Of a stretch of 64,000 nucleotides of DNA, positions 1 through 64,000 are shown in pieces (position 1 is the first letter of the stretch; each line of letters opens with the position of its first letter). The notes under the pieces were generated by a model. The model was not told the DNA's origin. It ran no database searches and saw only the letters and a list, made by a program, of their open reading frames with translations. This stretch comes from Oscillospiraceae bacterium. GTDB lineage: Bacteria; Bacillota; Clostridia; Oscillospirales; Acutalibacteraceae. The DNA lies in NCBI GenBank assembly GCA_015065425.1, contig SVQH01000003.1, forward strand, positions 1-64,000. The letters are read 5' to 3'. Both the position numbers and the translations under genes were made by a program.

Positions 1-76
1 CCGGGTGTGGCGCAGTTGGGAGCGCGCTTGACTGGGGGTCAAGAGGCCGTGAGTTCAAGTCTCGCCACTCGGACCA
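1..76 (+). tRNA. tRNA-Pro (anticodon GGG)
   Basis: A full cloverleaf begins at the first base. The acceptor arm CCGGGTG pairs with CACTCGG, the anticodon stem CTTGA/TCAAG encloses the loop CTGGGGG with anticodon GGG, and the T arm contains GTTCAAG. The discriminator A and CCA end are encoded. It reads codon CCC. Its promoter lies outside the window. Confidence 0.95.
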
Positions 77-78
77 AA

Positions 79-109
79 AAAGCATCGACTATGTCGGTGC
101 TTTTTTTAC
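79..109 (+). terminator. Intrinsic terminator after tRNA-Pro
   Basis: AAGCATCGAC pairs with GTCGGTGCTT (one wobble) around a TAT loop and is followed by a run of T. It sits directly behind the tRNA. Confidence 0.85.
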
Positions 110-186
110 TTCTTCACTGTTCACTCTTCATTATTCACTAAACCCCAAATCCCTTATATATCAACAATTCCCACAATATTAACACC

Positions 187-235
187 AAAAAATCAGACTC
201 TGAACAAGCATTTTATGCCTGCTCAGAGTCTTTTT
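187..235 (-). terminator. Strong terminator for the leftward phosphoesterase operon
   Basis: A 17-bp stem (195-211 with 215-231, two wobbles when read leftward) closes on a three-base loop. Reading leftward it ends in GATTTTTT; reading rightward it also has a T tract, so it can act both ways. Confidence 0.8.
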
Positions 236-256
236 ATTTTGCCCGAAAAATACGCC

Positions 257-290
257 CTGGTGTTTATTTGGTGTGTACCATGAACACCAG
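257..290. other. Two-part hairpin downstream of the membrane phosphoesterase
   Basis: CTGGTGTT at 257-264 pairs with AACACCAG at 283-290, and inside it TGGT pairs with ACCA. There is no T tract. It may protect the 3' end of the leftward transcript or be chance structure. Confidence 0.35.
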
Positions 291-322
291 TGTAGCTGAC
301 AAATCAGATTTTGTTTTGGTTT

Positions 323-1591
323 TTAATCAGGATATGTAACCTGTCTGCCTGTAAAAAGTTCAACGACGGATTGATAAAGCTTCATAAAGCCTTCCTGAAC
401 ACAGCCCTTTACTGCAAGCTCAAAAGCAATTCGCTTTGAGTATTTGTCACCGTTGTCTTTTGCAACTTTTATATAACCAAAGTCAAAAACATCATAAAGG
501 CGCTCAACTCTTGTTGTATAGGTTGAGGTATCATTTTCATCAATCTCAACCACACGGTAGCCGTACTGTGTAGTATAAGCAAGGCCTTTGTAACGGGTCA
601 TAGGAGAAGTATAAATATCAATTCCCTGATTTCTTACTCCGAAAGCGTTTGTGTGATCGTGACCGGTAAACATTGCGAGCACATCGCCGTTTTCAACCAA
701 AGCATCAAACTGTCCGTCATTATAATATCCGGGACAAGGCTTTTCGTTAAGCATGCCGTAGTTAACCTCTTCGGGGTTAAAAGCGTAATATTCCTCTTTA
801 TTGTAGATATGTTCAATTGCATAAGGCTGCTTAGAATCCACTTTTTTAAGTACATCATAAATTTCAGGCACAATTATATGCTGAAAAACAACAGAGTTGA
901 CTGTTTCACCGCCGTTTTCCTCTTTGAGCTTTGCAGAGGTTTCCTTATACCATTCAATCTGTTCGGTACGTACACGGTCATAATGTCTAGGATCGTCCTC
1001 ATCATAATCGCCTGAGTCAAACACCCAGAGATTGAAATTAACCTTGTCGCTGTCGTAAGCAAGAACGGGAATGTTGAAGGTTGCGCAGTTTTTGAAGCTT
1101 ACTGATTCATCTGCTGTGATTACGCAAGAGAAGGTGCTGTAATACTCCATAATATCTGCTCTTGTCATCGGTCCCTTCTCAGCATCGTGATTGCCGAAGG
1201 TTACGGCAACGGGAATGCTTCTTGATTCAAATATATTCATAAGAGCATTGATAAGCGTTTTTGTTTTTTCGGGGTCTTCATTGGGATGAGTATTATCACC
1301 CGTAAGTACAACAAGGTCAGGCTTTTCAACATCGCAGGCTTCAGCAATTACCCATATTGATGCATCAAAATGCTTGTCAAAGTTTAGATGCGTATCTGCA
1401 ATATGCAGTATTTTAAGCTTGCCGTCAGAATTGAATCTTATTGTTGTATCTGTTTCATTCTGTAAATCAGCAGGCTCATAGCTAATATTTTTATTTTCGG
1501 GCTCGATTTCAAAATAAACTATTCCCGACACAAAAATCACCACCAATACTAATGCAATAATTCCTATTGTTTTTAATATCCGTTTTTTCAT
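323..1591 (-). CDS. Membrane-anchored calcineurin-like metallophosphoesterase
   Basis: A 422-residue protein with one N-terminal hydrophobic helix (about residues 7-27) and no clear signal-peptidase site, so it probably faces the exterior on a membrane anchor. The dimetal phosphoesterase motifs are complete: DTH at 66-68, GDN at 98-100, GNHD at 133-136, a His near 238 in FQHI, and GHDH at 310-313. Members of this fold hydrolyse phosphomonoesters or diesters; the substrate cannot be read here. It is the last gene of a leftward group, 57 bases behind a second phosphoesterase that lacks the anchor, and is followed by a strong terminator. Confidence 0.88.
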   Translation of the reverse strand: MKKRILKTIGIIALVLVVIFVSGIVYFEIEPENKNISYEPADLQNETDTTIRFNSDGKLKILHIADTHLNFDKHFDASIWVIAEACDVEKPDLVVLTGDNTHPNEDPEKTKTLINALMNIFESRSIPVAVTFGNHDAEKGPMTRADIMEYYSTFSCVITADESVSFKNCATFNIPVLAYDSDKVNFNLWVFDSGDYDEDDPRHYDRVRTEQIEWYKETSAKLKEENGGETVNSVVFQHIIVPEIYDVLKKVDSKQPYAIEHIYNKEEYYAFNPEEVNYGMLNEKPCPGYYNDGQFDALVENGDVLAMFTGHDHTNAFGVRNQGIDIYTSPMTRYKGLAYTTQYGYRVVEIDENDTSTYTTRVERLYDVFDFGYIKVAKDNGDKYSKRIAFELAVKGCVQEGFMKLYQSVVELFTGRQVTYPD

Positions 1592-1648
1592 TGCGTAATC
1601 TCTCGCTTTCGTATTACTTAATACTTTTATTTCTCGATGTATATGAAT

Positions 1649-2977
1649 TTATTTCAGAGAAAATTCGGCATTATTATCCGAAAAGCCTTTATTGTTTCCG
1701 ATAGTATCAAGAAGCATGCCTCTTAAATCAATCTTTTCACCGTTTTTACTGAGCTTAGGCTCAAACCTTTTAAGCACAAATGAAAATCTCGTGAGAATGC
1801 CTGAAATAAAGTTATACACAGGCGTACCCTCGGTATGAGGACCGTCACCAAGAAATATCCCCACTCCGACTTCACCGACGAGTTCCTTCAGTTTTTTGTT
1901 TTTAATGGCTTTATCTCTTTTTATGAAGAGCAGACGCTCAACTGCTCCTACGGTGATTTTATCAAAGCGTTTTCTTCCGAAGGCTTTAAGAATCTTTACA
2001 ATTCCTTTGCCGCCGCTGAGAGCACCTCTCACACGGGCGATAATTGCATCGTAGAACTTCTTATGGCAATATTCCTGTGCCGTCAGACCGTTCATATCCC
2101 ATCCGAAATCCTCAACATCAATTGTTTCAACCTTCAGTACAGACTTTTCATCTATTTCGATTTTTCTGTATTTTGCGGGACTGCCCGCAAGACAGGCTGT
2201 GCAGATGTCAATCAGTCTGTTGCCTTTTTCGGAATAACACTCATTTATGCTCTGAATGTGCATATGACCCGTTAAGATAAACTCAATTCCGTTGTCGGCA
2301 AGGAAAGAGGCAACCTTCCTCCATTCCTTGATTTTTGCATCTCCGACCAGGTCGAATACGGGTACAGACGGAATGATCGGATAATGGCATATGGCAAAAA
2401 TTGAGCAGTTATCCTCTTTTGCTTTATCAATCTGCTCTTTTGCCCAGGCCATGTGTCTTTCATCCATTGCTCCTTTTGGCTGATCCTTACTGTCACAGCA
2501 TATAGCAAGCATTCTTACACCTTCGGTAATTTCGGCAACATAAGAATGTGTGGGATCATCAATTGCAATGGCATCTCCGTAACCGAAATCACGGTACATA
2601 TGGGGAAGCTCGTTGAAATCAGTGCCTTCAACCTGAATACGCTCATCATTTCTGAATGCGTATGAAAACTCTCCGTAATCGTGACCTGCGGTTATGACAT
2701 AAATCTTTTTACCGCTTTCTTTAAGCTTGTAAAGCTCTTTTATAAAGCTTTTGTGACTTTCTTTTTCACCGTTCTTTGTAAGGTCACCGGGAATTATAAC
2801 AATATCCGTTTCCTTATCCTCGCTGATCCGAGCAAATGTTGATTTTACGATTGCACTACTTTCTCTGACAAAATACTGCTCGGTCGCCATCTTTGCTTCA
2901 AAGGCTTTTCCCTCTGCACCCAATTCATTTTCAAAATAATGGGTATCGGTTACAAGATAAAAACTAACAGGCTTCAT
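1649..2977 (-). CDS. Cytosolic metallophosphoesterase with altered third motif
   Basis: A 442-residue calcineurin-like phosphoesterase without a signal peptide. The motifs DTHYF (11-15), GDLTKNGE (64-71), CHYP and GHMH are present. The third motif, normally GNH(D/E), reads AGHD at 97-100, so the metal-bridging Asn is replaced by Gly while the catalytic His remains. The C-terminal third after GHMH is a family-specific extension. It lies upstream of the anchored phosphoesterase in the same leftward direction, which suggests paired roles inside and outside the membrane. The substrate is unknown. Confidence 0.82.
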   Translation of the reverse strand: MKPVSFYLVTDTHYFENELGAEGKAFEAKMATEQYFVRESSAIVKSTFARISEDKETDIVIIPGDLTKNGEKESHKSFIKELYKLKESGKKIYVITAGHDYGEFSYAFRNDERIQVEGTDFNELPHMYRDFGYGDAIAIDDPTHSYVAEITEGVRMLAICCDSKDQPKGAMDERHMAWAKEQIDKAKEDNCSIFAICHYPIIPSVPVFDLVGDAKIKEWRKVASFLADNGIEFILTGHMHIQSINECYSEKGNRLIDICTACLAGSPAKYRKIEIDEKSVLKVETIDVEDFGWDMNGLTAQEYCHKKFYDAIIARVRGALSGGKGIVKILKAFGRKRFDKITVGAVERLLFIKRDKAIKNKKLKELVGEVGVGIFLGDGPHTEGTPVYNFISGILTRFSFVLKRFEPKLSKNGEKIDLRGMLLDTIGNNKGFSDNNAEFSLK

Positions 2978-3005
2978 TTCTCTTCATCCTTCGTTAATAT
3001 ACTTT

Positions 3006-3092
3006 TTATTTATTATAAAGAAAAGGCATAACAGCAACAGCCATAATAGGTGCGTGTTTTGCAAATTTAATCATATCACCGATAAAACTCAT
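3006..3092 (-). CDS. 28-residue hydrophobic peptide, translationally coupled
   Basis: A short frame starting at ATG 3092 and stopping at TAA 3006-3008. The start overlaps the stop of the toroid gene as ATGA, and AGGAG lies seven bases upstream, so it is well placed for coupled translation. The peptide begins MSFIGDMIKFAK and continues with a hydrophobic stretch (AVAVMPFL) ending in NK, so it could be a membrane peptide. No homologue is recognised. Rejecting it would mean treating both the ATGA overlap and the ribosome site as chance. Confidence 0.5.
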   Translation of the reverse strand: MSFIGDMIKFAKHAPIMAVAVMPFLYNK

Positions 3093-3997
3093 AATGATTC
3101 TCCTATCTGAATTTCATTAAAAAGAAGCTTTTCAATAGTAATCCGAGGACGCCACCAGTTTCGTGCTTGTTCATATTCGTCTGTGTACGGTGTATACCAC
3201 TTCCAGGTAATATCAAATCCGCCGTCTTCCATCTGCAGCTTGCCTAAAATATCCTTTTCCGCATTAATTAACGGTATAATTTCAGGAGTGATAAACTCCA
3301 TATATTTTCCGGTAAAAATAACGGATGGCATCGGTACATATTCAACACCGTATTTTGATATATCTTTGCAAATACAATTTTCAATAGCCTTTGACAGCGA
3401 GGTTTTGAAAGCATTCAGATCGACAATATCATCGATGCTGTGTGATGTTAAAAGCTCATAAGCCAGCAGATAACAATTCACAGCATCTCCGCTTATTTCT
3501 CCGTCTTTTAGATACTCTATAGCCTCTTTTATAATTTCCTCATAAAGGGAAGTGCGCTTGCCGTAGCAAACCATAAATGCAGCTAAAGAAACTGAGGGAT
3601 TGAATTTACTGATACCGTCATCCTTTTTCTCCCACCATATTGCGTGAGGATAATCCTTGTTGCTGTCTATAGCAAACAACCAACGCTTTTTATCTTCATT
3701 GAATGAATCGTGAGATTCAAGATACCGTACTATCCCTTTTACCATTTCGGAATCCCTGTCAAGTGCGTTCACTCGGGAGAGAGTAATAATAGCATCATTC
3801 GTCGCAATGGGACTTGAATCGGGATTGAAGAAATCAGGCTCAAGAGCATGCCCGAAGCCACCGTCAGTATTCTGAAACTCTGCAAGCTCATCAATAACAG
3901 CTTGCTTTGATTCATTCTCAAAGAAATACTTGTAAACAGCCAACTCAAGCGGACGTGCGTTTTCTAAAACATATTTTATTGCTTTATTCTTATCCAT
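3089..3997 (-). CDS. Alpha/alpha-toroid protein (prenyltransferase / terpene cyclase-like repeats)
   Basis: A 302-residue protein with QW-like repeat motifs of the squalene-cyclase and prenyltransferase barrel: FQNTDGGFGHALEPDF near residues 41-56 and LQMEDGGFDITW near the C-terminus. Bacterial single-domain members of this fold are mostly of unknown function. It is too short for a full squalene-hopene cyclase and no DXDD motif is visible, so a cyclase role is not claimed. It lies 22 bases behind the phospholipase-like gene and is coupled to the 28-residue peptide at its end. Confidence 0.7.
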   Translation of the reverse strand: MDKNKAIKYVLENARPLELAVYKYFFENESKQAVIDELAEFQNTDGGFGHALEPDFFNPDSSPIATNDAIITLSRVNALDRDSEMVKGIVRYLESHDSFNEDKKRWLFAIDSNKDYPHAIWWEKKDDGISKFNPSVSLAAFMVCYGKRTSLYEEIIKEAIEYLKDGEISGDAVNCYLLAYELLTSHSIDDIVDLNAFKTSLSKAIENCICKDISKYGVEYVPMPSVIFTGKYMEFITPEIIPLINAEKDILGKLQMEDGGFDITWKWYTPYTDEYEQARNWWRPRITIEKLLFNEIQIGESL

Positions 3998-4019
3998 TTT
4001 ATTTTCCTCTGTTATTGAC

Positions 4020-4679
4020 TTACTTCATTGGAGGATTGTTGTCCCATGCCCATTTTAATTCATCAATGATGGATTCTCCATTATGTAAAGCCATGATTTC
4101 TTTGACACATTTTTCTGTTGCCATTTTAATGAATTCGTCTGTCATTTCTTCGGTAAAGAAAAATGCAGTGCCGTTGCTATATGGCTCAAAATCTGTTTTG
4201 AAATCAACTGATAGTTGTTCTATACCAAAAGGATAAATATAAAAAATCGATTCTTCTTTTATTCTGTCGGGAATTATAAGACTATCAGGAAGTTTGTATC
4301 TGTCAATAACATAATTATTCAATAATCTGTAATCATTATGTAATCGTTCAGTGTTTCCCTTCGGATACGGATCCCAATTGTGAAGAGAATACACGAAGTA
4401 TCGGAAAATAGTATCTTGTATCAGATGCAAATAATAGCCGAGATATAAATCATCATTTTTTAACTGTTCTGAATAAGTCTTTCTGAACCAATCTAATTTG
4501 TATGTCTTTTTTGTGCCGTCTGCGGTTGTATATTTCAAATGACTGTTGTTTGCAGTCTGAACATTGCGATTATAAGCATCAGGTAGAATTATTCCTAATC
4601 TGAAACGATTATTGTCGTTTATCAGTACTTGTTTCATTATTTCTGCCGCAACTGCCAGATGCATAACCCTTGATGCCAT
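4020..4679 (-). CDS. Zinc-dependent phospholipase C-like protein
   Basis: A 219-residue protein resembling the Zn_dep_PLPC family (PF00882). It starts MASRVMHLAVA with an early His, has the segment GIILPDAYNRN and a later H, and the typical YLHLIQD helix (His and Asp ligands). It has no signal peptide and is probably cytosolic, unlike secreted toxins of the family. GAGGTGG precedes the ATG. First gene of the run leading to the toroid protein. The substrate is not predictable from sequence. Confidence 0.72.
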   Translation of the reverse strand: MASRVMHLAVAAEIMKQVLINDNNRFRLGIILPDAYNRNVQTANNSHLKYTTADGTKKTYKLDWFRKTYSEQLKNDDLYLGYYLHLIQDTIFRYFVYSLHNWDPYPKGNTERLHNDYRLLNNYVIDRYKLPDSLIIPDRIKEESIFYIYPFGIEQLSVDFKTDFEPYSNGTAFFFTEEMTDEFIKMATEKCVKEIMALHNGESIIDELKWAWDNNPPMK

Positions 4680-4757
4680 ATAACCACCTCACATAATTGT
4701 TTTGAAATAATTATACTCTTTCATATACAAAAAATCAATCCAAATGGAAAATGAATT

Positions 4758-4785
4758 GACGGCAGAGATTTTAACCTCTACCGCC
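4758..4785. terminator. Terminator between mobile remnant and phospholipase-like gene
   Basis: GACGGCAGAG (4758-4767) pairs with CTCTACCGCC (4776-4785) with two mismatch or wobble positions, followed leftward by an AT-rich tail and rightward by GGTTTT. It separates the TnpV-like gene from the next leftward operon. Confidence 0.55.
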
Positions 4786-4792
4786 GGTTTTG

Positions 4793-5158
4793 CTAGTTGA
4801 ATATTATTTCATTGTTAACGATTTCTCTTGCCCTTGCCTCAATGTTTTGCATACGGCATACCCATTCCAACTGATTTTCTTCTTTCAGTTGCTCGGTTAC
4901 GCATTCACTTTCTTTCATCTGTTCAATAAGAGTATCATACATATCCTTTGCCTGTTTTTCAATCTCTGCACAGTGCTGATAAAGTTTGCCTTGGGTGAGT
5001 AGTGTTGTAAACAGCACTTTCTTGTGTTGCATAAGATAATTTTTATGTAACATACCCCATTTGCCGAGGGTAACACTTGCTTCTTCGGGGGGTAAGATAA
5101 GGTTAGGTATGTTGTAATCTCCAACTTGTCTGTATTGAATATTTGCATTGTTTTTCAT
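4793..5158 (-). CDS. tnpV: TnpV-like transposon-encoded protein
   Basis: A 121-residue protein with the pattern of clostridial TnpV proteins: a QVGDYNIPNL entry, PPEEASVTLGKWGMLHKNYL, a long middle helix, and an ending with WVCRMQNIEARAREIVNNEI. TnpV proteins are carried by integrative elements and have no established activity. The ATG at 5158 is chosen because AAAGGATG lies nine bases upstream; an ATG at 5170 would overlap the previous stop as ATGA but leaves no room for a ribosome site. It is cotranscribed with the DUF6809-like gene. No transposase is adjacent, so this is probably a remnant. Confidence 0.75.
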   Translation of the reverse strand: MKNNANIQYRQVGDYNIPNLILPPEEASVTLGKWGMLHKNYLMQHKKVLFTTLLTQGKLYQHCAEIEKQAKDMYDTLIEQMKESECVTEQLKEENQLEWVCRMQNIEARAREIVNNEIIFN

Positions 5159-5166
5159 AGTAGCAC

Positions 5167-5445
5167 TCATCCTTTCGTATTCTTAACAAATGTGTCGTAT
5201 GTAAACTTTGATCCGAGCCTGAAGCCTAATATAAAACTGTCTGCATTACTTGTTGTTGAAAATTCAATGTAAGCACTTACATAGTTTTGAAACAGCTCCT
5301 TATCTTCACTGGTCAGCCTTGTGGTAAGCTCTTCTTCTTTCTCTGCGAGGTTACTCAGTTTCTTTTTGAGTTTAGGGGTTAATTCTGAATTGACCTCTTG
5401 TGGCTCAATGTTGCCGTAATATAAATCTTCAATAATATTTGACAT
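5167..5445 (-). CDS. DUF6809-like small protein
   Basis: A 92-residue, charged helical protein starting MSNIIEDLYYGNIEPQE and ending with a FILGFRLGSKFTYDTF segment, the layout recalled for DUF6809 proteins of Clostridia. Its role is unknown; such proteins often accompany mobile elements. It is immediately upstream of the TnpV-like gene with touching ends, so the two are likely one transcript. Confidence 0.65.
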   Translation of the reverse strand: MSNIIEDLYYGNIEPQEVNSELTPKLKKKLSNLAEKEEELTTRLTSEDKELFQNYVSAYIEFSTTSNADSFILGFRLGSKFTYDTFVKNTKG

Positions 5446-5514
5446 TATGTATTCCTCCGTATCTGAGGAAATATATTAGAGTACGAAAGATAGAATATGC
5501 ATCGCCGGAGAACT

Positions 5515-5573
5515 ACTTGTGTTATGAACATCCGTACCATAGTGAGTATTCATAACACAAGTGAATACTCACT
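5515..5573. repeat. Overlapping alternative inverted repeats
   Basis: ACTTGTGTTATGA (5515-5527) pairs perfectly with TCATAACACAAGT (5550-5562). AGTGAGTATTCA (5541-5552) pairs perfectly with TGAATACTCACT (5562-5573). The two stems share bases 5550-5552 and 5562, so both cannot form fully at once. Confidence 0.75.
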
Positions 5574-5615
5574 TTTCTTTTTTACATTTCCTTACAGTTA
5601 ATATTGTTATGTATT

Positions 5616-5642
5616 GAGCAGGTTTCTCACCTGCTCTTTTTT
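5616..5642 (+). terminator. Orphan rightward terminator
   Basis: GAGCAGGT pairs with ACCTGCTC around TTCTC, followed by six T. No rightward gene precedes it, so it may end a short RNA or attenuate transcription into the sigma-factor remnant. Confidence 0.75.
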
Positions 5643-5806
5643 CACTTTATAGGAAATTCCCCGAAAATATAAAGGGTAAAAGAATTGTCCAACGCTCATC
5701 CTGATTTATACTGAGAATTTAATCAATTGATTTAAACGATCAACCCAAAAATATTTCTGTATTATTATGGTTTTCAGTTGTTTTATAGGTGAAAGGAGGT
5801 TTTAAG

Positions 5807-6050
5807 ATGTATTCCAATACCGGTAACGAATACATAGAAAAGGCAGTTCGGAATTACAGCAAAGCGATGTTTAACGCCGCTTATTTGATATTAAGGTCAA
5901 CAAATGATGCCGAAGATGCTGCAAGAGGCTTTCTTGAAATATATATAAAAAAGACCTGTGTTTAACAGTGCTGAACACGAAAAAAAGCTTCAATCATATC
6001 TTTTGCAATTATGGCTATCTCGGTGTAAAAAAGCATCTCAGAGGAGATGA
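5807..6050 (+). pseudogene. Frameshifted ECF-type sigma factor, N-terminal region
   Basis: Behind a strong AAAGGAGG site, ATG 5807 opens a 52-codon frame with region-2-like text (YSKAMFNAAYLILRSTNDAE, then DAARGFLEIY) that stops at 5963-5965. A one-base shift inside the A run at 5947-5952 restores KRPVFNSAEHEKKL, the sequence expected next in clostridial ECF sigma factors, until a TGA at 6048-6050. Regions 3 and 4 are not recognisable, so the gene is both frameshifted and truncated. The shift may be a real mutation or a homopolymer sequencing error. Confidence 0.65.
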
Positions 6051-6297
6051 CGAAGGGGCAATCAGTTGTTTTGAAGAAGAAGTAAGGCTTGAAAAAGCAT
6101 TTGACAGTTTGTCGGACATTTCCATAAGCACATCACCTGTTGTTTGTGATGCAACTTTTGATAAAGCAAAAAACAATCTCGGTACCACTAAAATTCAAAA
6201 CAGAGTAAAGCACCTTTTAACAGAGAGATATTCGCCTTTAGAAGATTTCAGAAGAACCTCTGCATTAAAAAAATCGATAAATAGTATTGAAAACTAA
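5968..6297 (+). pseudogene. Out-of-frame continuation after the sigma remnant, unrecognised
   Basis: A 109-codon open stretch in the third frame with a GTG first codon and no ribosome site. Its first part is antisense-like shadow of the sigma remnant. From about 6045 on it reads like real protein (DDEGAISCFEEEVRLEKAF, later LLTERYSPLEDF and SALKKSI), so it may be the tail of the same decayed gene after a second shift. No family is recognised. Confidence 0.35.
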
Positions 6298-6433
6298 ATA
6301 AAACATCCGCATCGTAGCAGATTGCCATGGTGCGGATTGCTGCTGTTCGTTGAGTTTTTGAAATATTGAAATACAGTTCAATTTATGCTAGTATTAATGT
6401 GTAAAATCATTTTGAAAGAAGCGTTATACTGAT

Positions 6434-6910
6434 ATGAATAAAAGTATCTTTGATTATATAGCTGAAAACTTAAGCGGTGATATGCAGCAGACTGCTTTAG
6501 ATTTTGCAAACTGTTTACAGGATAATAATATTGAATTTATAAAAGACAACGGTTATTGGAAAGAAAAGATTTATTATCTTTGCAAATTCAATGGTGAATA
6601 TGTCTGCTTTATTGCAATTAAGGACCCCGACGAACCTGATAATCATTGGACTATATGGTCTGAGGACAGCAATGCCTATGAAGATGTAACTGCTGATGAT
6701 AGTGTAAAAAATGCAGCGTGGAAACATATTGACCATTGCGGTAATTGCGGCTCTTGTGGTGGAGGAAAAATCAAAAATATCTTCGGCAAAGTTTTTGCCG
6801 ATGTATGTGGTTGCACTTTCCGAATTGATAATGCAACTCAGAGCGATTTACCGTTTTTGATGAAAATGATTGAATTACGAATTGCCGAGATTTCAAGCAA
6901 AAACATATAA
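6434..6910 (+). CDS. Conserved hypothetical protein with CGNCGSCGGG motif
   Basis: A 158-residue cytosolic protein. The N-terminal two thirds is mixed alpha/beta. Residues about 102-111 hold three closely spaced cysteines (CGNCGSC) and another Cys pair follows in DVCGCTF, which could bind zinc or an iron-sulfur cluster or act as a redox site. The family is not recognised. It is followed 18 bases later by a flavin split-barrel protein and then an AraC regulator, all rightward, so a redox or stress role is possible but unproven. Confidence 0.6.
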   Translation: MNKSIFDYIAENLSGDMQQTALDFANCLQDNNIEFIKDNGYWKEKIYYLCKFNGEYVCFIAIKDPDEPDNHWTIWSEDSNAYEDVTADDSVKNAAWKHIDHCGNCGSCGGGKIKNIFGKVFADVCGCTFRIDNATQSDLPFLMKMIELRIAEISSKNI

Positions 6911-6928
6911 GTTTTTGAGGATAATGAT

Positions 6929-7339
6929 ATGAATAAAGATTTTGATAACATATTGGAAGAGCGTTTTAGTAAAGATTCTCTTATATCAATTGCGACAGTT
7001 GATGATTGTGGTAAGCCGTGGGTGAGAACAGTTGATGCAATTTATATTAACGATGCATTTTATACCATAACTCACAATTCAACAAATAAAATGAAACATA
7101 TCAGAGAAAATCCTGTTGTTGGAATATGTGGCGAATGGTTTTCGGGACACGGTAAGGCTGAAAGTTTAGGCTATATCTGCAGTGAAGAAAACAAAGAGGC
7201 AGCTGAAAAATTAAGAGAAGCCTTTGCATCATGGTATGATAACGGTCACACCAACGAAAATGATGTAAATACCATAATATTAAAAATCACAATCACAGAC
7301 GGTATCATTTACAAAGACGGAAAAAGATTTGAGTTTTAA
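6929..7339 (+). CDS. Pyridoxamine 5'-phosphate oxidase-like flavin split-barrel protein
   Basis: A 136-residue protein of the PNPOx-like split-barrel fold. Typical segments are SLISIATVDDCGKPWVRTVD at the start, then FYTITHNSTNKMKHIRENPV (the phosphate-binding turn) and VVGICGEW. Members bind FMN, F420 or heme and act as small oxidoreductases. The true pyridoxamine enzyme is longer, so a general flavin-binding role is favoured. GAGGAT precedes the ATG. It sits between the Cys-rich protein and the AraC regulator. Confidence 0.78.
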   Translation: MNKDFDNILEERFSKDSLISIATVDDCGKPWVRTVDAIYINDAFYTITHNSTNKMKHIRENPVVGICGEWFSGHGKAESLGYICSEENKEAAEKLREAFASWYDNGHTNENDVNTIILKITITDGIIYKDGKRFEF

Positions 7340-7405
7340 ATGTTTTTGTCCATATAAATCAAGAAAAACTATTGATTTATTGCTATCATATTTCAAGGGT
7401 GTCTT

Positions 7406-8290
7406 ATGTTCGATTTAGAAATAGTTGTTGCTGCACAGACCTATATAAAACAATATCATAACAATGCTGATTTCAGCATCGAAAGTGTTTGCAATGCTGT
7501 CGGATATTCCCGCCGACAGCTTGACAGATTGTTTCGCAAATTTATGCAGACAACACTTTATGAGTATATAAATTCGGTTGTGCTGAGCGAGAGTGCTAAG
7601 AAACTGATAAACACAGATGATAAAATTCTTGATGTTGCTTTAGACAGTCATTTCAATTCTCATGAAGGCTATACAAGGTCTTTTGCAAAAAGATTCTCTG
7701 TTACTCCTGATGAATATCGCAAAAGTAAAATTGCTATACCTTTGTTTATTGGTCACCCTGCAAATCATTATCATATCTTGAAAGAGGGACAAGTGGTGGA
7801 GAACACATCAATCTGTACCGTAATACCTGTAAACAGACCGGAAAGGAAACTAATCTATCTGCCGTCAAAATCGGCAACAGGTTATTTGTCTTATTGCGAA
7901 GAGAAGGGCTGTGATTGGGAAGGACTTCAAAACAGTATTCCCGAAAAGTTTGATACGGCAGCAATACTTGAATTGCCTGATTTTTTACAAGAAAAAGGTT
8001 ACAGTAATATTGCTTCAGGTGTTGAAGTTCCTTTGAATTATCGGAAGCCTTTGCCTGACGGCTATAAAATAGCAGACCTTCCCGAATGTATAATGCTTTA
8101 TTTTCAGAGTGAACCTTATGATAATCCCGATGACTTTGGTGTTTACATAGGTCAGGTTTATAAAGCATTGGAAAACTACAACTTTGAACGCTACGGCTAT
8201 AAAATTGCGAATAATATTGCTCCGACATTTAATTTCGGAGCCGAGACCGAAATCGGTGCAAGAATTGCCGTTCCGGTGATAAAAATATAA
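7406..8290 (+). CDS. AraC-family regulator with GyrI-like effector domain
   Basis: A 294-residue regulator with the two-helix AraC DNA-binding domain at the N-terminus (about residues 8-108; SIESVCNAVGYSRRQLDRLF, later YTRSFAKRFSVTPDEYR) and a C-terminal effector domain like GyrI/SOUL proteins. This Rob-like order (DNA-binding first) is typical of regulators sensing small hydrophobic ligands. It probably controls the two preceding genes or itself; 66 bases separate it from the flavin protein. A perfect 10-bp terminator follows. Confidence 0.82.
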   Translation: MFDLEIVVAAQTYIKQYHNNADFSIESVCNAVGYSRRQLDRLFRKFMQTTLYEYINSVVLSESAKKLINTDDKILDVALDSHFNSHEGYTRSFAKRFSVTPDEYRKSKIAIPLFIGHPANHYHILKEGQVVENTSICTVIPVNRPERKLIYLPSKSATGYLSYCEEKGCDWEGLQNSIPEKFDTAAILELPDFLQEKGYSNIASGVEVPLNYRKPLPDGYKIADLPECIMLYFQSEPYDNPDDFGVYIGQVYKALENYNFERYGYKIANNIAPTFNFGAETEIGARIAVPVIKI

Positions 8291-8295
8291 AAGTT

Positions 8296-8327
8296 AGGAT
8301 AGCTCCGATTAAAGAGCTATCCTTTAT
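8296..8327. terminator. Bidirectional terminator between convergent genes
   Basis: AGGATAGCTC (8296-8305) pairs perfectly with GAGCTATCCT (8314-8323), followed by TTTATG rightward. It separates the AraC gene from the convergent glycosidase gene. Confidence 0.7.
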
Positions 8328-8344
8328 GTTTTATGTATGAATAA

Positions 8345-9844
8345 TTACCACTCGTATTCCACAATTTTGCCGTCGATTTCCCATTTTTTCGGAGTTAAGT
8401 TATCAAAAATATCTATAGGCTTGATTGTATGAGGGGTATTGAAGACTTTGTAGGCTTCTTTGATGTCGGCTTTACATTTATCGTCTATCTTGTCTGTGCA
8501 GGAGATAAACAGGGGAGTGTTGGAATAAGAAAGAAGATGCAGCCATTGGCTGTTTTTCTCCCAAGGGATGTTGTTATCTAAAATTCCCACACAGTCGGCA
8601 TCGCACATATAAAATGCTTCGTTCTGAGGGAGTCTGAATGCGAGGGTGTTTACGCCCATTTTTTTTGTTCTTTCCCATTCTCTTCCGCTTGTGTCGTCAC
8701 CTGTTCTTGAAAGATGTACAAGTCCTGCACTAAGGTGAGATATTGTGTTACATCCTATAATATACATATCTCCCGCAGCTTCTTTGATGAGCTTATAAAA
8801 ATCAATAACGATTTCAGCATTTGTCTTTGTTTTGTCATAAAAGTGCCAGTTATCAGTTTTTGTTATTACTGCATCAAGCTTGCTGCCCCATTCACAGAAA
8901 AGATCATAGGTGGAAAAATCGTGCTTTAACAGTTCATATCCCCAATCCCTGATTCTTTCGATATCGGCCCTGATAAAGTTCTGAACCTCAGGATGTGTGG
9001 GGTCAAGGTAATGTTCTTCGCTTTCACGGTTGATTCTCATATCATCGGTAATTGCTTCATCGCGATTATGAAGAAGTCGTACCCATATTCCGGGACGGGC
9101 TCCGATTTTTTTTATCTCATCGGCGAGCTTTTTCATATCACCGAACTTTTCATTTGGATACCAGGGACCCTCGGTGGAATTTATCTGCCAGCAGTCGTCA
9201 ATGACCTGAAACGGTCTGTTGCTGATTCCTTCTGAAAGCTCAACCTGAAGCTTTGCATCAGAAATTATCTGTTCGTAACTGCTTTCTCCGTAGGCATAAT
9301 ACCAGTTATTACCGCCGTATATTCTTTCTTTTGGAAGAACAGGGGAGTCGCACAGCTTCTTGCAGTAGTCCTTAAGATTTTCAAAAACATTTCCGTTGTC
9401 ATACTGCGAATATACAAAGGTTGCAAGGAGAAGCTTTCTTCCGCCCAGATGCACACCGTTTCCGCCGTTTCTGACGTCAACAAGGGCAGTAATGCCATTC
9501 ATATCGTATCTGAAGCTGACGAAAGAATTAGGCAGGGTTTTTACACCGAAGCAAAAACATTTTTTTGAGTCGGTTGCGATAAAATACCAGGGCATATATC
9601 TGTCGTTTTCTGTGAGTTTTCGGAATTCAAGATCTCCATAGCTTCTTTCCCATTTATCCCCCAAGACGACCATATTTTCATTACAGGTTACATCCCAATG
9701 AAGTTCAATAAATTTCGGCTTGTCCCGAGTGGCACTGAGTATTAAATCGAACTCATTTTTTTTTGATACCGTTTCAATCACGGCATCTGAAACCTTATCT
9801 TCGCAGATTAAAGTTGCAGTATATTTATTTATATCAAAATTCAT
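8345..9844 (-). CDS. GH36/GH27-clan alpha-galactosidase-like glycosidase
   Basis: A 499-residue cytosolic protein (no signal peptide). A beta-sandwich-like N-terminal part precedes a (beta/alpha)8 barrel carrying clan D landmarks: VIDDCWQ at 214-220, GIWVRLL at 252-258, LLKHDFS at 306-312 with D309 as the likely nucleophile, and SRTGDDTSG at 379-387 with an Asp as likely acid/base. This clan contains alpha-galactosidases and alpha-N-acetylgalactosaminidases; the exact sugar is not predictable. It is transcribed alone from a good promoter at 9876-9904. Confidence 0.78.
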   Translation of the reverse strand: MNFDINKYTATLICEDKVSDAVIETVSKKNEFDLILSATRDKPKFIELHWDVTCNENMVVLGDKWERSYGDLEFRKLTENDRYMPWYFIATDSKKCFCFGVKTLPNSFVSFRYDMNGITALVDVRNGGNGVHLGGRKLLLATFVYSQYDNGNVFENLKDYCKKLCDSPVLPKERIYGGNNWYYAYGESSYEQIISDAKLQVELSEGISNRPFQVIDDCWQINSTEGPWYPNEKFGDMKKLADEIKKIGARPGIWVRLLHNRDEAITDDMRINRESEEHYLDPTHPEVQNFIRADIERIRDWGYELLKHDFSTYDLFCEWGSKLDAVITKTDNWHFYDKTKTNAEIVIDFYKLIKEAAGDMYIIGCNTISHLSAGLVHLSRTGDDTSGREWERTKKMGVNTLAFRLPQNEAFYMCDADCVGILDNNIPWEKNSQWLHLLSYSNTPLFISCTDKIDDKCKADIKEAYKVFNTPHTIKPIDIFDNLTPKKWEIDGKIVEYEW

Positions 9845-9875
9845 ACCTTACCCTCGCTTTCGTAAATCTGATTAT

Positions 9876-9904
9876 ATATTATCATTGAAAAGGTACTTGT
9901 TCAA
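9876..9904 (-). promoter_or_regulatory. Sigma-A promoter for the GH36-like gene
   Basis: Reading leftward: TTGAAC, 17-base spacer, TAATAT, about 32 bases before the ATG. Confidence 0.65.
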
Positions 9905-10323
9905 TATTTTTTTTAATACATTGGAACAGCAGTGAATTTGTTGAAATAATTTAGTTGCTGCTAAATTAATTGAATTAAAAAAGAATTTAAAATAATAATA
10001 TAATTACAAATGTCAGAGGTGCTATATAGCCACGAGTTATAAATAAAGCTATTATGGAGTTTATTCCTGATGAAAACGAGAAAGGAAGGGAAGCTTTGAA
10101 TTGATAAAATAAATATTCTCACTGTAAAAAATCGTATGTTAAAATAGATATGACATAGTGTGATTGTAGGGAGAGAAAAACTTACAATCACATTTTTACT
10201 AATATTTTTATATTGTATACAAAGAATGTTTTCCTTTTTTAATACGGTGAAAAAATTAAAAGTATGTTTATGAAGAAGTAAAAAATGCATCCTTATTTAT
10301 AGTACAAATATCGTTAATATCAG
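9905..10323. other. Gene-free AT-rich stretch
   Basis: Nothing coding is convincing here. A 109-codon leftward frame is of low complexity (Phe, Ile, Asn, Ser rich) with no ribosome site. A weak palindrome AATTTAG/CTAAATT spans 9948-9967 upstream of the glycosidase promoter and could be an operator. Confidence 0.5.
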
Positions 10324-10365
10324 AAAAAACTGCCGGGTCATTATCATGTGTGATCGGCAGTTTTT
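10324..10365. terminator. Bidirectional terminator
   Basis: AACTGCCG pairs with CGGCAGTT, flanked by six A on the left and five T on the right, so it ends transcription in both directions. It follows the leftward ceramidase-like pair. Confidence 0.8.
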
Positions 10366-10393
10366 ATGTTATATAGTCAGTTATCGGAACAAC

Positions 10394-12133
10394 TTACGGA
10401 TTTGCACTTTTTACAAGCTCATTAAGGACCGAAATTGTTGTTGAACCTGCTGTGCTGCCTGCTGAAAGCATCTCTTCATAATGTCTGTGGTAGGGACCGA
10501 AGAGTCTTTCTGCACCGTCCATATCCCAGATAGTATCTGTAATAAAGTGTGCATAGTCATTGTCGGGAAGGATATATCCTATTGCATCATTACAAAGCCC
10601 CATTACAAGAACGGTTTTACCTTCCGGTACAAGACTTGCGGTTGCTTCATAAGTCCACTCACTACCGTGATATGAGTCTTCAGCAGAAACAACATTACCG
10701 TAAACAAGCTGAGGAACAAGTTCACCCGGGGCAGTCAGAAGAACAATATCTGTACCTATTTCTATATAACCTGCTTCCGTAATTATTGAATAGCCTGTTT
10801 TACTCGAACAGTCTTTTACTGTTGTAGTTCCAATAAAGCCTTCTGTTGCACCGTATCCGAAAAGACCTGTTTCAAGCCGGACTGCATACTCCGTCATTTT
10901 AACATTGAGTATAGGTTCAATCTCTTTAGCATTGCTCTGAGCCTCAAGTATAAGTCTTGCATACTCATAACCGAGAAGTATGGATGTTTTGTAATCCTCT
11001 GCAGTGGGATTTTCGGCAATTTTTGCATTGACCTCACTTGCAACAGGGTCAGGTATCTCAGCCCATTTATTTACGGAAACGGGAGCCTGTGCACCCTGAA
11101 TGAACATGAAATTCATGCCTGTGTCGTTGATTTTTTCTTCCGTAAAGGCAGGAAAGTCCGCAGAAAGAAGTTTTGTTGATTCGTCAACAACAGTGGGGTG
11201 TGCACCTAGGTTTGCAAAGATAGTTCCGACAGATTCATTGTTATCCGGAACAAACTTGAAGCAGGAGAAACGATGGGGATACCCTTCAGTGTAATATCTC
11301 TTGTTGTAAATGTAAGAATATTCGTCATCGGGATACATGCCTGTGTTGTCATCTTTACCTACGCCGACGGTTTCAAAATAGTAGAGTGAACCTGTTTCCA
11401 TATTCATATATGCCTCAACTATTGCATCGGATGTATTCTCAATCATAATTTCAAGAAATTCGGAATCTGCTGACCTTTTTGCTCCTCTGAAGAAGCTGAA
11501 GAAAATTTTAGCCAACAGATCAAGTCCTATACCCTGTGTATCAATAACCGTATGACAGTGTGTTGCATTTATATTGATTGCATTGATGTCGCTGTTAATG
11601 CCGTTTACTTTGAGTTTTTGTTCAACTGCACCTCTGATGGCACGGATATCACTGTTATTCACGCCGATGCCGTCTATTGATGCAAAAATTGTTGTGCCCC
11701 TGCCCGAACCGTCATTAAGAGCGATTGCTATTGCTTTCTGGTCGTCGAAAACACCGCTTACCTTCTGTGTAAAATATCCGCCGGTATAGTATTTTTTAGT
11801 GCCGTCAAGAAGGTTTGCGGGGACAAGGCTTTTCTTGCCGAAGCCCAGAGACCATTTTGCTCCGTCCGCTGCACTGTCTATGAATTCTTCTGTGCCTTCA
11901 TAGAAGTTTTCGCTGTCAGATGCGAAATATTCCTCAACTGTGAGGTAGTCGGGGGTTGGGGTCAATAAACCTAAAAAGCAGATAGCACCGTCAATAAATC
12001 CGCCCAGTATGTTTGTTACGGTATTAATGGGATTGCTGTGCTGTTTTCCGTCAAATGCTGCTGATGCATTTACTGAGAAGAGCATGGTGAATACAAGAAG
12101 CAATGAGATAATTGGGTATATGAATTTTTTCAT
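10394..12133 (-). CDS. Secreted ceramidase-like hydrolase (paralogue 1)
   Basis: A 579-residue protein with a signal peptide (MKKFIYPIISLLLVFTMLF, cleavage near ASA at about 26). It resembles the neutral/alkaline ceramidase N-terminal domain (PF04734): GGYF...VSGVFDD entry, metal-type NATHCHTVIDTQG, FANLGAHPTVVD with another candidate ligand His, and GLCNDAIGYILPDNDY near the end. Where ceramidases carry the catalytic Ser, this protein has FIQGAQAPVS, so ceramide hydrolysis is uncertain. It is the longest of four paralogues in the window and lies 84 bases behind paralogue 2. AAGGAG precedes the start. Confidence 0.75.
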   Translation of the reverse strand: MKKFIYPIISLLLVFTMLFSVNASAAFDGKQHSNPINTVTNILGGFIDGAICFLGLLTPTPDYLTVEEYFASDSENFYEGTEEFIDSAADGAKWSLGFGKKSLVPANLLDGTKKYYTGGYFTQKVSGVFDDQKAIAIALNDGSGRGTTIFASIDGIGVNNSDIRAIRGAVEQKLKVNGINSDINAININATHCHTVIDTQGIGLDLLAKIFFSFFRGAKRSADSEFLEIMIENTSDAIVEAYMNMETGSLYYFETVGVGKDDNTGMYPDDEYSYIYNKRYYTEGYPHRFSCFKFVPDNNESVGTIFANLGAHPTVVDESTKLLSADFPAFTEEKINDTGMNFMFIQGAQAPVSVNKWAEIPDPVASEVNAKIAENPTAEDYKTSILLGYEYARLILEAQSNAKEIEPILNVKMTEYAVRLETGLFGYGATEGFIGTTTVKDCSSKTGYSIITEAGYIEIGTDIVLLTAPGELVPQLVYGNVVSAEDSYHGSEWTYEATASLVPEGKTVLVMGLCNDAIGYILPDNDYAHFITDTIWDMDGAERLFGPYHRHYEEMLSAGSTAGSTTISVLNELVKSANP

Positions 12134-12217
12134 TTTTGCATCTCCTTATCATGTTTTTATATTTTATAAAGTAGCAAAACCATAAATATAAAGTGCAAAG
12201 AATCGTTACTCTATCAG

Positions 12218-13690
12218 CTATTGTACAGATTTAAGCAGGCTTTCAATTTCGCTGAGAATAATTGCTCCCGTTTCGGGTCCCGTTGAGTTTGTTTCCTCAT
12301 AGTGGTCTCTGTCCATATCGTCAGTAGCTTTGTTGATATACGGCAATGTTTCATTTAACAGGAAATCGTTTTCTGCAAGAATATAGCCAAGTTCATCATT
12401 GCAAAGGCCTATAACAAATTTGTGTCTGCAGTCTGTCATATCGGCAAGTACTTTTTTATAGGTTACCTTTCTGTGGTTAGCACTGTCCTTTTCTGTGAGA
12501 AATTCACCGTTATAAAGCTCGGGGAATAGTTCGCCCGGAATAAGAAACACTGCGACATCCTTATTGCCCAGTTCCATGTAGGCAACCTCAGAAAAAATGC
12601 AGACCTTGTTTCTCTTTTTTGTTCTGCCGATATCGTTATTGAGAACCTTAAGATATCTTGCAAGAATAAGCACCGTGTTGTCACCGGGAACCATAATGCC
12701 CTTTGATTTTATATTGAGAATCGGTTGCAGTTCCGTTTCGTTTGCAATGGAAAGTGCAAGTGTGCCCAGTTGTTTCCCGAAGCCTTTCATATAAGCTTCA
12801 CAATCTATTGAATCTCTGTAAACTTTTTTAATTTCTTTTGCGGAAATCATACCGCCTACGGCACCGTTGAAAAATACAGCGTTTGAGTTAGGTGCTTTTT
12901 CTTCAATTTCTTTTATAAGGTATGCGGGGAAGTCGGCACTGACAAGTGATGTTGTGCCGAGCAGCTCAGCGTGTGAAGCAAAATTTACTATGTAAATGTC
13001 ACCCGAATTGTCATTTGGGGAAAAACGGAATCTTGTAAGGTTTTTGTCATAGGTTTCGGGAGTTCTGACATCTGCCTGCATATCATCAATAGGTGTATAA
13101 CCCATAAAAAAACTGCCGTCTTTTCTGTTTTTATAAGCCGAAACGATAGCCTGAGCCGCTTTTCTTTTGAGATTTTCCATAAAAGCGTTGTCTTTGCCGC
13201 TTTTGTAAATCTTTTCGCCCCATAGTCCCTGGGTGTCAATTCCTGCGTGAGTGTGAGTTGAAGAAATGTTGATTGATTTCATTTTCCCGAGGCTTCCGCT
13301 TTCGAGAGCATATTTTCTGATATCATTTATATCTTTTCTGCTCATGCCTACACAGTCAAGAGCACAGAAAATTACACCGCCGTCGCCCCTGTTGTCGTCA
13401 AGGTAAACCGCTCTTGCGTACAGGTCGTCGAGCACTCCCTTTACAGGGTTATTTGAATCGTAGCCGGCAATATAATATGTTTTATTGTTGTAATCGGCAG
13501 GGGTATAAGACTCCTTTCCGAAGCCGCAGGTCCATTTTTTACCCGGGGCAGAAGAAAACTTTTCGTTACCTCTGAGCATAAATTTATCTGAGTTTTCCTG
13601 CGTCGTAAAATGCTTTTTCGGTATAGTTGAAATAAGTAAATTTGTTAGGGCTGTTACTGCTGATTTTGTGATACTGTCCCGAAAATTCAT
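12218..13690 (-). CDS. Ceramidase-like hydrolase (paralogue 2)
   Basis: A 490-residue PF04734-like protein. The start at 13690 is chosen because AGGAG lies eight bases upstream; a longer frame from 13729 has no ribosome site and runs over the promoter. The N-terminus has a weakly hydrophobic helix rather than a clear signal peptide. Key segments are AGYDSNNPVKGVLDDLYARA, ISSTHTHAGIDTQGLWG, NFASHAELLG, FFNGAVGGM where ceramidases have their Ser, and GLCNDELGYILAENDF. It resembles paralogue 4 (28795) more than its neighbour. First gene of a leftward pair. Confidence 0.72.
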   Translation of the reverse strand: MNFRDSITKSAVTALTNLLISTIPKKHFTTQENSDKFMLRGNEKFSSAPGKKWTCGFGKESYTPADYNNKTYYIAGYDSNNPVKGVLDDLYARAVYLDDNRGDGGVIFCALDCVGMSRKDINDIRKYALESGSLGKMKSINISSTHTHAGIDTQGLWGEKIYKSGKDNAFMENLKRKAAQAIVSAYKNRKDGSFFMGYTPIDDMQADVRTPETYDKNLTRFRFSPNDNSGDIYIVNFASHAELLGTTSLVSADFPAYLIKEIEEKAPNSNAVFFNGAVGGMISAKEIKKVYRDSIDCEAYMKGFGKQLGTLALSIANETELQPILNIKSKGIMVPGDNTVLILARYLKVLNNDIGRTKKRNKVCIFSEVAYMELGNKDVAVFLIPGELFPELYNGEFLTEKDSANHRKVTYKKVLADMTDCRHKFVIGLCNDELGYILAENDFLLNETLPYINKATDDMDRDHYEETNSTGPETGAIILSEIESLLKSVQ

Positions 13691-13720
13691 AATTAGCTCT
13701 CCTAAAAACTGTATATCTTT

Positions 13721-13748
13721 ACTATACACTATTTTTTGAAAAATACAA
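13721..13748 (-). promoter_or_regulatory. Promoter for the leftward ceramidase-like pair
   Basis: Reading leftward: TTGTAT, 16-base spacer, TATAGT, about 30 bases upstream of the start at 13690. A weaker rightward candidate (TTGCTT, 17 bases, TAATCT at 13760-13788) precedes the divergent acetyltransferase. Confidence 0.5.
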
Positions 13749-13823
13749 GTATTATTTTCTTGCTTTTCTTTTAATAATGTGTTAATCTTAATTTTGCAAA
13801 CCGGATTGAGGGTGGTGATTTAT

Positions 13824-14384
13824 ATGATATTTATCAGAAAATACGAGGAAAAAGATCGTGCTGACGTACACTTTGTCTGCCATAACAGTGAGGGCCCCGA
13901 AGAAGTGCCGAATTATTTAACAGGTCTGTTTTATCATAACACATTCTGCAATTACTATATTGAGCATGAGCCTGAAAATTGCTTTGTTATCGATGATGAC
14001 GGCAGGGCTGTAGGCTATATTCTCTGTGCGGAAAATTTCGACAGATTCAAGGAAATTTTCGACAGAGACTATCTCCCTCGTTCTGACAGCTTCGGTGAGG
14101 ACAGATATGAGTGGGCTTCTACCGCATACAACGCCCAGGAAAAGTTCAAGGACGAATATCCTGCTCATTTTCATGTTGATATTCTTCCCGAATATCAGAG
14201 AATGGGTATGGGAGGCAGACTTGTTGAAACTCTTTGCAATCATCTGGCTGAAAAAGGCGTTTCGGGTGTTTGTCTTACCTGCGGACCGAGAAATGAAAGA
14301 GCAATGAATTTCTATAAAAAATATAATTTCACCCTTTTGTCTCTCGATTATGATGACGCATGTTTCGGTAAAAAAATCAAGTAA
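13824..14384 (+). CDS. GNAT acetyltransferase related to the O-GlcNAcase HAT-like domain
   Basis: A 186-residue GNAT protein. The ATG at 13824 is chosen because GGGTGGTGAT lies just upstream; a longer frame from 13779 has no ribosome site. The acetyl-CoA loop is in HVDILPEYQRMGMGGRLVE, and CLTCGPRNERAMNFYKKYNF closes the domain. The text YPAHFHVDILPEYQRMGMG resembles bacterial homologues of the HAT-like domain of animal O-GlcNAcase. A second copy lies at 25068 next to a GH84 gene. It opens the run leading to the ornithine-cyclodeaminase-like and kdsB genes. Confidence 0.72.
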   Translation: MIFIRKYEEKDRADVHFVCHNSEGPEEVPNYLTGLFYHNTFCNYYIEHEPENCFVIDDDGRAVGYILCAENFDRFKEIFDRDYLPRSDSFGEDRYEWASTAYNAQEKFKDEYPAHFHVDILPEYQRMGMGGRLVETLCNHLAEKGVSGVCLTCGPRNERAMNFYKKYNFTLLSLDYDDACFGKKIK

Positions 14385-14441
14385 AAGCTTTTAGACAAAA
14401 TTAAAACATCAATCTGTTTAATACGAATAGGAGAAATAATT

Positions 14442-15653
14442 ATGGCTTCACCTGCTTTAGTTGAACAGCTTTATCAGGCACTTCCTGATGAGACTAAAGA
14501 ATTTTTAAATACTGCTATTGAACAAGTCGTCAATGTAAAAAAACGCGGCGGCAAGGTTGCTGCTGTTATAGGAAGCGGTCCCAATCTCCATGAGGGTGTC
14601 ACAACTCTGATAGCAACGCTTATTCATGCAGGTCTTATTGACGGAGTAACAACAAGCTCAGCCGTTATTTCACACGAAATGGGCGGTACACTTGACCGTG
14701 TAAAACGATTTGATGCAGATGTTCTCGGTGATAAATTCCCTGAGGAATTACGTCCCCGCGGAAATATTTATGAACTCACTCAGCTTCCCGCTGAGGAGTG
14801 GGCACGCATCCGAACGGAACTGCCTCTTGATGAAGAACTTGTATCTGTCTGTGAAAAGGCAGAGGGTAAGGTCATCATCAAAGCTGCAGGCAATATGGCT
14901 TACCCGGTAGGCTATTTCAATGAAACTGTTGCAACAGAGGTTATGGTTGCTGCACAGACTCTGGGCGAAAGTTTTGAATACGTTGCAGGTCTTGGTGCAG
15001 ATCCACGAACCATGATTGGTGCGGGTGCTATTAAGGGGGTACCTGTTCTCGTAAGTGTTCCCCAGCTTATCGGCGGCGGTCAGGTCGGTCTTTGCATCTC
15101 TGACAGTATCCCCGTAAGTCAGCGTTGCAAACGTATTGCAAAAATGCTCTCTGAAGCAGATGTTATTATCGAATCTGCAGTTGCTCTTACGCAGGAAATT
15201 CACGACGGTCCCTTTGAAACATACACAGGCCACGGTATTTGGGCTTCAATGAACGGCCTGCCCACATACAGCCTTAAGGATAAAACTCTCATCCGTTTTG
15301 ACCTTGATGAAAATCTTAAGCGTTCATGGGATCTTAATAAACAAAGTGAACTTATACAGAAAGCGATTAATGAAGGACTTCCTAAGACAAAGCTCACAAA
15401 AATTCCGTTCCGTATGGAAATGTCAGCATTCACACGTCTTGAAAACAGTATCCCCGTTATCGGTGATATCGGTGAGTTGTGGCCGATTTTTGTTGACCGC
15501 ATTTGTAAAGAACTCGGTGTAACTCTTGATTTCACTTCTGCTCCCCAGAATACGGAGGAAGGCAAAGCAATGCGTGAACGCATTTGTGATGAAATCAAGC
15601 CGTTTTCTCTCAATAAAATGCGTAATGCACTGCGTGATAAATACAGTTTTTGA
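14442..15653 (+). CDS. Ornithine-cyclodeaminase-like (TIGR00300 superfamily) protein of unknown role
   Basis: A 403-residue cytosolic protein. Two blocks match in spacing the protein at 48372, which is an archaeal-type ornithine cyclodeaminase: VAAVIGSGPNLHEGVTTLIA through AVISHEMGGTL, and GVPVLVSVPQLIGGGQVGL through ADVIIESAVALTQEIHDG. The N-terminal part and the Arg/Asp signature SIRDDGPLP of true members are missing, so the substrate differs. It lies 24 bases before kdsB with its own AGGAG site, so the two products probably act together. The family call is inference from a within-window comparison. Confidence 0.5.
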   Translation: MASPALVEQLYQALPDETKEFLNTAIEQVVNVKKRGGKVAAVIGSGPNLHEGVTTLIATLIHAGLIDGVTTSSAVISHEMGGTLDRVKRFDADVLGDKFPEELRPRGNIYELTQLPAEEWARIRTELPLDEELVSVCEKAEGKVIIKAAGNMAYPVGYFNETVATEVMVAAQTLGESFEYVAGLGADPRTMIGAGAIKGVPVLVSVPQLIGGGQVGLCISDSIPVSQRCKRIAKMLSEADVIIESAVALTQEIHDGPFETYTGHGIWASMNGLPTYSLKDKTLIRFDLDENLKRSWDLNKQSELIQKAINEGLPKTKLTKIPFRMEMSAFTRLENSIPVIGDIGELWPIFVDRICKELGVTLDFTSAPQNTEEGKAMRERICDEIKPFSLNKMRNALRDKYSF

Positions 15654-15677
15654 ATTTAATAAAAAGGAGATTTTAAT

Positions 15678-16421
15678 ATGAGTGCTAAGGTTTTAGGTGT
15701 TATTCCCGCCCGTTACGGTTCATCCCGTCTGCCCGGAAAGCCCCTTAAGGATATATGTGGTAAACCCATGATTCAGCATGTTTACGAAAATGCAAGTAAA
15801 TCAAAAATTCTTGACAGGGTGGTTGTCGCTACCGATGACAGTCGTGTATATGATGCAGTTATCGCATTCGGCGGCGAAGCTGTTATGACAAGTGTAAATC
15901 ATCCCACAGGCTCTGACCGTGTGGCAGAGGCTGCAAGTAATTATGATTGTGACTATGTTATAAACATTCAGGGTGACGAGCCGCTGGTTCCCCCCGAAAT
16001 TATTGATGATATCGGTACAGCACTGATTAACAGCCCCGATTGCGTTATGGCAACAGGCAGTGTACCGATTGAAGGAGATTATGTGCTCAATAACACAGTT
16101 GTCAAGGTTGTCACCGATGTCAACGGCAATGCTATTTATTTCTCCCGTTCACCTATTCCTTATCCCCGCCATGCTGAGGCAGCAAAGTATTTTGAACACG
16201 TAGGAATTTATGCATACACACATGAGTTTCTTAATACATATACAAAACTTGCTCCCACCCCTCTTTCTGAGGCAGAATCACTTGAACAGCTCAAGGTTTT
16301 GGAGCACGGCTACAAAATCAAAATTGTTCCTGCCCCCGCACAGTATGAGGCAGTCAGTGTAGATACCGAGGAAGATCTGCAGGAGGTTATCCGTATTTAT
16401 AAGGAGCGTCACGGTTGCTGA
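15678..16421 (+). CDS. kdsB: CMP-KDO synthetase-like (3-deoxy-manno-octulosonate cytidylyltransferase)
   Basis: A 247-residue nucleotidyltransferase of normal KdsB length. It has the CTP-binding IPARYGSSRLPGKPL at 9-23, HPTGSDRVAEAA at 75-86, the metal-binding NIQGDEPLV at 96-104, RSPIPYPR, HVGIYAYTHEFL and SEAESLEQLKVLEHGYKI. KdsB activates KDO or related acids with CTP for surface glycans. No KDO synthesis genes accompany it, which is unusual in a Gram-positive, so the natural substrate may be another 2-keto-3-deoxy acid. It follows the ornithine-cyclodeaminase-like gene and precedes a sialidase-like propeller gene. Confidence 0.85.
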   Translation: MSAKVLGVIPARYGSSRLPGKPLKDICGKPMIQHVYENASKSKILDRVVVATDDSRVYDAVIAFGGEAVMTSVNHPTGSDRVAEAASNYDCDYVINIQGDEPLVPPEIIDDIGTALINSPDCVMATGSVPIEGDYVLNNTVVKVVTDVNGNAIYFSRSPIPYPRHAEAAKYFEHVGIYAYTHEFLNTYTKLAPTPLSEAESLEQLKVLEHGYKIKIVPAPAQYEAVSVDTEEDLQEVIRIYKERHGC

Positions 16422-16629
16422 TTGTATTATCTGATAAGCTTATTCCCGCTCTAAATACTATGGTTTTGAGGGGACGTTTTTGCGAATGCTGTAAAAATAT
16501 AAAACAGCAAAATATGTGAAAAATCCCCGTACTGCAATTCAGATAACGTTTTTATTACAATAATTTCGGTGAGAAAGCCCCCCGTTTTGTTACCGATACA
16601 GTAATATCAGATTTAGGAGATGTGAATAA

Positions 16630-17646
16630 ATGATTAAAGCTGAGCTTTTATATCAGGAATATATCACAACAGAAGGCATTAATGAAGAAACAGGCGAATG
16701 TCATGCCGCAACGGTTGCAATTTGTAACGGCAAGCCCACGGCAGCCTGGTTCGGAGGTATAAAAGAAAAAAATCCCAATGTGCGTATATGGTTTTCTCGT
16801 CGTGACGGTGAGTGGAGCACTCCCGTTCCCGTAACGCCCGACGACGGTGAGGCAGACTGGAACCCGACTCTTTTTGCAGAGGACGGTGTTCTCACAATGA
16901 TTTATAAAAGCGGTATTGATGAGGGACATTGGTACTCAATGAAAACAGTTTCCTCGGATGACGGCAAGACCTGGTCAACGCCAAAAGAGCTTGTTCCCGG
17001 TGACATTGGCGGCAGGGGACCTGTTAAAAATCAGATGATAAGACTTTCAAACGGTGCACTTCTTGCTCCCGGTTCAACTGAGGATCTGTGTGACCGTTGG
17101 GAGTCCTGGACAGATTACAGTGAAGATAACGGCGAAACATGGAAGCTTTCAGCACCCGTTGCATTCCTTCTTCCCGACGGCACAATCTGTAACCGTAAGG
17201 AGGAGCTTCCCAAGGATGGTGAGGGACTGATTCAGCCTGCAGTATGGGAAGACAGAGCACACGACGGCAGAGTTTATATGCTTGCCCGTACAAATCTTAA
17301 TTGGATTTATCGCAGTGAATCAACGGATTTCGGGCGTACATGGTCTGTCGCAAAGCCTACCGATATGCCCAATAATAACAGCGGTATCGGTGCAGCGATG
17401 ACCGATTGCGGTGTTTTAGGTCTGATATGTAACCCCGTAAGTGAAAACTGGGGTGACCGCACACCTCTTTGCCTGTTTCTTTCCGAGGACAACGGTGCTG
17501 AATATCCTGTCCGTATTGAGCTTGAAACTCAGCCGGGCGTAGAATTTTCATATCCCTCTATTGTTGCAGAGGGCAATCTTTTCCACATGGTATATACCTG
17601 CGGACGTAAGAAAATCGGCTATGCTCTGGTTCGTGTAGAAAAATAA
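16630..17646 (+). CDS. Cytosolic BNR/sialidase-fold propeller protein
   Basis: A 338-residue protein with no signal peptide. Asp-box repeats (S-x-D-x-G-x-T-W) are clear: SSDDGKTWSTP, YSEDNGETWKLS, STDFGRTWSVA and LSEDNGAEYP, giving a six-bladed propeller like PF13088. The early text ECHAATVAICNGKPTAAWFG is typical of cytosolic members of this family, which are annotated as sialidase-like but may act as sugar lyases or hydrolases. Full sialidase residues (an arginine triad) cannot be confirmed. TAGGAG precedes the start. It leads an operon with the membrane paralogues. Confidence 0.72.
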   Translation: MIKAELLYQEYITTEGINEETGECHAATVAICNGKPTAAWFGGIKEKNPNVRIWFSRRDGEWSTPVPVTPDDGEADWNPTLFAEDGVLTMIYKSGIDEGHWYSMKTVSSDDGKTWSTPKELVPGDIGGRGPVKNQMIRLSNGALLAPGSTEDLCDRWESWTDYSEDNGETWKLSAPVAFLLPDGTICNRKEELPKDGEGLIQPAVWEDRAHDGRVYMLARTNLNWIYRSESTDFGRTWSVAKPTDMPNNNSGIGAAMTDCGVLGLICNPVSENWGDRTPLCLFLSEDNGAEYPVRIELETQPGVEFSYPSIVAEGNLFHMVYTCGRKKIGYALVRVEK

Positions 17647-17671
17647 CATAATTTGTGGAAGGTAATTGTAT

Positions 17672-19108
17672 ATGGAAACTCAAAACATATTTGTATTTCT
17701 GGCTATAAGCATGATTACCATGTGCTTTGGCTGGGGTATGCGAGGCTCCGCAATAGGTGGCGAAAAAGGTGCTATGTTACCCGGTGCATTTATGGGTATT
17801 CTTTGTGTCTGGTATACCGGTTCAGAGCTTCTGATGGAAAATGTATTCTTGTTTGCAGCAGCTTGTGCTCTCGGATATTTTTATGGTGGTATGGAGCCCT
17901 ACGGCTCAACAATGGGACTTGTCCTGGATCACGATAAACCCCGGTATAATCCGTCTCTGGGCTATCTGGCATTGGCTTTCAAAGGCTCAATATGGAGCGG
18001 CTTGGGTGCAGCGTTTCTCGGTATCAGTTTTTCCGCTATGAGCGGTGTTGTTTACAAATGGTACGATTTCGTTATTTTCTTTGCACTTGTTCCCCTTGTG
18101 CAGGAAATCGGTTATCGTATTTTCAACACACCCTATGACCCCGAAAACGGAAGGATGCCCAAAATCGGCTTTTCAAAGGACAGCCGTGAGGAATGGGGTC
18201 GCAATCTGGTAATCGTAGCAGGTCTGTTGGTGCTTATGGCAATCCGTCGTGATATTTTCGGTATTATTATGTGGGTTGGCGGTGCACTTGCAGGTTCAGT
18301 CGGATGGGTTGTTGCTATTACATTCTATGACAAGCAGATGCATCCGCTCAAAAACGGAAAATGGCTTTTTGGAAAGCTTGAAGAACTCAAGGTTATTGAC
18401 GGCTGGAAGATTATGGAATTTACGCAGGGCTGTTTTAACGGTCTCGGAATCAGTGCTGCTTTTGCCCTCGGTTGGCCTCTTGCTGCAAAGAATCTTGAAC
18501 AGGCAGAAGCCGCAGGCAAGCTCTGGTATATGCTTCCGGAAAAGGTTGATATTACTCTTTCCTGGATATTCTGTGCACTGATTATTCTCACTATTTTCCT
18601 TTTCATAATTCCGTACCGCAGAAACGGCAACAAAATCACCCGTGCCTTCGGCGAGGTTGATATGAACATTGTAGAAGTGCTTGAACGCCCCTGTTATATG
18701 GTGGGTCCGCTTGCACTTGTTATGCTCGGTTCAACTACTATGGCAAGTATTATCTGTTGCTTTACAATGTACTATGTTATCGCACAGCATGACGGTCTTG
18801 AACGTTACTGGGATTACAAAGGCATCAAATTAATCCGCATATTCCTGATTCTTGTGGGTGCCGTTATTCTTGTCGGTCAGATTTTAAGAGGCTATACCCT
18901 TTGGGAAACATGGGTTTTCTACTGTGTAGGATATATTCTCTTCGACCTTGCATACTTCTACCGTCCCAAGAGAGTAATCGAAAACTACAGAAAATCGAAA
19001 TCCGTCAAGGAATTCCTCATATCCTTCGGCGGCGATATCACGGTTCTTCCTTTCTTCCATGTTTTAATGGCAGGACTGCTTGTTTTCGGTTATATGAACT
19101 TCCGTTAA
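17672..19108 (+). CDS. Polytopic membrane protein of unknown family (copy 1), transporter candidate
   Basis: A 478-residue protein with about eleven to thirteen hydrophobic helices. The ATG at 17672 follows GGAAGG at good spacing; the TTG six bases upstream is not used. Striking conserved parts are CFGWGMRGSAIGGEKGAM, YGGMEPYGSTMGL, EIGYRIFNTPYDPENG, IIPYRRNGNKITRAFGEVDM and QILRGYTLWETW. No known transporter motif is recognised. It is 25 bases behind the propeller gene and is duplicated immediately downstream. Glycine-rich and charged residues inside helices and the sugar-catabolic setting favour transport, but this is inference. Confidence 0.6.
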   Translation: METQNIFVFLAISMITMCFGWGMRGSAIGGEKGAMLPGAFMGILCVWYTGSELLMENVFLFAAACALGYFYGGMEPYGSTMGLVLDHDKPRYNPSLGYLALAFKGSIWSGLGAAFLGISFSAMSGVVYKWYDFVIFFALVPLVQEIGYRIFNTPYDPENGRMPKIGFSKDSREEWGRNLVIVAGLLVLMAIRRDIFGIIMWVGGALAGSVGWVVAITFYDKQMHPLKNGKWLFGKLEELKVIDGWKIMEFTQGCFNGLGISAAFALGWPLAAKNLEQAEAAGKLWYMLPEKVDITLSWIFCALIILTIFLFIIPYRRNGNKITRAFGEVDMNIVEVLERPCYMVGPLALVMLGSTTMASIICCFTMYYVIAQHDGLERYWDYKGIKLIRIFLILVGAVILVGQILRGYTLWETWVFYCVGYILFDLAYFYRPKRVIENYRKSKSVKEFLISFGGDITVLPFFHVLMAGLLVFGYMNFR

Positions 19109-19116
19109 ACTACAAA

Positions 19117-19153
19117 CAAAAAGCCGGCTCATTTTGATGTACCGGCTTTTTTT
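19117..19153. terminator. Terminator between the two membrane paralogues
   Basis: AAAAGCCGG pairs with CCGGCTTTT, with A run before and T run after. Immediately behind it, TTTTCA, 17 bases, TATAAA (19150-19178) may restart transcription for copy 2. Confidence 0.8.
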
Positions 19154-19191
19154 CAGTAATAGGCAAAAACACTATAAAGGAGTTTATAAAA

Positions 19192-20625
19192 ATGACTGAA
19201 AGTCCTGCACTTTTTATTGTTTTCAGTATGCTGGCTATGTGCTTTGGCTGGGGTATTCGCGGCTCGGCAATCGGTGGCGAAAAGGGTGCTATGTTTCCCG
19301 GTGCCTTCATGGGTATTATGTGTGTATGGTACACGGGTTCAGAACTTCTTATGGAAAATGTGTTTCTGTTCGCTGCTGCCTGTGCTCTCGGTTATTTTTA
19401 CGGCGGTATGGAGCCTTATGCATCAACAATGTTTCTTGTGCTTCACCACGATAAACCCCGATATAATCCGTCGCTCGGATATCTTGCCCTTAGCTTTAAG
19501 GGTGCAATCTGGGGCGGTCTCGGTGCGGCTTTTTTAGGTATCAGCTTTTCTGCAATGAGCGGTGTCGTTTATAAGTGGTATGATTTTGTTATTTTCTTTG
19601 CACTTGTACCCTTGTCGCAGGAAATAGGCTATCGTATTTTTAACACACCCTATGACCCTGAAAACGGCAAAATGCCTAAAATCGGTTTTTCTGAGGACAG
19701 CCGTGAAGAATGGGGACGCAATGTTGTAATTGTTGCTGAATTATTGCTGATGATGGCAATACGCGGAGATATTTTTTCAATTATTATGTGGATTGGCGGT
19801 GCTTTGTTCGGTGCAATCGGTTGGGTTATCGGTATAACTCTTTATGATAAAGAGTGCCATCCTCTCAGAAACGGTAAGCGTATGTTCGGCAAACTGGATG
19901 AACTTAAGGTTATTGACGGTTGGAAAATGATGGAGCTTGTTCAAGGTCTTGCTCAGGGTTTCGGCATTTCCGTTGCATTTATAATTGCCTGGCCTCTTGC
20001 AAAAGAAAAACTTGCTGTCGCAGAAACGATAGGTTCATTGTGGCATCCCTTTCCGCAGAATGTTGATACCATTCTCTCCTGGGTATTCTGTGTGTTAATT
20101 ATTCTGACAATTTTCCTGTTTATCATTCCTTACCGCAGAAACGGTAATAAAATTACCAAGGCCTTCGGCGAGGTTGATATGAACATTGTAGAAGTGCTTG
20201 AACGCCCCTGCTATATGGTGGGACCGCTTGCACTTATTATGCTCGGCTCAACTACTATGGCAGGAATTATCTGCTGCTTTACCATGTATTATGTTATAGC
20301 TCAGCACGACGGATTGGAGCGTTACTGGGATTATAAAGGCATCAGATTTATCCGTATATTCTTGATTTCTCTTGGTGCAGTTATTCTGGTCGGTCAGATT
20401 TTAAGAGGCTATACTCTTTGGGAAACCTGGATCTTCTACTGCTGCGGATATCTTGTATTTGAAGCATTCTTTATGTTCCGTCCCGGACTTGTTATTGAAA
20501 ACCGCAAAAAGACGAAAAATATCGGTCAGTTTATTGCTTCTTTCGGCTGTTCTGTAACCGTATATCCTACATATCTGCTTATGATGACAGCACTGCTGAT
20601 TTTCGGCGGAATTTATTTGAGATAA
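19192..20625 (+). CDS. Polytopic membrane protein of unknown family (copy 2), transporter candidate
   Basis: A 477-residue paralogue of the preceding gene, near identical over many blocks (FGWGIRGSAIGGEKGAM, VLERPCYMVGPLAL, AQHDGLERYWDYKGI) and diverged around residues 250-290 and at the end. Retention of both copies with conserved loops suggests either two substrates or a two-subunit channel. AAAGGAG precedes the ATG. A terminator separates it from copy 1, so it may be expressed separately, together with the phosphatase, kinase and etherase genes that follow. Confidence 0.6.
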   Translation: MTESPALFIVFSMLAMCFGWGIRGSAIGGEKGAMFPGAFMGIMCVWYTGSELLMENVFLFAAACALGYFYGGMEPYASTMFLVLHHDKPRYNPSLGYLALSFKGAIWGGLGAAFLGISFSAMSGVVYKWYDFVIFFALVPLSQEIGYRIFNTPYDPENGKMPKIGFSEDSREEWGRNVVIVAELLLMMAIRGDIFSIIMWIGGALFGAIGWVIGITLYDKECHPLRNGKRMFGKLDELKVIDGWKMMELVQGLAQGFGISVAFIIAWPLAKEKLAVAETIGSLWHPFPQNVDTILSWVFCVLIILTIFLFIIPYRRNGNKITKAFGEVDMNIVEVLERPCYMVGPLALIMLGSTTMAGIICCFTMYYVIAQHDGLERYWDYKGIRFIRIFLISLGAVILVGQILRGYTLWETWIFYCCGYLVFEAFFMFRPGLVIENRKKTKNIGQFIASFGCSVTVYPTYLLMMTALLIFGGIYLR

Positions 20626-20648
20626 ATAAATATTAATAAGGTGATATT

Positions 20649-21263
20649 ATGGAAAAGCTTGATTCTTTGGAAATTATTTTTATCAGACACGCAGAGACTC
20701 AGTATGATAATATCGGCGACCGTGACCCCAGTGACGGTGAACTTACCGCAAATGGTGAACAGCAGTGCGTTCAACTGGGCGAAAAACTTAAGGATTTACA
20801 CATAGACGCATATATTACAAGCTCTCTTTTGCGAAGTTTTAAGACTGCAACAGGAGTTTGCAAAGCAAAAGGTGATAACCCGCTTCTTGAAATCTGTCCC
20901 GAACTTGTTGAGTGTGGTTGTACACCGGGCTATTACGGATGCAGTGAAGAATACCTTCGTCGATATTATAAAAACACAAAAATGTGCGAAAAACTTTTCG
21001 CCACAGAAAATTATGAATTTGGTTGTGAGGCTTTTGAGGATAATGTTATCCGTGCACAAAAAGTGATTTCTTATATTAAAAACAGATTTTCATTCGGTGA
21101 CCGTGTTGCAGTTTTCAGTCACCACGGATTTCTTGAATATCTTATTCCTACGGCATTAGGAATAAAACCCCATATCTTCAGATTTTCACTTGATAATATT
21201 TCAATGACAGTTGTTGATTTTTGTCAGGACGGAAATGTTGTGCTTCGCAGTGTAAACGAATGA
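20649..21263 (+). CDS. Histidine phosphatase (phosphoglycerate mutase-like fold)
   Basis: A 204-residue protein with the phosphohistidine motif RHAE at 13-16, a second conserved region SSLLRSFKTATG, a substrate-region acid in ELVECG, and the second catalytic His in FSHHGF. This fold covers phosphatases of sugar phosphates and cofactor mutases. The position 23 bases after membrane copy 2 and before a sugar kinase suggests a sugar phosphate substrate. GGTGATA is its ribosome site. The identity of the substrate is open. Confidence 0.75.
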   Translation: MEKLDSLEIIFIRHAETQYDNIGDRDPSDGELTANGEQQCVQLGEKLKDLHIDAYITSSLLRSFKTATGVCKAKGDNPLLEICPELVECGCTPGYYGCSEEYLRRYYKNTKMCEKLFATENYEFGCEAFEDNVIRAQKVISYIKNRFSFGDRVAVFSHHGFLEYLIPTALGIKPHIFRFSLDNISMTVVDFCQDGNVVLRSVNE

Positions 21264-21309
21264 AAACAGCATAAAAGAGGATTAAAAAGTCAGTATAGGG
21301 AGGGATTTT

Positions 21310-22221
21310 ATGACCGGAAATAATATAAAATATCTTTTAGGCATTGACGGCGGCGGAACAAAGACGGAGTTTTTGTTGACGGATATGAATAAAAAGAAAA
21401 TCAGACAGATATATCTTGGTACATCAAATCCCGTAAACTGCGGAATCGAAAACTCAGAATCAATACTGAGACTTGGTATTTCAGAAATATGCGAAGCCTT
21501 GAATTACAGTGAGATATCTGTCTTTGCAGGATTTGCAGGAGGCGGTTCAAAGGACATAAAAGCTGAAATTCACCGATTTCTCGGAGAGTTCGGTTTCGGT
21601 TCTTATGCAAACGGCAGCGATACCGACAGTACATTGGAACTCGCATTAAAAGGTGAAAGCGGAGTTGCTGTCATTATGGGAACGGGCATTGTTGCCTTCT
21701 GCCAATCGGACGGAGAGCGTCACCGTATAGGCGGTTGGGGGTATATGATAGACAAAGGCGGGAGCGGTTTCCATTTAGGGTCGGATGCTCTTGACAGTGC
21801 TTTTGGTTATCTTGACGGCAGGGGCGGAAGCAAGTTGATTTCAGAGCTTGTTGAAAATAAACTCGGAAAAAGCCTTGAAGATTCGCTTTCGGAGATTTAT
21901 TCGGGCGGTCCAGCTTTTATTGCTTCTTTTGCCCCGATAATTTTTGACGCGTTTGAGCAAGGTGATGGGGAAGCGGAGAAGATTTTAGACCGCAATGCCC
22001 GAGAGGCGGCAAAAATAATTACTACCGCACAAAGTTTTCTTAAAAATAATGAAAAAACCGTTATCTGCGGGGGACTAAGTAGGCAGAAAAATATATTAAA
22101 GCCTTTTTTACTTAAATATACCGAAGATGATTATCCCCTTATTTTTTCGGATGAGCCGACAGTGAGCGGTGCAGTATCTCTTGCAAAATCAAATATTTCA
22201 GGTGGTGAAATAAATGCTTAA
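21310..22221 (+). CDS. N-acetylglucosamine kinase-like ATPase (BadF/BadG family)
   Basis: A 303-residue protein of the BcrAD/BadFG ATPase family (PF01869). The phosphate loop LLGIDGGGTKTEF is at 9-21, and GVAVIMGTGIVAF and RIGGWGYMIDKGGSGFHLG are the adenosine-side loops typical of eukaryotic-type GlcNAc kinases. It probably phosphorylates an amino sugar such as GlcNAc or MurNAc at C6. The stop overlaps the MurQ start by eight bases, so both are translated together, which fits a route from MurNAc to MurNAc-6-phosphate to GlcNAc-6-phosphate. Confidence 0.78.
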   Translation: MTGNNIKYLLGIDGGGTKTEFLLTDMNKKKIRQIYLGTSNPVNCGIENSESILRLGISEICEALNYSEISVFAGFAGGGSKDIKAEIHRFLGEFGFGSYANGSDTDSTLELALKGESGVAVIMGTGIVAFCQSDGERHRIGGWGYMIDKGGSGFHLGSDALDSAFGYLDGRGGSKLISELVENKLGKSLEDSLSEIYSGGPAFIASFAPIIFDAFEQGDGEAEKILDRNAREAAKIITTAQSFLKNNEKTVICGGLSRQKNILKPFLLKYTEDDYPLIFSDEPTVSGAVSLAKSNISGGEINA

Positions 22222-23020
22222 GACTGAAATGAGAAATCGTAATACTTATGATATTGACAAGATGTCCACATATCAAATACTGAAGATAATAAATGATGAA
22301 AACGCCAAGGTAACAGCTGCCGTGGATAAAGCACTTCCCGAAATTGAAAAAGCTTGTGATGCCACAGCAGATGTAATAAAATCAGGCGGTAAAGTGTATT
22401 ATATCGGAAGCGGAACTTCGGGCAGACTTGGTGTGTGCGATGCCGCAGAGTGTCCGCCTACCTTTGGTGTGCCTTATGATTTATTCAACGGAATTATTGC
22501 AGGCGGAGAAAAATGTATGTTCAAAGCCGCCGAAAATGCAGAAGATAATGCTGAAATGGCGGTTAATGATTTGAAAAATCGCAATTTCAGCAGCAAGGAT
22601 ATATTAATAGGAATTTCCGCATCAGGCTCGGCAGCTTATGTTATTTCAGCAGTGAATTATGCAAAAAGCATAGGTGCAAAAACAGTTTCCGTCACCAACA
22701 ATCCCGATACAGAACTTGGAAAAGCTGCAGATGTTGATATCTGTGCCGATACTGGACCCGAGGTTATTGCCGGCTCAACGAGAATGAAGGCGGGAACTGC
22801 TCAGAAAATTATTCTTAATATGATATCAACCGCATCCATGGTTAAATGTGGCTGTGTTTATGAAAATCTGATGATAAATCTCAGACCGACCAATAAAAAA
22901 CTCAGAAAAAGAATGATAGGAATAGTTACTGAAATTCTTGGCTGTTCCGAAGAGAAAGCAGAAAAACTTCTTGAAGCAAACGGCTGGAATATCCGTCCAG
23001 CAGTTGAAGGAGACAAATAA
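22214..23020 (+). CDS. murQ: N-acetylmuramic acid 6-phosphate etherase, short form
   Basis: A 268-residue SIS-domain protein. YYIGSGTSGRLGVCDAAECP at 62-81 contains the catalytic Glu (E79), ENAEDN near 107-112 has the second acid, and GSTRMKAGTAQK is intact. Known MurQ proteins run near 300 residues; this one stops about 30 residues early, shortly after NLRPTNKKLRKR and a short helical tail. MurQ removes D-lactate from MurNAc-6-phosphate in the cytosol. It overlaps the kinase by eight bases and its TAA shares one base with the next ATG. Confidence 0.9.
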   Translation: MLKTEMRNRNTYDIDKMSTYQILKIINDENAKVTAAVDKALPEIEKACDATADVIKSGGKVYYIGSGTSGRLGVCDAAECPPTFGVPYDLFNGIIAGGEKCMFKAAENAEDNAEMAVNDLKNRNFSSKDILIGISASGSAAYVISAVNYAKSIGAKTVSVTNNPDTELGKAADVDICADTGPEVIAGSTRMKAGTAQKIILNMISTASMVKCGCVYENLMINLRPTNKKLRKRMIGIVTEILGCSEEKAEKLLEANGWNIRPAVEGDK

Positions 23021-24759
23021 TGGGACTTTACAGAATCGCCGCAAACGGCGAAAGCAATTTTCATATAGTGAATCATCAGTATTCAGACGAAACGGTGCGT
23101 TACGCTGCATCCGAGCTGCAGAAATATCTGCTTAAAGCAACCAATGCGGCTATTCCGTATTATTCAGACAGATGCCCCATGCGTGGCCCCGAAATCCGTA
23201 TTGGCGAAAATGTAAGAGGTGAAACAGCTGTTGAAACTGACCTTGATACAGAGGGTTTTTATATCAGAGGACAAGGTGAACATATAACAATTACCGGAAA
23301 AACCTCAAGAGGTGTTCTCTACGGTGTATACCGTTTTCTTGAAATCTTTTGTAATTTTCGCTCTTTTACGAAGGATGCAGAGCAGATTGACACAATAGAT
23401 GTACTTGAAATAGAGCTTGATGAGATAAAAGATGAACCTGCTTTTGAGTTCCGAGATGCATATTTCCGTAATGCTTTTGACGGAGGCTTTGCATCAAAAA
23501 ACAGATTGAATTCGGGACTTTGCGATATTTCAAAAGCAAAGGGCGGCAGAGTTAAATGGTATAATTTTCACCATTCTTTCTGTGACCTTGTGCCTGAAAG
23601 CCTTTATTTTGACGGACATCCCGAATATTATTCAGAGGTTGACGGAAAAAGGGTCCCGAACAGTCAGCTTTGCCTGACAAATCCCGAGGTTCTGAAAATT
23701 GCTGAGAATACACTTCGGAGATGGATTAAGGAAAATCCCGAATGCACAGTTTTTTCTGTTGCACAAAACGATAATATGCTAAGATGTACCTGTCCGGGCT
23801 GTTCTCAGCTTGAAAAAGAGGAGGGAAGTCCTGCAGGACCCATTATTCATTTTGTAAATAAGCTTTCCGATGCGATAAATGCGGATTATCCCGATATTCT
23901 GCTTCACACTTTTGCTTATCAGTATTCACTGCCCGCACCGAAAAAGGCGGTTGCAAGGGATAATGTGATAGTAAGGCTTTGTTCCATTGATTGCAGATAT
24001 GATAAGTCCTTCGAAACTCTTGCAAAGCAGAATCCCGACGGCAGTGAAGCAGTTTTTGTTAACGCACTGAACGATTGGAAAAGTCATGCCACCCGACTTT
24101 ATGTATGGGATTATGCCGTTAATTTTGAAAACTATCTTCAGCCGTTTATTCATCTTCATACACTCAAAGAAAATATCAGATTTTTTAAGCATATCGGTAT
24201 AAAGGGTCTTCTTGAACAAGGAAATTTCGCCTATGGCGGCGGTGCCGCCTTTGATGACCTTAAAGCTTTTGTTATAAGCCGTCTTCTCTGGAATCCGGAG
24301 GCTGATATTGATAAAGAAATGTCCCTGTTTCTTGACGGAGTTTACGGTAATGCGGCAGGTAAATTTATAAAAGAATATGTTGCACTTGCTGAAAAAACAT
24401 GTTCATCCGCACCGCTTTCAATTTATCAGAATCCTGATGCGAAGTACATAACCGATGAATTCATTGAAAAAGCGGATTTGCTGTTTAACAAAGCTATGCA
24501 AGTGGCAGAATCGGATGAAACAAGAAAGCGTTTGGACAGAGAGTATCTTTCTGTTCGTTTTCTGAAACTTGCACGCATGGAATTGAATGTACCGGGTCGT
24601 ACAGAACTGATTGAAAAATTCATTTATGATGTCAAAAAACACGGTATGACGGAAATTATGGAGCGTGCATCGCTTGCTGTTTCAAAGCAATGTATGATTA
24701 ACAGCCGATATGCCACTGACCACACAGGCGAATACAGAGTGTACTACATAATGCAATAA
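23020..24759 (+). CDS. DUF4838 protein, possible glycosidase
   Basis: A 579-residue cytosolic protein. The N-terminal part (about 20-130, YAASELQKYL then GVLYGVYRFLE) resembles the accessory domain preceding GH20/GH67 barrels. The middle has FSVAQNDNMLRCTCPGC and LHTFAYQYSL, as in DUF4838 (PF16126). No catalytic mechanism is established for the family. The gene starts inside the MurQ stop codon, so the products are made together and the substrate is likely an amino sugar or a muropeptide glycan. A hairpin terminator follows. Confidence 0.72.
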   Translation: MGLYRIAANGESNFHIVNHQYSDETVRYAASELQKYLLKATNAAIPYYSDRCPMRGPEIRIGENVRGETAVETDLDTEGFYIRGQGEHITITGKTSRGVLYGVYRFLEIFCNFRSFTKDAEQIDTIDVLEIELDEIKDEPAFEFRDAYFRNAFDGGFASKNRLNSGLCDISKAKGGRVKWYNFHHSFCDLVPESLYFDGHPEYYSEVDGKRVPNSQLCLTNPEVLKIAENTLRRWIKENPECTVFSVAQNDNMLRCTCPGCSQLEKEEGSPAGPIIHFVNKLSDAINADYPDILLHTFAYQYSLPAPKKAVARDNVIVRLCSIDCRYDKSFETLAKQNPDGSEAVFVNALNDWKSHATRLYVWDYAVNFENYLQPFIHLHTLKENIRFFKHIGIKGLLEQGNFAYGGGAAFDDLKAFVISRLLWNPEADIDKEMSLFLDGVYGNAAGKFIKEYVALAEKTCSSAPLSIYQNPDAKYITDEFIEKADLLFNKAMQVAESDETRKRLDREYLSVRFLKLARMELNVPGRTELIEKFIYDVKKHGMTEIMERASLAVSKQCMINSRYATDHTGEYRVYYIMQ

Positions 24760-24799
24760 AAATGACCGACAAAGGTGAGGGGATGCTAAGGACAGAAAA

Positions 24800-24836
24800 A
24801 GAGGTGATACGCATACGTGTTGCCTCTCATTTTTTT
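24800..24836 (+). terminator. Terminator ending the amino-sugar operon
   Basis: AGAGGTGATACG pairs with CGTGTTGCCTCT (three wobbles) around CATA, followed by CATTTTTTT. Confidence 0.75.
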
Positions 24837-24939
24837 ATCCTTTCACCCTTGGTAGTGGAGTAAGTGTGCCGTTCTTATTTCGGATAAATTAAATGATATT
24901 CTGCCCGGCGGCAGAGTGTTATTTTATTCTCCACAAAAC

Positions 24940-25000
24940 TTGCGAAGCAAATAATACTATGCGAAGCATAATAAAACTGCATAGCAATAAAACTTGCCGA
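24940..25000. repeat. Array of GCGAAGC mini-hairpins
   Basis: TTGCGAAGCAA (24940-24950) and TATGCGAAGCATA (24958-24970) both contain GCGAAGC, an unusually stable DNA mini-hairpin. Related shorter units with TGCATAGCA and TTGCCGACAGACAA continue at about 18-25 base intervals. An overlapping rightward frame looks spurious. Confidence 0.6.
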
Positions 25001-25013
25001 CAGACAAATAAAA

Positions 25014-25043
25014 TTGCCGAGTGTTCTTACAAACACTCGGCTC
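25014..25043 (-). terminator. Terminator for the leftward acetyltransferase gene
   Basis: GCCGAGTGTT (25016-25025) pairs perfectly with AACACTCGGC (25032-25041). Reading leftward the stem is followed by AATTTTATTTG. Confidence 0.75.
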
Positions 25044-25067
25044 TAACAGCAGATTTGTCGGTTATAT

Positions 25068-25625
25068 TCATTGAAGTTTCAGCCCGTAAACGGCACAGTT
25101 TTTCATTTCTTCAAGCAGAGTAAAACCATATTTGTCGTAGAAGCCTCTGCCTTTCTTGTTTTTTATCCATGTTGTAAGCATAATTCCCTTGATGCCTTTA
25201 CTTTTCAGATGTTTTATGAGTGCATCGGTCATTTGATGCCCCAGCCCCATTCTCTGATATTCGGGAAGTACATCAATATGAAGGTGTGCCGGGTAGTTTT
25301 TCTTGTATTTTTCGTGAGGAATAATTGACCTTAGTGCTGATTTTCTGCGGCGGAATTCCCATTTTTTGATTTTCGGGTAATATTCGCTTATAAAACGCTC
25401 TTTAAAAACAACAAAATCTTCCGTGCAGATAATATATCCTATTGCTTTATCGTTTTCATCGACTGCAACAAAGCAATTTTCGGGTTCCTTTTCGATATAA
25501 TAATCACAGTAAACCGCAAGGCCGAAGTTTATCCCTCTTTCTGAACTCTTGCAGGGACCATCGCTGTTCAGACAGACGAAACGCACATTTTCCTTGTCCT
25601 TTGCTTCATAAGGTCTTACTGTCAT
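25068..25625 (-). CDS. GNAT acetyltransferase resembling the O-GlcNAcase HAT-like domain
   Basis: A 185-residue GNAT protein, paralogue of the one at 13824. The core YPAHLHIDVLPEYQRMGLG is the acetyl-CoA binding loop, and FYDKYGFTLLEE ends the fold. This wording matches bacterial relatives of the C-terminal HAT-like domain of animal O-GlcNAcase better than ordinary ribosomal-protein acetyltransferases. It is divergent from and 112 bases away from a GH84 gene, the other half of that enzyme. Promoter at 25650-25678. Whether it acetylates sugars or proteins is unknown. Confidence 0.75.
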   Translation of the reverse strand: MTVRPYEAKDKENVRFVCLNSDGPCKSSERGINFGLAVYCDYYIEKEPENCFVAVDENDKAIGYIICTEDFVVFKERFISEYYPKIKKWEFRRRKSALRSIIPHEKYKKNYPAHLHIDVLPEYQRMGLGHQMTDALIKHLKSKGIKGIMLTTWIKNKKGRGFYDKYGFTLLEEMKNCAVYGLKLQ

Positions 25626-25649
25626 ATTACCACGCCCTTTCTTTTGTAA

Positions 25650-25678
25650 ATTTTAGCATCTGAGGCGGATAAAATCAA
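25650..25678 (-). promoter_or_regulatory. Promoter for the acetyltransferase gene
   Basis: Leftward TTGATT, 17-base spacer, TAAAAT. Its -35 is ten bases from that of the divergent GH84 promoter, so one regulator could control both. Confidence 0.5.
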
Positions 25679-25688
25679 GTATTCAATA

Positions 25689-25717
25689 TTGTATTATCAA
25701 TAAGAATGGTGTATTAT
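25689..25717 (+). promoter_or_regulatory. Promoter for the GH84 operon
   Basis: Rightward TTGTAT, 17-base spacer, TATTAT, about 20 bases before the ribosome site. Confidence 0.5.
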
Positions 25718-25737
25718 TGTAAACAGGAGGGATGTTT

Positions 25738-27303
25738 ATGTCTGATATTCCCGCTTTTCATGAGCTTTTCGGTGATGTTTTGAATGATTTTGATATAAGT
25801 ATTTCTTATCTCGATTCGAGGCGTACCCTATATTGCGAAAAATCTCATAGAGTAACTGATGAAAAATTCATACTCAGTATTTGCGGCAGAAAGATTGATA
25901 TTGAATGTTCCGGAGAAAAAAGTGCTTTTTATGCACTGTGCGATGTCGCAAAACGGCTTTCTGAAAACCGTATGTGTGACGGTGAATATGTCTGTTCTCC
26001 CTCATTTTCCGTTAGAGGATATATTGAGGGATTTTACGGTACTCCGTGGAGCCACGAAAACCGAAAATCCGTTATGGCACTTATGGCAAAAAACCGTATG
26101 AATACAGTATATTATGCCCCCAAGGATGATTTGTATCACCGTGAAAAATGGCGTGAAAAATATCCCGAAAAAGAGCTTACAAAACTCAAAGAGCTGGTTG
26201 TTACTTCAAAGAAATATTATATGGATTTTTATTGGTGTATTGCCCCGGGTCTTTCTATGAAATACTCCGACAATGATGAATTCAATGCACTGATTGAAAA
26301 AACAAAGCAACTTTATTCAATCGGAATCACTTCTTTCGGACTGCTTCTTGACGATATTGACGAAGAGCTTGAATTTGAAGAGGATAAGGTCTGTTACGGT
26401 GAAACGGTCAATGCCCATATTGACCTTATTAACAGGTATTATGCCGAATTGAAGGAGCTTGACAGCTCGGTGAAACTCAACGTTTGCCCTACTCTTTATC
26501 ACGGAAAAGGTAACGAATATTATATTTCAAAGCTCGGTCAGAATATACCTCCCCGTGTTTCGGTTTTCTGGACGGGAAGAGATATATGTTCAAGGGAGCT
26601 TACAAGCTTTGAAGCTCTTAAATTCATTGAATGTACTCATCACAAACCACTATATTGGGACAATTATCCCGTAAACGATTGTTCTATGTATAATGAGATG
26701 CATATTTCACCGATTATTAACCGTGATGCAGATTTATGGAAATATTCAGAAGGCATAATTTCAAACTGTATGGAATATGCAGAGTGCTCAAAAATTCCCC
26801 TCATAACCTTTGCAGATTTTTTGTGGGACAGCGAAAATTATGATTCGCAGTTTTCGTGGGAGAATGCTATAAAGCAGGTAATTGGTGAAAAATATGCTGA
26901 TGCATTCACTGTTTTCGCAGACCATCTTTATACCTCCTGCCTCAAAGATGCAAATTCAAGGCGGATGTATGAAGCACTTGATAAAATTGAATCTGCATTC
27001 AAAGCGGGGGATATGCAAAAAGCAATTTCACTCAGCGAAGAATATCTCGGCAAAATGAGTGCCTGCAAAGAATTTCTTATGAAAGATTTGCCGATTTGCC
27101 GTGAACTTTCCAAATGGTCGGAAAAATTTTATGTTTTCTGTGATTTGACAGAAAAGATTTTTGAATATATAAAAAGCAAAGATGATTCTCTTAAAGAGAA
27201 GATATTCTCTCTGATTGATAAATACAATACAATGCCTGCCCGTCTTTCAAACGACACCGATATAAAGAGTGAACTTAAAAATTTGTTTGCGGCGGTAAAC
27301 TAA
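25738..27303 (+). CDS. GH84 O-GlcNAcase-like beta-N-acetylglucosaminidase
   Basis: A 521-residue cytosolic protein. AGGAGGG ends six bases before the ATG at 25738; the ATG six bases earlier touches the ribosome site and is rejected. An N-terminal domain (about 1-90) is followed by the GH84 barrel: RGYIEGFYGTPWSHENR at 93-109, and the catalytic Asp pair in LLLDDIDEE (D205 and D206). GH84 enzymes use substrate-assisted hydrolysis of beta-GlcNAc. Lack of a signal peptide implies an internal substrate. The operon continues with two ceramidase-like genes; an O-GlcNAcase-type acetyltransferase is divergent. Confidence 0.88.
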   Translation: MSDIPAFHELFGDVLNDFDISISYLDSRRTLYCEKSHRVTDEKFILSICGRKIDIECSGEKSAFYALCDVAKRLSENRMCDGEYVCSPSFSVRGYIEGFYGTPWSHENRKSVMALMAKNRMNTVYYAPKDDLYHREKWREKYPEKELTKLKELVVTSKKYYMDFYWCIAPGLSMKYSDNDEFNALIEKTKQLYSIGITSFGLLLDDIDEELEFEEDKVCYGETVNAHIDLINRYYAELKELDSSVKLNVCPTLYHGKGNEYYISKLGQNIPPRVSVFWTGRDICSRELTSFEALKFIECTHHKPLYWDNYPVNDCSMYNEMHISPIINRDADLWKYSEGIISNCMEYAECSKIPLITFADFLWDSENYDSQFSWENAIKQVIGEKYADAFTVFADHLYTSCLKDANSRRMYEALDKIESAFKAGDMQKAISLSEEYLGKMSACKEFLMKDLPICRELSKWSEKFYVFCDLTEKIFEYIKSKDDSLKEKIFSLIDKYNTMPARLSNDTDIKSELKNLFAAVN

Positions 27304-27321
27304 GAACACGGAGGTTTTTTT

Positions 27322-28788
27322 ATGGCAGTTATAATCAGATGGTTAACGGCAATTTTAGCGGTACTTACAGGTCTTCCCCTACTTCTTTCCTCAGTTTTTC
27401 AAAGTGCGACAAAAATCGGTTACGAAGAAAGACCAACGGAAGCAATCAGTGCAAATTTTCTTGAGGGGGACGAAAACTTCATTGACGAAGCTGCGGCAGA
27501 GTACTGGTCAGCAGGTTATGCCCGCAGAGTGCTTACTCCCGATGATATTGACAGCACAAGATATTTCCTCGGCGGCTATCTTAAATTTCCCGCACAGGAA
27601 GTAACGGGTGTTATTGACGATTTATGTGTAAGAGCAGTTGTTCTTGACGATAATTCAGGCAGAGGTGCGGCTGCATTCGCATGGATTGACGGTGTTGGAT
27701 TTATGAACGCTGATATCAAGGAAATCCGCGAAAAACTCAATGATATTACAGGTGTCGGCAAACTGATAAGCATTGATGTCGGCTCCACTCATACCCACAG
27801 CGGCATTGATACGCAGGGACTTTGGGGCAACATTCCTTTCAGCGGCAGAAATCAGGATTATATTGATAAGGTTGTTTCAAAAACTGCCGATGCAATAAGA
27901 GAGGCTTATAACAACCGTTGTGACGGTACACTATATTATTCTTCAAAAGTTTGTCCCGAAATGTTCTATGACGGAAGAGCCCCCTATGCCATTGATGAAA
28001 AAATTCACCTTTTCCGTTTTGTGCCCAATGACACAAATAAAAAAGAAATTTACATTGCAAATTTCGGTGCTCATCCCGTTAATCTTGACTGGAGTAACAC
28101 TGAACTGTCAGGTGACTTCCCGTTTTATGTTGAACAAACTGTTACAGCAGAAAAGAATGTTGATTTCATCTTTATTCAGGGTGCAATAGGCGGTGCAATC
28201 CACATCAACACGGATGCAAAAACCGGAATTCCCGAGGAACTGACAGCCTATGAAAAAATGAAGGAGTACAGCAAACTTATTGCAGATATTCTTTATGAAC
28301 TTGCAGCAAGCGGCGAGGCAGTTGCCCCCATACTTAATGTAGCTCATGCTCAGGTTGATTTTGAGGTCAATAACTTTATTTTCCTTCTTGCAGAGCGTGC
28401 AGGTCTTTGTAATGCCACCGCTTTTAAAGAGGACGGAAAGATTTATCTTACAAGTGAAATCGGCTTTATTGAAATCGGTGAAAATATAAAAATCCTTGAA
28501 GCCCCCGGCGAAGTGTTGCCCGAACTTGTTTACGGCGGATTTTTCTCAGCTGATGAGGCGTACAGCGGTACAGAATATCCCTATTCGGCACTTAACAATT
28601 ATTTCGCAGAGAGCGACGAAGTGCTTGTTTTCGGGCTTTGTAACGATGCTGTAGGATACATCGTGCCCGATAATGATTATTCCGCTTCAAATGAAGAAGG
28701 TCACTATGAAGAAACCGTTTCAACAGGCTCATTTACCGCATCTGCATTTTCAAAGGCATTTGAGAAACTTATAAAGGCTTGGAGGTAA
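27322..28788 (+). CDS. Ceramidase-like hydrolase (paralogue 3)
   Basis: A 488-residue PF04734-like protein with an N-terminal hydrophobic helix (about 4-26) that may be a signal or anchor. Metal motif GSTHTHSGIDTQGLWG, ANFGAHPVNLDW, then FIQGAIGGAIH at the place of the ceramidase Ser, and GLCNDAVGYIVPDNDY near the end. It lies 18 bases after the GH84 gene and six bases before paralogue 4. Nearest in its GGYL...SGRG region to paralogue 1. A role on an acylated sugar or lipid released with the GH84 product is possible. Confidence 0.74.
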   Translation: MAVIIRWLTAILAVLTGLPLLLSSVFQSATKIGYEERPTEAISANFLEGDENFIDEAAAEYWSAGYARRVLTPDDIDSTRYFLGGYLKFPAQEVTGVIDDLCVRAVVLDDNSGRGAAAFAWIDGVGFMNADIKEIREKLNDITGVGKLISIDVGSTHTHSGIDTQGLWGNIPFSGRNQDYIDKVVSKTADAIREAYNNRCDGTLYYSSKVCPEMFYDGRAPYAIDEKIHLFRFVPNDTNKKEIYIANFGAHPVNLDWSNTELSGDFPFYVEQTVTAEKNVDFIFIQGAIGGAIHINTDAKTGIPEELTAYEKMKEYSKLIADILYELAASGEAVAPILNVAHAQVDFEVNNFIFLLAERAGLCNATAFKEDGKIYLTSEIGFIEIGENIKILEAPGEVLPELVYGGFFSADEAYSGTEYPYSALNNYFAESDEVLVFGLCNDAVGYIVPDNDYSASNEEGHYEETVSTGSFTASAFSKAFEKLIKAWR

Positions 28789-28794
28789 GATTAA

Positions 28795-30282
28795 ATGGAA
28801 GTATTACGTTTTTTAGGTCTTCCCGCTATGGTAAGGGGGATTATTTCAGCTCTTTTATCATTGATAATAATCATTATGCCAAACTCTATGTTTACGACAG
28901 AGACGGATGAGGCTCAGTATATGCTCACGGGTGACGGTATATTTTCAGATGTCGCAGGAGATTTCTGGACGATTGGTTTTGCAAAAGAAGTGCTCTCTCC
29001 CGAGGACATAACTTCCGACACATATTATATCGCAGGTTATAACACGAACAATCCGGCAAAGGATATTCTTGATGATATGTATGCAAAAGCTGTTTATCTT
29101 GACGATAATACCGGCAGGGGCGGTGTCATTGTATGTGCCATTGATTGCGTAGGTATCAGCCGTTCAGATATAAATGACATAAGACGAAAGGTTATTGAAA
29201 GCGGCGAGATTCCGAATCTCAAATCAATCAATATCTGTGCTACACATGCCCACTCTGCTATAGATACGCAGGGACTTTGGGGTAAAGCTTTTTACTTCGA
29301 CGGCAAAAATGATGATTTTATGAATTCTCTTAAGGAGAAGACCGCCGCTGCAATTATCGCTGCATATAAATCACGGGAAAACGGAAGACTATATTTCGGA
29401 ACTGCAGAAGCTGATGGTATGCAGGCAGACACAAGAACTCCTGTTGATTTTGATGCAACTGTTACAAGTATTCGTTTCGAGCCTGCAGATGGTGGCAGGG
29501 ATACTTATATCGTAAATTACGCTTGTCATGCTGAGATGCTCGGAAGTAAGACCAATGTTGTCAGTGCAGATTTCCCTGCATATATGACAAAAGAAATTGA
29601 TGAGAAAACAGGTGGGGCAAACGTTGTTTTTATAAACGGAGCAATAGGCGGACTTGTTACAGGTGCTGAGATTGATAACTTCCTCAAAGGTGAGCTTTCA
29701 GAATGTATTGAGCACACCAAAGAATACGGCAAACAAATTGGCGGTTTGGTTTTAGGTATAAACAATGAAAAGGAACTCTCTCCCATAATAAATATAAAAT
29801 CCCGAACTGTGAGCGTTGTTTGCGAAAATACCGCACTTCTTCTTGCAAGATTTATCGGAGTTCTTAACAATGACGTTGCATTGAACGGTTTGACTAAGGT
29901 ATCCATTATTACGGAAGTTTCTTATGCGGAACTTGGCTCCCGTCAGATAGGCATTTATATGATACCCGGTGAGCTTTATCCCGAACTTGAAAGCGGCAAT
30001 TTCCTTTCTGCTGAAGAATCGGCAAACGGAGTAGCGGCAGATTATAAATCACTTTCTGAAATGTCACGCTGCGAACATAACTTTGTTCTCGGTCTTTGCA
30101 ATGATGAATTGGGTTATATTATCCCCGAAAACGATTTTATGCTTCACGAATGGCTTCCTTATTTCAATATACCGTATGATTCATTTGACAGAAAACACTA
30201 TGAAGAAACAAACTCTGTCGGTCCCAAAACAGCAGGCACATTACTCGAAGCTATGGATGAACTGATAACTTCAATCAGATAA
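28795..30282 (+). CDS. Ceramidase-like hydrolase (paralogue 4)
   Basis: A 495-residue PF04734-like protein with an N-terminal hydrophobic segment (MVRGIISALLSLIIIIM). Motifs: AGYNTNNPAKDILDDMYAKA, ICATHAHSAIDTQGLWG, NYACHAEMLG, FINGAIGGLVTG and GLCNDELGYIIPENDF. It resembles paralogue 2 in the SNNPVK/TNNPAK and CHAEMLG blocks. Six bases separate it from paralogue 3. A terminator follows. Confidence 0.74.
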   Translation: MEVLRFLGLPAMVRGIISALLSLIIIIMPNSMFTTETDEAQYMLTGDGIFSDVAGDFWTIGFAKEVLSPEDITSDTYYIAGYNTNNPAKDILDDMYAKAVYLDDNTGRGGVIVCAIDCVGISRSDINDIRRKVIESGEIPNLKSINICATHAHSAIDTQGLWGKAFYFDGKNDDFMNSLKEKTAAAIIAAYKSRENGRLYFGTAEADGMQADTRTPVDFDATVTSIRFEPADGGRDTYIVNYACHAEMLGSKTNVVSADFPAYMTKEIDEKTGGANVVFINGAIGGLVTGAEIDNFLKGELSECIEHTKEYGKQIGGLVLGINNEKELSPIINIKSRTVSVVCENTALLLARFIGVLNNDVALNGLTKVSIITEVSYAELGSRQIGIYMIPGELYPELESGNFLSAEESANGVAADYKSLSEMSRCEHNFVLGLCNDELGYIIPENDFMLHEWLPYFNIPYDSFDRKHYEETNSVGPKTAGTLLEAMDELITSIR

Positions 30283-30290
30283 ACAAAAAT

Positions 30291-30330
30291 ACAGGTGCAA
30301 CAGAGATTAATTTCTGCTGCACCTGTTTTA
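30291..30330 (+). terminator. Terminator of the GH84/ceramidase-like operon
   Basis: ACAGGTGCA pairs with TGCACCTGT, extended by inner pairs around AAT, followed by TTTTA. Confidence 0.75.
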
Positions 30331-30355
30331 TTTGCTTTTGTATTATAATAGCAAT

Positions 30356-31207
30356 TTAGTTTTTGTACTGATAAGCCTTTACATAGTCTACGATGAAAAA
30401 TGCATCGTCGGCGGGAGCATTTTCTCTTTCGGAAGGAATTCCGTTTTCGCCTCGCATTTCAACCGAGAGTATGAGGTATTCTTCGTTCTGACTTACTCCG
30501 CCGAAGTCTGTGCGGAAGGTTTCAACACCGTTGATATAGAAAATATACTCATTTTCATTCCACTCAAGCCCGTAGGTGTTGAATTCTTTATAGGGGTTGT
30601 TTTTAAGAAGGAACTGTGTTGCACCGTGTTTTTGATGTGAATCTCCGTAGCCGTCAAAGTGGAGATTTGATGTGATGCTGTTGGGGAGAGTCTTTCCGTA
30701 ACAGTCGCTCTCAAAAATATCAATTTCAGTACCGTCACGACCTGAACCGTCTTCAACATAAACGCCGTCATTCATAAGCCAGAAAGCACTCCATATATCT
30801 GCACCTTCAGGCAGAATGCAACGGCATTCAAAATAGCCGAATTTCTGACTGAAGCCGTTGGGTGCATCGGAATCTGTGTCAATACCTGCGGAATACCAGC
30901 CGGCACCTTTTCCGCCCATTCCGTCTTCAAGATAAGTTATAGGAATAACGAGACTTCCGTCTTCCGTGTAAGCAAGATGCTGATTCCAGTAGCTTCCTTT
31001 TCGTGCTTCAGAGGTTGTTCCGTACTGATAGTGTCCTGACCATACGCTGCGGTCAAGCTCACCGTCAAATTCTTCCTCAAAAGTTAAATCGAATTTGTCC
31101 ATATCAACCTTCTGTCCCATTGGATAGCATGGAATATCAAGTGCTACACAGATAGTGATGAGAATGGAGCAGAAAAAAGCGGTAATTTTGCTGAAAAATG
31201 CAAACAT
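30356..31207 (-). CDS. Secreted GH16 beta-glucanase-like enzyme
   Basis: A 283-residue protein with an N-terminal hydrophobic signal-like helix (about 8-24) and the GH16 jelly-roll signature EIDIFE at 161-166 (E161 nucleophile, E166 acid/base). Other family landmarks are FEEEFDG near 43-49 and FGYFECRCILPEG. GH16 enzymes cut beta-1,3, beta-1,3-1,4-glucans or marine galactans; the exact one is not predictable. Single gene, with GGAGG ribosome site and promoter 31241-31269. Confidence 0.86.
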   Translation of the reverse strand: MFAFFSKITAFFCSILITICVALDIPCYPMGQKVDMDKFDLTFEEEFDGELDRSVWSGHYQYGTTSEARKGSYWNQHLAYTEDGSLVIPITYLEDGMGGKGAGWYSAGIDTDSDAPNGFSQKFGYFECRCILPEGADIWSAFWLMNDGVYVEDGSGRDGTEIDIFESDCYGKTLPNSITSNLHFDGYGDSHQKHGATQFLLKNNPYKEFNTYGLEWNENEYIFYINGVETFRTDFGGVSQNEEYLILSVEMRGENGIPSERENAPADDAFFIVDYVKAYQYKN

Positions 31208-31240
31208 TTTTAATTCCTCCGTTTTCTTAATCTTATTTGA

Positions 31241-31269
31241 ATAATACTATAGTTTGTTGCTTAAGTCAA
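31241..31269 (-). promoter_or_regulatory. Promoter for the GH16 gene
   Basis: Leftward TTGACT, 17-base spacer, TATTAT, about 35 bases before the start. Confidence 0.6.
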
Positions 31270-31337
31270 TTCTGTTTTTCGATACTATTCAAAAATCTGA
31301 GGCATTTTTATAAAGTGTTTTAATCTCGGACTTTATA

Positions 31338-31366
31338 TTGAATAAACTTTTAATTTGATATATAAT
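31338..31366 (+). promoter_or_regulatory. Promoter for the macro-domain gene
   Basis: Rightward TTGAAT, 17-base spacer, TATAAT. Confidence 0.65.
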
Positions 31367-31419
31367 ATCTTAGATAAGAAATCAGACACCATATTCAGTA
31401 CAGAAAAGAGGTATAAAGA

Positions 31420-32454
31420 ATGCCCCTTCAGATAATCAGGCAAGACATAACCAAAATGCAAGTTGATGCTATTGTCAATACAACCAATGAAGAAATGACA
31501 GGTTACAGTGGTGTAGATCTGGCAGTTCATAACGGGGCAGGAAAGCGACTTGACAGAGCTTGCAAAAAACTTCGCCCGTTAGGACTTGGTACGGCAAAAC
31601 TTACTAAAGGATATAATCTCCCTGCAAAATATATCATTCATACATCAGGACCCGTATGGCAGGGCGGACTTCATGGTGAGAGTATTATGCTGAAATCCTG
31701 TTACATAGAATCCCTTAAACTTGCGGTTGAGCATAATTTCAGCTCAGTTGCATTCCCGCTGATTTCTTCAGGTGCTTACGGTTATCCTAAAGATAAGGTT
31801 CTGAAATTTGCAATTCAGGTCATAACTGAGTTTTTATTTGAACATGAGCTTATGGTTTATCTTTGCGTGTTTGACCGTGCTTCTTATGAATTCAGTAAGA
31901 CTCTGTTCTCGGAAATCAGTGATTATATCTATGATGATTATTCTGAAGTCCCGTTGGAAAAATGTTCGTTTTATGCCTTAATGCTTAACACTCCGAAGCC
32001 GCTGTATGATGCAGAAGTTCAGGAGTTCAGTGCTTCATCAATGACCGCACCCTGCCTTGCAGATTATTGCGGTGTTAAGGAAAAAAGCTTACATGAATAT
32101 ATGAAATCCATGGACAAGTCGTTTGCTTATAAGTTATTTGAACTTATAGATGCCAGCGGTATGACAGATGTTGAATGTTATAAAAAAGCCAATATCGATA
32201 AAAAGACTTTTTCCAAAATCAAGTGTAATCCCGATACTTATAAGCCTTCAAAACAGACAGCAGTTGCTTTTGCAATAGCACTCAGACTTGACTTTGATGA
32301 AACACAGGACCTATTAGCTTCTGCAGGACTTACTTTATCCCGAAGCTTTACATTTGATAAAATAATCCAATATTTTATTCTGAAAGGCATTTATGATATT
32401 TATGAAATAAATGAAGCACTTTTTGAATTTGATCAGGTGCTTCTCGGCTGTTGA
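31420..32454 (+). CDS. Macro-domain protein with C-terminal helical/HTH-like region
   Basis: A 344-residue cytosolic protein. Residues about 1-165 are a macro domain (PF01661): DAIVNTTNEEMTGYSGVDLA near 16-35, GLGTAKLTKGYNLPAKYIIH and the phosphate loop PLISSGAYGYP. This fold binds ADP-ribose and may remove it. Residues about 210-340 are helical with an HTH-like stretch (MTDVECYKKANIDKKTFSKI, then VAFAIALRLDFDETQDLL), so the protein may couple ADP-ribose sensing to DNA or RNA binding. The next gene begins 25 bases later. Confidence 0.8.
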   Translation: MPLQIIRQDITKMQVDAIVNTTNEEMTGYSGVDLAVHNGAGKRLDRACKKLRPLGLGTAKLTKGYNLPAKYIIHTSGPVWQGGLHGESIMLKSCYIESLKLAVEHNFSSVAFPLISSGAYGYPKDKVLKFAIQVITEFLFEHELMVYLCVFDRASYEFSKTLFSEISDYIYDDYSEVPLEKCSFYALMLNTPKPLYDAEVQEFSASSMTAPCLADYCGVKEKSLHEYMKSMDKSFAYKLFELIDASGMTDVECYKKANIDKKTFSKIKCNPDTYKPSKQTAVAFAIALRLDFDETQDLLASAGLTLSRSFTFDKIIQYFILKGIYDIYEINEALFEFDQVLLGC

Positions 32455-32479
32455 ATTTTAACTTACAGAGGATAAAAAA

Positions 32480-33160
32480 GTGAATGAGGAATGTTTGATT
32501 TGTAAAGCACCGCTCAAATATCTTGAGACGGATGTTACTATGGAGTGTGAGTTTTGTCATAAAAAACAGAACAGCAAAACAATCTGCGTAAACGGTCATT
32601 TTGTTTGTGACGAGTGTCATACAAGCGGTATTGATGAAATTTTTACTATATGTCTTAATGAGAAATCCATAGCTCCCATTGAAATACTGGAAAAAATGAT
32701 GTCTTTGCCTTCATGTCATATTCACGGTCCCGAGCATCATACTATGGTAGGCTCAGCACTTCTTACAGCATATAAAAATGCAGGCGGTGATATTGATTTG
32801 CCGTTAGCTCTTTCTGAAATGAAGAAAAGAGGAAAACAGGTTCCGGGCGGTGTCTGCGGATTCTGGGGTGCCTGCGGAGCAGGAATCAGTACAGGAATGT
32901 TTATTTCCATTGCCCTTAAAGCTACACCTTTATCAAAAGAAGCATGGGGACTTTCAAATCAGATGACTGCACGGGCTTTAGATTCCATCGGCAAAAACGG
33001 CGGTCCCCGTTGCTGTAAAAGAGATTCTTATCTTGCGATTACTGAGGCTGTCAGATTCACAGAGGAAAAATTAGTCATCACGATGGAACTGAAAACGATA
33101 ACTTGCACCCGTTCAAAAATGAACAATCAGTGTATTAAAATCAGGTGTCCGTTTTACTGA
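32480..33160 (+). CDS. DUF5714-like cysteine-rich protein
   Basis: A 226-residue protein with a GTG start after AGAGGAT. The N-terminal zinc ribbon-like part has CLICKAPL, CEFCHKK, and CDECH. The core has LPSCHIHGPEHHTMVGSAL and GVCGFWGACGAGISTG, as remembered for DUF5714, and ends with RCCKRD. The many Cys and His residues suggest metal binding. Function unknown. It follows the macro-domain gene in the same direction and may be cotranscribed. Confidence 0.65.
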   Translation: MNEECLICKAPLKYLETDVTMECEFCHKKQNSKTICVNGHFVCDECHTSGIDEIFTICLNEKSIAPIEILEKMMSLPSCHIHGPEHHTMVGSALLTAYKNAGGDIDLPLALSEMKKRGKQVPGGVCGFWGACGAGISTGMFISIALKATPLSKEAWGLSNQMTARALDSIGKNGGPRCCKRDSYLAITEAVRFTEEKLVITMELKTITCTRSKMNNQCIKIRCPFY

Positions 33161-33291
33161 ACCGTTAAATAAAAATGAATTCAATTTTCATTTAATGCAA
33201 AAAAACATAGTGTAAATTATGTGCTTATTGATTATAATTACAAAATTGGTATTGATTTTTAATGGTTAATTTGAGCTCATGGAGGCGTAAT

Positions 33292-33768
33292 ATGTCTGAA
33301 TTAGCATTTCGATATGCCGAAAAGAAAGACTGCGGATTGATTCTTAATTTTATTAAGGAGCTTGCATCTTATGAAAAAATGCTTGATGAAGTAATAGCAA
33401 CGGAAGACCTTTTGTTGGAATGGATATTTGAAAAGAAAAAAGCTGAAGTGATTTTTGCATGCGAAAACGGACAGGAAATCGGATTTGCATTGTTTTTTCA
33501 TAACTTTTCCACTTTTCTTGGAAAAGCAGGAATTTATTTGGAAGATCTTTATGTTAAGCCTGAATTCCGAAACAAAGGGTATGGCAAAGCAATATTGAGG
33601 AAACTTGCACAGATTGCAGTGGAGAGAGACTGCGGAAGACTGGAATGGTGGTGCCTTGATTGGAATAAACCGAGCATTGATTTCTATTTGTCTCTCGGAG
33701 CTGAAGCTATGAATGATTGGACGGTTTATCGTATTACAGGTGATACTTTGAAGAAATTATCGCAATGA
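33292..33768 (+). CDS. GNAT acetyltransferase, spermidine/thialysine type
   Basis: A 158-residue GNAT protein. ATG 33292 is chosen for the GGAGG site; a longer frame from 33262 lacks one. YLEDLYVKPEFRNKGYGKAI is the acetyl-CoA loop and LEWWCLDWNKPSIDFYLSLG is characteristic of the SSAT-like (spermidine or thialysine) branch. Substrate likely a small amine. A single gene with no clear link to neighbours. Confidence 0.8.
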   Translation: MSELAFRYAEKKDCGLILNFIKELASYEKMLDEVIATEDLLLEWIFEKKKAEVIFACENGQEIGFALFFHNFSTFLGKAGIYLEDLYVKPEFRNKGYGKAILRKLAQIAVERDCGRLEWWCLDWNKPSIDFYLSLGAEAMNDWTVYRITGDTLKKLSQ

Positions 33769-33864
33769 TATGTCCAAAAGAGCCAACCTTGACAATGTAA
33801 GAATTTATGTATAGAATGTTATTTCGCATATTATTATATCTTTTTTTAAGGTGAGGAAACTGAA

Positions 33865-35046
33865 ATGAAGATGTTATTTTTTAATTTTATACTTATACTT
33901 CTGACTGTTTTCAGGGCAATTTTTCCCGTTGACTGCAACATAAATTATAACATTCTGCCGATTGATTTTGATATAGAAAGTGTAAGCGATATATATGTGC
34001 CGTCAGATGAAAACAGTACGGTCGTATCAGAATATCCTACAATAATAAAACTTTGTCATCAGAAAAACAGTGAGGATAACGGTAAACTTCTTGCGACTTT
34101 TGAAAAGTGGGGAAGCAGATATCCTGTATATGAAAGTACCGATGATGCATTAACCTGGCATTATGTAAGTTCTGTAACAGATAATATTAATGAAGATTTT
34201 CGGAATGAATGGATGCCGTTTTTATATGAATTACCTGCAGATATGGGTGAATTTGAAAAGGGAACCATAATTCTTGCTGCAACATCCGTTTACGGTGAAG
34301 GGGTTACCGACAGTACAATAACTTTATATTCAAGCTCTGACCTTGGCAGAACTTTTAATGCATTCTGTAATGTTGATAAAGCAGGCGGCACAGATTGGGG
34401 TGTATGGGAACCCTATCTTATTTATGAAGAAGAAACAGGCAGACTTTTCTGTTTCTATTCTGATGATTCCGACTCTGAGTATTCACAGAAACTCGTTTAT
34501 AAATTTACTTCTGACCTTGTTAACTGGAGTGAAAAATTTGAATGTGTTGCCTGTGAGGACTCATCTCTCAGACCCGGAATGGCATCCGTTACAAAAATGG
34601 GTAACGGCGAATATTTAATGGTTTATGAAATGGTAGGTATAGACGGGAATCCTATATATTGCAAAAAATCCACATCCCTTGATAATTGGGGAGATGTTTC
34701 AGATTACGGTACTATAGTTTCAGCCGCAGGAAAAACCTTCGGTTCATCGCCTTATGCTGCGTGGACACCTGCCGGCGGAGACTGCGGAACACTCATAGTT
34801 GTCGGTAAACACCCGATTAAAGGCGGAAGTGATACAGGAACAGATATGTTCATAAGTTTCGACTACGGAAAAACATTTGCCCCTATTGATAATCCCATTC
34901 CGTATACATTAGCCCCTTATGAAAGATGCTCATACAGCCCGTCACTTTTCTTCTCATCCGACGGCAGCACACTTTACTATGTAAACAATCCTCCGTGTTA
35001 TGAGGAGACTTATAAAATAACGGTTGCAAAGATAAAAATATCATAA
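33865..35046 (+). CDS. Secreted propeller protein (sialidase / GH93-like)
   Basis: A 393-residue protein with a signal peptide (MKMLFFNFILILLTVFRAIF). Repeated blades include YESTDDALTWHYVS, YSSSDLGRTFNAF and FISFDYGKTFAPI, loosely Asp-box-like, and GVWEPYLIYEEETGRLFCFY. The layout resembles exo-acting propeller glycosidases such as GH93 arabinanases or sialidases; catalytic residues cannot be fixed by eye. AAGGTGAGG precedes the ATG. A weak 5-bp hairpin (GTCGC/GCGAC, 35071-35087) follows. Confidence 0.62.
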   Translation: MKMLFFNFILILLTVFRAIFPVDCNINYNILPIDFDIESVSDIYVPSDENSTVVSEYPTIIKLCHQKNSEDNGKLLATFEKWGSRYPVYESTDDALTWHYVSSVTDNINEDFRNEWMPFLYELPADMGEFEKGTIILAATSVYGEGVTDSTITLYSSSDLGRTFNAFCNVDKAGGTDWGVWEPYLIYEEETGRLFCFYSDDSDSEYSQKLVYKFTSDLVNWSEKFECVACEDSSLRPGMASVTKMGNGEYLMVYEMVGIDGNPIYCKKSTSLDNWGDVSDYGTIVSAAGKTFGSSPYAAWTPAGGDCGTLIVVGKHPIKGGSDTGTDMFISFDYGKTFAPIDNPIPYTLAPYERCSYSPSLFFSSDGSTLYYVNNPPCYEETYKITVAKIKIS

Positions 35047-35111
35047 TGATGCAATAAAATAAAAATAAAAGTCGCCCGACGAGCGACCAATTTAATTAAA
35101 TAACAGGTATA

Positions 35112-35148
35112 ATATGGTTGTAAGGTAAGAAAAGCCTTATAACCATAT
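35112..35148 (+). promoter_or_regulatory. Stem-loop in the leader of the ADP-ribosylglycohydrolase gene
   Basis: ATATGGTTGTAAGG pairs with CCTTATAACCATAT (one wobble) around TAAGAAAAG, followed by ATTTTT and then the GGAGGT ribosome site. It may terminate upstream transcription or modulate the downstream gene. Confidence 0.5.
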
Positions 35149-35165
35149 ATTTTTGGAGGTATAAA

Positions 35166-35957
35166 ATGATAGGTGCAATTATAGGCGATGTTGTCGGTTC
35201 AAGATTTGAATTCAATAACTTTAAGTCAAAAGACTTTGAGATATTTAATGCCGATTGTTTTTTTACGGATGACTCGGTTATGACCCTTGCTGTAGCAAAG
35301 GCACTTTTAACTGATACAGATACAAGTGACCTTGAAGCATTCAAGAAAGAGCTTATCGGTGTAATGCACGAAGTCGGAATGAGATACCCCGGATGCGGAT
35401 ACGGCGGCAGATTCTACGATTGGATGATGAATAACAGGACTGAACCTTATAACAGCTACGGTAACGGATCAGCAATGAGAGTTTCACCGGTAGCGTGGTA
35501 TGCAAATTCGCTTGAAGAATGCGAAGCTCTCGCAAAAGCCAGTGCTGAAGTTACTCACAATCATCCCGAAGGTATAAAAGGTGCTGTTGCCGTTGCAGGT
35601 GCAATTTATCTTGCAAGAACTAAACATAATATGGGAGAAATCAGAGAGTATGTAAATAAGTTTTATGACATCAATTTTACTCTCGATGAAATCAGGGAAG
35701 AATACGGGTTTTATGAAATTTGTCAGAAATCAGTGCCCGAAGCTCTTGAAGCCTTTTTTGAATCAGAAAATTTTGAGGACGCCATAAGAAATGCAATTTC
35801 CATCGGTGGTGACAGCGACACTATTGCTGCAATTACAGGCTCGGTTGCAGAAGCATTTTACGGCATTTCCGAAGAAATGAGAAAAACTGCACTTTCATAT
35901 CTTGATAATTATCTTTTGAATATCGCAGACAGCTTCAGCAATAAATTTATGGGATAA
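35166..35957 (+). CDS. ADP-ribosylglycohydrolase family protein
   Basis: A 263-residue protein of the DraG/ARH fold (PF03747): MIGAIIGDVVGSRFEF at the start, FFTDDSVMTLAVAKAL with metal-binding Thr-Asp-Asp, NGSAMRVSPVAWY, HNHPEG, and GGDSDTIAAITGSVAEAFYG near the C-terminus. These enzymes cleave ADP-ribose from Arg or Ser residues or from nucleic-acid-like substrates using magnesium. All metal motifs appear intact. It is 12 bases before the von Willebrand A gene; the macro-domain gene is 2.7 kb upstream. Confidence 0.9.
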   Translation: MIGAIIGDVVGSRFEFNNFKSKDFEIFNADCFFTDDSVMTLAVAKALLTDTDTSDLEAFKKELIGVMHEVGMRYPGCGYGGRFYDWMMNNRTEPYNSYGNGSAMRVSPVAWYANSLEECEALAKASAEVTHNHPEGIKGAVAVAGAIYLARTKHNMGEIREYVNKFYDINFTLDEIREEYGFYEICQKSVPEALEAFFESENFEDAIRNAISIGGDSDTIAAITGSVAEAFYGISEEMRKTALSYLDNYLLNIADSFSNKFMG

Positions 35958-35969
35958 GGAGTTTTAATT

Positions 35970-36629
35970 ATGGAAAGAAAGAGTAACATTACAGAATTGG
36001 TTTTTATTTTAGACAGAAGCGGTTCAATGGCAGGTCTTGAATCAGACACTATAGGCGGATTCAATGCGATGATTGAAAAACAGAAGAGGGAAGAGGGAGA
36101 ATGTTTTGTTTCCACGGTTTTGTTTGATAACGAAAGCGAAGTTTTACATGACAGAGTGAAGCTTTCAGAAATCAGACAGATGACAGACAACGATTACACT
36201 GTAAGAGGATGCACAGCACTCATTGATGCCATTGGTGGTGCAATTCATCACATCGGCAATGTACATAAATATGCCCGTCCCGAAGATGTGCCCGAAAACA
36301 CAATGTTCATTATTACAACCGACGGTATGGAAAACGCAAGCCACCGTTATACAAGTGACAAAGTTAAAAGCATGATAGAAAGACAAAAAACAAAATACGG
36401 CTGGGAATTCCTTTTTATAGGTGCCAACATAGATGCCGTTGAAACCGCAGGGCGTTACGGAATCAGCAAGGATAAAGCAGTAAACTACAACGCAGATAAA
36501 GAAGGTACAGCTATCCTATATGAATCAGTCTCTTGTGCCGTTGCAGAAGTCCGAGCAAACCGTCCTCTTTCTGCATCATGGAGCAACAAAATCCATGAGG
36601 ACTACATGAAAAGAAATAAGAATGATTAA
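35970..36629 (+). CDS. von Willebrand factor A domain protein
   Basis: A 219-residue single-domain protein with the metal-ion-dependent adhesion site DRSGSM near residues 13-18, GCTALIDAIG (the Thr of the site), and TTDGMENA. It has no signal peptide or membrane segment, so it is cytosolic. Such proteins act as partners of AAA ATPases or in regulated complexes. It is 12 bases behind the ADP-ribosylglycohydrolase gene with its own AAGGAG site, so the two products may work together. Confidence 0.86.
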   Translation: MERKSNITELVFILDRSGSMAGLESDTIGGFNAMIEKQKREEGECFVSTVLFDNESEVLHDRVKLSEIRQMTDNDYTVRGCTALIDAIGGAIHHIGNVHKYARPEDVPENTMFIITTDGMENASHRYTSDKVKSMIERQKTKYGWEFLFIGANIDAVETAGRYGISKDKAVNYNADKEGTAILYESVSCAVAEVRANRPLSASWSNKIHEDYMKRNKND

Positions 36630-36635
36630 TCAATA

Positions 36636-36674
36636 AATGACAGTTACTCTGTTTTGAGATAACTGTCATTTTTG
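36636..36674 (+). terminator. Terminator after the von Willebrand A gene
   Basis: AATGACAGTTA pairs perfectly with TAACTGTCATT, followed by TTTTG. Confidence 0.8.
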
Positions 36675-36715
36675 CTGTCGATTCCAATTATTCCGTACTC
36701 ACTGAATAAATAATT

Positions 36716-36758
36716 AAAACCATCGGTTAATGGATGAATCATCAAACCGATGGTTTTT
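36716..36758. terminator. Terminator for the leftward lyase gene
   Basis: AAAACCATCGGTT (36716-36728) pairs perfectly with AACCGATGGTTTT (36745-36757). A and T runs on both sides allow it to work in both directions. Confidence 0.8.
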
Positions 36759-36774
36759 AAGAATATTAATCTGA

Positions 36775-37701
36775 TTAACCTACCCAGGTCTTTACTGCCG
36801 TTTCAATAAGTGTTGCTACTTTATCAACAATAACATCGTCGTCTTCTGCAAGGTTCAGGAGAGGTGCTCTTACGCCACCGAGCTGAAGTCCGGCTCTTTT
36901 CTTAAGAGCTGCTTTTGCAGTTGCGTACATATTACCCTTGGTTGAACACATAGTGTAAATTACTTCGTTGATATCGTCCTGAAGTTTACCTGCATTTTCA
37001 AAATCGCCTGCTTCAATAAGACTGTTGAGTTTTACAAAAAGCTCGGGCATTACACCATAAGTACCGCCGATACCTCCGTCTGCACCGATAAGTCTGCCGC
37101 CTACAAACTGTTCGTCGGGACCGTTGAAAACAACGATTTCTCTGTTGTTGAGTTTTGCCTGTCTTTTGAACATCTGAATGTCCTGAATGGGCATTGATGA
37201 ATTCTTGACACCGATAACTTTGGGATTTTTAAGCATTTCATCAAACAGAGAAAGTGTAAGAGAAACACCAGCAAGCTGAGGAATATTGTAAATTATGTAA
37301 TCGGTATTAGGTGCAGCTGCCGAAATATCATTCCAATATTTTGCAATAGCCCTTTCGGGGAGTTTGAAATATATGGGAGGAATAGTCGCAATGGCATCAA
37401 CACCGAGAGACTCTGCATGATGTGCAAGTTCACAGCTCTCTTTTGTGTTGTTGCAGGCAACATGGGCGATTATTGTTATTCTGCCCTTTGCAACTTCCAT
37501 AACAGCTTCAAGTGTCTTTTTTCTTTCTTCAACCGTGAGATAAATGCATTCACCTGAAGAACCTCCGACATAAAGACCTGAAACGCCTTTTTCAATAAGG
37601 AACTCTACTAATTGTTTTGTACCCTCAACGGAAACATTGCCTTCATCATCATAGCAGGCATAAAATGCAGGGATTATCCCCTTATACTTTTCAAGACTCA
37701 T
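36775..37701 (-). CDS. nanA: N-acetylneuraminate lyase-like class I aldolase
   Basis: A 308-residue (beta/alpha)8 aldolase of the DapA/NanA family. Residues match E. coli NanA in position: GGSSGE at 46-51, catalytic Tyr138 in IIYNIP, and Schiff-base Lys166 in GVKNSS (NanA Tyr137 and Lys165). It therefore probably splits N-acetylneuraminate or a similar keto acid into pyruvate and ManNAc. DapA and 2-keto-3-deoxy acid aldolases are alternatives. Single leftward gene with promoter 37795-37823 and an inverted repeat at 37746-37783 that could be an operator. Confidence 0.78.
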   Translation of the reverse strand: MSLEKYKGIIPAFYACYDDEGNVSVEGTKQLVEFLIEKGVSGLYVGGSSGECIYLTVEERKKTLEAVMEVAKGRITIIAHVACNNTKESCELAHHAESLGVDAIATIPPIYFKLPERAIAKYWNDISAAAPNTDYIIYNIPQLAGVSLTLSLFDEMLKNPKVIGVKNSSMPIQDIQMFKRQAKLNNREIVVFNGPDEQFVGGRLIGADGGIGGTYGVMPELFVKLNSLIEAGDFENAGKLQDDINEVIYTMCSTKGNMYATAKAALKKRAGLQLGGVRAPLLNLAEDDDVIVDKVATLIETAVKTWVG

Positions 37702-37745
37702 TAAGTTTAACCTCTTTCCTTAATTTTGAACAGCGTAAGAATAAA

Positions 37746-37783
37746 TTGCAATAAAATACAATAATAGTGCCTGTTTATTGCAA
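37746..37783 (-). promoter_or_regulatory. Candidate operator of the lyase gene
   Basis: TTGCAATAAA (37746-37755) and TTTATTGCAA (37774-37783) form a perfect 10-bp inverted repeat with an 18-base centre. It lies just downstream of the -10 box, a position suited to repression. Confidence 0.5.
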
Positions 37784-37794
37784 ATTGTACAGAA

Positions 37795-37823
37795 ATTATA
37801 TCACAGGATTCTTATACAGTAAA
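37795..37823 (-). promoter_or_regulatory. Promoter for the lyase gene
   Basis: Leftward TTTACT, 17-base spacer, TATAAT. Confidence 0.6.
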
Positions 37824-37872
37824 GTATAATTCTGTGTTTTCTCAGTATATAAACATAGTTTTTCTTGTTTAA

Positions 37873-39396
37873 TTAATATTCATCATCTTCTTCATAGAAT
37901 TCAGGATACTGAGCGGGATTATCTCCGGCAGAACGTACAACCTCAGGAGTAAAAGTCGGCTCTGTCAAAATCTTCAGTACTTTACATTTAAACGTCCATT
38001 CTTCACCGAAATCAAAGACATAAACAAATTGGTGTTTATCCTTCAGAACTTTTTCAAGAGTGTAATTACAGGTAAATTTATTTTCATCTTCAATATACTT
38101 AGAATAATATCCACCGGATGTCCATTTTTTATTGTTCATAAAAAACGCATGTGCGTGATCATCTTCAAAGCCAAATGCATAAAGTATGGCATCATGCAGT
38201 TCTTCTAAAGTTGCACAACCTGAGATTCTTATATGCCTGTAGCAGCCGGAAAATAATGAAACAGAGATAACGTAAGAATCTGAAATCCAGTATTTTTCAT
38301 CGTAATCATCGTATTCTGTTTCGTCTTCAATATAATCATCCTCATCGTAGAAGTCCTCGTCTTCAGAAATCCCATAAGACCCTTCTTTATGCAGGTGTTC
38401 AAAAAGACTCTTAAGAGCTTCTTCTGTTTTTTGCAGCTTCTTTTTCTGAAACGTTACATTGATACCTGTTTTTTTGCAGAAATCCTCAATTATAAGACGA
38501 ATTCTGTCGTCATTAATAATAATCTTTTTTGGTTTTCCGACCTGATAGCATACTTCTGTTATAATTCTCAATATTTCAGATTCCAATTCTTTGTCGTATT
38601 CTATCATAAGGGTTTCAAAAACGAATCCGTCTTTAGCTTCAATCGCTGTAATAAGAAACGGAAAGAAAGTAATGTCTTTCTCATCGTCGTAAAGCGGTTC
38701 AGGCAGACACCGTGCATCAATTTCCAATGAAAGATTCTGTGAAGGCATTTTTTTTATTTCTTTTATAAAACTGTTGTTTCCGACTGTTAAACCAAAATCA
38801 AGCTCTTCTTCAAAGAATTCCCATGGAATCGGAATGTTATGCCATATACCGTTTCCTGCATACTTCCGCATAAGTGCATCACCTTTTTTGAAGTCTATTT
38901 GCAAATTTTCTTCAAATACGGCTTTAAGCATCATATAAAGGTTTCCTAATGCATCTGCAAGAAGCTCAGCTTCACTGTCAGTAAGATCACGCGGCAAAAG
39001 TCTTTCCTCATACTTTTCAAAATGAAGCCAACTACCGTCACCCATACATTTGATTTTTAAGTCCTTAAGTCGTTTTTTGTTTTTATCTGAAACATTTTGT
39101 TGCTCATCCCAAAAACCGGTAATTGCATTCTGCATATAAAGAGCAGGTTCATTTTTCGGATTACTGTTGATTTCAATGTAGTGTGCAAAATAAAAGTCTT
39201 TTATATTAAAATAGCACGATATTCCGCAGTAATCGTAAGTATAACCCCATATCTTAAAAAAGCATACACTTTTTTCATCTTTTGAGGAGCAAAACAATAT
39301 ATCTTTTTCAGTAATAGTATCCCATGGCTCGTATTCAGCAATGGAAAGGGCAAAGCCATAAATTTTTTTCCATACTTCAAGCTGATTTTTGTTCAT
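37873..39396 (-). CDS. pRiA4b ORF-3-like multidomain protein
   Basis: A 507-residue cytosolic protein. The C-terminal part (about 375-500) is the pRiA4b ORF-3 family (PF07929): LFSGCYRHIRISG, TLEELHDAILYAFGFEDDHA, and FVYVFDFGEEWTFKCKVL. An acidic linker DEDFYDEDDYIEDETEYDD near 347-365 joins it to an N-terminal region that begins WKKIYGFALSIAEYEPW and resembles the DUF7309/DUF6930 arrangement of Clostridia. The function is unknown. It is a probable single gene. Confidence 0.72.
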   Translation of the reverse strand: MNKNQLEVWKKIYGFALSIAEYEPWDTITEKDILFCSSKDEKSVCFFKIWGYTYDYCGISCYFNIKDFYFAHYIEINSNPKNEPALYMQNAITGFWDEQQNVSDKNKKRLKDLKIKCMGDGSWLHFEKYEERLLPRDLTDSEAELLADALGNLYMMLKAVFEENLQIDFKKGDALMRKYAGNGIWHNIPIPWEFFEEELDFGLTVGNNSFIKEIKKMPSQNLSLEIDARCLPEPLYDDEKDITFFPFLITAIEAKDGFVFETLMIEYDKELESEILRIITEVCYQVGKPKKIIINDDRIRLIIEDFCKKTGINVTFQKKKLQKTEEALKSLFEHLHKEGSYGISEDEDFYDEDDYIEDETEYDDYDEKYWISDSYVISVSLFSGCYRHIRISGCATLEELHDAILYAFGFEDDHAHAFFMNNKKWTSGGYYSKYIEDENKFTCNYTLEKVLKDKHQFVYVFDFGEEWTFKCKVLKILTEPTFTPEVVRSAGDNPAQYPEFYEEDDEY

Positions 39397-39434
39397 TATA
39401 ACTCTTTTCCTTTAATACAAGAAATTTTTAGAAA

Positions 39435-41075
39435 TTATTTATATCTTGTTACGTCGCAATGTCTTCCGATATTAAAAAGGAATTCGGGGAAGCATAGCTC
39501 TTTTCCGCACACTGTTATACCGTCAAGTTCGACCTGTACGGTATTAGTGTTACTTCCCGTACCTGCTATCTTTGAGGGGAGATAAGAAGTGTAGGATATG
39601 TTTCGGTATACTACATTTTTAATTTCAAAATTCTCTTTTTCTTCATCATAAATTTTTACAAGGATTGCTCTGCCTTCATCACGGAAAATTTCAATATTTT
39701 CAAAGAGGACTCCGTCAATACTTCCTTCGCACTGTTCGGCAACAACAACCAGAGAACCGATTCTGTCATTGTCCCATACACCGTCACGGTAGATAACGGC
39801 ACAGTCACGGAATGTAATATCTGAGATTTTTTTGTTGACTTCGCCTGTAATTCCGAAGCATCTTGCGTAGCCGCCCCAGGCAATGCAGTTTGAGAAAGTG
39901 ACATTCTTGCTGTCCATTGTTCCGCCGAGAGCTTTTACTTCAAATGAATCATCCGCAACTCTTGCGAAACAATTATTTATCGTTGCATTATGGCTGTTAC
40001 AGATTGCAAAGCCGTCACAGTTTCCGCGGTTTCCGATGATATCAACATGTTCAATAGCAAGATTGGTGCAGCAATAAGCTATAAAAGACCATTCGGGGGA
40101 ATTTATTATTTTTATACCGCTTACATTGATATTATTGCAGTTGGTAAAAACTACGCCGCGGCGTTCTCTTCTGTCAAGTCGGGTAAGGTCAATTACACCT
40201 CTGCCTGTGAGCGTAACATTATTACAGTTATAAAAATTTACAAACGGATATCTTGTAAGACCTATTGAATTGTCTTTGGGGGCATCCGGTTCAAAATATA
40301 TATTTTCGTCCTCGGCACTATTGATATCATAATAATGATTTGCAATAATGTATGCTCCTTCTTTGAGATAGATTACCAGATTATTAGCTCCGACAAAATT
40401 AGAATAATCAAGCTCATGGAAGCCTTTTTCAACTACGATTACATTTTCTTCACCGTACTGTTCAATATAACCTGCAATTTCTGCATCTTCATCAATTTTT
40501 TCACGGACAAAAAGGGTGTATCCGTAATACTGATTTGCACCGTTGAAAAGGAAGGTATAAATACCCGGTTTATTTATGGAAGCTTTCACTGTGTTATCTT
40601 CACACAGAGCCTTTACGCCGTGAGAGGCGGGGAGAACTATTGCATTTTTAAGTTCGACCATAGCACCTGTCAGTTCAATATTAAATGAAAACTCGGTGTC
40701 AGGCTCAACATAAATCTCAGAATATGAGTGAAGTGTTCCCGTATCATCGGCTCGGATAAAAACGACGGAGGCATAAACAGGAATTTCCGTATCACTTATT
40801 TTTGCAGTGTAATAGGGTGAAATAGTAATTCCGTTGATGTCATCATATCCGCCTGACTGTACATATTCGGGGAGCTCAGCCGAAGCACGTCCCACAAGCT
40901 CTTCCTCGGTAAGTCCTGCCTCTTCCAGTGTAATAATTGCTTCATCAGGATACTGAAGATATGAAAAATCAAAGTTTTCACTCTCAGGAGCAAGTGTCAC
41001 AGGACAAAAAAGATTTGTAAGAAAAATTGAAATTACGGTAAAGACCGTGAAAATGGGTTTGAGTATAGTGTTCAT
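39435..41075 (-). CDS. Secreted right-handed beta-helix glycosidase-like protein (GH28-like)
   Basis: A 546-residue protein. ATG 41075 is chosen over 41081 because AAGGA needs about five bases spacing. A signal peptide (about 1-25) ends near NLFCP. Residues about 230-480 are beta-helix rungs (VNFYNCNNVTLTGRG, VVFTNCNNINVSGIKI). Candidate catalytic acids are in GNRGNCDGFAIC and RVADDSF, placed like GH28 Asp residues, though the GHG and RIK motifs are not seen. Substrate likely a pectin- or dextran-like glycan, uncertain. It is 37 bases... behind no partner and may be read alone. Confidence 0.62.
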   Translation of the reverse strand: MNTILKPIFTVFTVISIFLTNLFCPVTLAPESENFDFSYLQYPDEAIITLEEAGLTEEELVGRASAELPEYVQSGGYDDINGITISPYYTAKISDTEIPVYASVVFIRADDTGTLHSYSEIYVEPDTEFSFNIELTGAMVELKNAIVLPASHGVKALCEDNTVKASINKPGIYTFLFNGANQYYGYTLFVREKIDEDAEIAGYIEQYGEENVIVVEKGFHELDYSNFVGANNLVIYLKEGAYIIANHYYDINSAEDENIYFEPDAPKDNSIGLTRYPFVNFYNCNNVTLTGRGVIDLTRLDRRERRGVVFTNCNNINVSGIKIINSPEWSFIAYCCTNLAIEHVDIIGNRGNCDGFAICNSHNATINNCFARVADDSFEVKALGGTMDSKNVTFSNCIAWGGYARCFGITGEVNKKISDITFRDCAVIYRDGVWDNDRIGSLVVVAEQCEGSIDGVLFENIEIFRDEGRAILVKIYDEEKENFEIKNVVYRNISYTSYLPSKIAGTGSNTNTVQVELDGITVCGKELCFPEFLFNIGRHCDVTRYK

Positions 41076-41149
41076 AAGCATCCTTCTTTTATAAATATAT
41101 AATTATATATTATCAAATGTTTTTGAAGAATTCAACCAGAAATTTAATA

Positions 41150-41182
41150 AATAAGCCGCAACATCTGATGCTGCGGCTTTTA
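41150..41182 (-). terminator. Terminator for the PHP gene
   Basis: AGCCGCA (41154-41160) pairs with TGCGGCT (41172-41178); leftward the stem is followed by TATTTATTAAATT. Confidence 0.7.
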
Positions 41183-41196
41183 TTAAAAGTTTTCAA

Positions 41197-42582
41197 TTAC
41201 CATACATGGTTCCAGAGTAATTTTTTGATTATTGTAACAAAAATACCGTGACCGAGAGTCAGATTGAAAATATCAATAAATCTGCGGAAAACCATAGAAA
41301 GGTCAAAAGTTACATAAACGTCAGAATCATATTCCACACCGTCAGCCATTGTTACAAAGGGCTGTGAATAAAGAATACCTCCGGGACCTGTTATCTGAAA
41401 ACGCACATAGCATCCGAGTTCATCCTCATATTCATTTAGGTCAAGAGATGTAAGATTTTCTCCTTCAGCAATAATTTTTCCGTCAGATATCCACTGAACA
41501 TTACTAAATTCGCTGCCTGTAAAAGAAATTGTATCTGTTTCGTTATCTATATAAATCCGTGAAACTGCGGGAGGTAAATTACCGGTGCCGTTGAAATCGT
41601 CACCTAAATAATAAGTATCAACTCTACCTACAGAAAACCATGCACCGCTTCTCATACAGTCTTCAAAGGCTTCTTCCGTAAGCTCAGGCATAAGCATCAT
41701 AGTAAAAGCCCAGTCATTATCTTCAATATCATGAGAATCTGAGAATGCAATACCGGGAACATTTCTTCCCTTTGGAATTGTAAGCTGTAAAATTTGATCC
41801 CATATAACCGAATCATAACGTGTACTGTTTACGTCGAATGCAACACAGGAATCATAATCAAGAAAGATATTTGCAAATTTGTTTGCATAATAAGGCTCGT
41901 AAGCACGCCACTCATCCTCTAAATTTCTTCCTACATATTCTCCTGTATGGTCAAGGAAAGAAAATCCGCCTTCTTTGTCACAGTCTCGGACGACGGTTTC
42001 AAAATCTCCGTATACCCCCATTTTGGCACGGACACTTGTGCAGCCGAACGTGTTTATGTGACAGTCATTTATGGGTGTCGCACCGTTTGCTTCGCAAGAG
42101 CCTGTAATTTCAAGCATACCGCCCAGTTCATAACCCAACTGTTCTGCCAATGCATCCCGTTCAGCACTTTCATAAGTGCCGTTTATTATCTGTTCCCGTT
42201 CTTCAGATGTAAGCACAACGGGATCTCTCATTCCTGTTCTGCTGAACTTGAAAAAGCGATATATCGGGACAGTTTCAGGTACTTCATCCCAACGGGTTCC
42301 GAGTACAGCATGATCTGAAATTGCCAGTATCTGATATCCGAGATCATAATGCTTTTTTACACTGTCTGCAATGCTCTGATCGGCATCACTTGCATCCGTG
42401 TGTGAATGCAGTGAAGCCTTATACTGATTCCAGTTATCCCAGTCTACGGAATCATAGGGGCTTGTGATTGTATAGTCATACTGTCCTTTTACGTCATTTT
42501 CCGCTATTGCAATGACCGATGTTGTGAAAAGAAGTGTCAGACAAAGGGAAAACGCAATTATTTTTTTGACGAGCTTTTTCAT
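41197..42582 (-). CDS. Secreted PHP-domain phosphoesterase
   Basis: A 461-residue protein with a signal peptide (MKKLVKKIIAFSLCLTLLF, cleavage near AIA at about 26). PHP metal motifs are LHSHTDASD near 58-66, AISDHA, FLDHTGE and FSDSHDIEDN. The family hydrolyses phosphate esters with a trinuclear metal site; secreted members are poorly studied. The tail (about 430-461) is hydrophobic and amphipathic (FIDIFNLTLGHGIFVTIIKK) and may hold the protein at the membrane. It lies 49 bases behind a 40-residue peptide gene. Confidence 0.8.
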   Translation of the reverse strand: MKKLVKKIIAFSLCLTLLFTTSVIAIAENDVKGQYDYTITSPYDSVDWDNWNQYKASLHSHTDASDADQSIADSVKKHYDLGYQILAISDHAVLGTRWDEVPETVPIYRFFKFSRTGMRDPVVLTSEEREQIINGTYESAERDALAEQLGYELGGMLEITGSCEANGATPINDCHINTFGCTSVRAKMGVYGDFETVVRDCDKEGGFSFLDHTGEYVGRNLEDEWRAYEPYYANKFANIFLDYDSCVAFDVNSTRYDSVIWDQILQLTIPKGRNVPGIAFSDSHDIEDNDWAFTMMLMPELTEEAFEDCMRSGAWFSVGRVDTYYLGDDFNGTGNLPPAVSRIYIDNETDTISFTGSEFSNVQWISDGKIIAEGENLTSLDLNEYEDELGCYVRFQITGPGGILYSQPFVTMADGVEYDSDVYVTFDLSMVFRRFIDIFNLTLGHGIFVTIIKKLLWNHVW

Positions 42583-42631
42583 TGTAATGTCTCCTTTTTC
42601 TGTGCTTTGTTAAAATTAAGACTCAATGATT

Positions 42632-42754
42632 TTATCTCTTTAAGTTCGGAAAAATTTCACTTAGTTTAGCAATGAAATCATAAAGAATGAAATTAATTTT
42701 CGCAATCAAGTCACGCAAAACAAGATTGATATCCTTAAACTCGTATTCAATCAT
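42632..42754 (-). CDS. 40-residue amphipathic peptide with internal repeat
   Basis: ATG 42754 follows AAAGGTG at eight bases and ends at 42632. The peptide contains two similar units, VLRDLIAKINFI and ILYDFIAKLSEI, which predict an amphipathic helix. A longer frame from 42817 has no ribosome site. It precedes the secreted PHP gene by 49 bases and resembles the amphipathic tail of that protein in character. A weak promoter candidate (TTGACA at 42825-42830) is upstream. No homologue is recognised. Confidence 0.5.
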   Translation of the reverse strand: MIEYEFKDINLVLRDLIAKINFILYDFIAKLSEIFPNLKR

Positions 42755-42984
42755 AACCAAAACACCTTTCTGAACATAAGATAAGTACAATGTACAAAAT
42801 AATGGTAATAAAAACATAATAAAATGTCAATAGTACTTTGATGATTATTGCTAAAATTTTCAGAATATTCATAAAAATTTTAGTGAAATAACAAATGAGT
42901 GTTTTTACTGAAAGAAATATCTATTCAATTATTTTATATGACAGCATAATAAGAATTATTTTGAATATGTTTAATTTAATAATA

Positions 42985-43013
42985 TTGAACAGGACACTTT
43001 TTTATGTTAAAAT
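42985..43013 (+). promoter_or_regulatory. Promoter for the GH3-type ligase operon
   Basis: TTGAAC, 17-base spacer, TAAAAT, followed by CGGAGGG and the ATG. Confidence 0.65.
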
Positions 43014-43041
43014 TAATTAAAACTTATTACGGAGGGTAATT

Positions 43042-44733
43042 ATGACGGATATAAAAGGTTATGTTCTTGCTGCATTCGGAGGTTTTCTCGGTGTATGCGA
43101 ACATGTAAAGCTTAATATATATTCAAGACGGGCATGGAAGATGCAGGAGACCAATGTCCGCCGTCTTATGCGAAAAAATAAAAGTACCGTTTACGGTAAA
43201 AAGTATCGCTTCAAGGATATCAAAAATGTAGAGGATTATCAAAAAACAGTGCCGCTGTCAACTTATTCCGATTATGACGAGTATGTATGGCGAATGGCAG
43301 AGGGCGAAAAAGGTCTTATAACAAATATGTTTGTAAGACGCTTTACTGAAAGTTCGGGAAGTACGGGAAAATCAAAGCTCGTTCCGCTGTCTTATTGGGC
43401 TGAATGGGTGGCTCAGTGCTATGGCTTTTCCGCTCCCGTCGGTTGTGCTGTTAAATATTTTCTGAAAGAGGGGAGACTTCTCCCACCTCAGAAGGGACTT
43501 CTTACGGCTGAAACCTCCTGCAGAAAGCTTAAAGGCGGTACAGTCAGTTGCCTTTCTTCAATTCCTCTTTTGAATCTCAAGCCTCTTGTTCCTTTTTTTG
43601 CAACTTCTCCTAAGGAAGTGCTGTTTCCCGAGCAGAGTGCAGATATGGATATGCACTATCTCAAACTTCGTTTTTCTCTTATTAACACAAAAACAAGCTA
43701 TCTCGGCACGATTTTTATAACCACACTTGAATCTATGTTTTTCTATATGGAAGAAAACTGGGAAATGCTTTGTGATGATATTGAAAAGGGTATTATAAAT
43801 GACAGTATAAAAATGCCCGAAGAATTAAGAAAAAAACTTAGTAAAAAACTGAAGCCCATGCCCGAAAGAGCTGAAGAACTGCGTGCTGAATTCAGAAAAG
43901 GTTTTGATTTTTCTCCCATAATTCCCCGAATCTGGCCAAAAGTAGAATGGCTTTACGGTATGGGAACAGGAGCACTGTCCTTATATGCAAAAAAGCTTCG
44001 CAGGTATATTGGTGAAGAAATGCCTATACATTATCTCGGTTATACCGCAACGGAAGCATTTATGGCAGTGCCTATTGAACTTAATTCTTTTGAATATGTA
44101 ATGTTGCCGCAAAACGGATTTTATGAATTCAGACCTATAGATTCTCCCGATTATGATAATTTACTTACCATTAAAGACCTCGAACCGGGGAAGGAATATG
44201 AACTTATTCTTACCAATATGAGCGGTTTTTACAGATATCGTATAGAGGATATCGTGAAGTGTACGGGGTATTATCACAAGTCGCCTAAAATAACCTTCTG
44301 CTACCGTCTTAATCAGATTGCAAACATAAGCGGAGAAAAGATAAGTCAGATGGCTTTTGATGAAATGGTTGATAATTTATCCGAATATATGGATGATTTG
44401 TATATCGGTTACAGCATTTATCCCGACCGTTCCACATCTCCCGGGCACTATGTGCTGCTTCTCGAAACGGCTTCTCCCGTAAATGATGAAAAGAAGGAGA
44501 AATATAACGTGGCATTTGAAAAGATGCTGTGCAAAGGAAATGTTTCCGTTGAACCGTTGATAAAAAGCGGTGCTCTCGGTCATCCTGAAGTAAAATTCCT
44601 TCGCCACGGAACTTATGATGATTACAGAGAAGTTCTGAGAAAAAGAGGTGCAAATCTTAATCAGGTAAAGCCTATAAAAGTAATAGATAATGATGAAAAG
44701 AGAGATTTCTTCTTCTCTCATGTTGAAGAGTAA
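43042..44733 (+). CDS. GH3 auxin-responsive-type acyl-adenylating enzyme
   Basis: A 563-residue protein of the GH3 family (PF03321; name unrelated to glycosidases). The ATP loop FTESSGSTGKSKLVPL is at 101-116, LGYTATEAF near 333 and YRYRIEDIVKCTGYY near 393-405 bind the adenylate. The family activates a carboxylic acid as acyl-AMP and transfers it to an amine, as in plant JAR1. The substrate is not known in bacteria. Fourteen bases separate it from a condensation-type acyltransferase gene, suggesting joint amide or ester formation. Confidence 0.85.
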   Translation: MTDIKGYVLAAFGGFLGVCEHVKLNIYSRRAWKMQETNVRRLMRKNKSTVYGKKYRFKDIKNVEDYQKTVPLSTYSDYDEYVWRMAEGEKGLITNMFVRRFTESSGSTGKSKLVPLSYWAEWVAQCYGFSAPVGCAVKYFLKEGRLLPPQKGLLTAETSCRKLKGGTVSCLSSIPLLNLKPLVPFFATSPKEVLFPEQSADMDMHYLKLRFSLINTKTSYLGTIFITTLESMFFYMEENWEMLCDDIEKGIINDSIKMPEELRKKLSKKLKPMPERAEELRAEFRKGFDFSPIIPRIWPKVEWLYGMGTGALSLYAKKLRRYIGEEMPIHYLGYTATEAFMAVPIELNSFEYVMLPQNGFYEFRPIDSPDYDNLLTIKDLEPGKEYELILTNMSGFYRYRIEDIVKCTGYYHKSPKITFCYRLNQIANISGEKISQMAFDEMVDNLSEYMDDLYIGYSIYPDRSTSPGHYVLLLETASPVNDEKKEKYNVAFEKMLCKGNVSVEPLIKSGALGHPEVKFLRHGTYDDYREVLRKRGANLNQVKPIKVIDNDEKRDFFFSHVEE

Positions 44734-44747
44734 AAACGGTGATAATT

Positions 44748-46136
44748 ATGAATTTGAAAATTACACTTGATTACGGTACCGAAGCAGAGACACTCCGCAA
44801 AAAAGGCATCACAGATGAAAAAGTAATTAAAGACCTGATTTCTTTCAAGGAGAAACATCCTCATATCCTTAAAAAGAGATATCCCACCGAAATGTACGAT
44901 AAAGTCAATCTTATGTGCAGAAACTATATGGACAGACTTGCACGTTTTGAAATGGATTATGATTTTGTTGTCGATATCGAAAAATTCAGAAATACGGCTG
45001 TATGCTGTCTTGAAAGTGTACCTTGTCTGCACTCACAGGTGATAAATCATCCCATAGCACCTTATTGGAAGGTTTGTGATTATACAGTTGATGAATTTGT
45101 CATTGTCAGTGAAACAGACGATATAAATAAGGCAAAAGAAGAGTTTTTCTCCCGTGAAATCCCCTTGAAAAGCAACATTCAGATGAATATAGGACTTTTT
45201 ATTTGTAACGGAAAAACTTATGTTTGTTTTATTTGGAATCACATGTGCATGGACGGCGGCGGTTTCAAGATGTTCTGGAGTGATTTCTGTAAAAATTATT
45301 CTGAATATGTAAATAAGGGCACTTCTCCTCTCGGCTTTTCCACGGGTTCAAGAAAATATACCGATGTATATAAAGACCTCGGAAAAGAAAAAGCAAAAAA
45401 GGCAAAACTTCAGTTTGCTAATGTGTCCCCGAAAATCAAACACCGTTTTCCTTTTGAAAATGATAATAAAGAAGACAGTGTAATCATTGTTTCAAGAAAA
45501 ATCGGTGAAGCAGATTTTCTCAAAGCAAAAGATTATGCTAAAAGCATCGGGGCAACGGTAACTGACTTGCTTCTCGCTTCCTACATTGATTCTCTTTCAA
45601 AAATTGCGGATATCGGTGCAGATGAAAAAATAAGTATCTCTTGTGCTACTGACCTCAGACGTTATATTAAAGACCTGTCTTCCATAGGTTACACAAATCA
45701 TGTTTCCTTTACTCACTGTTCAATAGACAGAAAAGGAAATAATCTCAAAGATACGCTTCAACTTGTAAGAGATAAGACAAGAGAAATAAAGAAGGATGAA
45801 TTTATGGGGCTTCACGGACTTCCGCTTCTTAATATCGCATACAAAACAATGGTATATCTGCAGGCGGAAACAGTTGTAAAACTATTCTATAATAACCCCA
45901 CCTTTTCCGTAAGTAATGTAGGAGTAATAGTCCCCGAATTATTCACCCTCGGAAAAGAAGGTCCCTTCGATGCCTTCGTAGCAGGTGCCGCAAAAAACAA
46001 ACCCTGTGCAGTAATGACTGCTCTCACAATAAATAACACACTCTCAGTCTCAATGTGCTTGAGAGGAACCGAAAAAGACAAAGAAATCCTCGAAAATTTC
46101 TTTACGGAATATGAAAAAAATATTCAGTCTTTTTAG
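44748..46136 (+). CDS. Condensation-domain-like acyltransferase
   Basis: A 462-residue protein of the HHxxxDG acyltransferase superfamily. NHMCMDG at 164-170 keeps the catalytic second His (165) and Asp (169) but has Asn for the first His. The second half has VTDLLLASYIDSL, and FSVSNVGVIVPE resembles the DFGWG-like latch region of such enzymes. It forms esters or amides, often on lipids or peptides. ATG 44748 follows GGTGATA; a GTG nine bases earlier is less likely. Translated with the GH3-type ligase. Confidence 0.7.
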   Translation: MNLKITLDYGTEAETLRKKGITDEKVIKDLISFKEKHPHILKKRYPTEMYDKVNLMCRNYMDRLARFEMDYDFVVDIEKFRNTAVCCLESVPCLHSQVINHPIAPYWKVCDYTVDEFVIVSETDDINKAKEEFFSREIPLKSNIQMNIGLFICNGKTYVCFIWNHMCMDGGGFKMFWSDFCKNYSEYVNKGTSPLGFSTGSRKYTDVYKDLGKEKAKKAKLQFANVSPKIKHRFPFENDNKEDSVIIVSRKIGEADFLKAKDYAKSIGATVTDLLLASYIDSLSKIADIGADEKISISCATDLRRYIKDLSSIGYTNHVSFTHCSIDRKGNNLKDTLQLVRDKTREIKKDEFMGLHGLPLLNIAYKTMVYLQAETVVKLFYNNPTFSVSNVGVIVPELFTLGKEGPFDAFVAGAAKNKPCAVMTALTINNTLSVSMCLRGTEKDKEILENFFTEYEKNIQSF

Positions 46137-46259
46137 TATTTACCTGCTTATTCAGGAGCATCGGAGTATAGAATCGTGTTTTATAGTTTTGATATGTTGA
46201 AAGTCTGTGAACAGAGAGTAACTGTTTTCTTAATTATTGTTCAAAGGAGAGATATTTTG

Positions 46260-46288
46260 TTGTAATATGCGATTTTCTATACTATAAT
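46260..46288 (+). promoter_or_regulatory. Promoter for the oxidoreductase gene
   Basis: TTGTAA, 17-base spacer, TATAAT, about 30 bases before AAAGGAG. Confidence 0.65.
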
Positions 46289-46324
46289 CTTCATTGAATT
46301 GAAATAAAAGGAGTACATATTTTT

Positions 46325-48301
46325 ATGAATAATAAATATCCTTTACTTTTATCACCTGCTAAAATTGGCAATGTTACTCTCAGAAATAAAACCGTTATGG
46401 CGGCTATGGGAATGAGTCAGGCTGAAAACGGGTATGTAAATAAGGCGGTGCTTAACCATTATGCCGAGCGTGCAAAAGGCGGTGTCGGTGCTGTTATTGT
46501 TGAAGTTACCTGTGTCGATTCCCCTTTAGGGCTTAATACTAAGGGAATGCTTATTATTGATGACGATAAGTACATACCGGGTATGACGGAACTTGCAGGA
46601 GTTATACATGAAGGTGGTGCAAAGGCATTTTTACAGATTTCCCACACGGGTAGAGGAGCAAGAAGAGCTATAATCGGCTCTCAGCCCGTAGGTCCCAGTG
46701 CTGTGGCAATGCCGTATTCATTCATGATGGGACTTGAAAATGAAACACCGAGGGAGCTTACAATATCTGAAATAAAAGCCATTGAAGAAAAGTATGCACA
46801 GGCGGCTCTCAGGGCAAAAAAGGCCGGCTTTGACGGTGTTGAAATACACGCTGTCGGATATTATCTCGGACAGCAGTTTTTATCTTCAAAAGCCAATATC
46901 AGAACTGATGAATACGGCGGCAATCGTGAAAACCGCATTCGTTTCCATCTTAATATAATCAAGAGAATAAGAGAACTTTGCGGCAAGGATTTTGCGATAA
47001 TTGTCAAGCTTTCGGTAATAGAAATGGGTAAAGACGGCGGCATTTCAATGCTTGACGGTGTGTATTACTGCAAGAAATTACAGGAAGCGGGAGTAGACGC
47101 CATTGAGGTTCTTGCAGGAAAATGGTCGCAGGAAGCAGGCAAAAAAGAAAAGCCCGAATCTGCATATCCCGACTGTATGGCTGTGGCTTTATGTCAGGTA
47201 ATGAAAACCGGTCTTTTCCTCTCTACAGGTAAAAAGAAAACCATTCCTCTTATCGGCGGCGGCAGAGCACAGAATCCCGTAGCGGCAGAAAAGGCACTCA
47301 AAAACGGCACTTGTGATCTCATATTTATCGGTCACGGACTTCTTGCACAGCCTGATTTGGTAAATCTTATTGATGAGGGCAGAGAAGACGAAATAAGACC
47401 CTGTATCGGCTGCGGACACTGCATTGACCATCAGCTTCAGCATGGTGAAAGAGCCGTTTGTTCAAGCAATGCCGTACTTGCAAGAGGCGATAATGATTAT
47501 ACAATAAAACCGACACTTAAGAAAAAGCACGTAGTTGTTGTCGGTGCAGGTGTTGCAGGTGTCGAGGCAGCAAGAATTGCCGCAAAAAGAGGTCACAATG
47601 TTGAAATTTTTGATGTAGCAGGTGAAGTAGGCGGTCAGGTAAATCTTGCTTGCAGACCTCCTTATAAACAGCATCTCGGACTTCTGAAGCCATATCTTGA
47701 AAGACAGCTGGAACTCAGCGGAGTAAAAGTTCACCTTGGCACAAGGGTAACGAAGCAGGACATTCTCGCTTTATCACCGGATGCGGTTGTATGTGCTACC
47801 GGTGTCAATCCCATAAAACTTAATATTGAAGGTGCAGACAGAGCAGTAATTGCCAATGATGTACTGCTCGGTGCTGATACAGGTAAAAATGTTGTTGTTA
47901 TCGGCGGCGGTTCCGTAGGTTGTGAAACAGCAGAATTCCTTGCACAAAAAGGTAAAAATGTAAGCATTGTGGAAATGCTCGATTCTCTTGCAGGCAACAC
48001 AGGCAAAACAGCACAGACAATTCTTCTCGGACATCTTAAAGGACATAATGTAAAAATGTATACGGGAAGTAAGGTTGAAAAGATATCCGCTTCTGAAGTC
48101 AGTGTCAGAAATAATGACGGAAAAGTATTTGTTCTGCCTGCTGATACCGTAGTATTTGCAGTAGGAAATAAAGCAGAAACTTCTCTGTATGACTCATTGA
48201 AGGATGAAATCGCTGAGATTTATAATATAGGCGATTCAAACGGTACAGGCATCATTCCCGATGCTGTTTATGAAGGATATACAGTGGGTAATTTGTTATA
48301 A
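46325..48301 (+). CDS. Old yellow enzyme / 2,4-dienoyl-CoA reductase-like flavoprotein
   Basis: A 658-residue iron-sulfur flavoprotein of the FadH/BaiCD type. Residues 1-340 are the FMN barrel (LQISHTGRG at 103-111, EIHAVGYYLGQQFLS at 173-187). Cys360, Cys363, Cys366 and Cys379 bind the [4Fe-4S] cluster. Residues about 400-650 bind NAD(P)H and FAD (VVVVGAGVAGVEAA, VVVIGGGSVGCETAEFL). The second His of the usual HxxH pair is Gly, so the proton donor differs. Likely reduces activated C=C bonds; substrate unknown. Preceded by its own promoter. Confidence 0.85.
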   Translation: MNNKYPLLLSPAKIGNVTLRNKTVMAAMGMSQAENGYVNKAVLNHYAERAKGGVGAVIVEVTCVDSPLGLNTKGMLIIDDDKYIPGMTELAGVIHEGGAKAFLQISHTGRGARRAIIGSQPVGPSAVAMPYSFMMGLENETPRELTISEIKAIEEKYAQAALRAKKAGFDGVEIHAVGYYLGQQFLSSKANIRTDEYGGNRENRIRFHLNIIKRIRELCGKDFAIIVKLSVIEMGKDGGISMLDGVYYCKKLQEAGVDAIEVLAGKWSQEAGKKEKPESAYPDCMAVALCQVMKTGLFLSTGKKKTIPLIGGGRAQNPVAAEKALKNGTCDLIFIGHGLLAQPDLVNLIDEGREDEIRPCIGCGHCIDHQLQHGERAVCSSNAVLARGDNDYTIKPTLKKKHVVVVGAGVAGVEAARIAAKRGHNVEIFDVAGEVGGQVNLACRPPYKQHLGLLKPYLERQLELSGVKVHLGTRVTKQDILALSPDAVVCATGVNPIKLNIEGADRAVIANDVLLGADTGKNVVVIGGGSVGCETAEFLAQKGKNVSIVEMLDSLAGNTGKTAQTILLGHLKGHNVKMYTGSKVEKISASEVSVRNNDGKVFVLPADTVVFAVGNKAETSLYDSLKDEIAEIYNIGDSNGTGIIPDAVYEGYTVGNLL

Positions 48302-48371
48302 AATTTTATATATTGTCAAAATACGCTTTTTCGATTATAATCAAAATATAATGAAAAAAGGGAGTTTTGTT

Positions 48372-49469
48372 ATGTCGTTTGATATGCCGAAATATTTTCC
48401 TCCTGATTTTACACAGGAAAAATTTATTCTTGCCCCCGATGTTATAACCGAAGAAGTGCTTTTTGACGGAGTTGCCCCTGAAAATTATCACAGTACCTCC
48501 ATGTATCCCGAATATTTCAAAATAAAAGGAGAGTGGAAGCTCGCCAGTGAAAGCCGTATGGATTCCTGCGTTGTTATCCGTGAAAACTGTAAGCTCTGTG
48601 TTGTCGAAGCAAGAAATCTGAAAAAAGGTGATAAGGTTATTCTCGGCAGAAGTGAAAACTGTGAAGACGGCATTTTTCTTCATGCAAACGGTTTTTCTGA
48701 TGATAAAGAGAATTTGGAGGATCAGTTTGTTTTCCGTCAGGGAAGAAGCAGAGAAACTTCATATTCCCGTGATTATGACAATCTTTTTGAACTGCTGAAA
48801 CATGAAAAAGAACACGGAAACATAGTTTGGGTAATGGGTCCCGCTTTTGCATTCGATGCCGATGCAAGAAAGGCTATGGAACTTCTCGTTGAAAACGGAT
48901 ATGCCCACGGGTTACTTGCAGGAAATGCCCTTGCGACACATGACCTTGAAGGAGCATTGCTTCACACTGCTCTCGGTCAGGATATTTATACACAGCATTC
49001 ACAGCCCAACGGTCATTACAATCATCTTGATGTGTGCAACAAAGCAAGAAAAAGCGGAAGTATTGCACAGTTTATTAAGGATTATAATCTTGATGACGGT
49101 ATAATGTGCAGTTGTGTAAAACACGGTGTTCCATTTGTTCTTGCAGGTTCCATTCGTGATGACGGACCCCTGCCTGAGGTTATCGGAGATGTTTATAAAG
49201 CTGCCGATGCCATGAGAGAAATTATAAAAAATGCTACTACTGTTATTTGTATGGCGACAATGCTTCATACCATTGCAACGGGTAATATGACCCCCTCTTA
49301 CCGTGTGACGGAGGATGGCAGTGTGCGTCCCTTATATCTTTATGCAGTTGATATTGATGAGTTTGTTGTAAATAAACTTCTTGACAGAGGAAGTCTCAGT
49401 GCAAAAACCGTTGTTGCAAATGTTCAGGATTTCATAACTCTCATTGCAAAGGGTCTCGGACTTATGTAA
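48372..49469 (+). CDS. Archaeal-type ornithine cyclodeaminase (TIGR00300 family)
   Basis: A 365-residue protein. ATG 48372 follows GGGAG; an extension to 48261 overlaps the previous gene and has no site. It carries the family text AGNALATHDLEGALLHTALG, GHYNHLDVCNKA, VPFVLAGSIRDDGPLPEVI and ATMLHTIATGN. Family members convert ornithine to proline and ammonia or form the C-terminal part of arginine dihydrolases. About 50 residues of the usual N-terminus (LOR/SDH domain) are shorter. A distant relative is at 14442. 70 bases after the flavoprotein; a terminator follows. Confidence 0.78.
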   Translation: MSFDMPKYFPPDFTQEKFILAPDVITEEVLFDGVAPENYHSTSMYPEYFKIKGEWKLASESRMDSCVVIRENCKLCVVEARNLKKGDKVILGRSENCEDGIFLHANGFSDDKENLEDQFVFRQGRSRETSYSRDYDNLFELLKHEKEHGNIVWVMGPAFAFDADARKAMELLVENGYAHGLLAGNALATHDLEGALLHTALGQDIYTQHSQPNGHYNHLDVCNKARKSGSIAQFIKDYNLDDGIMCSCVKHGVPFVLAGSIRDDGPLPEVIGDVYKAADAMREIIKNATTVICMATMLHTIATGNMTPSYRVTEDGSVRPLYLYAVDIDEFVVNKLLDRGSLSAKTVVANVQDFITLIAKGLGLM

Positions 49470-49484
49470 TAAGAATATAATCAA

Positions 49485-49523
49485 AATAAGGTCTCACCGT
49501 AAAAAAGTGAGACCTTATTATTA
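49485..49523. terminator. Bidirectional terminator between convergent genes
   Basis: AATAAGGTCTCAC (49485-49497) pairs perfectly with GTGAGACCTTATT (49507-49519). It overlaps the last codons of the convergent GH30 gene. Confidence 0.8.
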
Positions 49524-50954
49524 TTCAATAATAAAAGTTGTAATACTGTTTTCTTTAAGAGTGCAATAAAATGTATTTTCAGACAGCTTTATTTCGGGAA
49601 GACTGCTCCAATGCTCTCCGCTTTTTATATCTCCGCTTGTTCGTACTGCATTTACGGTATCGGAATTTATGTCGATATCTCTGAAATCAAATGAAATTTC
49701 CTTCTCCATGCTTTCACGGTTCATTGCAACAATAACCAATTTTTTGCTGTTTTTATCGTATGCAGCGAGAGTTTCACTGTCATCAGTATGAATAATTGTC
49801 ATACCGGGTCTTATATATCTTGTAAACTGACCGAAAGCATAATACTTTTGCGTAAGATATATTTCTTCTTTGTCTATATCCGCGAAGGCTGTTCCCCAGA
49901 ACCCCTGTGTAAGGTCGGGTATACCCGGCATATCAAGTCTTCCTTTGCTGTCGGGGACTTTTGATATATATGCTGCAACAATCTGCCATATTACCCATGC
50001 AGTTGGTGAAAAGGTGTTTATATCTTCAATTATTTTTTCGCAAAGCCACAAAGCTGGACCCATTTCTCCGCTGTCAATACCGCAGACACCGCTCCAGTCG
50101 CTTTCATCCATCCATAAGTTTTTGCTGTGTGACCGCGAAAATTCACCGATTTGCGGAGTGGCTTTACTGTAAGTGTGGGTACTTATTCTTCCCACTGCAG
50201 CTAATGCTTTTCTGTTCATAAGCTTCATTGAAAAATATTGAAGCTTAGTGTTTGTTTCATCTGAAGCTGTTACAATAATATCAGAAAGCCCTTTATTTTT
50301 AAGTGCATATTTTGTTGCAAGAATTACGTCACTCTGCATTTTGCCGGGTGAAATATAACAGCCTTCTTGTTTAGGTGAATAGGCAGTCCAAAAGTCAGTA
50401 AACGGTTCATTCATGGGTGCGAGACTTCTGATAATAATACCGTACTTCTTCTGAATACAGAAACAGACATCAGAAAGATATCTTGCAAAAGGCTTTATTG
50501 CAGATTTTTTCAGATTGTTCCTGTATTTTTTAGTATGTCCCGATGAACAACCGCTGACTGTCATGAAATAAGGCGGCGAGTTTGAAAAGGCTTCCACGAA
50601 GGCGTCTTTACCTGCAGCTTTGTACGCTGCTTTCAGAACTTCTAACTGATTTTTATCGGTATCGGGATTGAATACAAACTTTTTTATTTCTTTATCATAT
50701 TTCCACCAGCCGGGCATCTCTGAATCGGTTCTTTTTATATGATCATGAGACGGGTCATCACCGCCGCCGATGTTGTATCTCATAATATTAAGATTAAGTC
50801 CTTCTTTTGAAAAGAAGAGTTTTACACTTTCATCAACAAGCTTTTCGCTGAATCCGACTCTGTTTGCCCACCAGCACAGGCTTGTTCCCCAGCCTTCAAA
50901 AACTCCGCTGTTTGTTTTTGAAAAATTTTTCTCGGATAACAAAATATGTTTCAT
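49521..50954 (-). CDS. GH30 glycosidase, cytosolic
   Basis: A 477-residue protein with no signal peptide. GH30 acid/base Glu183 is in SLAPMNEPFTDFW and the nucleophile Glu284 is in LWMDESDW. FEGWGTSLCWWA at 19-30 opens the barrel; a beta-sandwich closes the chain. The family includes beta-1,6-galactanases, glucosylceramidases and xylanases; the GWGTSLCWWA type is close to endo-beta-1,6-galactanase. The ribosome site lies in one arm of a 16-bp inverted repeat (50963-51040) that surrounds the promoter. Confidence 0.84.
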   Translation of the reverse strand: MKHILLSEKNFSKTNSGVFEGWGTSLCWWANRVGFSEKLVDESVKLFFSKEGLNLNIMRYNIGGGDDPSHDHIKRTDSEMPGWWKYDKEIKKFVFNPDTDKNQLEVLKAAYKAAGKDAFVEAFSNSPPYFMTVSGCSSGHTKKYRNNLKKSAIKPFARYLSDVCFCIQKKYGIIIRSLAPMNEPFTDFWTAYSPKQEGCYISPGKMQSDVILATKYALKNKGLSDIIVTASDETNTKLQYFSMKLMNRKALAAVGRISTHTYSKATPQIGEFSRSHSKNLWMDESDWSGVCGIDSGEMGPALWLCEKIIEDINTFSPTAWVIWQIVAAYISKVPDSKGRLDMPGIPDLTQGFWGTAFADIDKEEIYLTQKYYAFGQFTRYIRPGMTIIHTDDSETLAAYDKNSKKLVIVAMNRESMEKEISFDFRDIDINSDTVNAVRTSGDIKSGEHWSSLPEIKLSENTFYCTLKENSITTFIIE

Positions 50955-50962
50955 ATAAATTT

Positions 50963-51040
50963 CTCCTGAAAACAGTAATTATATTATTATTTTAACAATA
51001 ATGAAATATATTGTCAATTTTAAGTTACTGTTTTCAGGAG
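50963..51040 (-). repeat. Perfect 16-bp inverted repeat flanking the GH30 promoter
   Basis: CTCCTGAAAACAGTAA (50963-50978) and its exact complement (51025-51040) surround a 46-base AT-rich core. Leftward the core contains TTGACA, 17 bases, TAAAAT (50989-51017), and the near arm includes the ribosome site of the GH30 gene. It may be a paired operator or a very small repeat element. Confidence 0.65.
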
Positions 51041-51050
51041 CTTGCGTATT

Positions 51051-53789
51051 TTACATATTCTCATCTTTAATAGCAGTTAATATATCTGTTTTCTTTATTT
51101 TTCTTACAGAGTATATCATACTGATGAAAACAATTATAAATACACTTAAAACTGCTATGATATATGCTTCGGGCGGAAGATAGAATTTAATTTCATATCC
51201 GCTTTCCTGTATGATGAAATATATAATAAATGTGATAAGAGTTGATACCGGAAGTGAAAGAAGAAGACTCTTGAAGCCGTAAAGAAGAGATTCATATATC
51301 ATCATTTTATGAAGTCCTTTTTCGCTGAGACCTACTGATTTCAATGTTGCAAATTCACGTCGGCGAAGCATGATGTTAGTTGAAATCGTATTGAAAACAT
51401 TTGCAGCCGCAATAAGCGAAATAAGGATAATAAAGCCATAAGCCAGTACCTTTGATATTATAACTACACCACGTATTGTCTCTATATCGGAAGCATAGTT
51501 ATAGCACGAAGTTTTATCGGTAAGTCCGTTTTTCATAAGGGCTCTTCTGACCGCTGCTTCCGTTTCTGTGTGATGTGTTGCCTTGAAATAACCTGCAACG
51601 GAATATGAATAATCAGAAAACGGGGAGTATTCTTTCATGCTTGCGGGATATATAACAGCACAGCCGGGACCTCCCACAAAAAACGGTTTTTCAGGCAGAA
51701 CCTTACCTATGTTGATACTGTAATTGATTTTTGCTTCACTTTCGGGAAGAATTATACTTTCATTCTGACTGAGGTCTTCTCCCTCATCTCCCCCTTTTCT
51801 GTAACGGTAGTAAGTTGTGCCGTTTTCTTCGTAGATTTCCTCTATGAAAAAATCTGTAATATTTTTTGTTTGGGACAGATTAAGTATACAGGGGAAAATG
51901 CTTTTGTCAAAATATGAATAAGTGAAAACATTTCTGCCGTCGCTATCATAATATATGAGAGTCTGATTGTCGTATAGCAATGCTTTAGGCATATTTTTAT
52001 TGAAATATTCTTCCTGCGGGATGTTGTTTTCCTTCAGACATTCTTTGAATGCATCATCATTTATAAAACAAACCGAAACAGTATTATTCGCATAGCCGTT
52101 TTCATAAACAGATGATATGTTTCCGTAAAACTCAATATATGCTTCAGAAAGATATTCAATGTTAACTTGTGGGTTAATATCGCAGTTTTCATTTACGGCA
52201 AAGCTGTCGGCTTCTTTAATACTCTTCAGTGAAGTAATAAAATTTTTCGTTTCGTCTTCGTTGAGATTTTTGTCAGCAAAAACAGAAATATCATAGTTCA
52301 TATCCTGTGCTTCAGTTTCAACTGCAGAGGTAAAATAGGATGACAAAGATGATGCAGATATAAACATAACAGTGGAAACAAACAGGGAAAAAACCGTAAT
52401 TGCATATCTTTTTTTGCTTCTTTTGAAATTTTTTGCCGAAATCATCCCTTCAAACCCGAAAAGCTTTTTTGTGAGGGGAGATATTCTGACATGCCTTTTT
52501 TTGATTTTTATATCTTTATTCTGTCTTATTGCATCAACAGGGGATATCCTTATTGCCCTTTTTGCCGGGATATATGCCGAGAGTATTATTGTAAGTGTAC
52601 TCAATAGTGCTGACATGGTAAGTGCAGGGAAGGAGAGAATAAATCTCATTTCCATTCCCGAAAATTCGCTCATGAGCTGTGTTATTATTCCTCCGAGAGC
52701 CTTGAAGGTAATGAATATTCCGACACAACCTGATATCAGACCTATGGGAATTGCAATAAGGCACAGGACAAATGCTTCAAAGATTACGCTTCTAATTATC
52801 TGCTTTTTGGTAGCACCGATAGATTTCAGAAGGCCGTACTGTCTGGTTCTTTCGCTGAGAGATATGGAAAATGAATTAAAAATGAGTGCTACAGAGCCGA
52901 AAACAATAATAGCTACAAGTACCGCAGCAAGACCGTAGAACATTCCTTCATAAGCATTATCATGCAATTCAAGGGAAAACATCAGAAGGTCCCTGTTGAT
53001 TTTTACGGTTCCTTTGTTTTTGTAATCCTCAGAAAATTTATTAAAACCGGAAGCATCTTCAAGCACACAGAACATGGTGCCTGCAGTATTTTCGTTTTTT
53101 GTTTCTGTAAGTGTGTATGCTGTGTATCCCGGTGCAGTTCTCGGCTCAAAACCGTCATATTTCCCTCTTTTACAAAGACCTACCACCGTATATGTTTTGG
53201 TTTGTATGTCGCTGAGAGCTTCATTTTCATGCTGATAAGGTATTTCCTGTCCGAGATACTGAACTGAGGCATCGATACTTTCTTCAATGCCGGAAGAATC
53301 TTCCGATAAGACTCTTTTACCTGTTTCAAGAGTAAGTGTGTCTCCGACATCTATATCAACACCGCCGTTTGATATTATATGTTCCGACAATATAATTTCT
53401 GTATCATTCTGAGGAAGTCTGCCTTCAATTACAAATATAGCAGATGTGTCTGTATAATCTGACGGAACACCGGCAATAAAAATATACGGTTTATCCTTAT
53501 TGACGGATTCGGATTTTGCATATCCGATATCCTGAGCGAAGGTATATCTTTTTATTCTGTCATCCTCTGAAATTTCTTTGTACTCTGAGGAGCTGATGCC
53601 GTGAAAAGATACATGATATGTGCCCGAATTGGATGTTTCATAATCTATCAGAAAATTATAAACGGTAACAAAGGATTCGGCAGTAGCTGTAAACATGGCG
53701 ACAGAAAGAATTATTCCTATTACCGTAATGAGGGTTCTCGCTTTGTTTTTCTTCAGATTTCTCAGTGTATATTTTTCAAAAATACTCAT
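51051..53789 (-). CDS. ABC transporter permease with two FtsX domains
   Basis: A 912-residue membrane protein. After an N-terminal helix (RTLITVIGIILSVAMF) comes a long outer domain, then FtsX region 1 (GLLKSIGATKKQIIRSVIFE), a second outer domain, and FtsX region 2 (ATLKSVGLSEKGLHKMM). This is the MacB/BceB-like export type, larger than BceB. The ATG at 53789 follows GAGGTG; a GTG at 53798 has no room for a ribosome site. Start and stop codons of the two ABC genes lie in a strong hairpin. Probable role: antimicrobial-peptide or lipoprotein handling. Confidence 0.84.
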   Translation of the reverse strand: MSIFEKYTLRNLKKNKARTLITVIGIILSVAMFTATAESFVTVYNFLIDYETSNSGTYHVSFHGISSSEYKEISEDDRIKRYTFAQDIGYAKSESVNKDKPYIFIAGVPSDYTDTSAIFVIEGRLPQNDTEIILSEHIISNGGVDIDVGDTLTLETGKRVLSEDSSGIEESIDASVQYLGQEIPYQHENEALSDIQTKTYTVVGLCKRGKYDGFEPRTAPGYTAYTLTETKNENTAGTMFCVLEDASGFNKFSEDYKNKGTVKINRDLLMFSLELHDNAYEGMFYGLAAVLVAIIVFGSVALIFNSFSISLSERTRQYGLLKSIGATKKQIIRSVIFEAFVLCLIAIPIGLISGCVGIFITFKALGGIITQLMSEFSGMEMRFILSFPALTMSALLSTLTIILSAYIPAKRAIRISPVDAIRQNKDIKIKKRHVRISPLTKKLFGFEGMISAKNFKRSKKRYAITVFSLFVSTVMFISASSLSSYFTSAVETEAQDMNYDISVFADKNLNEDETKNFITSLKSIKEADSFAVNENCDINPQVNIEYLSEAYIEFYGNISSVYENGYANNTVSVCFINDDAFKECLKENNIPQEEYFNKNMPKALLYDNQTLIYYDSDGRNVFTYSYFDKSIFPCILNLSQTKNITDFFIEEIYEENGTTYYRYRKGGDEGEDLSQNESIILPESEAKINYSINIGKVLPEKPFFVGGPGCAVIYPASMKEYSPFSDYSYSVAGYFKATHHTETEAAVRRALMKNGLTDKTSCYNYASDIETIRGVVIISKVLAYGFIILISLIAAANVFNTISTNIMLRRREFATLKSVGLSEKGLHKMMIYESLLYGFKSLLLSLPVSTLITFIIYFIIQESGYEIKFYLPPEAYIIAVLSVFIIVFISMIYSVRKIKKTDILTAIKDENM

Positions 53790-53819
53790 ATCCGTCACCT
53801 CATGTACGGATATGAGTAT
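53782..53819 (-). promoter_or_regulatory. Hairpin hiding the permease start codon
   Basis: Leftward, ATACTCATATCCGT pairs perfectly (14 bp) with ACGGATATGAGTAT around ACATGAGGTG. The ATPase stop and the permease ribosome site are in the loop and the start ATG is in the 3' arm. Confidence 0.75.
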
Positions 53820-54483
53820 CCGAAGATATTCTGCCGTCGCTTATTGTTATTATTCTGTCTGCCTGCAAGGCTATTGATTCGTCATGTGTGATAATGATAA
53901 GCGTCTGTCCGTATTTTTTGTTTGCTTCTTTAAGAAGAGCAATTATTTCACGGCTGTTTTTTGAATCAAGATTTCCCGTAGGTTCATCAGCAAGAACAAC
54001 TCCGGGAGAATTGATAAGTGCACGTCCTATGGAAACACGTTGCTGCTGTCCACCCGAAAGCTCATTTGGCAGATGATACTCCCTGCCCTGAAGTCCGAGA
54101 GTGCTTATCAGCTCCTGAAGATGCTTTTTGTCAGGTGTCCGTGAGTCCATAAGAAGCGGCAATGTAATGTTTTCCGTGACATTAAGTACGGGGATGAGAT
54201 TATAAAATTGATAAATAAGACCTACTTCACGACGGCGAAAAATTGCAAGTTGGTTTTCATTCTGTGCATATACATCCTGACCGTCAAGATATACCTTTCC
54301 CGATGTGGGTTTGTCAACACCGCCAATAATATGAAGAAGTGTGGATTTGCCTGAGCCTGAGGCCCCTACAATGGCAAGAAACTGACCTTTCGGTACGGAA
54401 AAACTCACATCGGAAAGGGCGTGAACGGCATTTACACCACTGCCGTAGGTTTTGGATAAGTGTTCAATTTTAAGAATATCCAT
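53800..54483 (-). CDS. ABC transporter ATPase, LolD/BceA-like
   Basis: A 227-residue ATPase: Walker A GASGSGKS at 40-47, Q-loop near YQFYNL, signature LSGGQ at 142-146, Walker B VVLADEP at 162-168 and an H-loop His in ITHDES. It powers the FtsX permease that follows. ATG 54483 is chosen for AGGAG nine bases upstream; a frame from 54516 is not. The promoter region has a response-regulator-type palindrome. Its last codons form a hairpin arm with the permease start. Confidence 0.92.
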
Positions 54484-54514
54484 ACTTTTTGTCTCCTTTT
54501 CTTTTTGTGAGTTC

Positions 54515-54568
54515 ATTATATTACATTAAAATGACATCACGGTGACTCTTAAGTGACAGATATGTCAC
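54515..54568 (-). promoter_or_regulatory. Promoter and response-regulator-like operator of the ABC operon
   Basis: TATAAT (54515-54520, leftward) with a poor -35 (ACCGTG). Directly upstream lies the perfect palindrome GTGACA-N4-TGTCAC at 54553-54568, flanked by further GGTGAC and GGTCACC arms (54541-54546 and 54574-54580). A weak -35 with an adjacent palindrome fits activation by a BceR-type regulator. Confidence 0.65.
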
Positions 54569-54589
54569 AAAGAGGTCACCGATGTTTTA

Positions 54590-55594
54590 TCAGATAACAG
54601 TTTTATATATTCTTATTGTGAAACGTGCACCGCCTTCAGGGACATTTTCGGCTTTAATTATGCCGTTCTGATTCTGAATTATGGTTTTTGCAAGATTGAG
54701 TCCTATTCCGAAGCTTTCCTTTGTTGTATTCTTGCCTTTATAAAACCGTTCAAATATATGGGGAAGATCATCTTCCGAAAAGCCGCAGCCTGAATCAGTT
54801 ATCATAATTTCGGTATACAAAGGATTGTCAGCAGCGAGAATTTCTACATGACCGTTCTCGGGAGTGTGCTCCACACTGTTTTTCAGAATATTGGAAACAG
54901 CTTCCGTTAACCACAGCATATCCCCCTGTAAAGTAAGATTCTCGCATTTTTTGTGAAGAGTGATGTTTTTTATATCCATAGAAATCATGAGAGGCTCGGC
55001 TGCTTTTCTGATAAGCTCATCAATATCAATTCGCTGTGACAGAAAACGGATACTTCCCGCATCTATCTTGGATATTTTCAGAAGTGTGGTAACAAGATTC
55101 TCCGTTCTTCCGATAAGAGATGTAAGTTCCATTAAAAGTAATTCTCTTCTGTCGTCCGTTATTTCAGATTCTGACAGCAGAGAAAGTGTCAGATTTATGC
55201 TTGTAAGGGGAGTTCGTATCTGATGAGAAATATCTGCAATGGAATCGGCAAGAAAAGTTTTTTCTTTTTTCAGAATATCCTTCTGCTCGGCAAGACGTAT
55301 AAACATTTTTTCTACCTGTGTTTCAAGAACAGAAAGTTCTCCTTCTTTGAATTCTCCGATGGAAAGCTTTTCTTTTCCCTGAAGGATTTCTTCAATGGCA
55401 TCGGTAATATTTTCGATTTTTTTATATCGGTTCTTTGTAAAAACAAGAAAACCAATGAAACAAGTAATTGCAAATATTAAGAAAAGGGGAACTGTGTCCG
55501 CTGAGATGAAATATAAAACAAAGGAGAATAAAACGGTAACACCGGCAAAAAATGCACAGAATTTTTTTATTTCAGGATTGTTGAACAGCTTCAT
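54590..55594 (-). CDS. Intramembrane-sensing histidine kinase
   Basis: A 334-residue kinase. Two membrane helices (about 12-30 and 37-53) are separated by only a few residues (ISADTVPL), as in kinases that sense through a partner ABC transporter. The HAMP-like linker is followed by the phospho-acceptor His124 (ADISHQIRTPL), N box NILKNSVEH at 235-243 and G boxes ITDSGCGF and FGIGL. The start at 55594 overlaps the regulator stop as ATGA. Probable partner of the regulator and of the ABC exporter. Confidence 0.88.
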   Translation of the reverse strand: MKLFNNPEIKKFCAFFAGVTVLFSFVLYFISADTVPLFLIFAITCFIGFLVFTKNRYKKIENITDAIEEILQGKEKLSIGEFKEGELSVLETQVEKMFIRLAEQKDILKKEKTFLADSIADISHQIRTPLTSINLTLSLLSESEITDDRRELLLMELTSLIGRTENLVTTLLKISKIDAGSIRFLSQRIDIDELIRKAAEPLMISMDIKNITLHKKCENLTLQGDMLWLTEAVSNILKNSVEHTPENGHVEILAADNPLYTEIMITDSGCGFSEDDLPHIFERFYKGKNTTKESFGIGLNLAKTIIQNQNGIIKAENVPEGGARFTIRIYKTVI

Positions 55595-56268
55595 TGTCTG
55601 CCTTCGAGACGGTATCCGAGCCCTCGTACGGTAAGTATTATTTTCGGGCAAGTTGCATCGTCTTCAATTTTTTCTCTGAGTCTCTTTATATAGACTGTAA
55701 GAGTGTTGTCATTTACAAAATCTCCGCTGACATCCCATATCTCAGATAAGAGTTTTGTTCTTGTAAGAACAGTATCGGGATTGTTGAGAAATACAAGAAG
55801 AAGTTTATATTCAAGTGCTGACAGGAAAACATCATTTCCGCCTTTTGTTACCGTTCCCTTGTCCATATCAACAGTGACATCATACAGTTTAATTAAGCTC
55901 TGCGTTCTTCCGCAACGCCTTAAAACATTTTTTATTCTTGAAATAAGCTCTTTGGGTCTGTATGGTTTTTCAATATAGTCATCAGCACCGATGTCAAGTC
56001 CTGTTACGACACTGAATTCATCAGAAGAAGCAGTAAGAAAAATTACGGGAGTATCAGTATATGATTTCAGTTTTTTGCAAAATGCAAAGCCGTTTCCGTC
56101 GGGGAGTCTTATATCAAGCAAAATGAGATCAAATCTGAGTTTTTCAAGAAGCTTTTCAGCATCTTTTATATTAAGTGCATAGGACGGAGCAAATTTTTCA
56201 GCACGGAGTATTTCACTGAGTGCTCTTACTATGCTTATGTCATCCTCAACAATAAGAATGTTTATCAT
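55591..56268 (-). CDS. OmpR-family response regulator
   Basis: A 225-residue regulator. Receiver domain: acidic pocket ED at 8-10, phospho-Asp52 in LLDIRLPDG, Thr79, Lys101 in EKPYRP. Winged-helix domain from about 130 (TVTKGGNDVFLSALEYKLLL, VRGLGYRLEG). ATG 56268 is chosen because GGTGATA lies just upstream; the frame from 56280 runs into that site. It probably binds the palindrome at 54553-54568 upstream of the ABC genes. Confidence 0.92.
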   Translation of the reverse strand: MINILIVEDDISIVRALSEILRAEKFAPSYALNIKDAEKLLEKLRFDLILLDIRLPDGNGFAFCKKLKSYTDTPVIFLTASSDEFSVVTGLDIGADDYIEKPYRPKELISRIKNVLRRCGRTQSLIKLYDVTVDMDKGTVTKGGNDVFLSALEYKLLLVFLNNPDTVLTRTKLLSEIWDVSGDFVNDNTLTVYIKRLREKIEDDATCPKIILTVRGLGYRLEGRQ

Positions 56269-56295
56269 TATTATCACCATATATATTTTTTTTCA

Positions 56296-56325
56296 ATTAT
56301 ATCTTTATTGAAAACTATTTGTCAA
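56296..56325 (-). promoter_or_regulatory. Promoter for the two-component operon
   Basis: Leftward TTGACA, 18-base spacer, TATAAT. Confidence 0.65.
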
Positions 56326-56380
56326 CAATTCTTACATATCAGTCACTTTTCATTTGTATTACTGATTTATACTATTTTTA

Positions 56381-56419
56381 TTTTAATTTTATTTTTACAT
56401 AATAAAAATAAAATTAAAA
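56381..56419. repeat. AT-only 17-bp inverted repeat
   Basis: TTTTAATTTTATTTTTA (56381-56397) pairs perfectly with TAAAAATAAAATTAAAA (56403-56419) around CATAA, in the gap between the regulator promoter and the tRNA-Arg promoter. It may be a protein-binding site or a cruciform. Confidence 0.6.
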
Positions 56420-56426
56420 ATAACTA

Positions 56427-56455
56427 TTGACAAATTCTGACTTTTAGATTATAAT
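56427..56455 (+). promoter_or_regulatory. Consensus sigma-A promoter of tRNA-Arg
   Basis: TTGACA, 17-base spacer, TATAAT: an exact match to the consensus, 32 bases before the tRNA. Confidence 0.85.
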
Positions 56456-56486
56456 ACCAATGCATTCGGAAGCTGAATGTATAAAT

Positions 56487-56563
56487 GCGCTTCTAGCTCA
56501 GCTGGATAGAGCAACTGCCTTCTAAGCAGTAGGCCAGGGGTTCGAGTCCCTTGAAGCGCGCCA
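56487..56563 (+). tRNA. tRNA-Arg (anticodon TCT)
   Basis: A 77-base cloverleaf. GCGCTTC pairs with GAAGCGC; the anticodon stem ACTGC/GCAGT encloses CTTCTAA with anticodon TCT, reading AGA. The T arm has GTTCGAG and CCA is encoded. Driven by the consensus promoter upstream. Confidence 0.96.
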
Positions 56564-56566
56564 ACG

Positions 56567-56600
56567 GAGAGAACAGACCGACCTGTTCTCTCTTTTTTTT
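56567..56600 (+). terminator. Terminator after tRNA-Arg
   Basis: GAGAGAACAG pairs with CTGTTCTCTC around ACCGAC, followed by eight T. Confidence 0.9.
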
Positions 56601-56707
56601 ATTCACGGTAAGTTATGATTTATGGAATCTGCCAATTCTCTGTGATGAACCTTTTATATTGCATTTTGTTTTCTTTGTTGTATAATTATATCAAAGGAAG
56701 TGAGCGT

Positions 56708-57559
56708 ATGGCTTATCGGTTTATGTGTTATCCCGGCGGTGTCAGAAAGGCTGTTACTTTCAGTTATGATGACGGAAGTGTTGATGATTTAATACTTGAA
56801 GAGATATTCAATAAATATAACATGAAGGCAACCTTCAATATAAATTCTGACCGTCTTATAAACGGAAACGGTATTTCTGTTTCTGACGCCAAGTGTTTTA
56901 TTGCTGACGGTCATGAAATTGCCGTACATGGAAAATACCATAAGGCAAACGGTATTTCAAGAACAGTTGACGGTATAAGGGATGTTCTTACTTGTCGCGA
57001 AGAACTTGAAACTGTCCTTGGTAAAATAATCAGAGGTATGGCATATCCCGATACGGGAATAACTAATTTTTTTAACGATACGGATTATAATAAGGTGAAA
57101 AATTACCTCACAGACCTCGGAATTGTTTATTCAAGAACCCTTGGCGGAGATAATAACCGTTTTGAACTACCTTCAGATTGGCACGCGTGGATGCCTACTG
57201 TTCATCATAATAATCCCGATATTTATAAGTATATTGATGAATTTATATCCCTTGACCTTGAAAATAATTATCATGCAATGCGTCACCCGAGACTTTTTTA
57301 TGTGTGGGGACATTCTTTTGAATTCACTTCAAACGATAATTGGAAGCTTATTGAAGATATATGTAAAAAGCTTGGCGGCAGGGAAGATATATGGTATGCT
57401 ACAAATATGGAGATTTATGAATATGTCAATGCCTATAATTCTCTTATATGGAGTGCTGACGGAAAAACTGTGTATAATCCTGCTTTATATGAAATATGGT
57501 TCTCTGACGGTAATACCCGATATTCGGTTTTATCGGGCGAAACATTGATTGTTGAATGA
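56708..57559 (+). CDS. Polysaccharide deacetylase family protein
   Basis: A 283-residue cytosolic protein. ATG 56708 is chosen for AAGGAAGTGAG; the frame from 56615 runs over the tRNA terminator region. NodB-like landmarks are VTFSYDDGSVDD near 17-28 (catalytic Asp and metal Asp) and GHEIAVHGKYH (metal His residues). It removes N- or O-acetyl groups from sugars. Without a signal peptide it probably acts on internal glycans. Nine bases before an SGNH esterase, hence a de-acetylating pair. Confidence 0.8.
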   Translation: MAYRFMCYPGGVRKAVTFSYDDGSVDDLILEEIFNKYNMKATFNINSDRLINGNGISVSDAKCFIADGHEIAVHGKYHKANGISRTVDGIRDVLTCREELETVLGKIIRGMAYPDTGITNFFNDTDYNKVKNYLTDLGIVYSRTLGGDNNRFELPSDWHAWMPTVHHNNPDIYKYIDEFISLDLENNYHAMRHPRLFYVWGHSFEFTSNDNWKLIEDICKKLGGREDIWYATNMEIYEYVNAYNSLIWSADGKTVYNPALYEIWFSDGNTRYSVLSGETLIVE

Positions 57560-57568
57560 GGTACTGTT

Positions 57569-58249
57569 ATGAGAGTTATGGAAAAATTGATGCTTGAATA
57601 TGACGGACTTGTTAAAAACGGTCCTATTAATATCGTAGCCTTCGGAGACAGTGTTACCCACGGGGCAGTGGCACCTGATGAAATAAATTATGACACGGTA
57701 TATTGGAATCTGCTTCGCAAAAAACTTAATAATGTAAGAAATTATGTTCCCGTGAATGTTATAAATGCAGGTATCGGCGGAATAACTGCTTCAGGGTCAA
57801 TTTCAAGAATGGAGAGAGATGTGTTTTCCCATAATCCCGAGCTTGTTATTGTTTGCTTCGGTCTTAATGATGTAAACGGAAGTCTCGAAGAATATATATC
57901 TTCTCTTGAAACAATATTTTCTGAGTGTAATAAAAGGGGAGTTGAAACGGTGTTTCTTACACCTAATATGCTTAATACCTATGTTGCTGAGGACACCCTT
58001 GATGAATTAAAAGGCTATGCTGCGGTAACTGCCGAGATTCAGAACAGCGGAAAAATGGACAAATATATGGATGCTGCAACAGCACTTGCAGAAAAAATGA
58101 ATATTAAAGTCTGTGACTGCTATAAAAAATGGAAGAAAATAAGTGAAACGCAGGATGTGACAATGCTTTTGGCAAACCGCATTAATCATCCGATTAAAGA
58201 AATGCATGAGCTTTTTGCAGCTGCACTTTTTGATGTGATTTCAAAGTAG
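57569..58249 (+). CDS. SGNH/GDSL-type esterase
   Basis: A 226-residue hydrolase. Block I AFGDSVTHG carries the catalytic Ser, block II is NAGIGGITASG, block III is FGLNDVNGS and block V ends NRINHP with the catalytic His but lacks the usual Asp two residues before it. No signal peptide. The family removes acetyl or other acyl groups from sugars and lipids. It forms a pair with the deacetylase upstream. Confidence 0.82.
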   Translation: MRVMEKLMLEYDGLVKNGPINIVAFGDSVTHGAVAPDEINYDTVYWNLLRKKLNNVRNYVPVNVINAGIGGITASGSISRMERDVFSHNPELVIVCFGLNDVNGSLEEYISSLETIFSECNKRGVETVFLTPNMLNTYVAEDTLDELKGYAAVTAEIQNSGKMDKYMDAATALAEKMNIKVCDCYKKWKKISETQDVTMLLANRINHPIKEMHELFAAALFDVISK

Positions 58250-58259
58250 ATAAATACAA

Positions 58260-58293
58260 GAACGGAGTACCTTTTTTTGAGGGTACTCCGTTC
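58260..58293. terminator. Hairpin between convergent genes
   Basis: GAACGGAGTACC pairs with GGTACTCCGTTC around a T-rich loop. T tracts outside the stem are weak, so termination is likely but modest. Confidence 0.55.
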
Positions 58294-58296
58294 AAT

Positions 58297-59781
58297 TTAC
58301 GCTGTAATGCTTGAAAGTTTGCTGAGAAGAACTTTTACAAGTGTTTTTGCAATAGTCTTAAGTCCTTCACTGCTTTCACCAACAGAAGCAACAATAACAG
58401 CTGCATCTTCAGTACTCTTAAGCTCTGTGAGATTAATGATACTTTCAATTATTTTTTCATTGACCGCATAATCAATAAGAAAATCAATGGTTTTTTGAGA
58501 ATCTGCGGTATAATATGTATTTCCGTCGGGAAGAGTCGTTGCTGTTGCACAGGCAAAAAGTGCAGACATATCCATATCAGGCATATCGGCATAATCAGAT
58601 TTTGAAATAAGTTTCAGAAGCCCGTCAAGAAGATTGTTAAAGGAGCCTGAAATGTCAATTCCCATTTCACCGATAATGTCTATAAGTGAATTTCCGAGAT
58701 TGTATATCTCTCCGTTTTCAAAGCCCATAACAGCTGAAGCAAGCTCATGGAAAGTTCCGTCCATTTTAAGAGAACGCATGCTCTCGCAGAGTTTTCCCGA
58801 TTCTATTGCATAAGCAAAATTAATAAGCATGGAAGTAAGTCCGTTTACAGGATCGGTTGCAGTTTTTTCAACGGCGTAAAGAACAGGTTCGAGAATTGCT
58901 TTCCATATATCTGAAAGCTGAGTATATTCACATACCTCTGAGGGCGAGGGGTATTCACCGTCAACAAGTCCCAAAGTATTAAAAAGAGTTACGAGGCAGG
59001 TTTCATATCCGCTTTTCTGAGAAGAATTATAAATGGTTGCGGCATCAAGGTTTATGGGAATTGCATCAGTTTTAAGAAGAAACTCGATGACATTGATGTT
59101 GACAACACGGGATTTGCTTTGAACGCATATTTCAAGAACACCTCTAAGCCCTTCGGACATGTCGTCCATTGCTGAATAGAAAGTATCTTTATCGCTGACT
59201 CCCCAAACTATAGAGTTCCATAAAGATGTGGTTTTAATTGTTCCGTCTTCTGCTGTCCATGAAACTTGGGTGTCCATATATGACCAGTCAGAACCTACAT
59301 TATTAAGAACATCCGTAAGAGATTTTCTTGTACCGTCCTTGTCTACACAGGTATATGATGAGCCCTGAATTTTTGAGGCATACAAAGGACCCGTCGGATA
59401 GAGGTCGATATTGGTGGCAAAATCCATCATTTCGAGGTTTGTAAGCACATTGAAAAGCAGGGGATATGACATAGACATAATAGTATTAACTATTGCATCA
59501 GAATATATAACCTTTTTAACGGCAGATGAAATACCTTCAGGTGAAAGTCCGTTTTCTCCGAGTCCTTCTGTTATGCTTGAGACTACAGAACTGATTTCAG
59601 ATGCAATACCTGATGTATCAAGGTTAAGTTCAATGTTAGCAGGTTGTGACGAAGTATCTTTTGTTAAAAGCATAACACCTGAGAACACAAGTGCGATGCT
59701 TTCAAAAACAAGGGTAACACAGAGAATAACAATAAAAATGTTTTTAATGACATTTATTTTACTTTTATTCTTTTCTGACAT
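58297..59781 (-). CDS. Membrane-anchored extracellular protein of unknown family
   Basis: A 494-residue protein with one N-terminal helix (about 14-40, IFIVILCVTLVFESIALVF) after a lysine-rich start, and a long outer part. It contains many weakly similar helical segments (SLIDIIGEMGIDISGSFNNL, FLIDYAVNEKIIESIINL). No enzyme motif or sugar-binding module is recognised. GGAGAGAG precedes the ATG. It stands alone, between convergent genes. A cell-surface role is likely; nothing more can be said. Confidence 0.6.
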   Translation of the reverse strand: MSEKNKSKINVIKNIFIVILCVTLVFESIALVFSGVMLLTKDTSSQPANIELNLDTSGIASEISSVVSSITEGLGENGLSPEGISSAVKKVIYSDAIVNTIMSMSYPLLFNVLTNLEMMDFATNIDLYPTGPLYASKIQGSSYTCVDKDGTRKSLTDVLNNVGSDWSYMDTQVSWTAEDGTIKTTSLWNSIVWGVSDKDTFYSAMDDMSEGLRGVLEICVQSKSRVVNINVIEFLLKTDAIPINLDAATIYNSSQKSGYETCLVTLFNTLGLVDGEYPSPSEVCEYTQLSDIWKAILEPVLYAVEKTATDPVNGLTSMLINFAYAIESGKLCESMRSLKMDGTFHELASAVMGFENGEIYNLGNSLIDIIGEMGIDISGSFNNLLDGLLKLISKSDYADMPDMDMSALFACATATTLPDGNTYYTADSQKTIDFLIDYAVNEKIIESIINLTELKSTEDAAVIVASVGESSEGLKTIAKTLVKVLLSKLSSITA

Positions 59782-59973
59782 GATTTCTCTCTCCCTGAAA
59801 TTTATACATTAATTGTTTATATTGTATCACTAAAATTGATTTTGTCAATAAATTTTTCATAATTACTTCATATTGATAACACAATGTCGGAAAATTAATA
59901 GAAATTTTATGATAAATAGTATTTGTGATATGATATTTTCTTACAAAATTATGAGAAAGAGGTATTTTTGTGC

Positions 59974-60016
59974 AAAAAAACAGCAATCCGGTCTGTGTAT
60001 TGCAGGATTGCTGTTT
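59974..60016 (-). terminator. Terminator of the aminomutase/aldolase/TetR operon
   Basis: AACAGCAATCC (59979-59989) pairs perfectly with GGATTGCTGTT (60005-60015), followed leftward by a run of T. Confidence 0.8.
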
Positions 60017-60046
60017 ATACAATATTGAATATAAATTAATAGCAGA

Positions 60047-60661
60047 TCAAGTATCTTTTTTCTTTTCTCTTATAACCTCACACAGCTTTTCAGATCTGTT
60101 GGCAAGATAAAATTTTGAAAGAAGCATTGCACACTGGTCACTTGTCAGTCCCATTGGATCCATAAACCAATGTATTAGAATATTTCTGAACCCGCCGAGA
60201 GTGTAATACATGTGACAGATGTATTCTGTTGTTTCTTCAACGGGCAACAGGCCTTCTATTTCATGGGCAAATTTTTCTTCCGCAAGAGAAATGATTCTCT
60301 TAATAAGAGTTTCACCGTGTGAAGACGTGAGGAAAAGCTTATAGTAGTTCTTGTTCTTTTCAAGGAACTGAATGCTTGTGATGATAACTTCCGTGGGATC
60401 AAGAATAATGTTGTCCATGCCCACCTTATCTATGGTTTCATCAATCGCCTCTACTATATTGGATTGAATGGCAGCATACAGGTCATATACATCAAGATAA
60501 TGAGCATAGAATGTGCCTCTCGATATATTTGCTCTTTCTACAATATCAGTAACAGTGATTTTTGACATGTCCTTTTCATTGAGAAGTTCCGCAAAAGCCT
60601 GCTTTATAAGGTGTCTTGAACGAGCCGCATTTTTATGTGTTGATTTCTTGCCGACTGCCAT
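60047..60661 (-). CDS. TetR-family regulator
   Basis: A 204-residue repressor with the N-terminal HTH (about 14-60): KITVTDIVERANISRGTFYA, with FYAHY as the recognition-helix end. The C-terminal ligand domain is all-helical. It is the last gene of a leftward run with the class II aldolase and the aminotransferase-fold gene, 31 bases behind the aldolase, so it most likely regulates them. The ligand is unknown. Confidence 0.9.
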   Translation of the reverse strand: MAVGKKSTHKNAARSRHLIKQAFAELLNEKDMSKITVTDIVERANISRGTFYAHYLDVYDLYAAIQSNIVEAIDETIDKVGMDNIILDPTEVIITSIQFLEKNKNYYKLFLTSSHGETLIKRIISLAEEKFAHEIEGLLPVEETTEYICHMYYTLGGFRNILIHWFMDPMGLTSDQCAMLLSKFYLANRSEKLCEVIREKKKDT

Positions 60662-60692
60662 TGTTTGTCCCTCCTGAAATTTGCTGGCGGTT

Positions 60693-61907
60693 TTATTTTT
60701 TCTTGGAATACTTTGTTTTGTAAATAATTCTCATTAAAGCGGATTCCAACGGATTGATATATTTGTCTTCTTTGCCGTATGCTGCAGCAGCAACAAAAGA
60801 CTTGCATCCTTTTTCTGCAACAAGCTTTACTGCATCAGCTTCTTCCTTTGAAGAGCCTACGCATATAGCACCGTTGTGTTTAAGCATTACTGCATCGCGG
60901 TGTTTCATCTTTTTTACGACCTTCTTTGCAGAACGAAGACGGTTATTGGGATTGTATTCAGCATTTTTAAGAGAAATTCCTACTATCTGTGCGAAGTCAT
61001 CAAGGAAAGGCTTTATTGTTATACCCGTTCTTGACATGGCAAGAGTTGCCTCTTCTTGTGAATGTGTAATGGCATTGACATCTTTTCTCTTTTTATAAAT
61101 CATTGTATGAAGCTCTGCAGTTTCGGGATAATCTGCAGCAGTGTCAAGAGGCTTGCCGGAGTCAATGTCAATCATTATTGTGTCGCCGCCTTCGGCAGGA
61201 GTCATCTCAATGACACTGTAAAACTTTTCTGAATTATAAGCGGGCAATTCTTCTGCAACAACTTCACTCATAAGATTGTTGGAGATATATTCACAAAGAG
61301 AAGTGAAGGTTTCAATCGTTCTGCCGGTGAGTTCTCTGTGTCTTTCAAGGAAAATTTCCTTACAAGCCTCTTCAAGCTGATTTGCAACAAGAAAAGCATT
61401 GTCAAGATCCGTTCCCATGCAGACAGCACCGTGGTGCTGCATGAGTATTGCTTTTGATGAAGAACGCTTGATTGCTGCCGTAACAGCCTCACGCAGAGTC
61501 TTTGTTCCGGGAAGACCGTAAGTAGCAAGAGGAACGTGTTTTCCGATTATTTCTGCACTTTTTCCGTCGAGATGATTTATATCATATCCTCTTATTCCTG
61601 CAAGGGAAGCCATAGTCTGATGGGTATGAATAACAAAATTGCAGTTCTCTCTGAGTTTATAGCAGGCTGCATGAACGCCTTTTTCAGATGAAGGCTTGAT
61701 ATCTCCTTCATAGGAAAGATCATCAATGTTTACTATAACAATATCGTCGGTAGTGAGGCTCATATAGTCTCTTCCGCTGGGAGTTATAGCAAAGGTCTTA
61801 TCATCAATACGGCAACTTACATTGCCCCATGTGCGTTGGATAAGTCCTTTTTTACAAAGGAGTATTCCGGCTTTTACGACATCTGATTTTGCCTTTAATA
61901 TATCCAT
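60693..61907 (-). CDS. Tandem class II aldolase/adducin protein with degenerate second domain
   Basis: A 404-residue fusion of two class II aldolase domains (PF00596). The first (about 1-190) has a full zinc site: Glu75, His94 and His96 in IHTHQ, and QHHG near 157-160. In the second (about 215-395) the pattern is AITHSQ and KHNG, so two of the three His ligands are lost. Members cleave or epimerise sugar phosphates such as fuculose-1-phosphate. Ends lie 33 bases after the aminotransferase-fold gene and 31 bases before the TetR gene. Confidence 0.82.
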   Translation of the reverse strand: MDILKAKSDVVKAGILLCKKGLIQRTWGNVSCRIDDKTFAITPSGRDYMSLTTDDIVIVNIDDLSYEGDIKPSSEKGVHAACYKLRENCNFVIHTHQTMASLAGIRGYDINHLDGKSAEIIGKHVPLATYGLPGTKTLREAVTAAIKRSSSKAILMQHHGAVCMGTDLDNAFLVANQLEEACKEIFLERHRELTGRTIETFTSLCEYISNNLMSEVVAEELPAYNSEKFYSVIEMTPAEGGDTIMIDIDSGKPLDTAADYPETAELHTMIYKKRKDVNAITHSQEEATLAMSRTGITIKPFLDDFAQIVGISLKNAEYNPNNRLRSAKKVVKKMKHRDAVMLKHNGAICVGSSKEEADAVKLVAEKGCKSFVAAAAYGKEDKYINPLESALMRIIYKTKYSKKK

Positions 61908-61940
61908 GGTAACACCTCTGAATTAAAAATGAGATAATTA

Positions 61941-63419
61941 TCAGTCTTCCTTGACAGCAATATTTTCAAATACGCGGTCAAAACGAGCGAGAGCGTCGTC
62001 TATGTCAGCTTCTGTATAAGCTGCACTTGTGTAAAGACGGCTGCCTGCAAGAGTTACAAGACCTTCTGCCATATAAGCTGCACCCATGTGAGTCATTTCT
62101 TTCTTTCTGATGTCTGTCTGCTTGAGAACAGAGGGAATTGTCCAGGGCTTGCACCAGTTGATTGAGAACTGAAGAGTGCCTACTGTTTCAAGATGACAGA
62201 TGGAGCCCTGATTGAAGGCTACGAAGGGAAGGTGGCGTCTTTCAATGATTTCCTGAAGTCCCTTTGTGATTCTGTCGCCCATGATACCTGCCTTCTGACA
62301 AGCATTGGTTCTGTCCATTTCTTCGAGTGTAAAATATCCTGCTGCACAGGAAAGGGGATTTGCAGAAAGTGTACCGCCGCAGAAAGCCTTCTTAACCTTA
62401 ACAGCACCGTCCAGACCTGCACCGAGATATTTCATATATTCTCTCTTGCCGCCGACGCCGCCTGCTCCGGGATATCCGCCTGCTATAACTTTACCGAATA
62501 CGGTAAGGTCGGGTGAACATCCGAAATATCCCTGAGCACCTGCCATACCTACACGGAAGCCTGTAACAACCTCATCAAATACGAGAAGTGAGCCGTACTT
62601 TCTGCAAAGTCTTTCAACGCCCTTGCAGAAATCTTTATCAACGGGACGAGAACCGCTTTCAGGACCGAGTGCCTCAAGGAATACTGCAGCAGTACCGCCA
62701 CGGAGCATATTCTTTCTGAGAACTCTTTCAAGAGAATCAAGGTCTCCGGGGAAGAATTCCTGAGTATCTCTCATAAGTCTTGCGGGAACGCCGTTAGCCT
62801 GTGTTGATTTTGTTCCGGGAATACGGATACCGTAACCGAGCTGATCAGACCAGCCGTGGTAAGCACCGCCCATTTTTACTATATTCTTATTTTTTGTTGC
62901 AAGTCTTGCTATTCTTGCTGCAAGCATACAAGCTTCTGTACCTGACTGAAGCATACGGAACATATCAACAGTTTCAATGCAGTCAGAAATTTTCTTCGCA
63001 AGCTTATATTCAAATTCATGGAAAAGACCGGTAGAAGGACCGCAGGTGTTGAGAAGGTCGATTACCTGTTCACGGACTTCGGGGGGATTTGAACCGAGAA
63101 CTGTGGGGCCGCCTGCCTGAAGGAAATCGTAATATTCGTTTCCGTCAATATCATAAAGCTTACAGCCTTCAGCCTTTGTGAATACAAGGGGGAAGGGATA
63201 GTTGAAAGCGAGATTGTGCTGAACGCCGCCGGGGATAATCTTCTTTGCTTCATCGATCATCTCTTTGGATTTTGCACACTTTTTTTCAAAAAAGTTTTCT
63301 TCGTAGGAAGCAAGAGCCTCGGGAGTGATTGTGTAAATGGGTTTTTTAATGAGTTCATTGAGCTGTGCATTTACGGCAGCAGCATCGGGATAATTTGATA
63401 TTGCAAAACGAGTATCCAT
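61941..63419 (-). CDS. Class III aminotransferase / glutamate-1-semialdehyde aminomutase-like
   Basis: A 492-residue PLP enzyme. An N-terminal extension of about 55 residues precedes the fold. Landmarks are FLQAGGPTVLGSNPP, LQSGTEACMLAARIAR, VFDEVVTGFRVG and the PLP lysine in FGKVIAGGYP. It is more like GSA aminomutase than ornithine aminotransferase, but the operon with an aldolase argues against haem synthesis. It probably transaminates an amino-sugar or keto substrate. First gene of the TetR operon. Confidence 0.8.
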   Translation of the reverse strand: MDTRFAISNYPDAAAVNAQLNELIKKPIYTITPEALASYEENFFEKKCAKSKEMIDEAKKIIPGGVQHNLAFNYPFPLVFTKAEGCKLYDIDGNEYYDFLQAGGPTVLGSNPPEVREQVIDLLNTCGPSTGLFHEFEYKLAKKISDCIETVDMFRMLQSGTEACMLAARIARLATKNKNIVKMGGAYHGWSDQLGYGIRIPGTKSTQANGVPARLMRDTQEFFPGDLDSLERVLRKNMLRGGTAAVFLEALGPESGSRPVDKDFCKGVERLCRKYGSLLVFDEVVTGFRVGMAGAQGYFGCSPDLTVFGKVIAGGYPGAGGVGGKREYMKYLGAGLDGAVKVKKAFCGGTLSANPLSCAAGYFTLEEMDRTNACQKAGIMGDRITKGLQEIIERRHLPFVAFNQGSICHLETVGTLQFSINWCKPWTIPSVLKQTDIRKKEMTHMGAAYMAEGLVTLAGSRLYTSAAYTEADIDDALARFDRVFENIAVKED

Positions 63420-63563
63420 GGTATTTCAAATCCTTTCCGAAATTTTATAAGATTTTAAATATTATCTTAAAGTAAATGTTAACACAAAAAAAATATAAAA
63501 ACAAGTACAATAAATAAGTAATGTGTTCTTTATTTAACTTTTATCATATTTTATGCACAATGT

Positions 63564-64000
63564 TCAGTCTTCATCATTTAGCTGACAGTGGGTGATTTCA
63601 ATGCCCCCGTAATGTTTTGTGATGATACAGTATCTCCTGTTCATGACGCTTCCGGGATTTATAAGAGTAACATCTTCATATTGTTCTTTTAACGGAATAT
63701 GGGTATGTCCGAACAGTGCGAGAGTGCATCCGTTTTCCTTTGCGGCATAAAACAATGCACCAAGATCGTTTTTGACATTATATGCATGACCGTGGCAGGC
63801 AAGAAACTTTGTGTCGCCGATATATGAAATCAGCTTTGGCGGGAAATTATAAGCTGAAATATCACAGTTGCCCTTGACCTGGTAGACAGGTTTCCCTGCA
63901 GTATATTCATTCATTTCAAGCATATCTGCTCCTCCGTCTCCCAGATGAATAACGGCGTCACAGCTCCGCTCTTTTTTCAGTATGCTTTTTACTGTTCCCG
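63564..64000 (-). CDS. YfcE-like metallophosphodiesterase (cut at window end)
   Basis: The frame is open to the right edge, so only the last about 145 codons are present; the ATG at 63923 is an internal Met. Upstream in frame, HLGDGGADM supplies the second motif, and VKGNCD, ACHGHAY and LFGHTHIP follow. GNCD in place of GNHD is typical of the YfcE/MJ0936 branch. The first motif lies beyond the window. It is a cytosolic phosphodiesterase of unknown substrate. Confidence 0.8.
   Translation of the reverse strand, partial: GTVKSILKKERSCDAVIHLGDGGADMLEMNEYTAGKPVYQVKGNCDISAYNFPPKLISYIGDTKFLACHGHAYNVKNDLGALFYAAKENGCTLALFGHTHIPLKEQYEDVTLINPGSVMNRRYCIITKHYGGIEITHCQLNDED

What the first reader, a model, noticed from the sequence alone, without database searches (positions are those of the whole stretch)
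25068..27303. Two halves of animal O-GlcNAcase as divergent neighbour genes
A GH84 hydrolase and a GNAT protein with the PAHLHIDVLPEYQRMGLG core lie back to back, with -35 boxes ten bases apart. In animals GH84 and a HAT-like GNAT domain are fused in one O-GlcNAcase. Adjacent separate genes hint that the fused enzyme reflects an old functional partnership on the same substrate. A second copy of the acetyltransferase (13824) begins the same island. The relation to the HAT-like domain is by recalled family wording and would need alignment.
Basis: partly seen in the sequence, partly recalled or inferred. Interest (0 to 1): 0.75.

Follow-up and report, generated by a model that had tools for sequence, protein, structure and literature searches.

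The report
Acetyltransferase beside GH84 in sugar-salvage operon
A gut clostridium carries, as neighbouring genes, bacterial relatives of the two halves of the animal enzyme O-GlcNAcase, inside what looks like an amino-sugar salvage gene cluster, which suggests that the unexplained acetyltransferase-like half of the animal enzyme may descend from an enzyme that acetylates amino sugars.

Summary
25732-27303(+) is a GH84 beta-N-acetylglucosaminidase. 25068-25625(-) and its 44%-identical copy at 13824-14384(+) are GNATs whose best PDB matches are SsAT and OgpAT, bacterial models of the O-GlcNAcase pseudo-acetyltransferase domain. An AlphaFold model (pLDDT 96) ranks SsAT, OgpAT and the Trichoplax O-GlcNAcase domain first in the PDB. 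GH84 next to such a GNAT was already published for Oceanicola granulosus (PMC3814719).

New here: in related clostridia the GNAT sits in a recurrent, rearranged module with GH84, MurK-like kinase, MurQ or another SIS protein, and ceramidase-fold proteins; 56 of 82 surveyed GNATs have a salvage gene within 3 kb. A Falsirhodobacter relative lies beside nagB, a NagA-like gene and a BadF kinase. All 108 bacterial GNATs checked keep the CoA loop and His-x-His that the human domain lacks. I read it as an active amino-sugar N-acetyltransferase that re-acetylates glucosaminyl groups so that GH84 can cut them. Homology and context are shown; the substrate is inferred.

Against generality: 0 of 41 other GH84-bearing Bacillota genomes have the GNAT.

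The parts
25068..25625 (-). GNAT1, O-GlcNAcase-pHAT-like (SsAT/OgpAT family) N-acetyltransferase with intact CoA loop QRMGLG and HxH
25626..25731 (.). 106-bp divergent intergenic region; promoter-like matches at chance level
25732..27303 (+). GH84 exo-beta-N-acetylglucosaminidase; DD pair at residues 207-208; no N-terminal membrane segment seen by eye; probable start 25738
13824..14384 (+). GNAT2, 44% identical second copy, divergent from a ceramidase-like gene
21310..22221 (+). BadF-type amino-sugar kinase; best PDB match is an N-acetylmuramic acid/N-acetylglucosamine kinase (8zo3, 5e-25)
22214..23020 (+). MurQ, N-acetylmuramic acid 6-phosphate etherase (TIGR00274, above cut-off)
23020..24759 (+). 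DUF4838 protein with GH67N-type N-terminal domain; putative glycosidase, recurrent neighbour
27322..28788 (+). neutral-ceramidase-fold protein (putative amidase) with N-terminal hydrophobic helix
28795..30282 (+). second ceramidase-like protein of the downstream pair
12218..13729 (-). ceramidase-like protein divergent from GNAT2
10394..12133 (-). fourth ceramidase-like protein

Best explanation
GNAT1 is a working acetyl-CoA-dependent N-acetyltransferase of the same family as the dead acetyltransferase-like domain of animal O-GlcNAcase. It serves a cytoplasmic amino-sugar salvage module (probably for cell-wall or other GlcN-containing glycan fragments). It acetylates the free amino group of glucosamine or of glucosaminyl ends of imported fragments. 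GH84 needs the 2-acetamido group to cut, so acetylation turns uncleavable glucosaminides into substrates. The released sugars go to the MurK/NagK-like kinase and MurQ. Shown: family membership, intact CoA loop and His pair, recurrent module, no recognisable O-GlcNAc transferase in the genome. Inferred: the acceptor, the order of acetylation and cleavage, and the cytoplasmic location.
For: Family. Active-site loop: HxH and [QRH]xx[GH]x[GA] in 108 of 108 bacterial rows (loosened after a stricter pattern gave 98 and 81 of 108); the human fragment matched neither strict pattern. Context: of 79 survey loci, 49 hold a BadF kinase of this family, 47 GH84, 45 ceramidase-like, 28 an SIS protein and 23 MurQ (families), and their density falls off within 4-6 kb of the GNAT. 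GNAT with nagB, a NagA-like gene (best model N-acetylglucosamine-6-phosphate deacetylase, below its cut-off) and BadF kinase in Falsirhodobacter; with nagA, nagB and two GH20 genes in G147; beside a PIG-L de-N-acetylase gene in D. radiodurans and in 4 of 4 members of a clostridial subset. L043: DUF4838, GNAT, GH84 on one strand with gaps of 13 and 18 bp. Precedent: in the fungal GH3-GNAT fusion RmNag the GNAT half is a glucosamine N-acetyltransferase and is required to cleave (GlcN)2 (PMC4680927, section read). SsAT's pocket suits a small polar molecule (PMC3919268, passages). The own genome has 4 polysaccharide deacetylase-family matches, a possible source of GlcN.
Against: I saw no activity data for any member of this family. 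26 of 82 survey GNATs have no salvage gene within 3 kb, and three own paralogues lie in unrelated contexts (L008, L009, L010). Of 14 plasmid GNAT loci opened, 6 show no sugar-catabolic context that I could detect, and 5 more only ROK, MocA-type or sugar-transport genes. The GNAT is absent from the other GH84-bearing Bacillota genomes drawn. The own genome has no NamZ match, so peptidoglycan is not proven as the source. MurK and MurQ are useful without any GNAT.
Confidence: 0.5

Rival explanations
1. The GNAT acts after, not before, GH84: it acetylates free amino sugars (GlcN, a GlcN phosphate or muramic acid) so that the kinase, MurQ and NagA can handle them, and GH84 is merely in the same regulon.
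For: BadF kinase is as frequent a neighbour as GH84 (49 of 82 GNATs have it within 3 kb); in the Falsirhodobacter and G147 loci the GNAT sits with nagB and nagA-type genes and tblastn found no GH84.
Against: GH84 lies within 500 bp of 33 of 74 GNAT ORFs, closer than a regulon alone requires; RmNag shows acetylation before cleavage.
Confidence: 0.25
2. The real partner of the GNAT is the ceramidase-fold protein (and PIG-L in other loci): an N-acyl exchange in which a non-acetyl N-acyl group is removed and acetyl is put in its place before the sugar is used.
Against: 57 of 78 ceramidase-like members start with a hydrophobic segment, so they probably act outside the cell while the GNAT needs cytoplasmic acetyl-CoA; their substrate is unknown.
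Confidence: 0.1
3. A bacterial protein O-GlcNAc system: GH84 removes O-GlcNAc from proteins and the GNAT modifies the same proteins.
For: The closest solved GH84 is 5diy, TtOGA of Thermobaculum terrenum (name recalled), for which a cytoplasmic O-GlcNAc system was proposed (PMC4683255, passages).
Against: No GT41 O-GlcNAc transferase was found in the window's genome (the same search rings in 2 of 14 control genomes; own genome 95% complete). The neighbours are sugar-catabolic. TtOGA itself lacks the acetyltransferase-like domain.
Confidence: 0.05
4. No functional coupling: a mobile or expanded small-amine acetyltransferase family that happens to be neighbour to GH84 in one lineage.
For: Family expanded to five copies in the own genome; paralogues in unrelated contexts; pairing restricted to few lineages.
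Against: The association survives several gene-order changes; amino-sugar genes also adjoin proteobacterial and deinococcal relatives.
Confidence: 0.1

Closest known systems
OgOGA-OgpAT gene pair of Oceanicola granulosus (PMC3814719, section 3.1 read)
   Same: [quoted passage not shown] OgpAT binds acetyl-CoA.
   Different: Published as one locus of unknown function. Here the genes are divergent or reordered, clostridial, and lie with MurK-, MurQ-, SIS- and ceramidase-like genes; GNAT1 is 27% identical to OgpAT in the structural alignment.
SsAT of Streptomyces sviceus (PDB 4bmh, PMC3919268, passages)
   Same: Top match of GNAT1 by sequence and structure; same type of CoA loop and HxH.
   Different: Substrate unknown; stand-alone protein; no GH84 neighbour is mentioned in the passages that I read.
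Animal O-GlcNAcase (GH84 plus pseudo-HAT)
   Same: Both halves homologous.
   Different: Fused, no CoA binding, works with an O-GlcNAc transferase. Here separate genes, intact CoA loop, no GT41 found.
RmNag-type fungal GH3-GNAT proteins (PMC4680927, section read; Ngs1 PMC5063960 seen in listing only)
   Same: A beta-N-acetylglucosaminidase physically joined to a glucosamine N-acetyltransferase that is needed to cleave (GlcN)2.
   Different: GH3, not GH84; tandem GNAT domains.
GlmA/MurK cell-wall rescue of Clostridium acetobutylicum (Reith and Mayer 2011; paper not held, cited, details recalled)
   Same: Glucosaminide N-acetyltransferase, MurNAc/GlcNAc kinase and intracellular beta-N-acetylglucosaminidase in one salvage route.
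   Different: There the hydrolase is GH3 NagZ (recalled). Sequence relation of GNAT1 to GlmA was not tested because the sequence was not at hand.

Membership tests
SsAT/OgpAT/O-GlcNAcase-pHAT GNAT family | full-length sequence similarity including the N-terminal half, not only the CoA motif | tested here: met
   A3 profile: 4bmh 9e-62, 3zj0 1e-48, human OGA 7e-21 to 9e-21, TaOGA 8e-19, aligned from position 2 to 185-196; next best (Naa30) best stretch 131-185. The clostridia-only profile A2 still ranks 4bmh and 3zj0 first, with OGA full length at 2e-6 but behind short motif matches.
SsAT/OgpAT/O-GlcNAcase-pHAT GNAT family | fold | tested here: met
   [not shown]
SsAT/OgpAT/O-GlcNAcase-pHAT GNAT family | CoA P-loop and catalytic-type HxH (bacterial members) | tested here: met
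   108 of 108 rows with a loosened pattern; strict patterns 98 and 81 of 108; GNAT1 has QRMGLG and HLH.
GH84 | Pfam NAGidase domain above cut-off | tested here: met
   338 bits against a cut-off of 25.
GH84 | catalytic double Asp | tested here: met
   LLLDDIDEE, residues 207-208, aligned to DD of the 2j4g chain and to DN of the 5diy chain; DD named as catalytic in PMC4683255.
animal-type O-GlcNAcase | GH84 and pHAT in one chain | tested here: not met
   separate ORFs; longest GH84 ORF 599 aa and longest GNAT ORF 249 aa among the clustered ORFs; the one long open frame over a GNAT, in G576, is an overlap with an opposite-strand gene, not a fusion, by eye.
animal-type O-GlcNAcase | acetyl-CoA site lost | tested here: not met
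   P-loop intact.
animal-type O-GlcNAcase | cognate O-GlcNAc transferase (GT41) in the genome | tested here: not met
   0 matches in G000, 95% complete.
glucosamine/glucosaminide N-acetyltransferase (GlmA-type) | N-acetylation of GlcN or GlcN-terminated glycans | not testable with these tools
   needs an enzyme assay
glucosamine/glucosaminide N-acetyltransferase (GlmA-type) | sequence kinship to C. acetobutylicum GlmA | not tested
   sequence not at hand; paper not held.
peptidoglycan salvage via NamZ, MurK and MurQ | NamZ, MurK-like kinase and MurQ together | tested here: not met
   MurK-like kinase and MurQ in the window; no NamZ match in the own genome, although 16 of 79 survey loci hold NamZ.

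The most novel reading that the evidence does not exclude
The pseudo-HAT half of animal O-GlcNAcase descends from bacterial amino-sugar N-acetyltransferases. GH84 and this GNAT family were repeatedly brought together (clostridia, Oceanicola, the animal lineage) because one re-acetylates glucosaminides and the other cuts them. The animal enzyme is a fused acetylate-then-cleave machine whose acetylating half died and was kept for regulation.
Probability: 0.3. Interest if true: 0.85.

Novelty: new variant of a known kind. Interest (0 to 1): 0.55.

Why it matters
The role of the HAT-like domain of O-GlcNAcase is called controversial and its function unknown (PMC12494797, passages). If its bacterial relatives acetylate amino sugars, the odd domain pairing gains a simple chemical reason, and the question becomes testable with one small enzyme. 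It would also give gut clostridia a GH84-based route for de-N-acetylated glycan fragments.

Tried and rejected
Promoter evidence for the divergent pair: at chance level; not used. Generality of the pair: rejected for Bacillota at large. The 398-genome draw has GH84 in 42 and the GNAT in 3 genomes, overlapping only in the own genome (E <= 1e-20, at most 8 candidates scored per genome as far as listed, so weaker relatives could be missed). With GNAT1 alone at E <= 1e-10, the order draw has 2 of 197 and the class draw 6 of 391, own genome included in both. GH84 on plasmids: 0 of 4 opened loci (of 88 matching records) have a detectable GNAT. NagZ as alternative hydrolase: 7 GH3 matches in the genome; a NagZ-type motif scan of the two best found nothing, inconclusive. 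Tree: the animal domain has a very long branch (3.49), so its placement is weak, and the tool warned of long branches meeting. Fusion: a 577-aa open frame over a G576 GNAT looked like one; its N-terminal part overlaps an opposite-strand gene, so not a fusion. In one search, 74 GNAT ORFs were counted because clustering missed the GNAT in 7 of 79 loci; one search uses all 82 GNATs of the 79 loci. The neighbour counts include the window; one search gives the survey loci alone. RmNag's structure does not appear among the 50 rows shown; this says nothing about kinship. Literature: searches gave no paper linking the O-GlcNAcase pHAT to amino-sugar acetylation beyond the analogy drawn in PMC4680927; these were listings, in CC-licensed PMC text only.

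[quoted passage not shown] they were used for the tree and the pattern check only.

Full report
Observation. The window holds a GH84 gene at 25732-27303(+) and a GNAT gene at 25068-25625(-), divergent over 106 bp. GH84 identity is plain: Pfam NAGidase 338 bits, PDB 5diy 2e-76, BT_4395 1e-61, human O-GlcNAcase from 6e-41. The double Asp (residues 207-208) is present. The GNAT has a 44%-identical copy at 13824-14384(+); the genome has five paralogues in all and a second GH84 on contig C40. The promoter claim is not supported beyond chance.

Active or dead. All 108 bacterial rows keep HxH and a [QRH]xx[GH]x[GA] loop (stricter patterns gave 98 and 81 of 108, the misses being mainly H for Q/R at the first loop position and M for L between the histidines). 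The human fragment matched neither strict pattern, in line with the published loss of acetyl-CoA binding (PMC3814719 and PMC12494797, passages). OgpAT and SsAT bind acetyl-CoA. So GNAT1 should be an enzyme, not a pseudo-enzyme.

Neighbourhood. A genome-contig scan gave 280 confirmed relatives, of which the best 79 loci were fetched, all metagenome-assembled clostridia or Bacillota by title. Clustering all flanking ORFs without choosing families beforehand, the commonest neighbour families in the 79 loci are BadF kinase (49), GH84 (47), ceramidase-like (45), an SIS protein (28), MurQ (23), then an MFS-type family (17) and NamZ (16). Their density falls steeply with distance from the GNAT: GH84 0.24, 0.08, 0.02, 0.00, 0.01 per 2-kb side bin; kinase 0.27, 0.05, 0.01, 0.01, 0.01. 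56 of 82 GNATs have at least one of kinase, GH84, MurQ, NamZ or SIS within 3 kb; 26 do not. Gene orders read: cer-cer-GH84 divergent from GNAT, usually then MurQ-kinase; GH84 divergent from GNAT-kinase-SIS; GNAT divergent from cer-kinase-SIS-GH84; GNAT-(kinase, SIS)-GH84 on one strand; and in L043 kinase-MurQ-DUF4838-GNAT-GH84-cer-cer all on one strand, which is the window's own order with the GNAT flipped, gaps 13 and 18 bp around the GNAT. The tree needs 11 changes of the paired label, so pairing has been gained or lost repeatedly, but it is clustered.

Other bacteria. 14 plasmid loci with GNAT relatives were opened (of 27 and 33 matching records). Falsirhodobacter algicola: ABC, BadF, ROK, DMT, GNAT, nagB, then an amidohydrolase whose best NCBIfam models are N-acetylglucosamine-6-phosphate deacetylase, below cut-off; its GNAT matches 4bmh 2e-36, 3zj0 2e-34 and 6r45 5e-11 over nearly full length. 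Duffyella: sugar ABC, ROK, BadF, MocA-type. D. radiodurans: a PIG-L gene next door and nagA further on. Five more (L101, L103, L105, L106, L111) have ROK, MocA-type or sugar-transport genes only. Six (L099, L100, L104, L107, L108, L109) have nothing telling that I could detect; L108 has no usable annotation. In unnamed clostridia, G147 has nagA, two GH20 genes, nagB and the GNAT; G389, G494, G545 and G468 have the GNAT beside a PIG-L gene; L008, L009, L010, L125, L126 and L127 have no match to the salvage query set.

Limits of the pairing. In the window's genus 25 of 26 genomes have the GNAT and 19 have GH84; 6 of 21 GH84 matches have it within 3 kb. In a Bacillota draw of 398 genomes, GH84 is in 42 and the GNAT in 3, only the own genome having both. 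So GH84 mostly lives without this GNAT, and the pairing is a lineage trait. Animal O-GlcNAcase, OgpAT and SsAT fall with proteobacterial and actinobacterial rows (12 rows, support 97), apart from the main clostridial family (92 rows, 100), with a long-branch warning. The clostridial pair is therefore more likely a parallel than an ancestor.

Mechanism. The human GH84 works by anchimeric assistance of the 2-acetamido group (start of the abstract of PMC10636738 in the listing), so GlcN-ended glycans should not be cut until re-acetylated; that this holds for the window's GH84 is inference from family. The fungal GH3-GNAT protein RmNag shows the principle: it cleaves (GlcN)2 only with acetyl-CoA (PMC4680927 section 7). 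The same paper says that some bacterial glucosamine N-acetyltransferases restore GlcN ends of peptidoglycan fragments before glucosaminidase cleavage. I propose the same chemistry here with GH84 and another GNAT subfamily. The own genome lacks a recognisable GT41 O-GlcNAc transferase and NamZ and has four polysaccharide deacetylase-family matches, one inside the window at 56744-57061. The substrate pool (own wall, chitin or chitosan, host or microbial glycans) is open.

Known and new. Known: both families, their kinship to animal O-GlcNAcase, and one bacterial GH84-GNAT pair (PMC3814719 section 3.1). Not found: the clostridial pair in several gene orders, its MurK/MurQ/SIS/ceramidase-like module, the nagB/NagA-like/BadF operon in Falsirhodobacter, and the reading of the family as amino-sugar N-acetyltransferases.

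Noticed in passing
window 10394-13729 and 27322-30282; survey loci: Four neutral-ceramidase-like proteins; the family, mostly with an N-terminal hydrophobic helix, is the densest neighbour of this GNAT family in the clostridial survey; substrate unknown, possibly an amino-sugar N-deacylase or muramyl amidase.
   Followed up: partly
L013, L014, L015, L016; L110: Divergent members of the GNAT family sit beside a PIG-L-type de-N-acetylase gene (a folylpolyglutamate-synthase-like gene, by eye, on the other side in L013 and L014), and D. radiodurans has a convergent GNAT/PIG-L pair: a possible acetylation/deacetylation couple.
   Followed up: partly
window 14442-17646: GNAT2 is followed by a 403-aa protein with only weak family matches, a KdsB-like CMP-sugar synthase and a sialidase-like protein (the last two by eye); these three are 90-94% identical in L087, L088 and L094.
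   Followed up: no
window 17666-19108 and 19192-20625: Two tandem membrane proteins of one family; the first had no Pfam or NCBIfam match, the second was not searched.
   Followed up: no
survey family 4, e.g. L041:6349-7086: An SIS-domain protein (PRK02947 type) is present in 28 of 79 survey loci, mostly where MurQ is missing; its reaction is not known to me.
   Followed up: no
G000 C10, C21, C42 (L008, L009, L010): Three further GNAT paralogues in unrelated contexts, for example near rimM/trmD-like genes in L009 and 2-oxoacid-oxidoreductase-like genes in L010 (by eye): lineage expansion with possible new substrates.
   Followed up: partly
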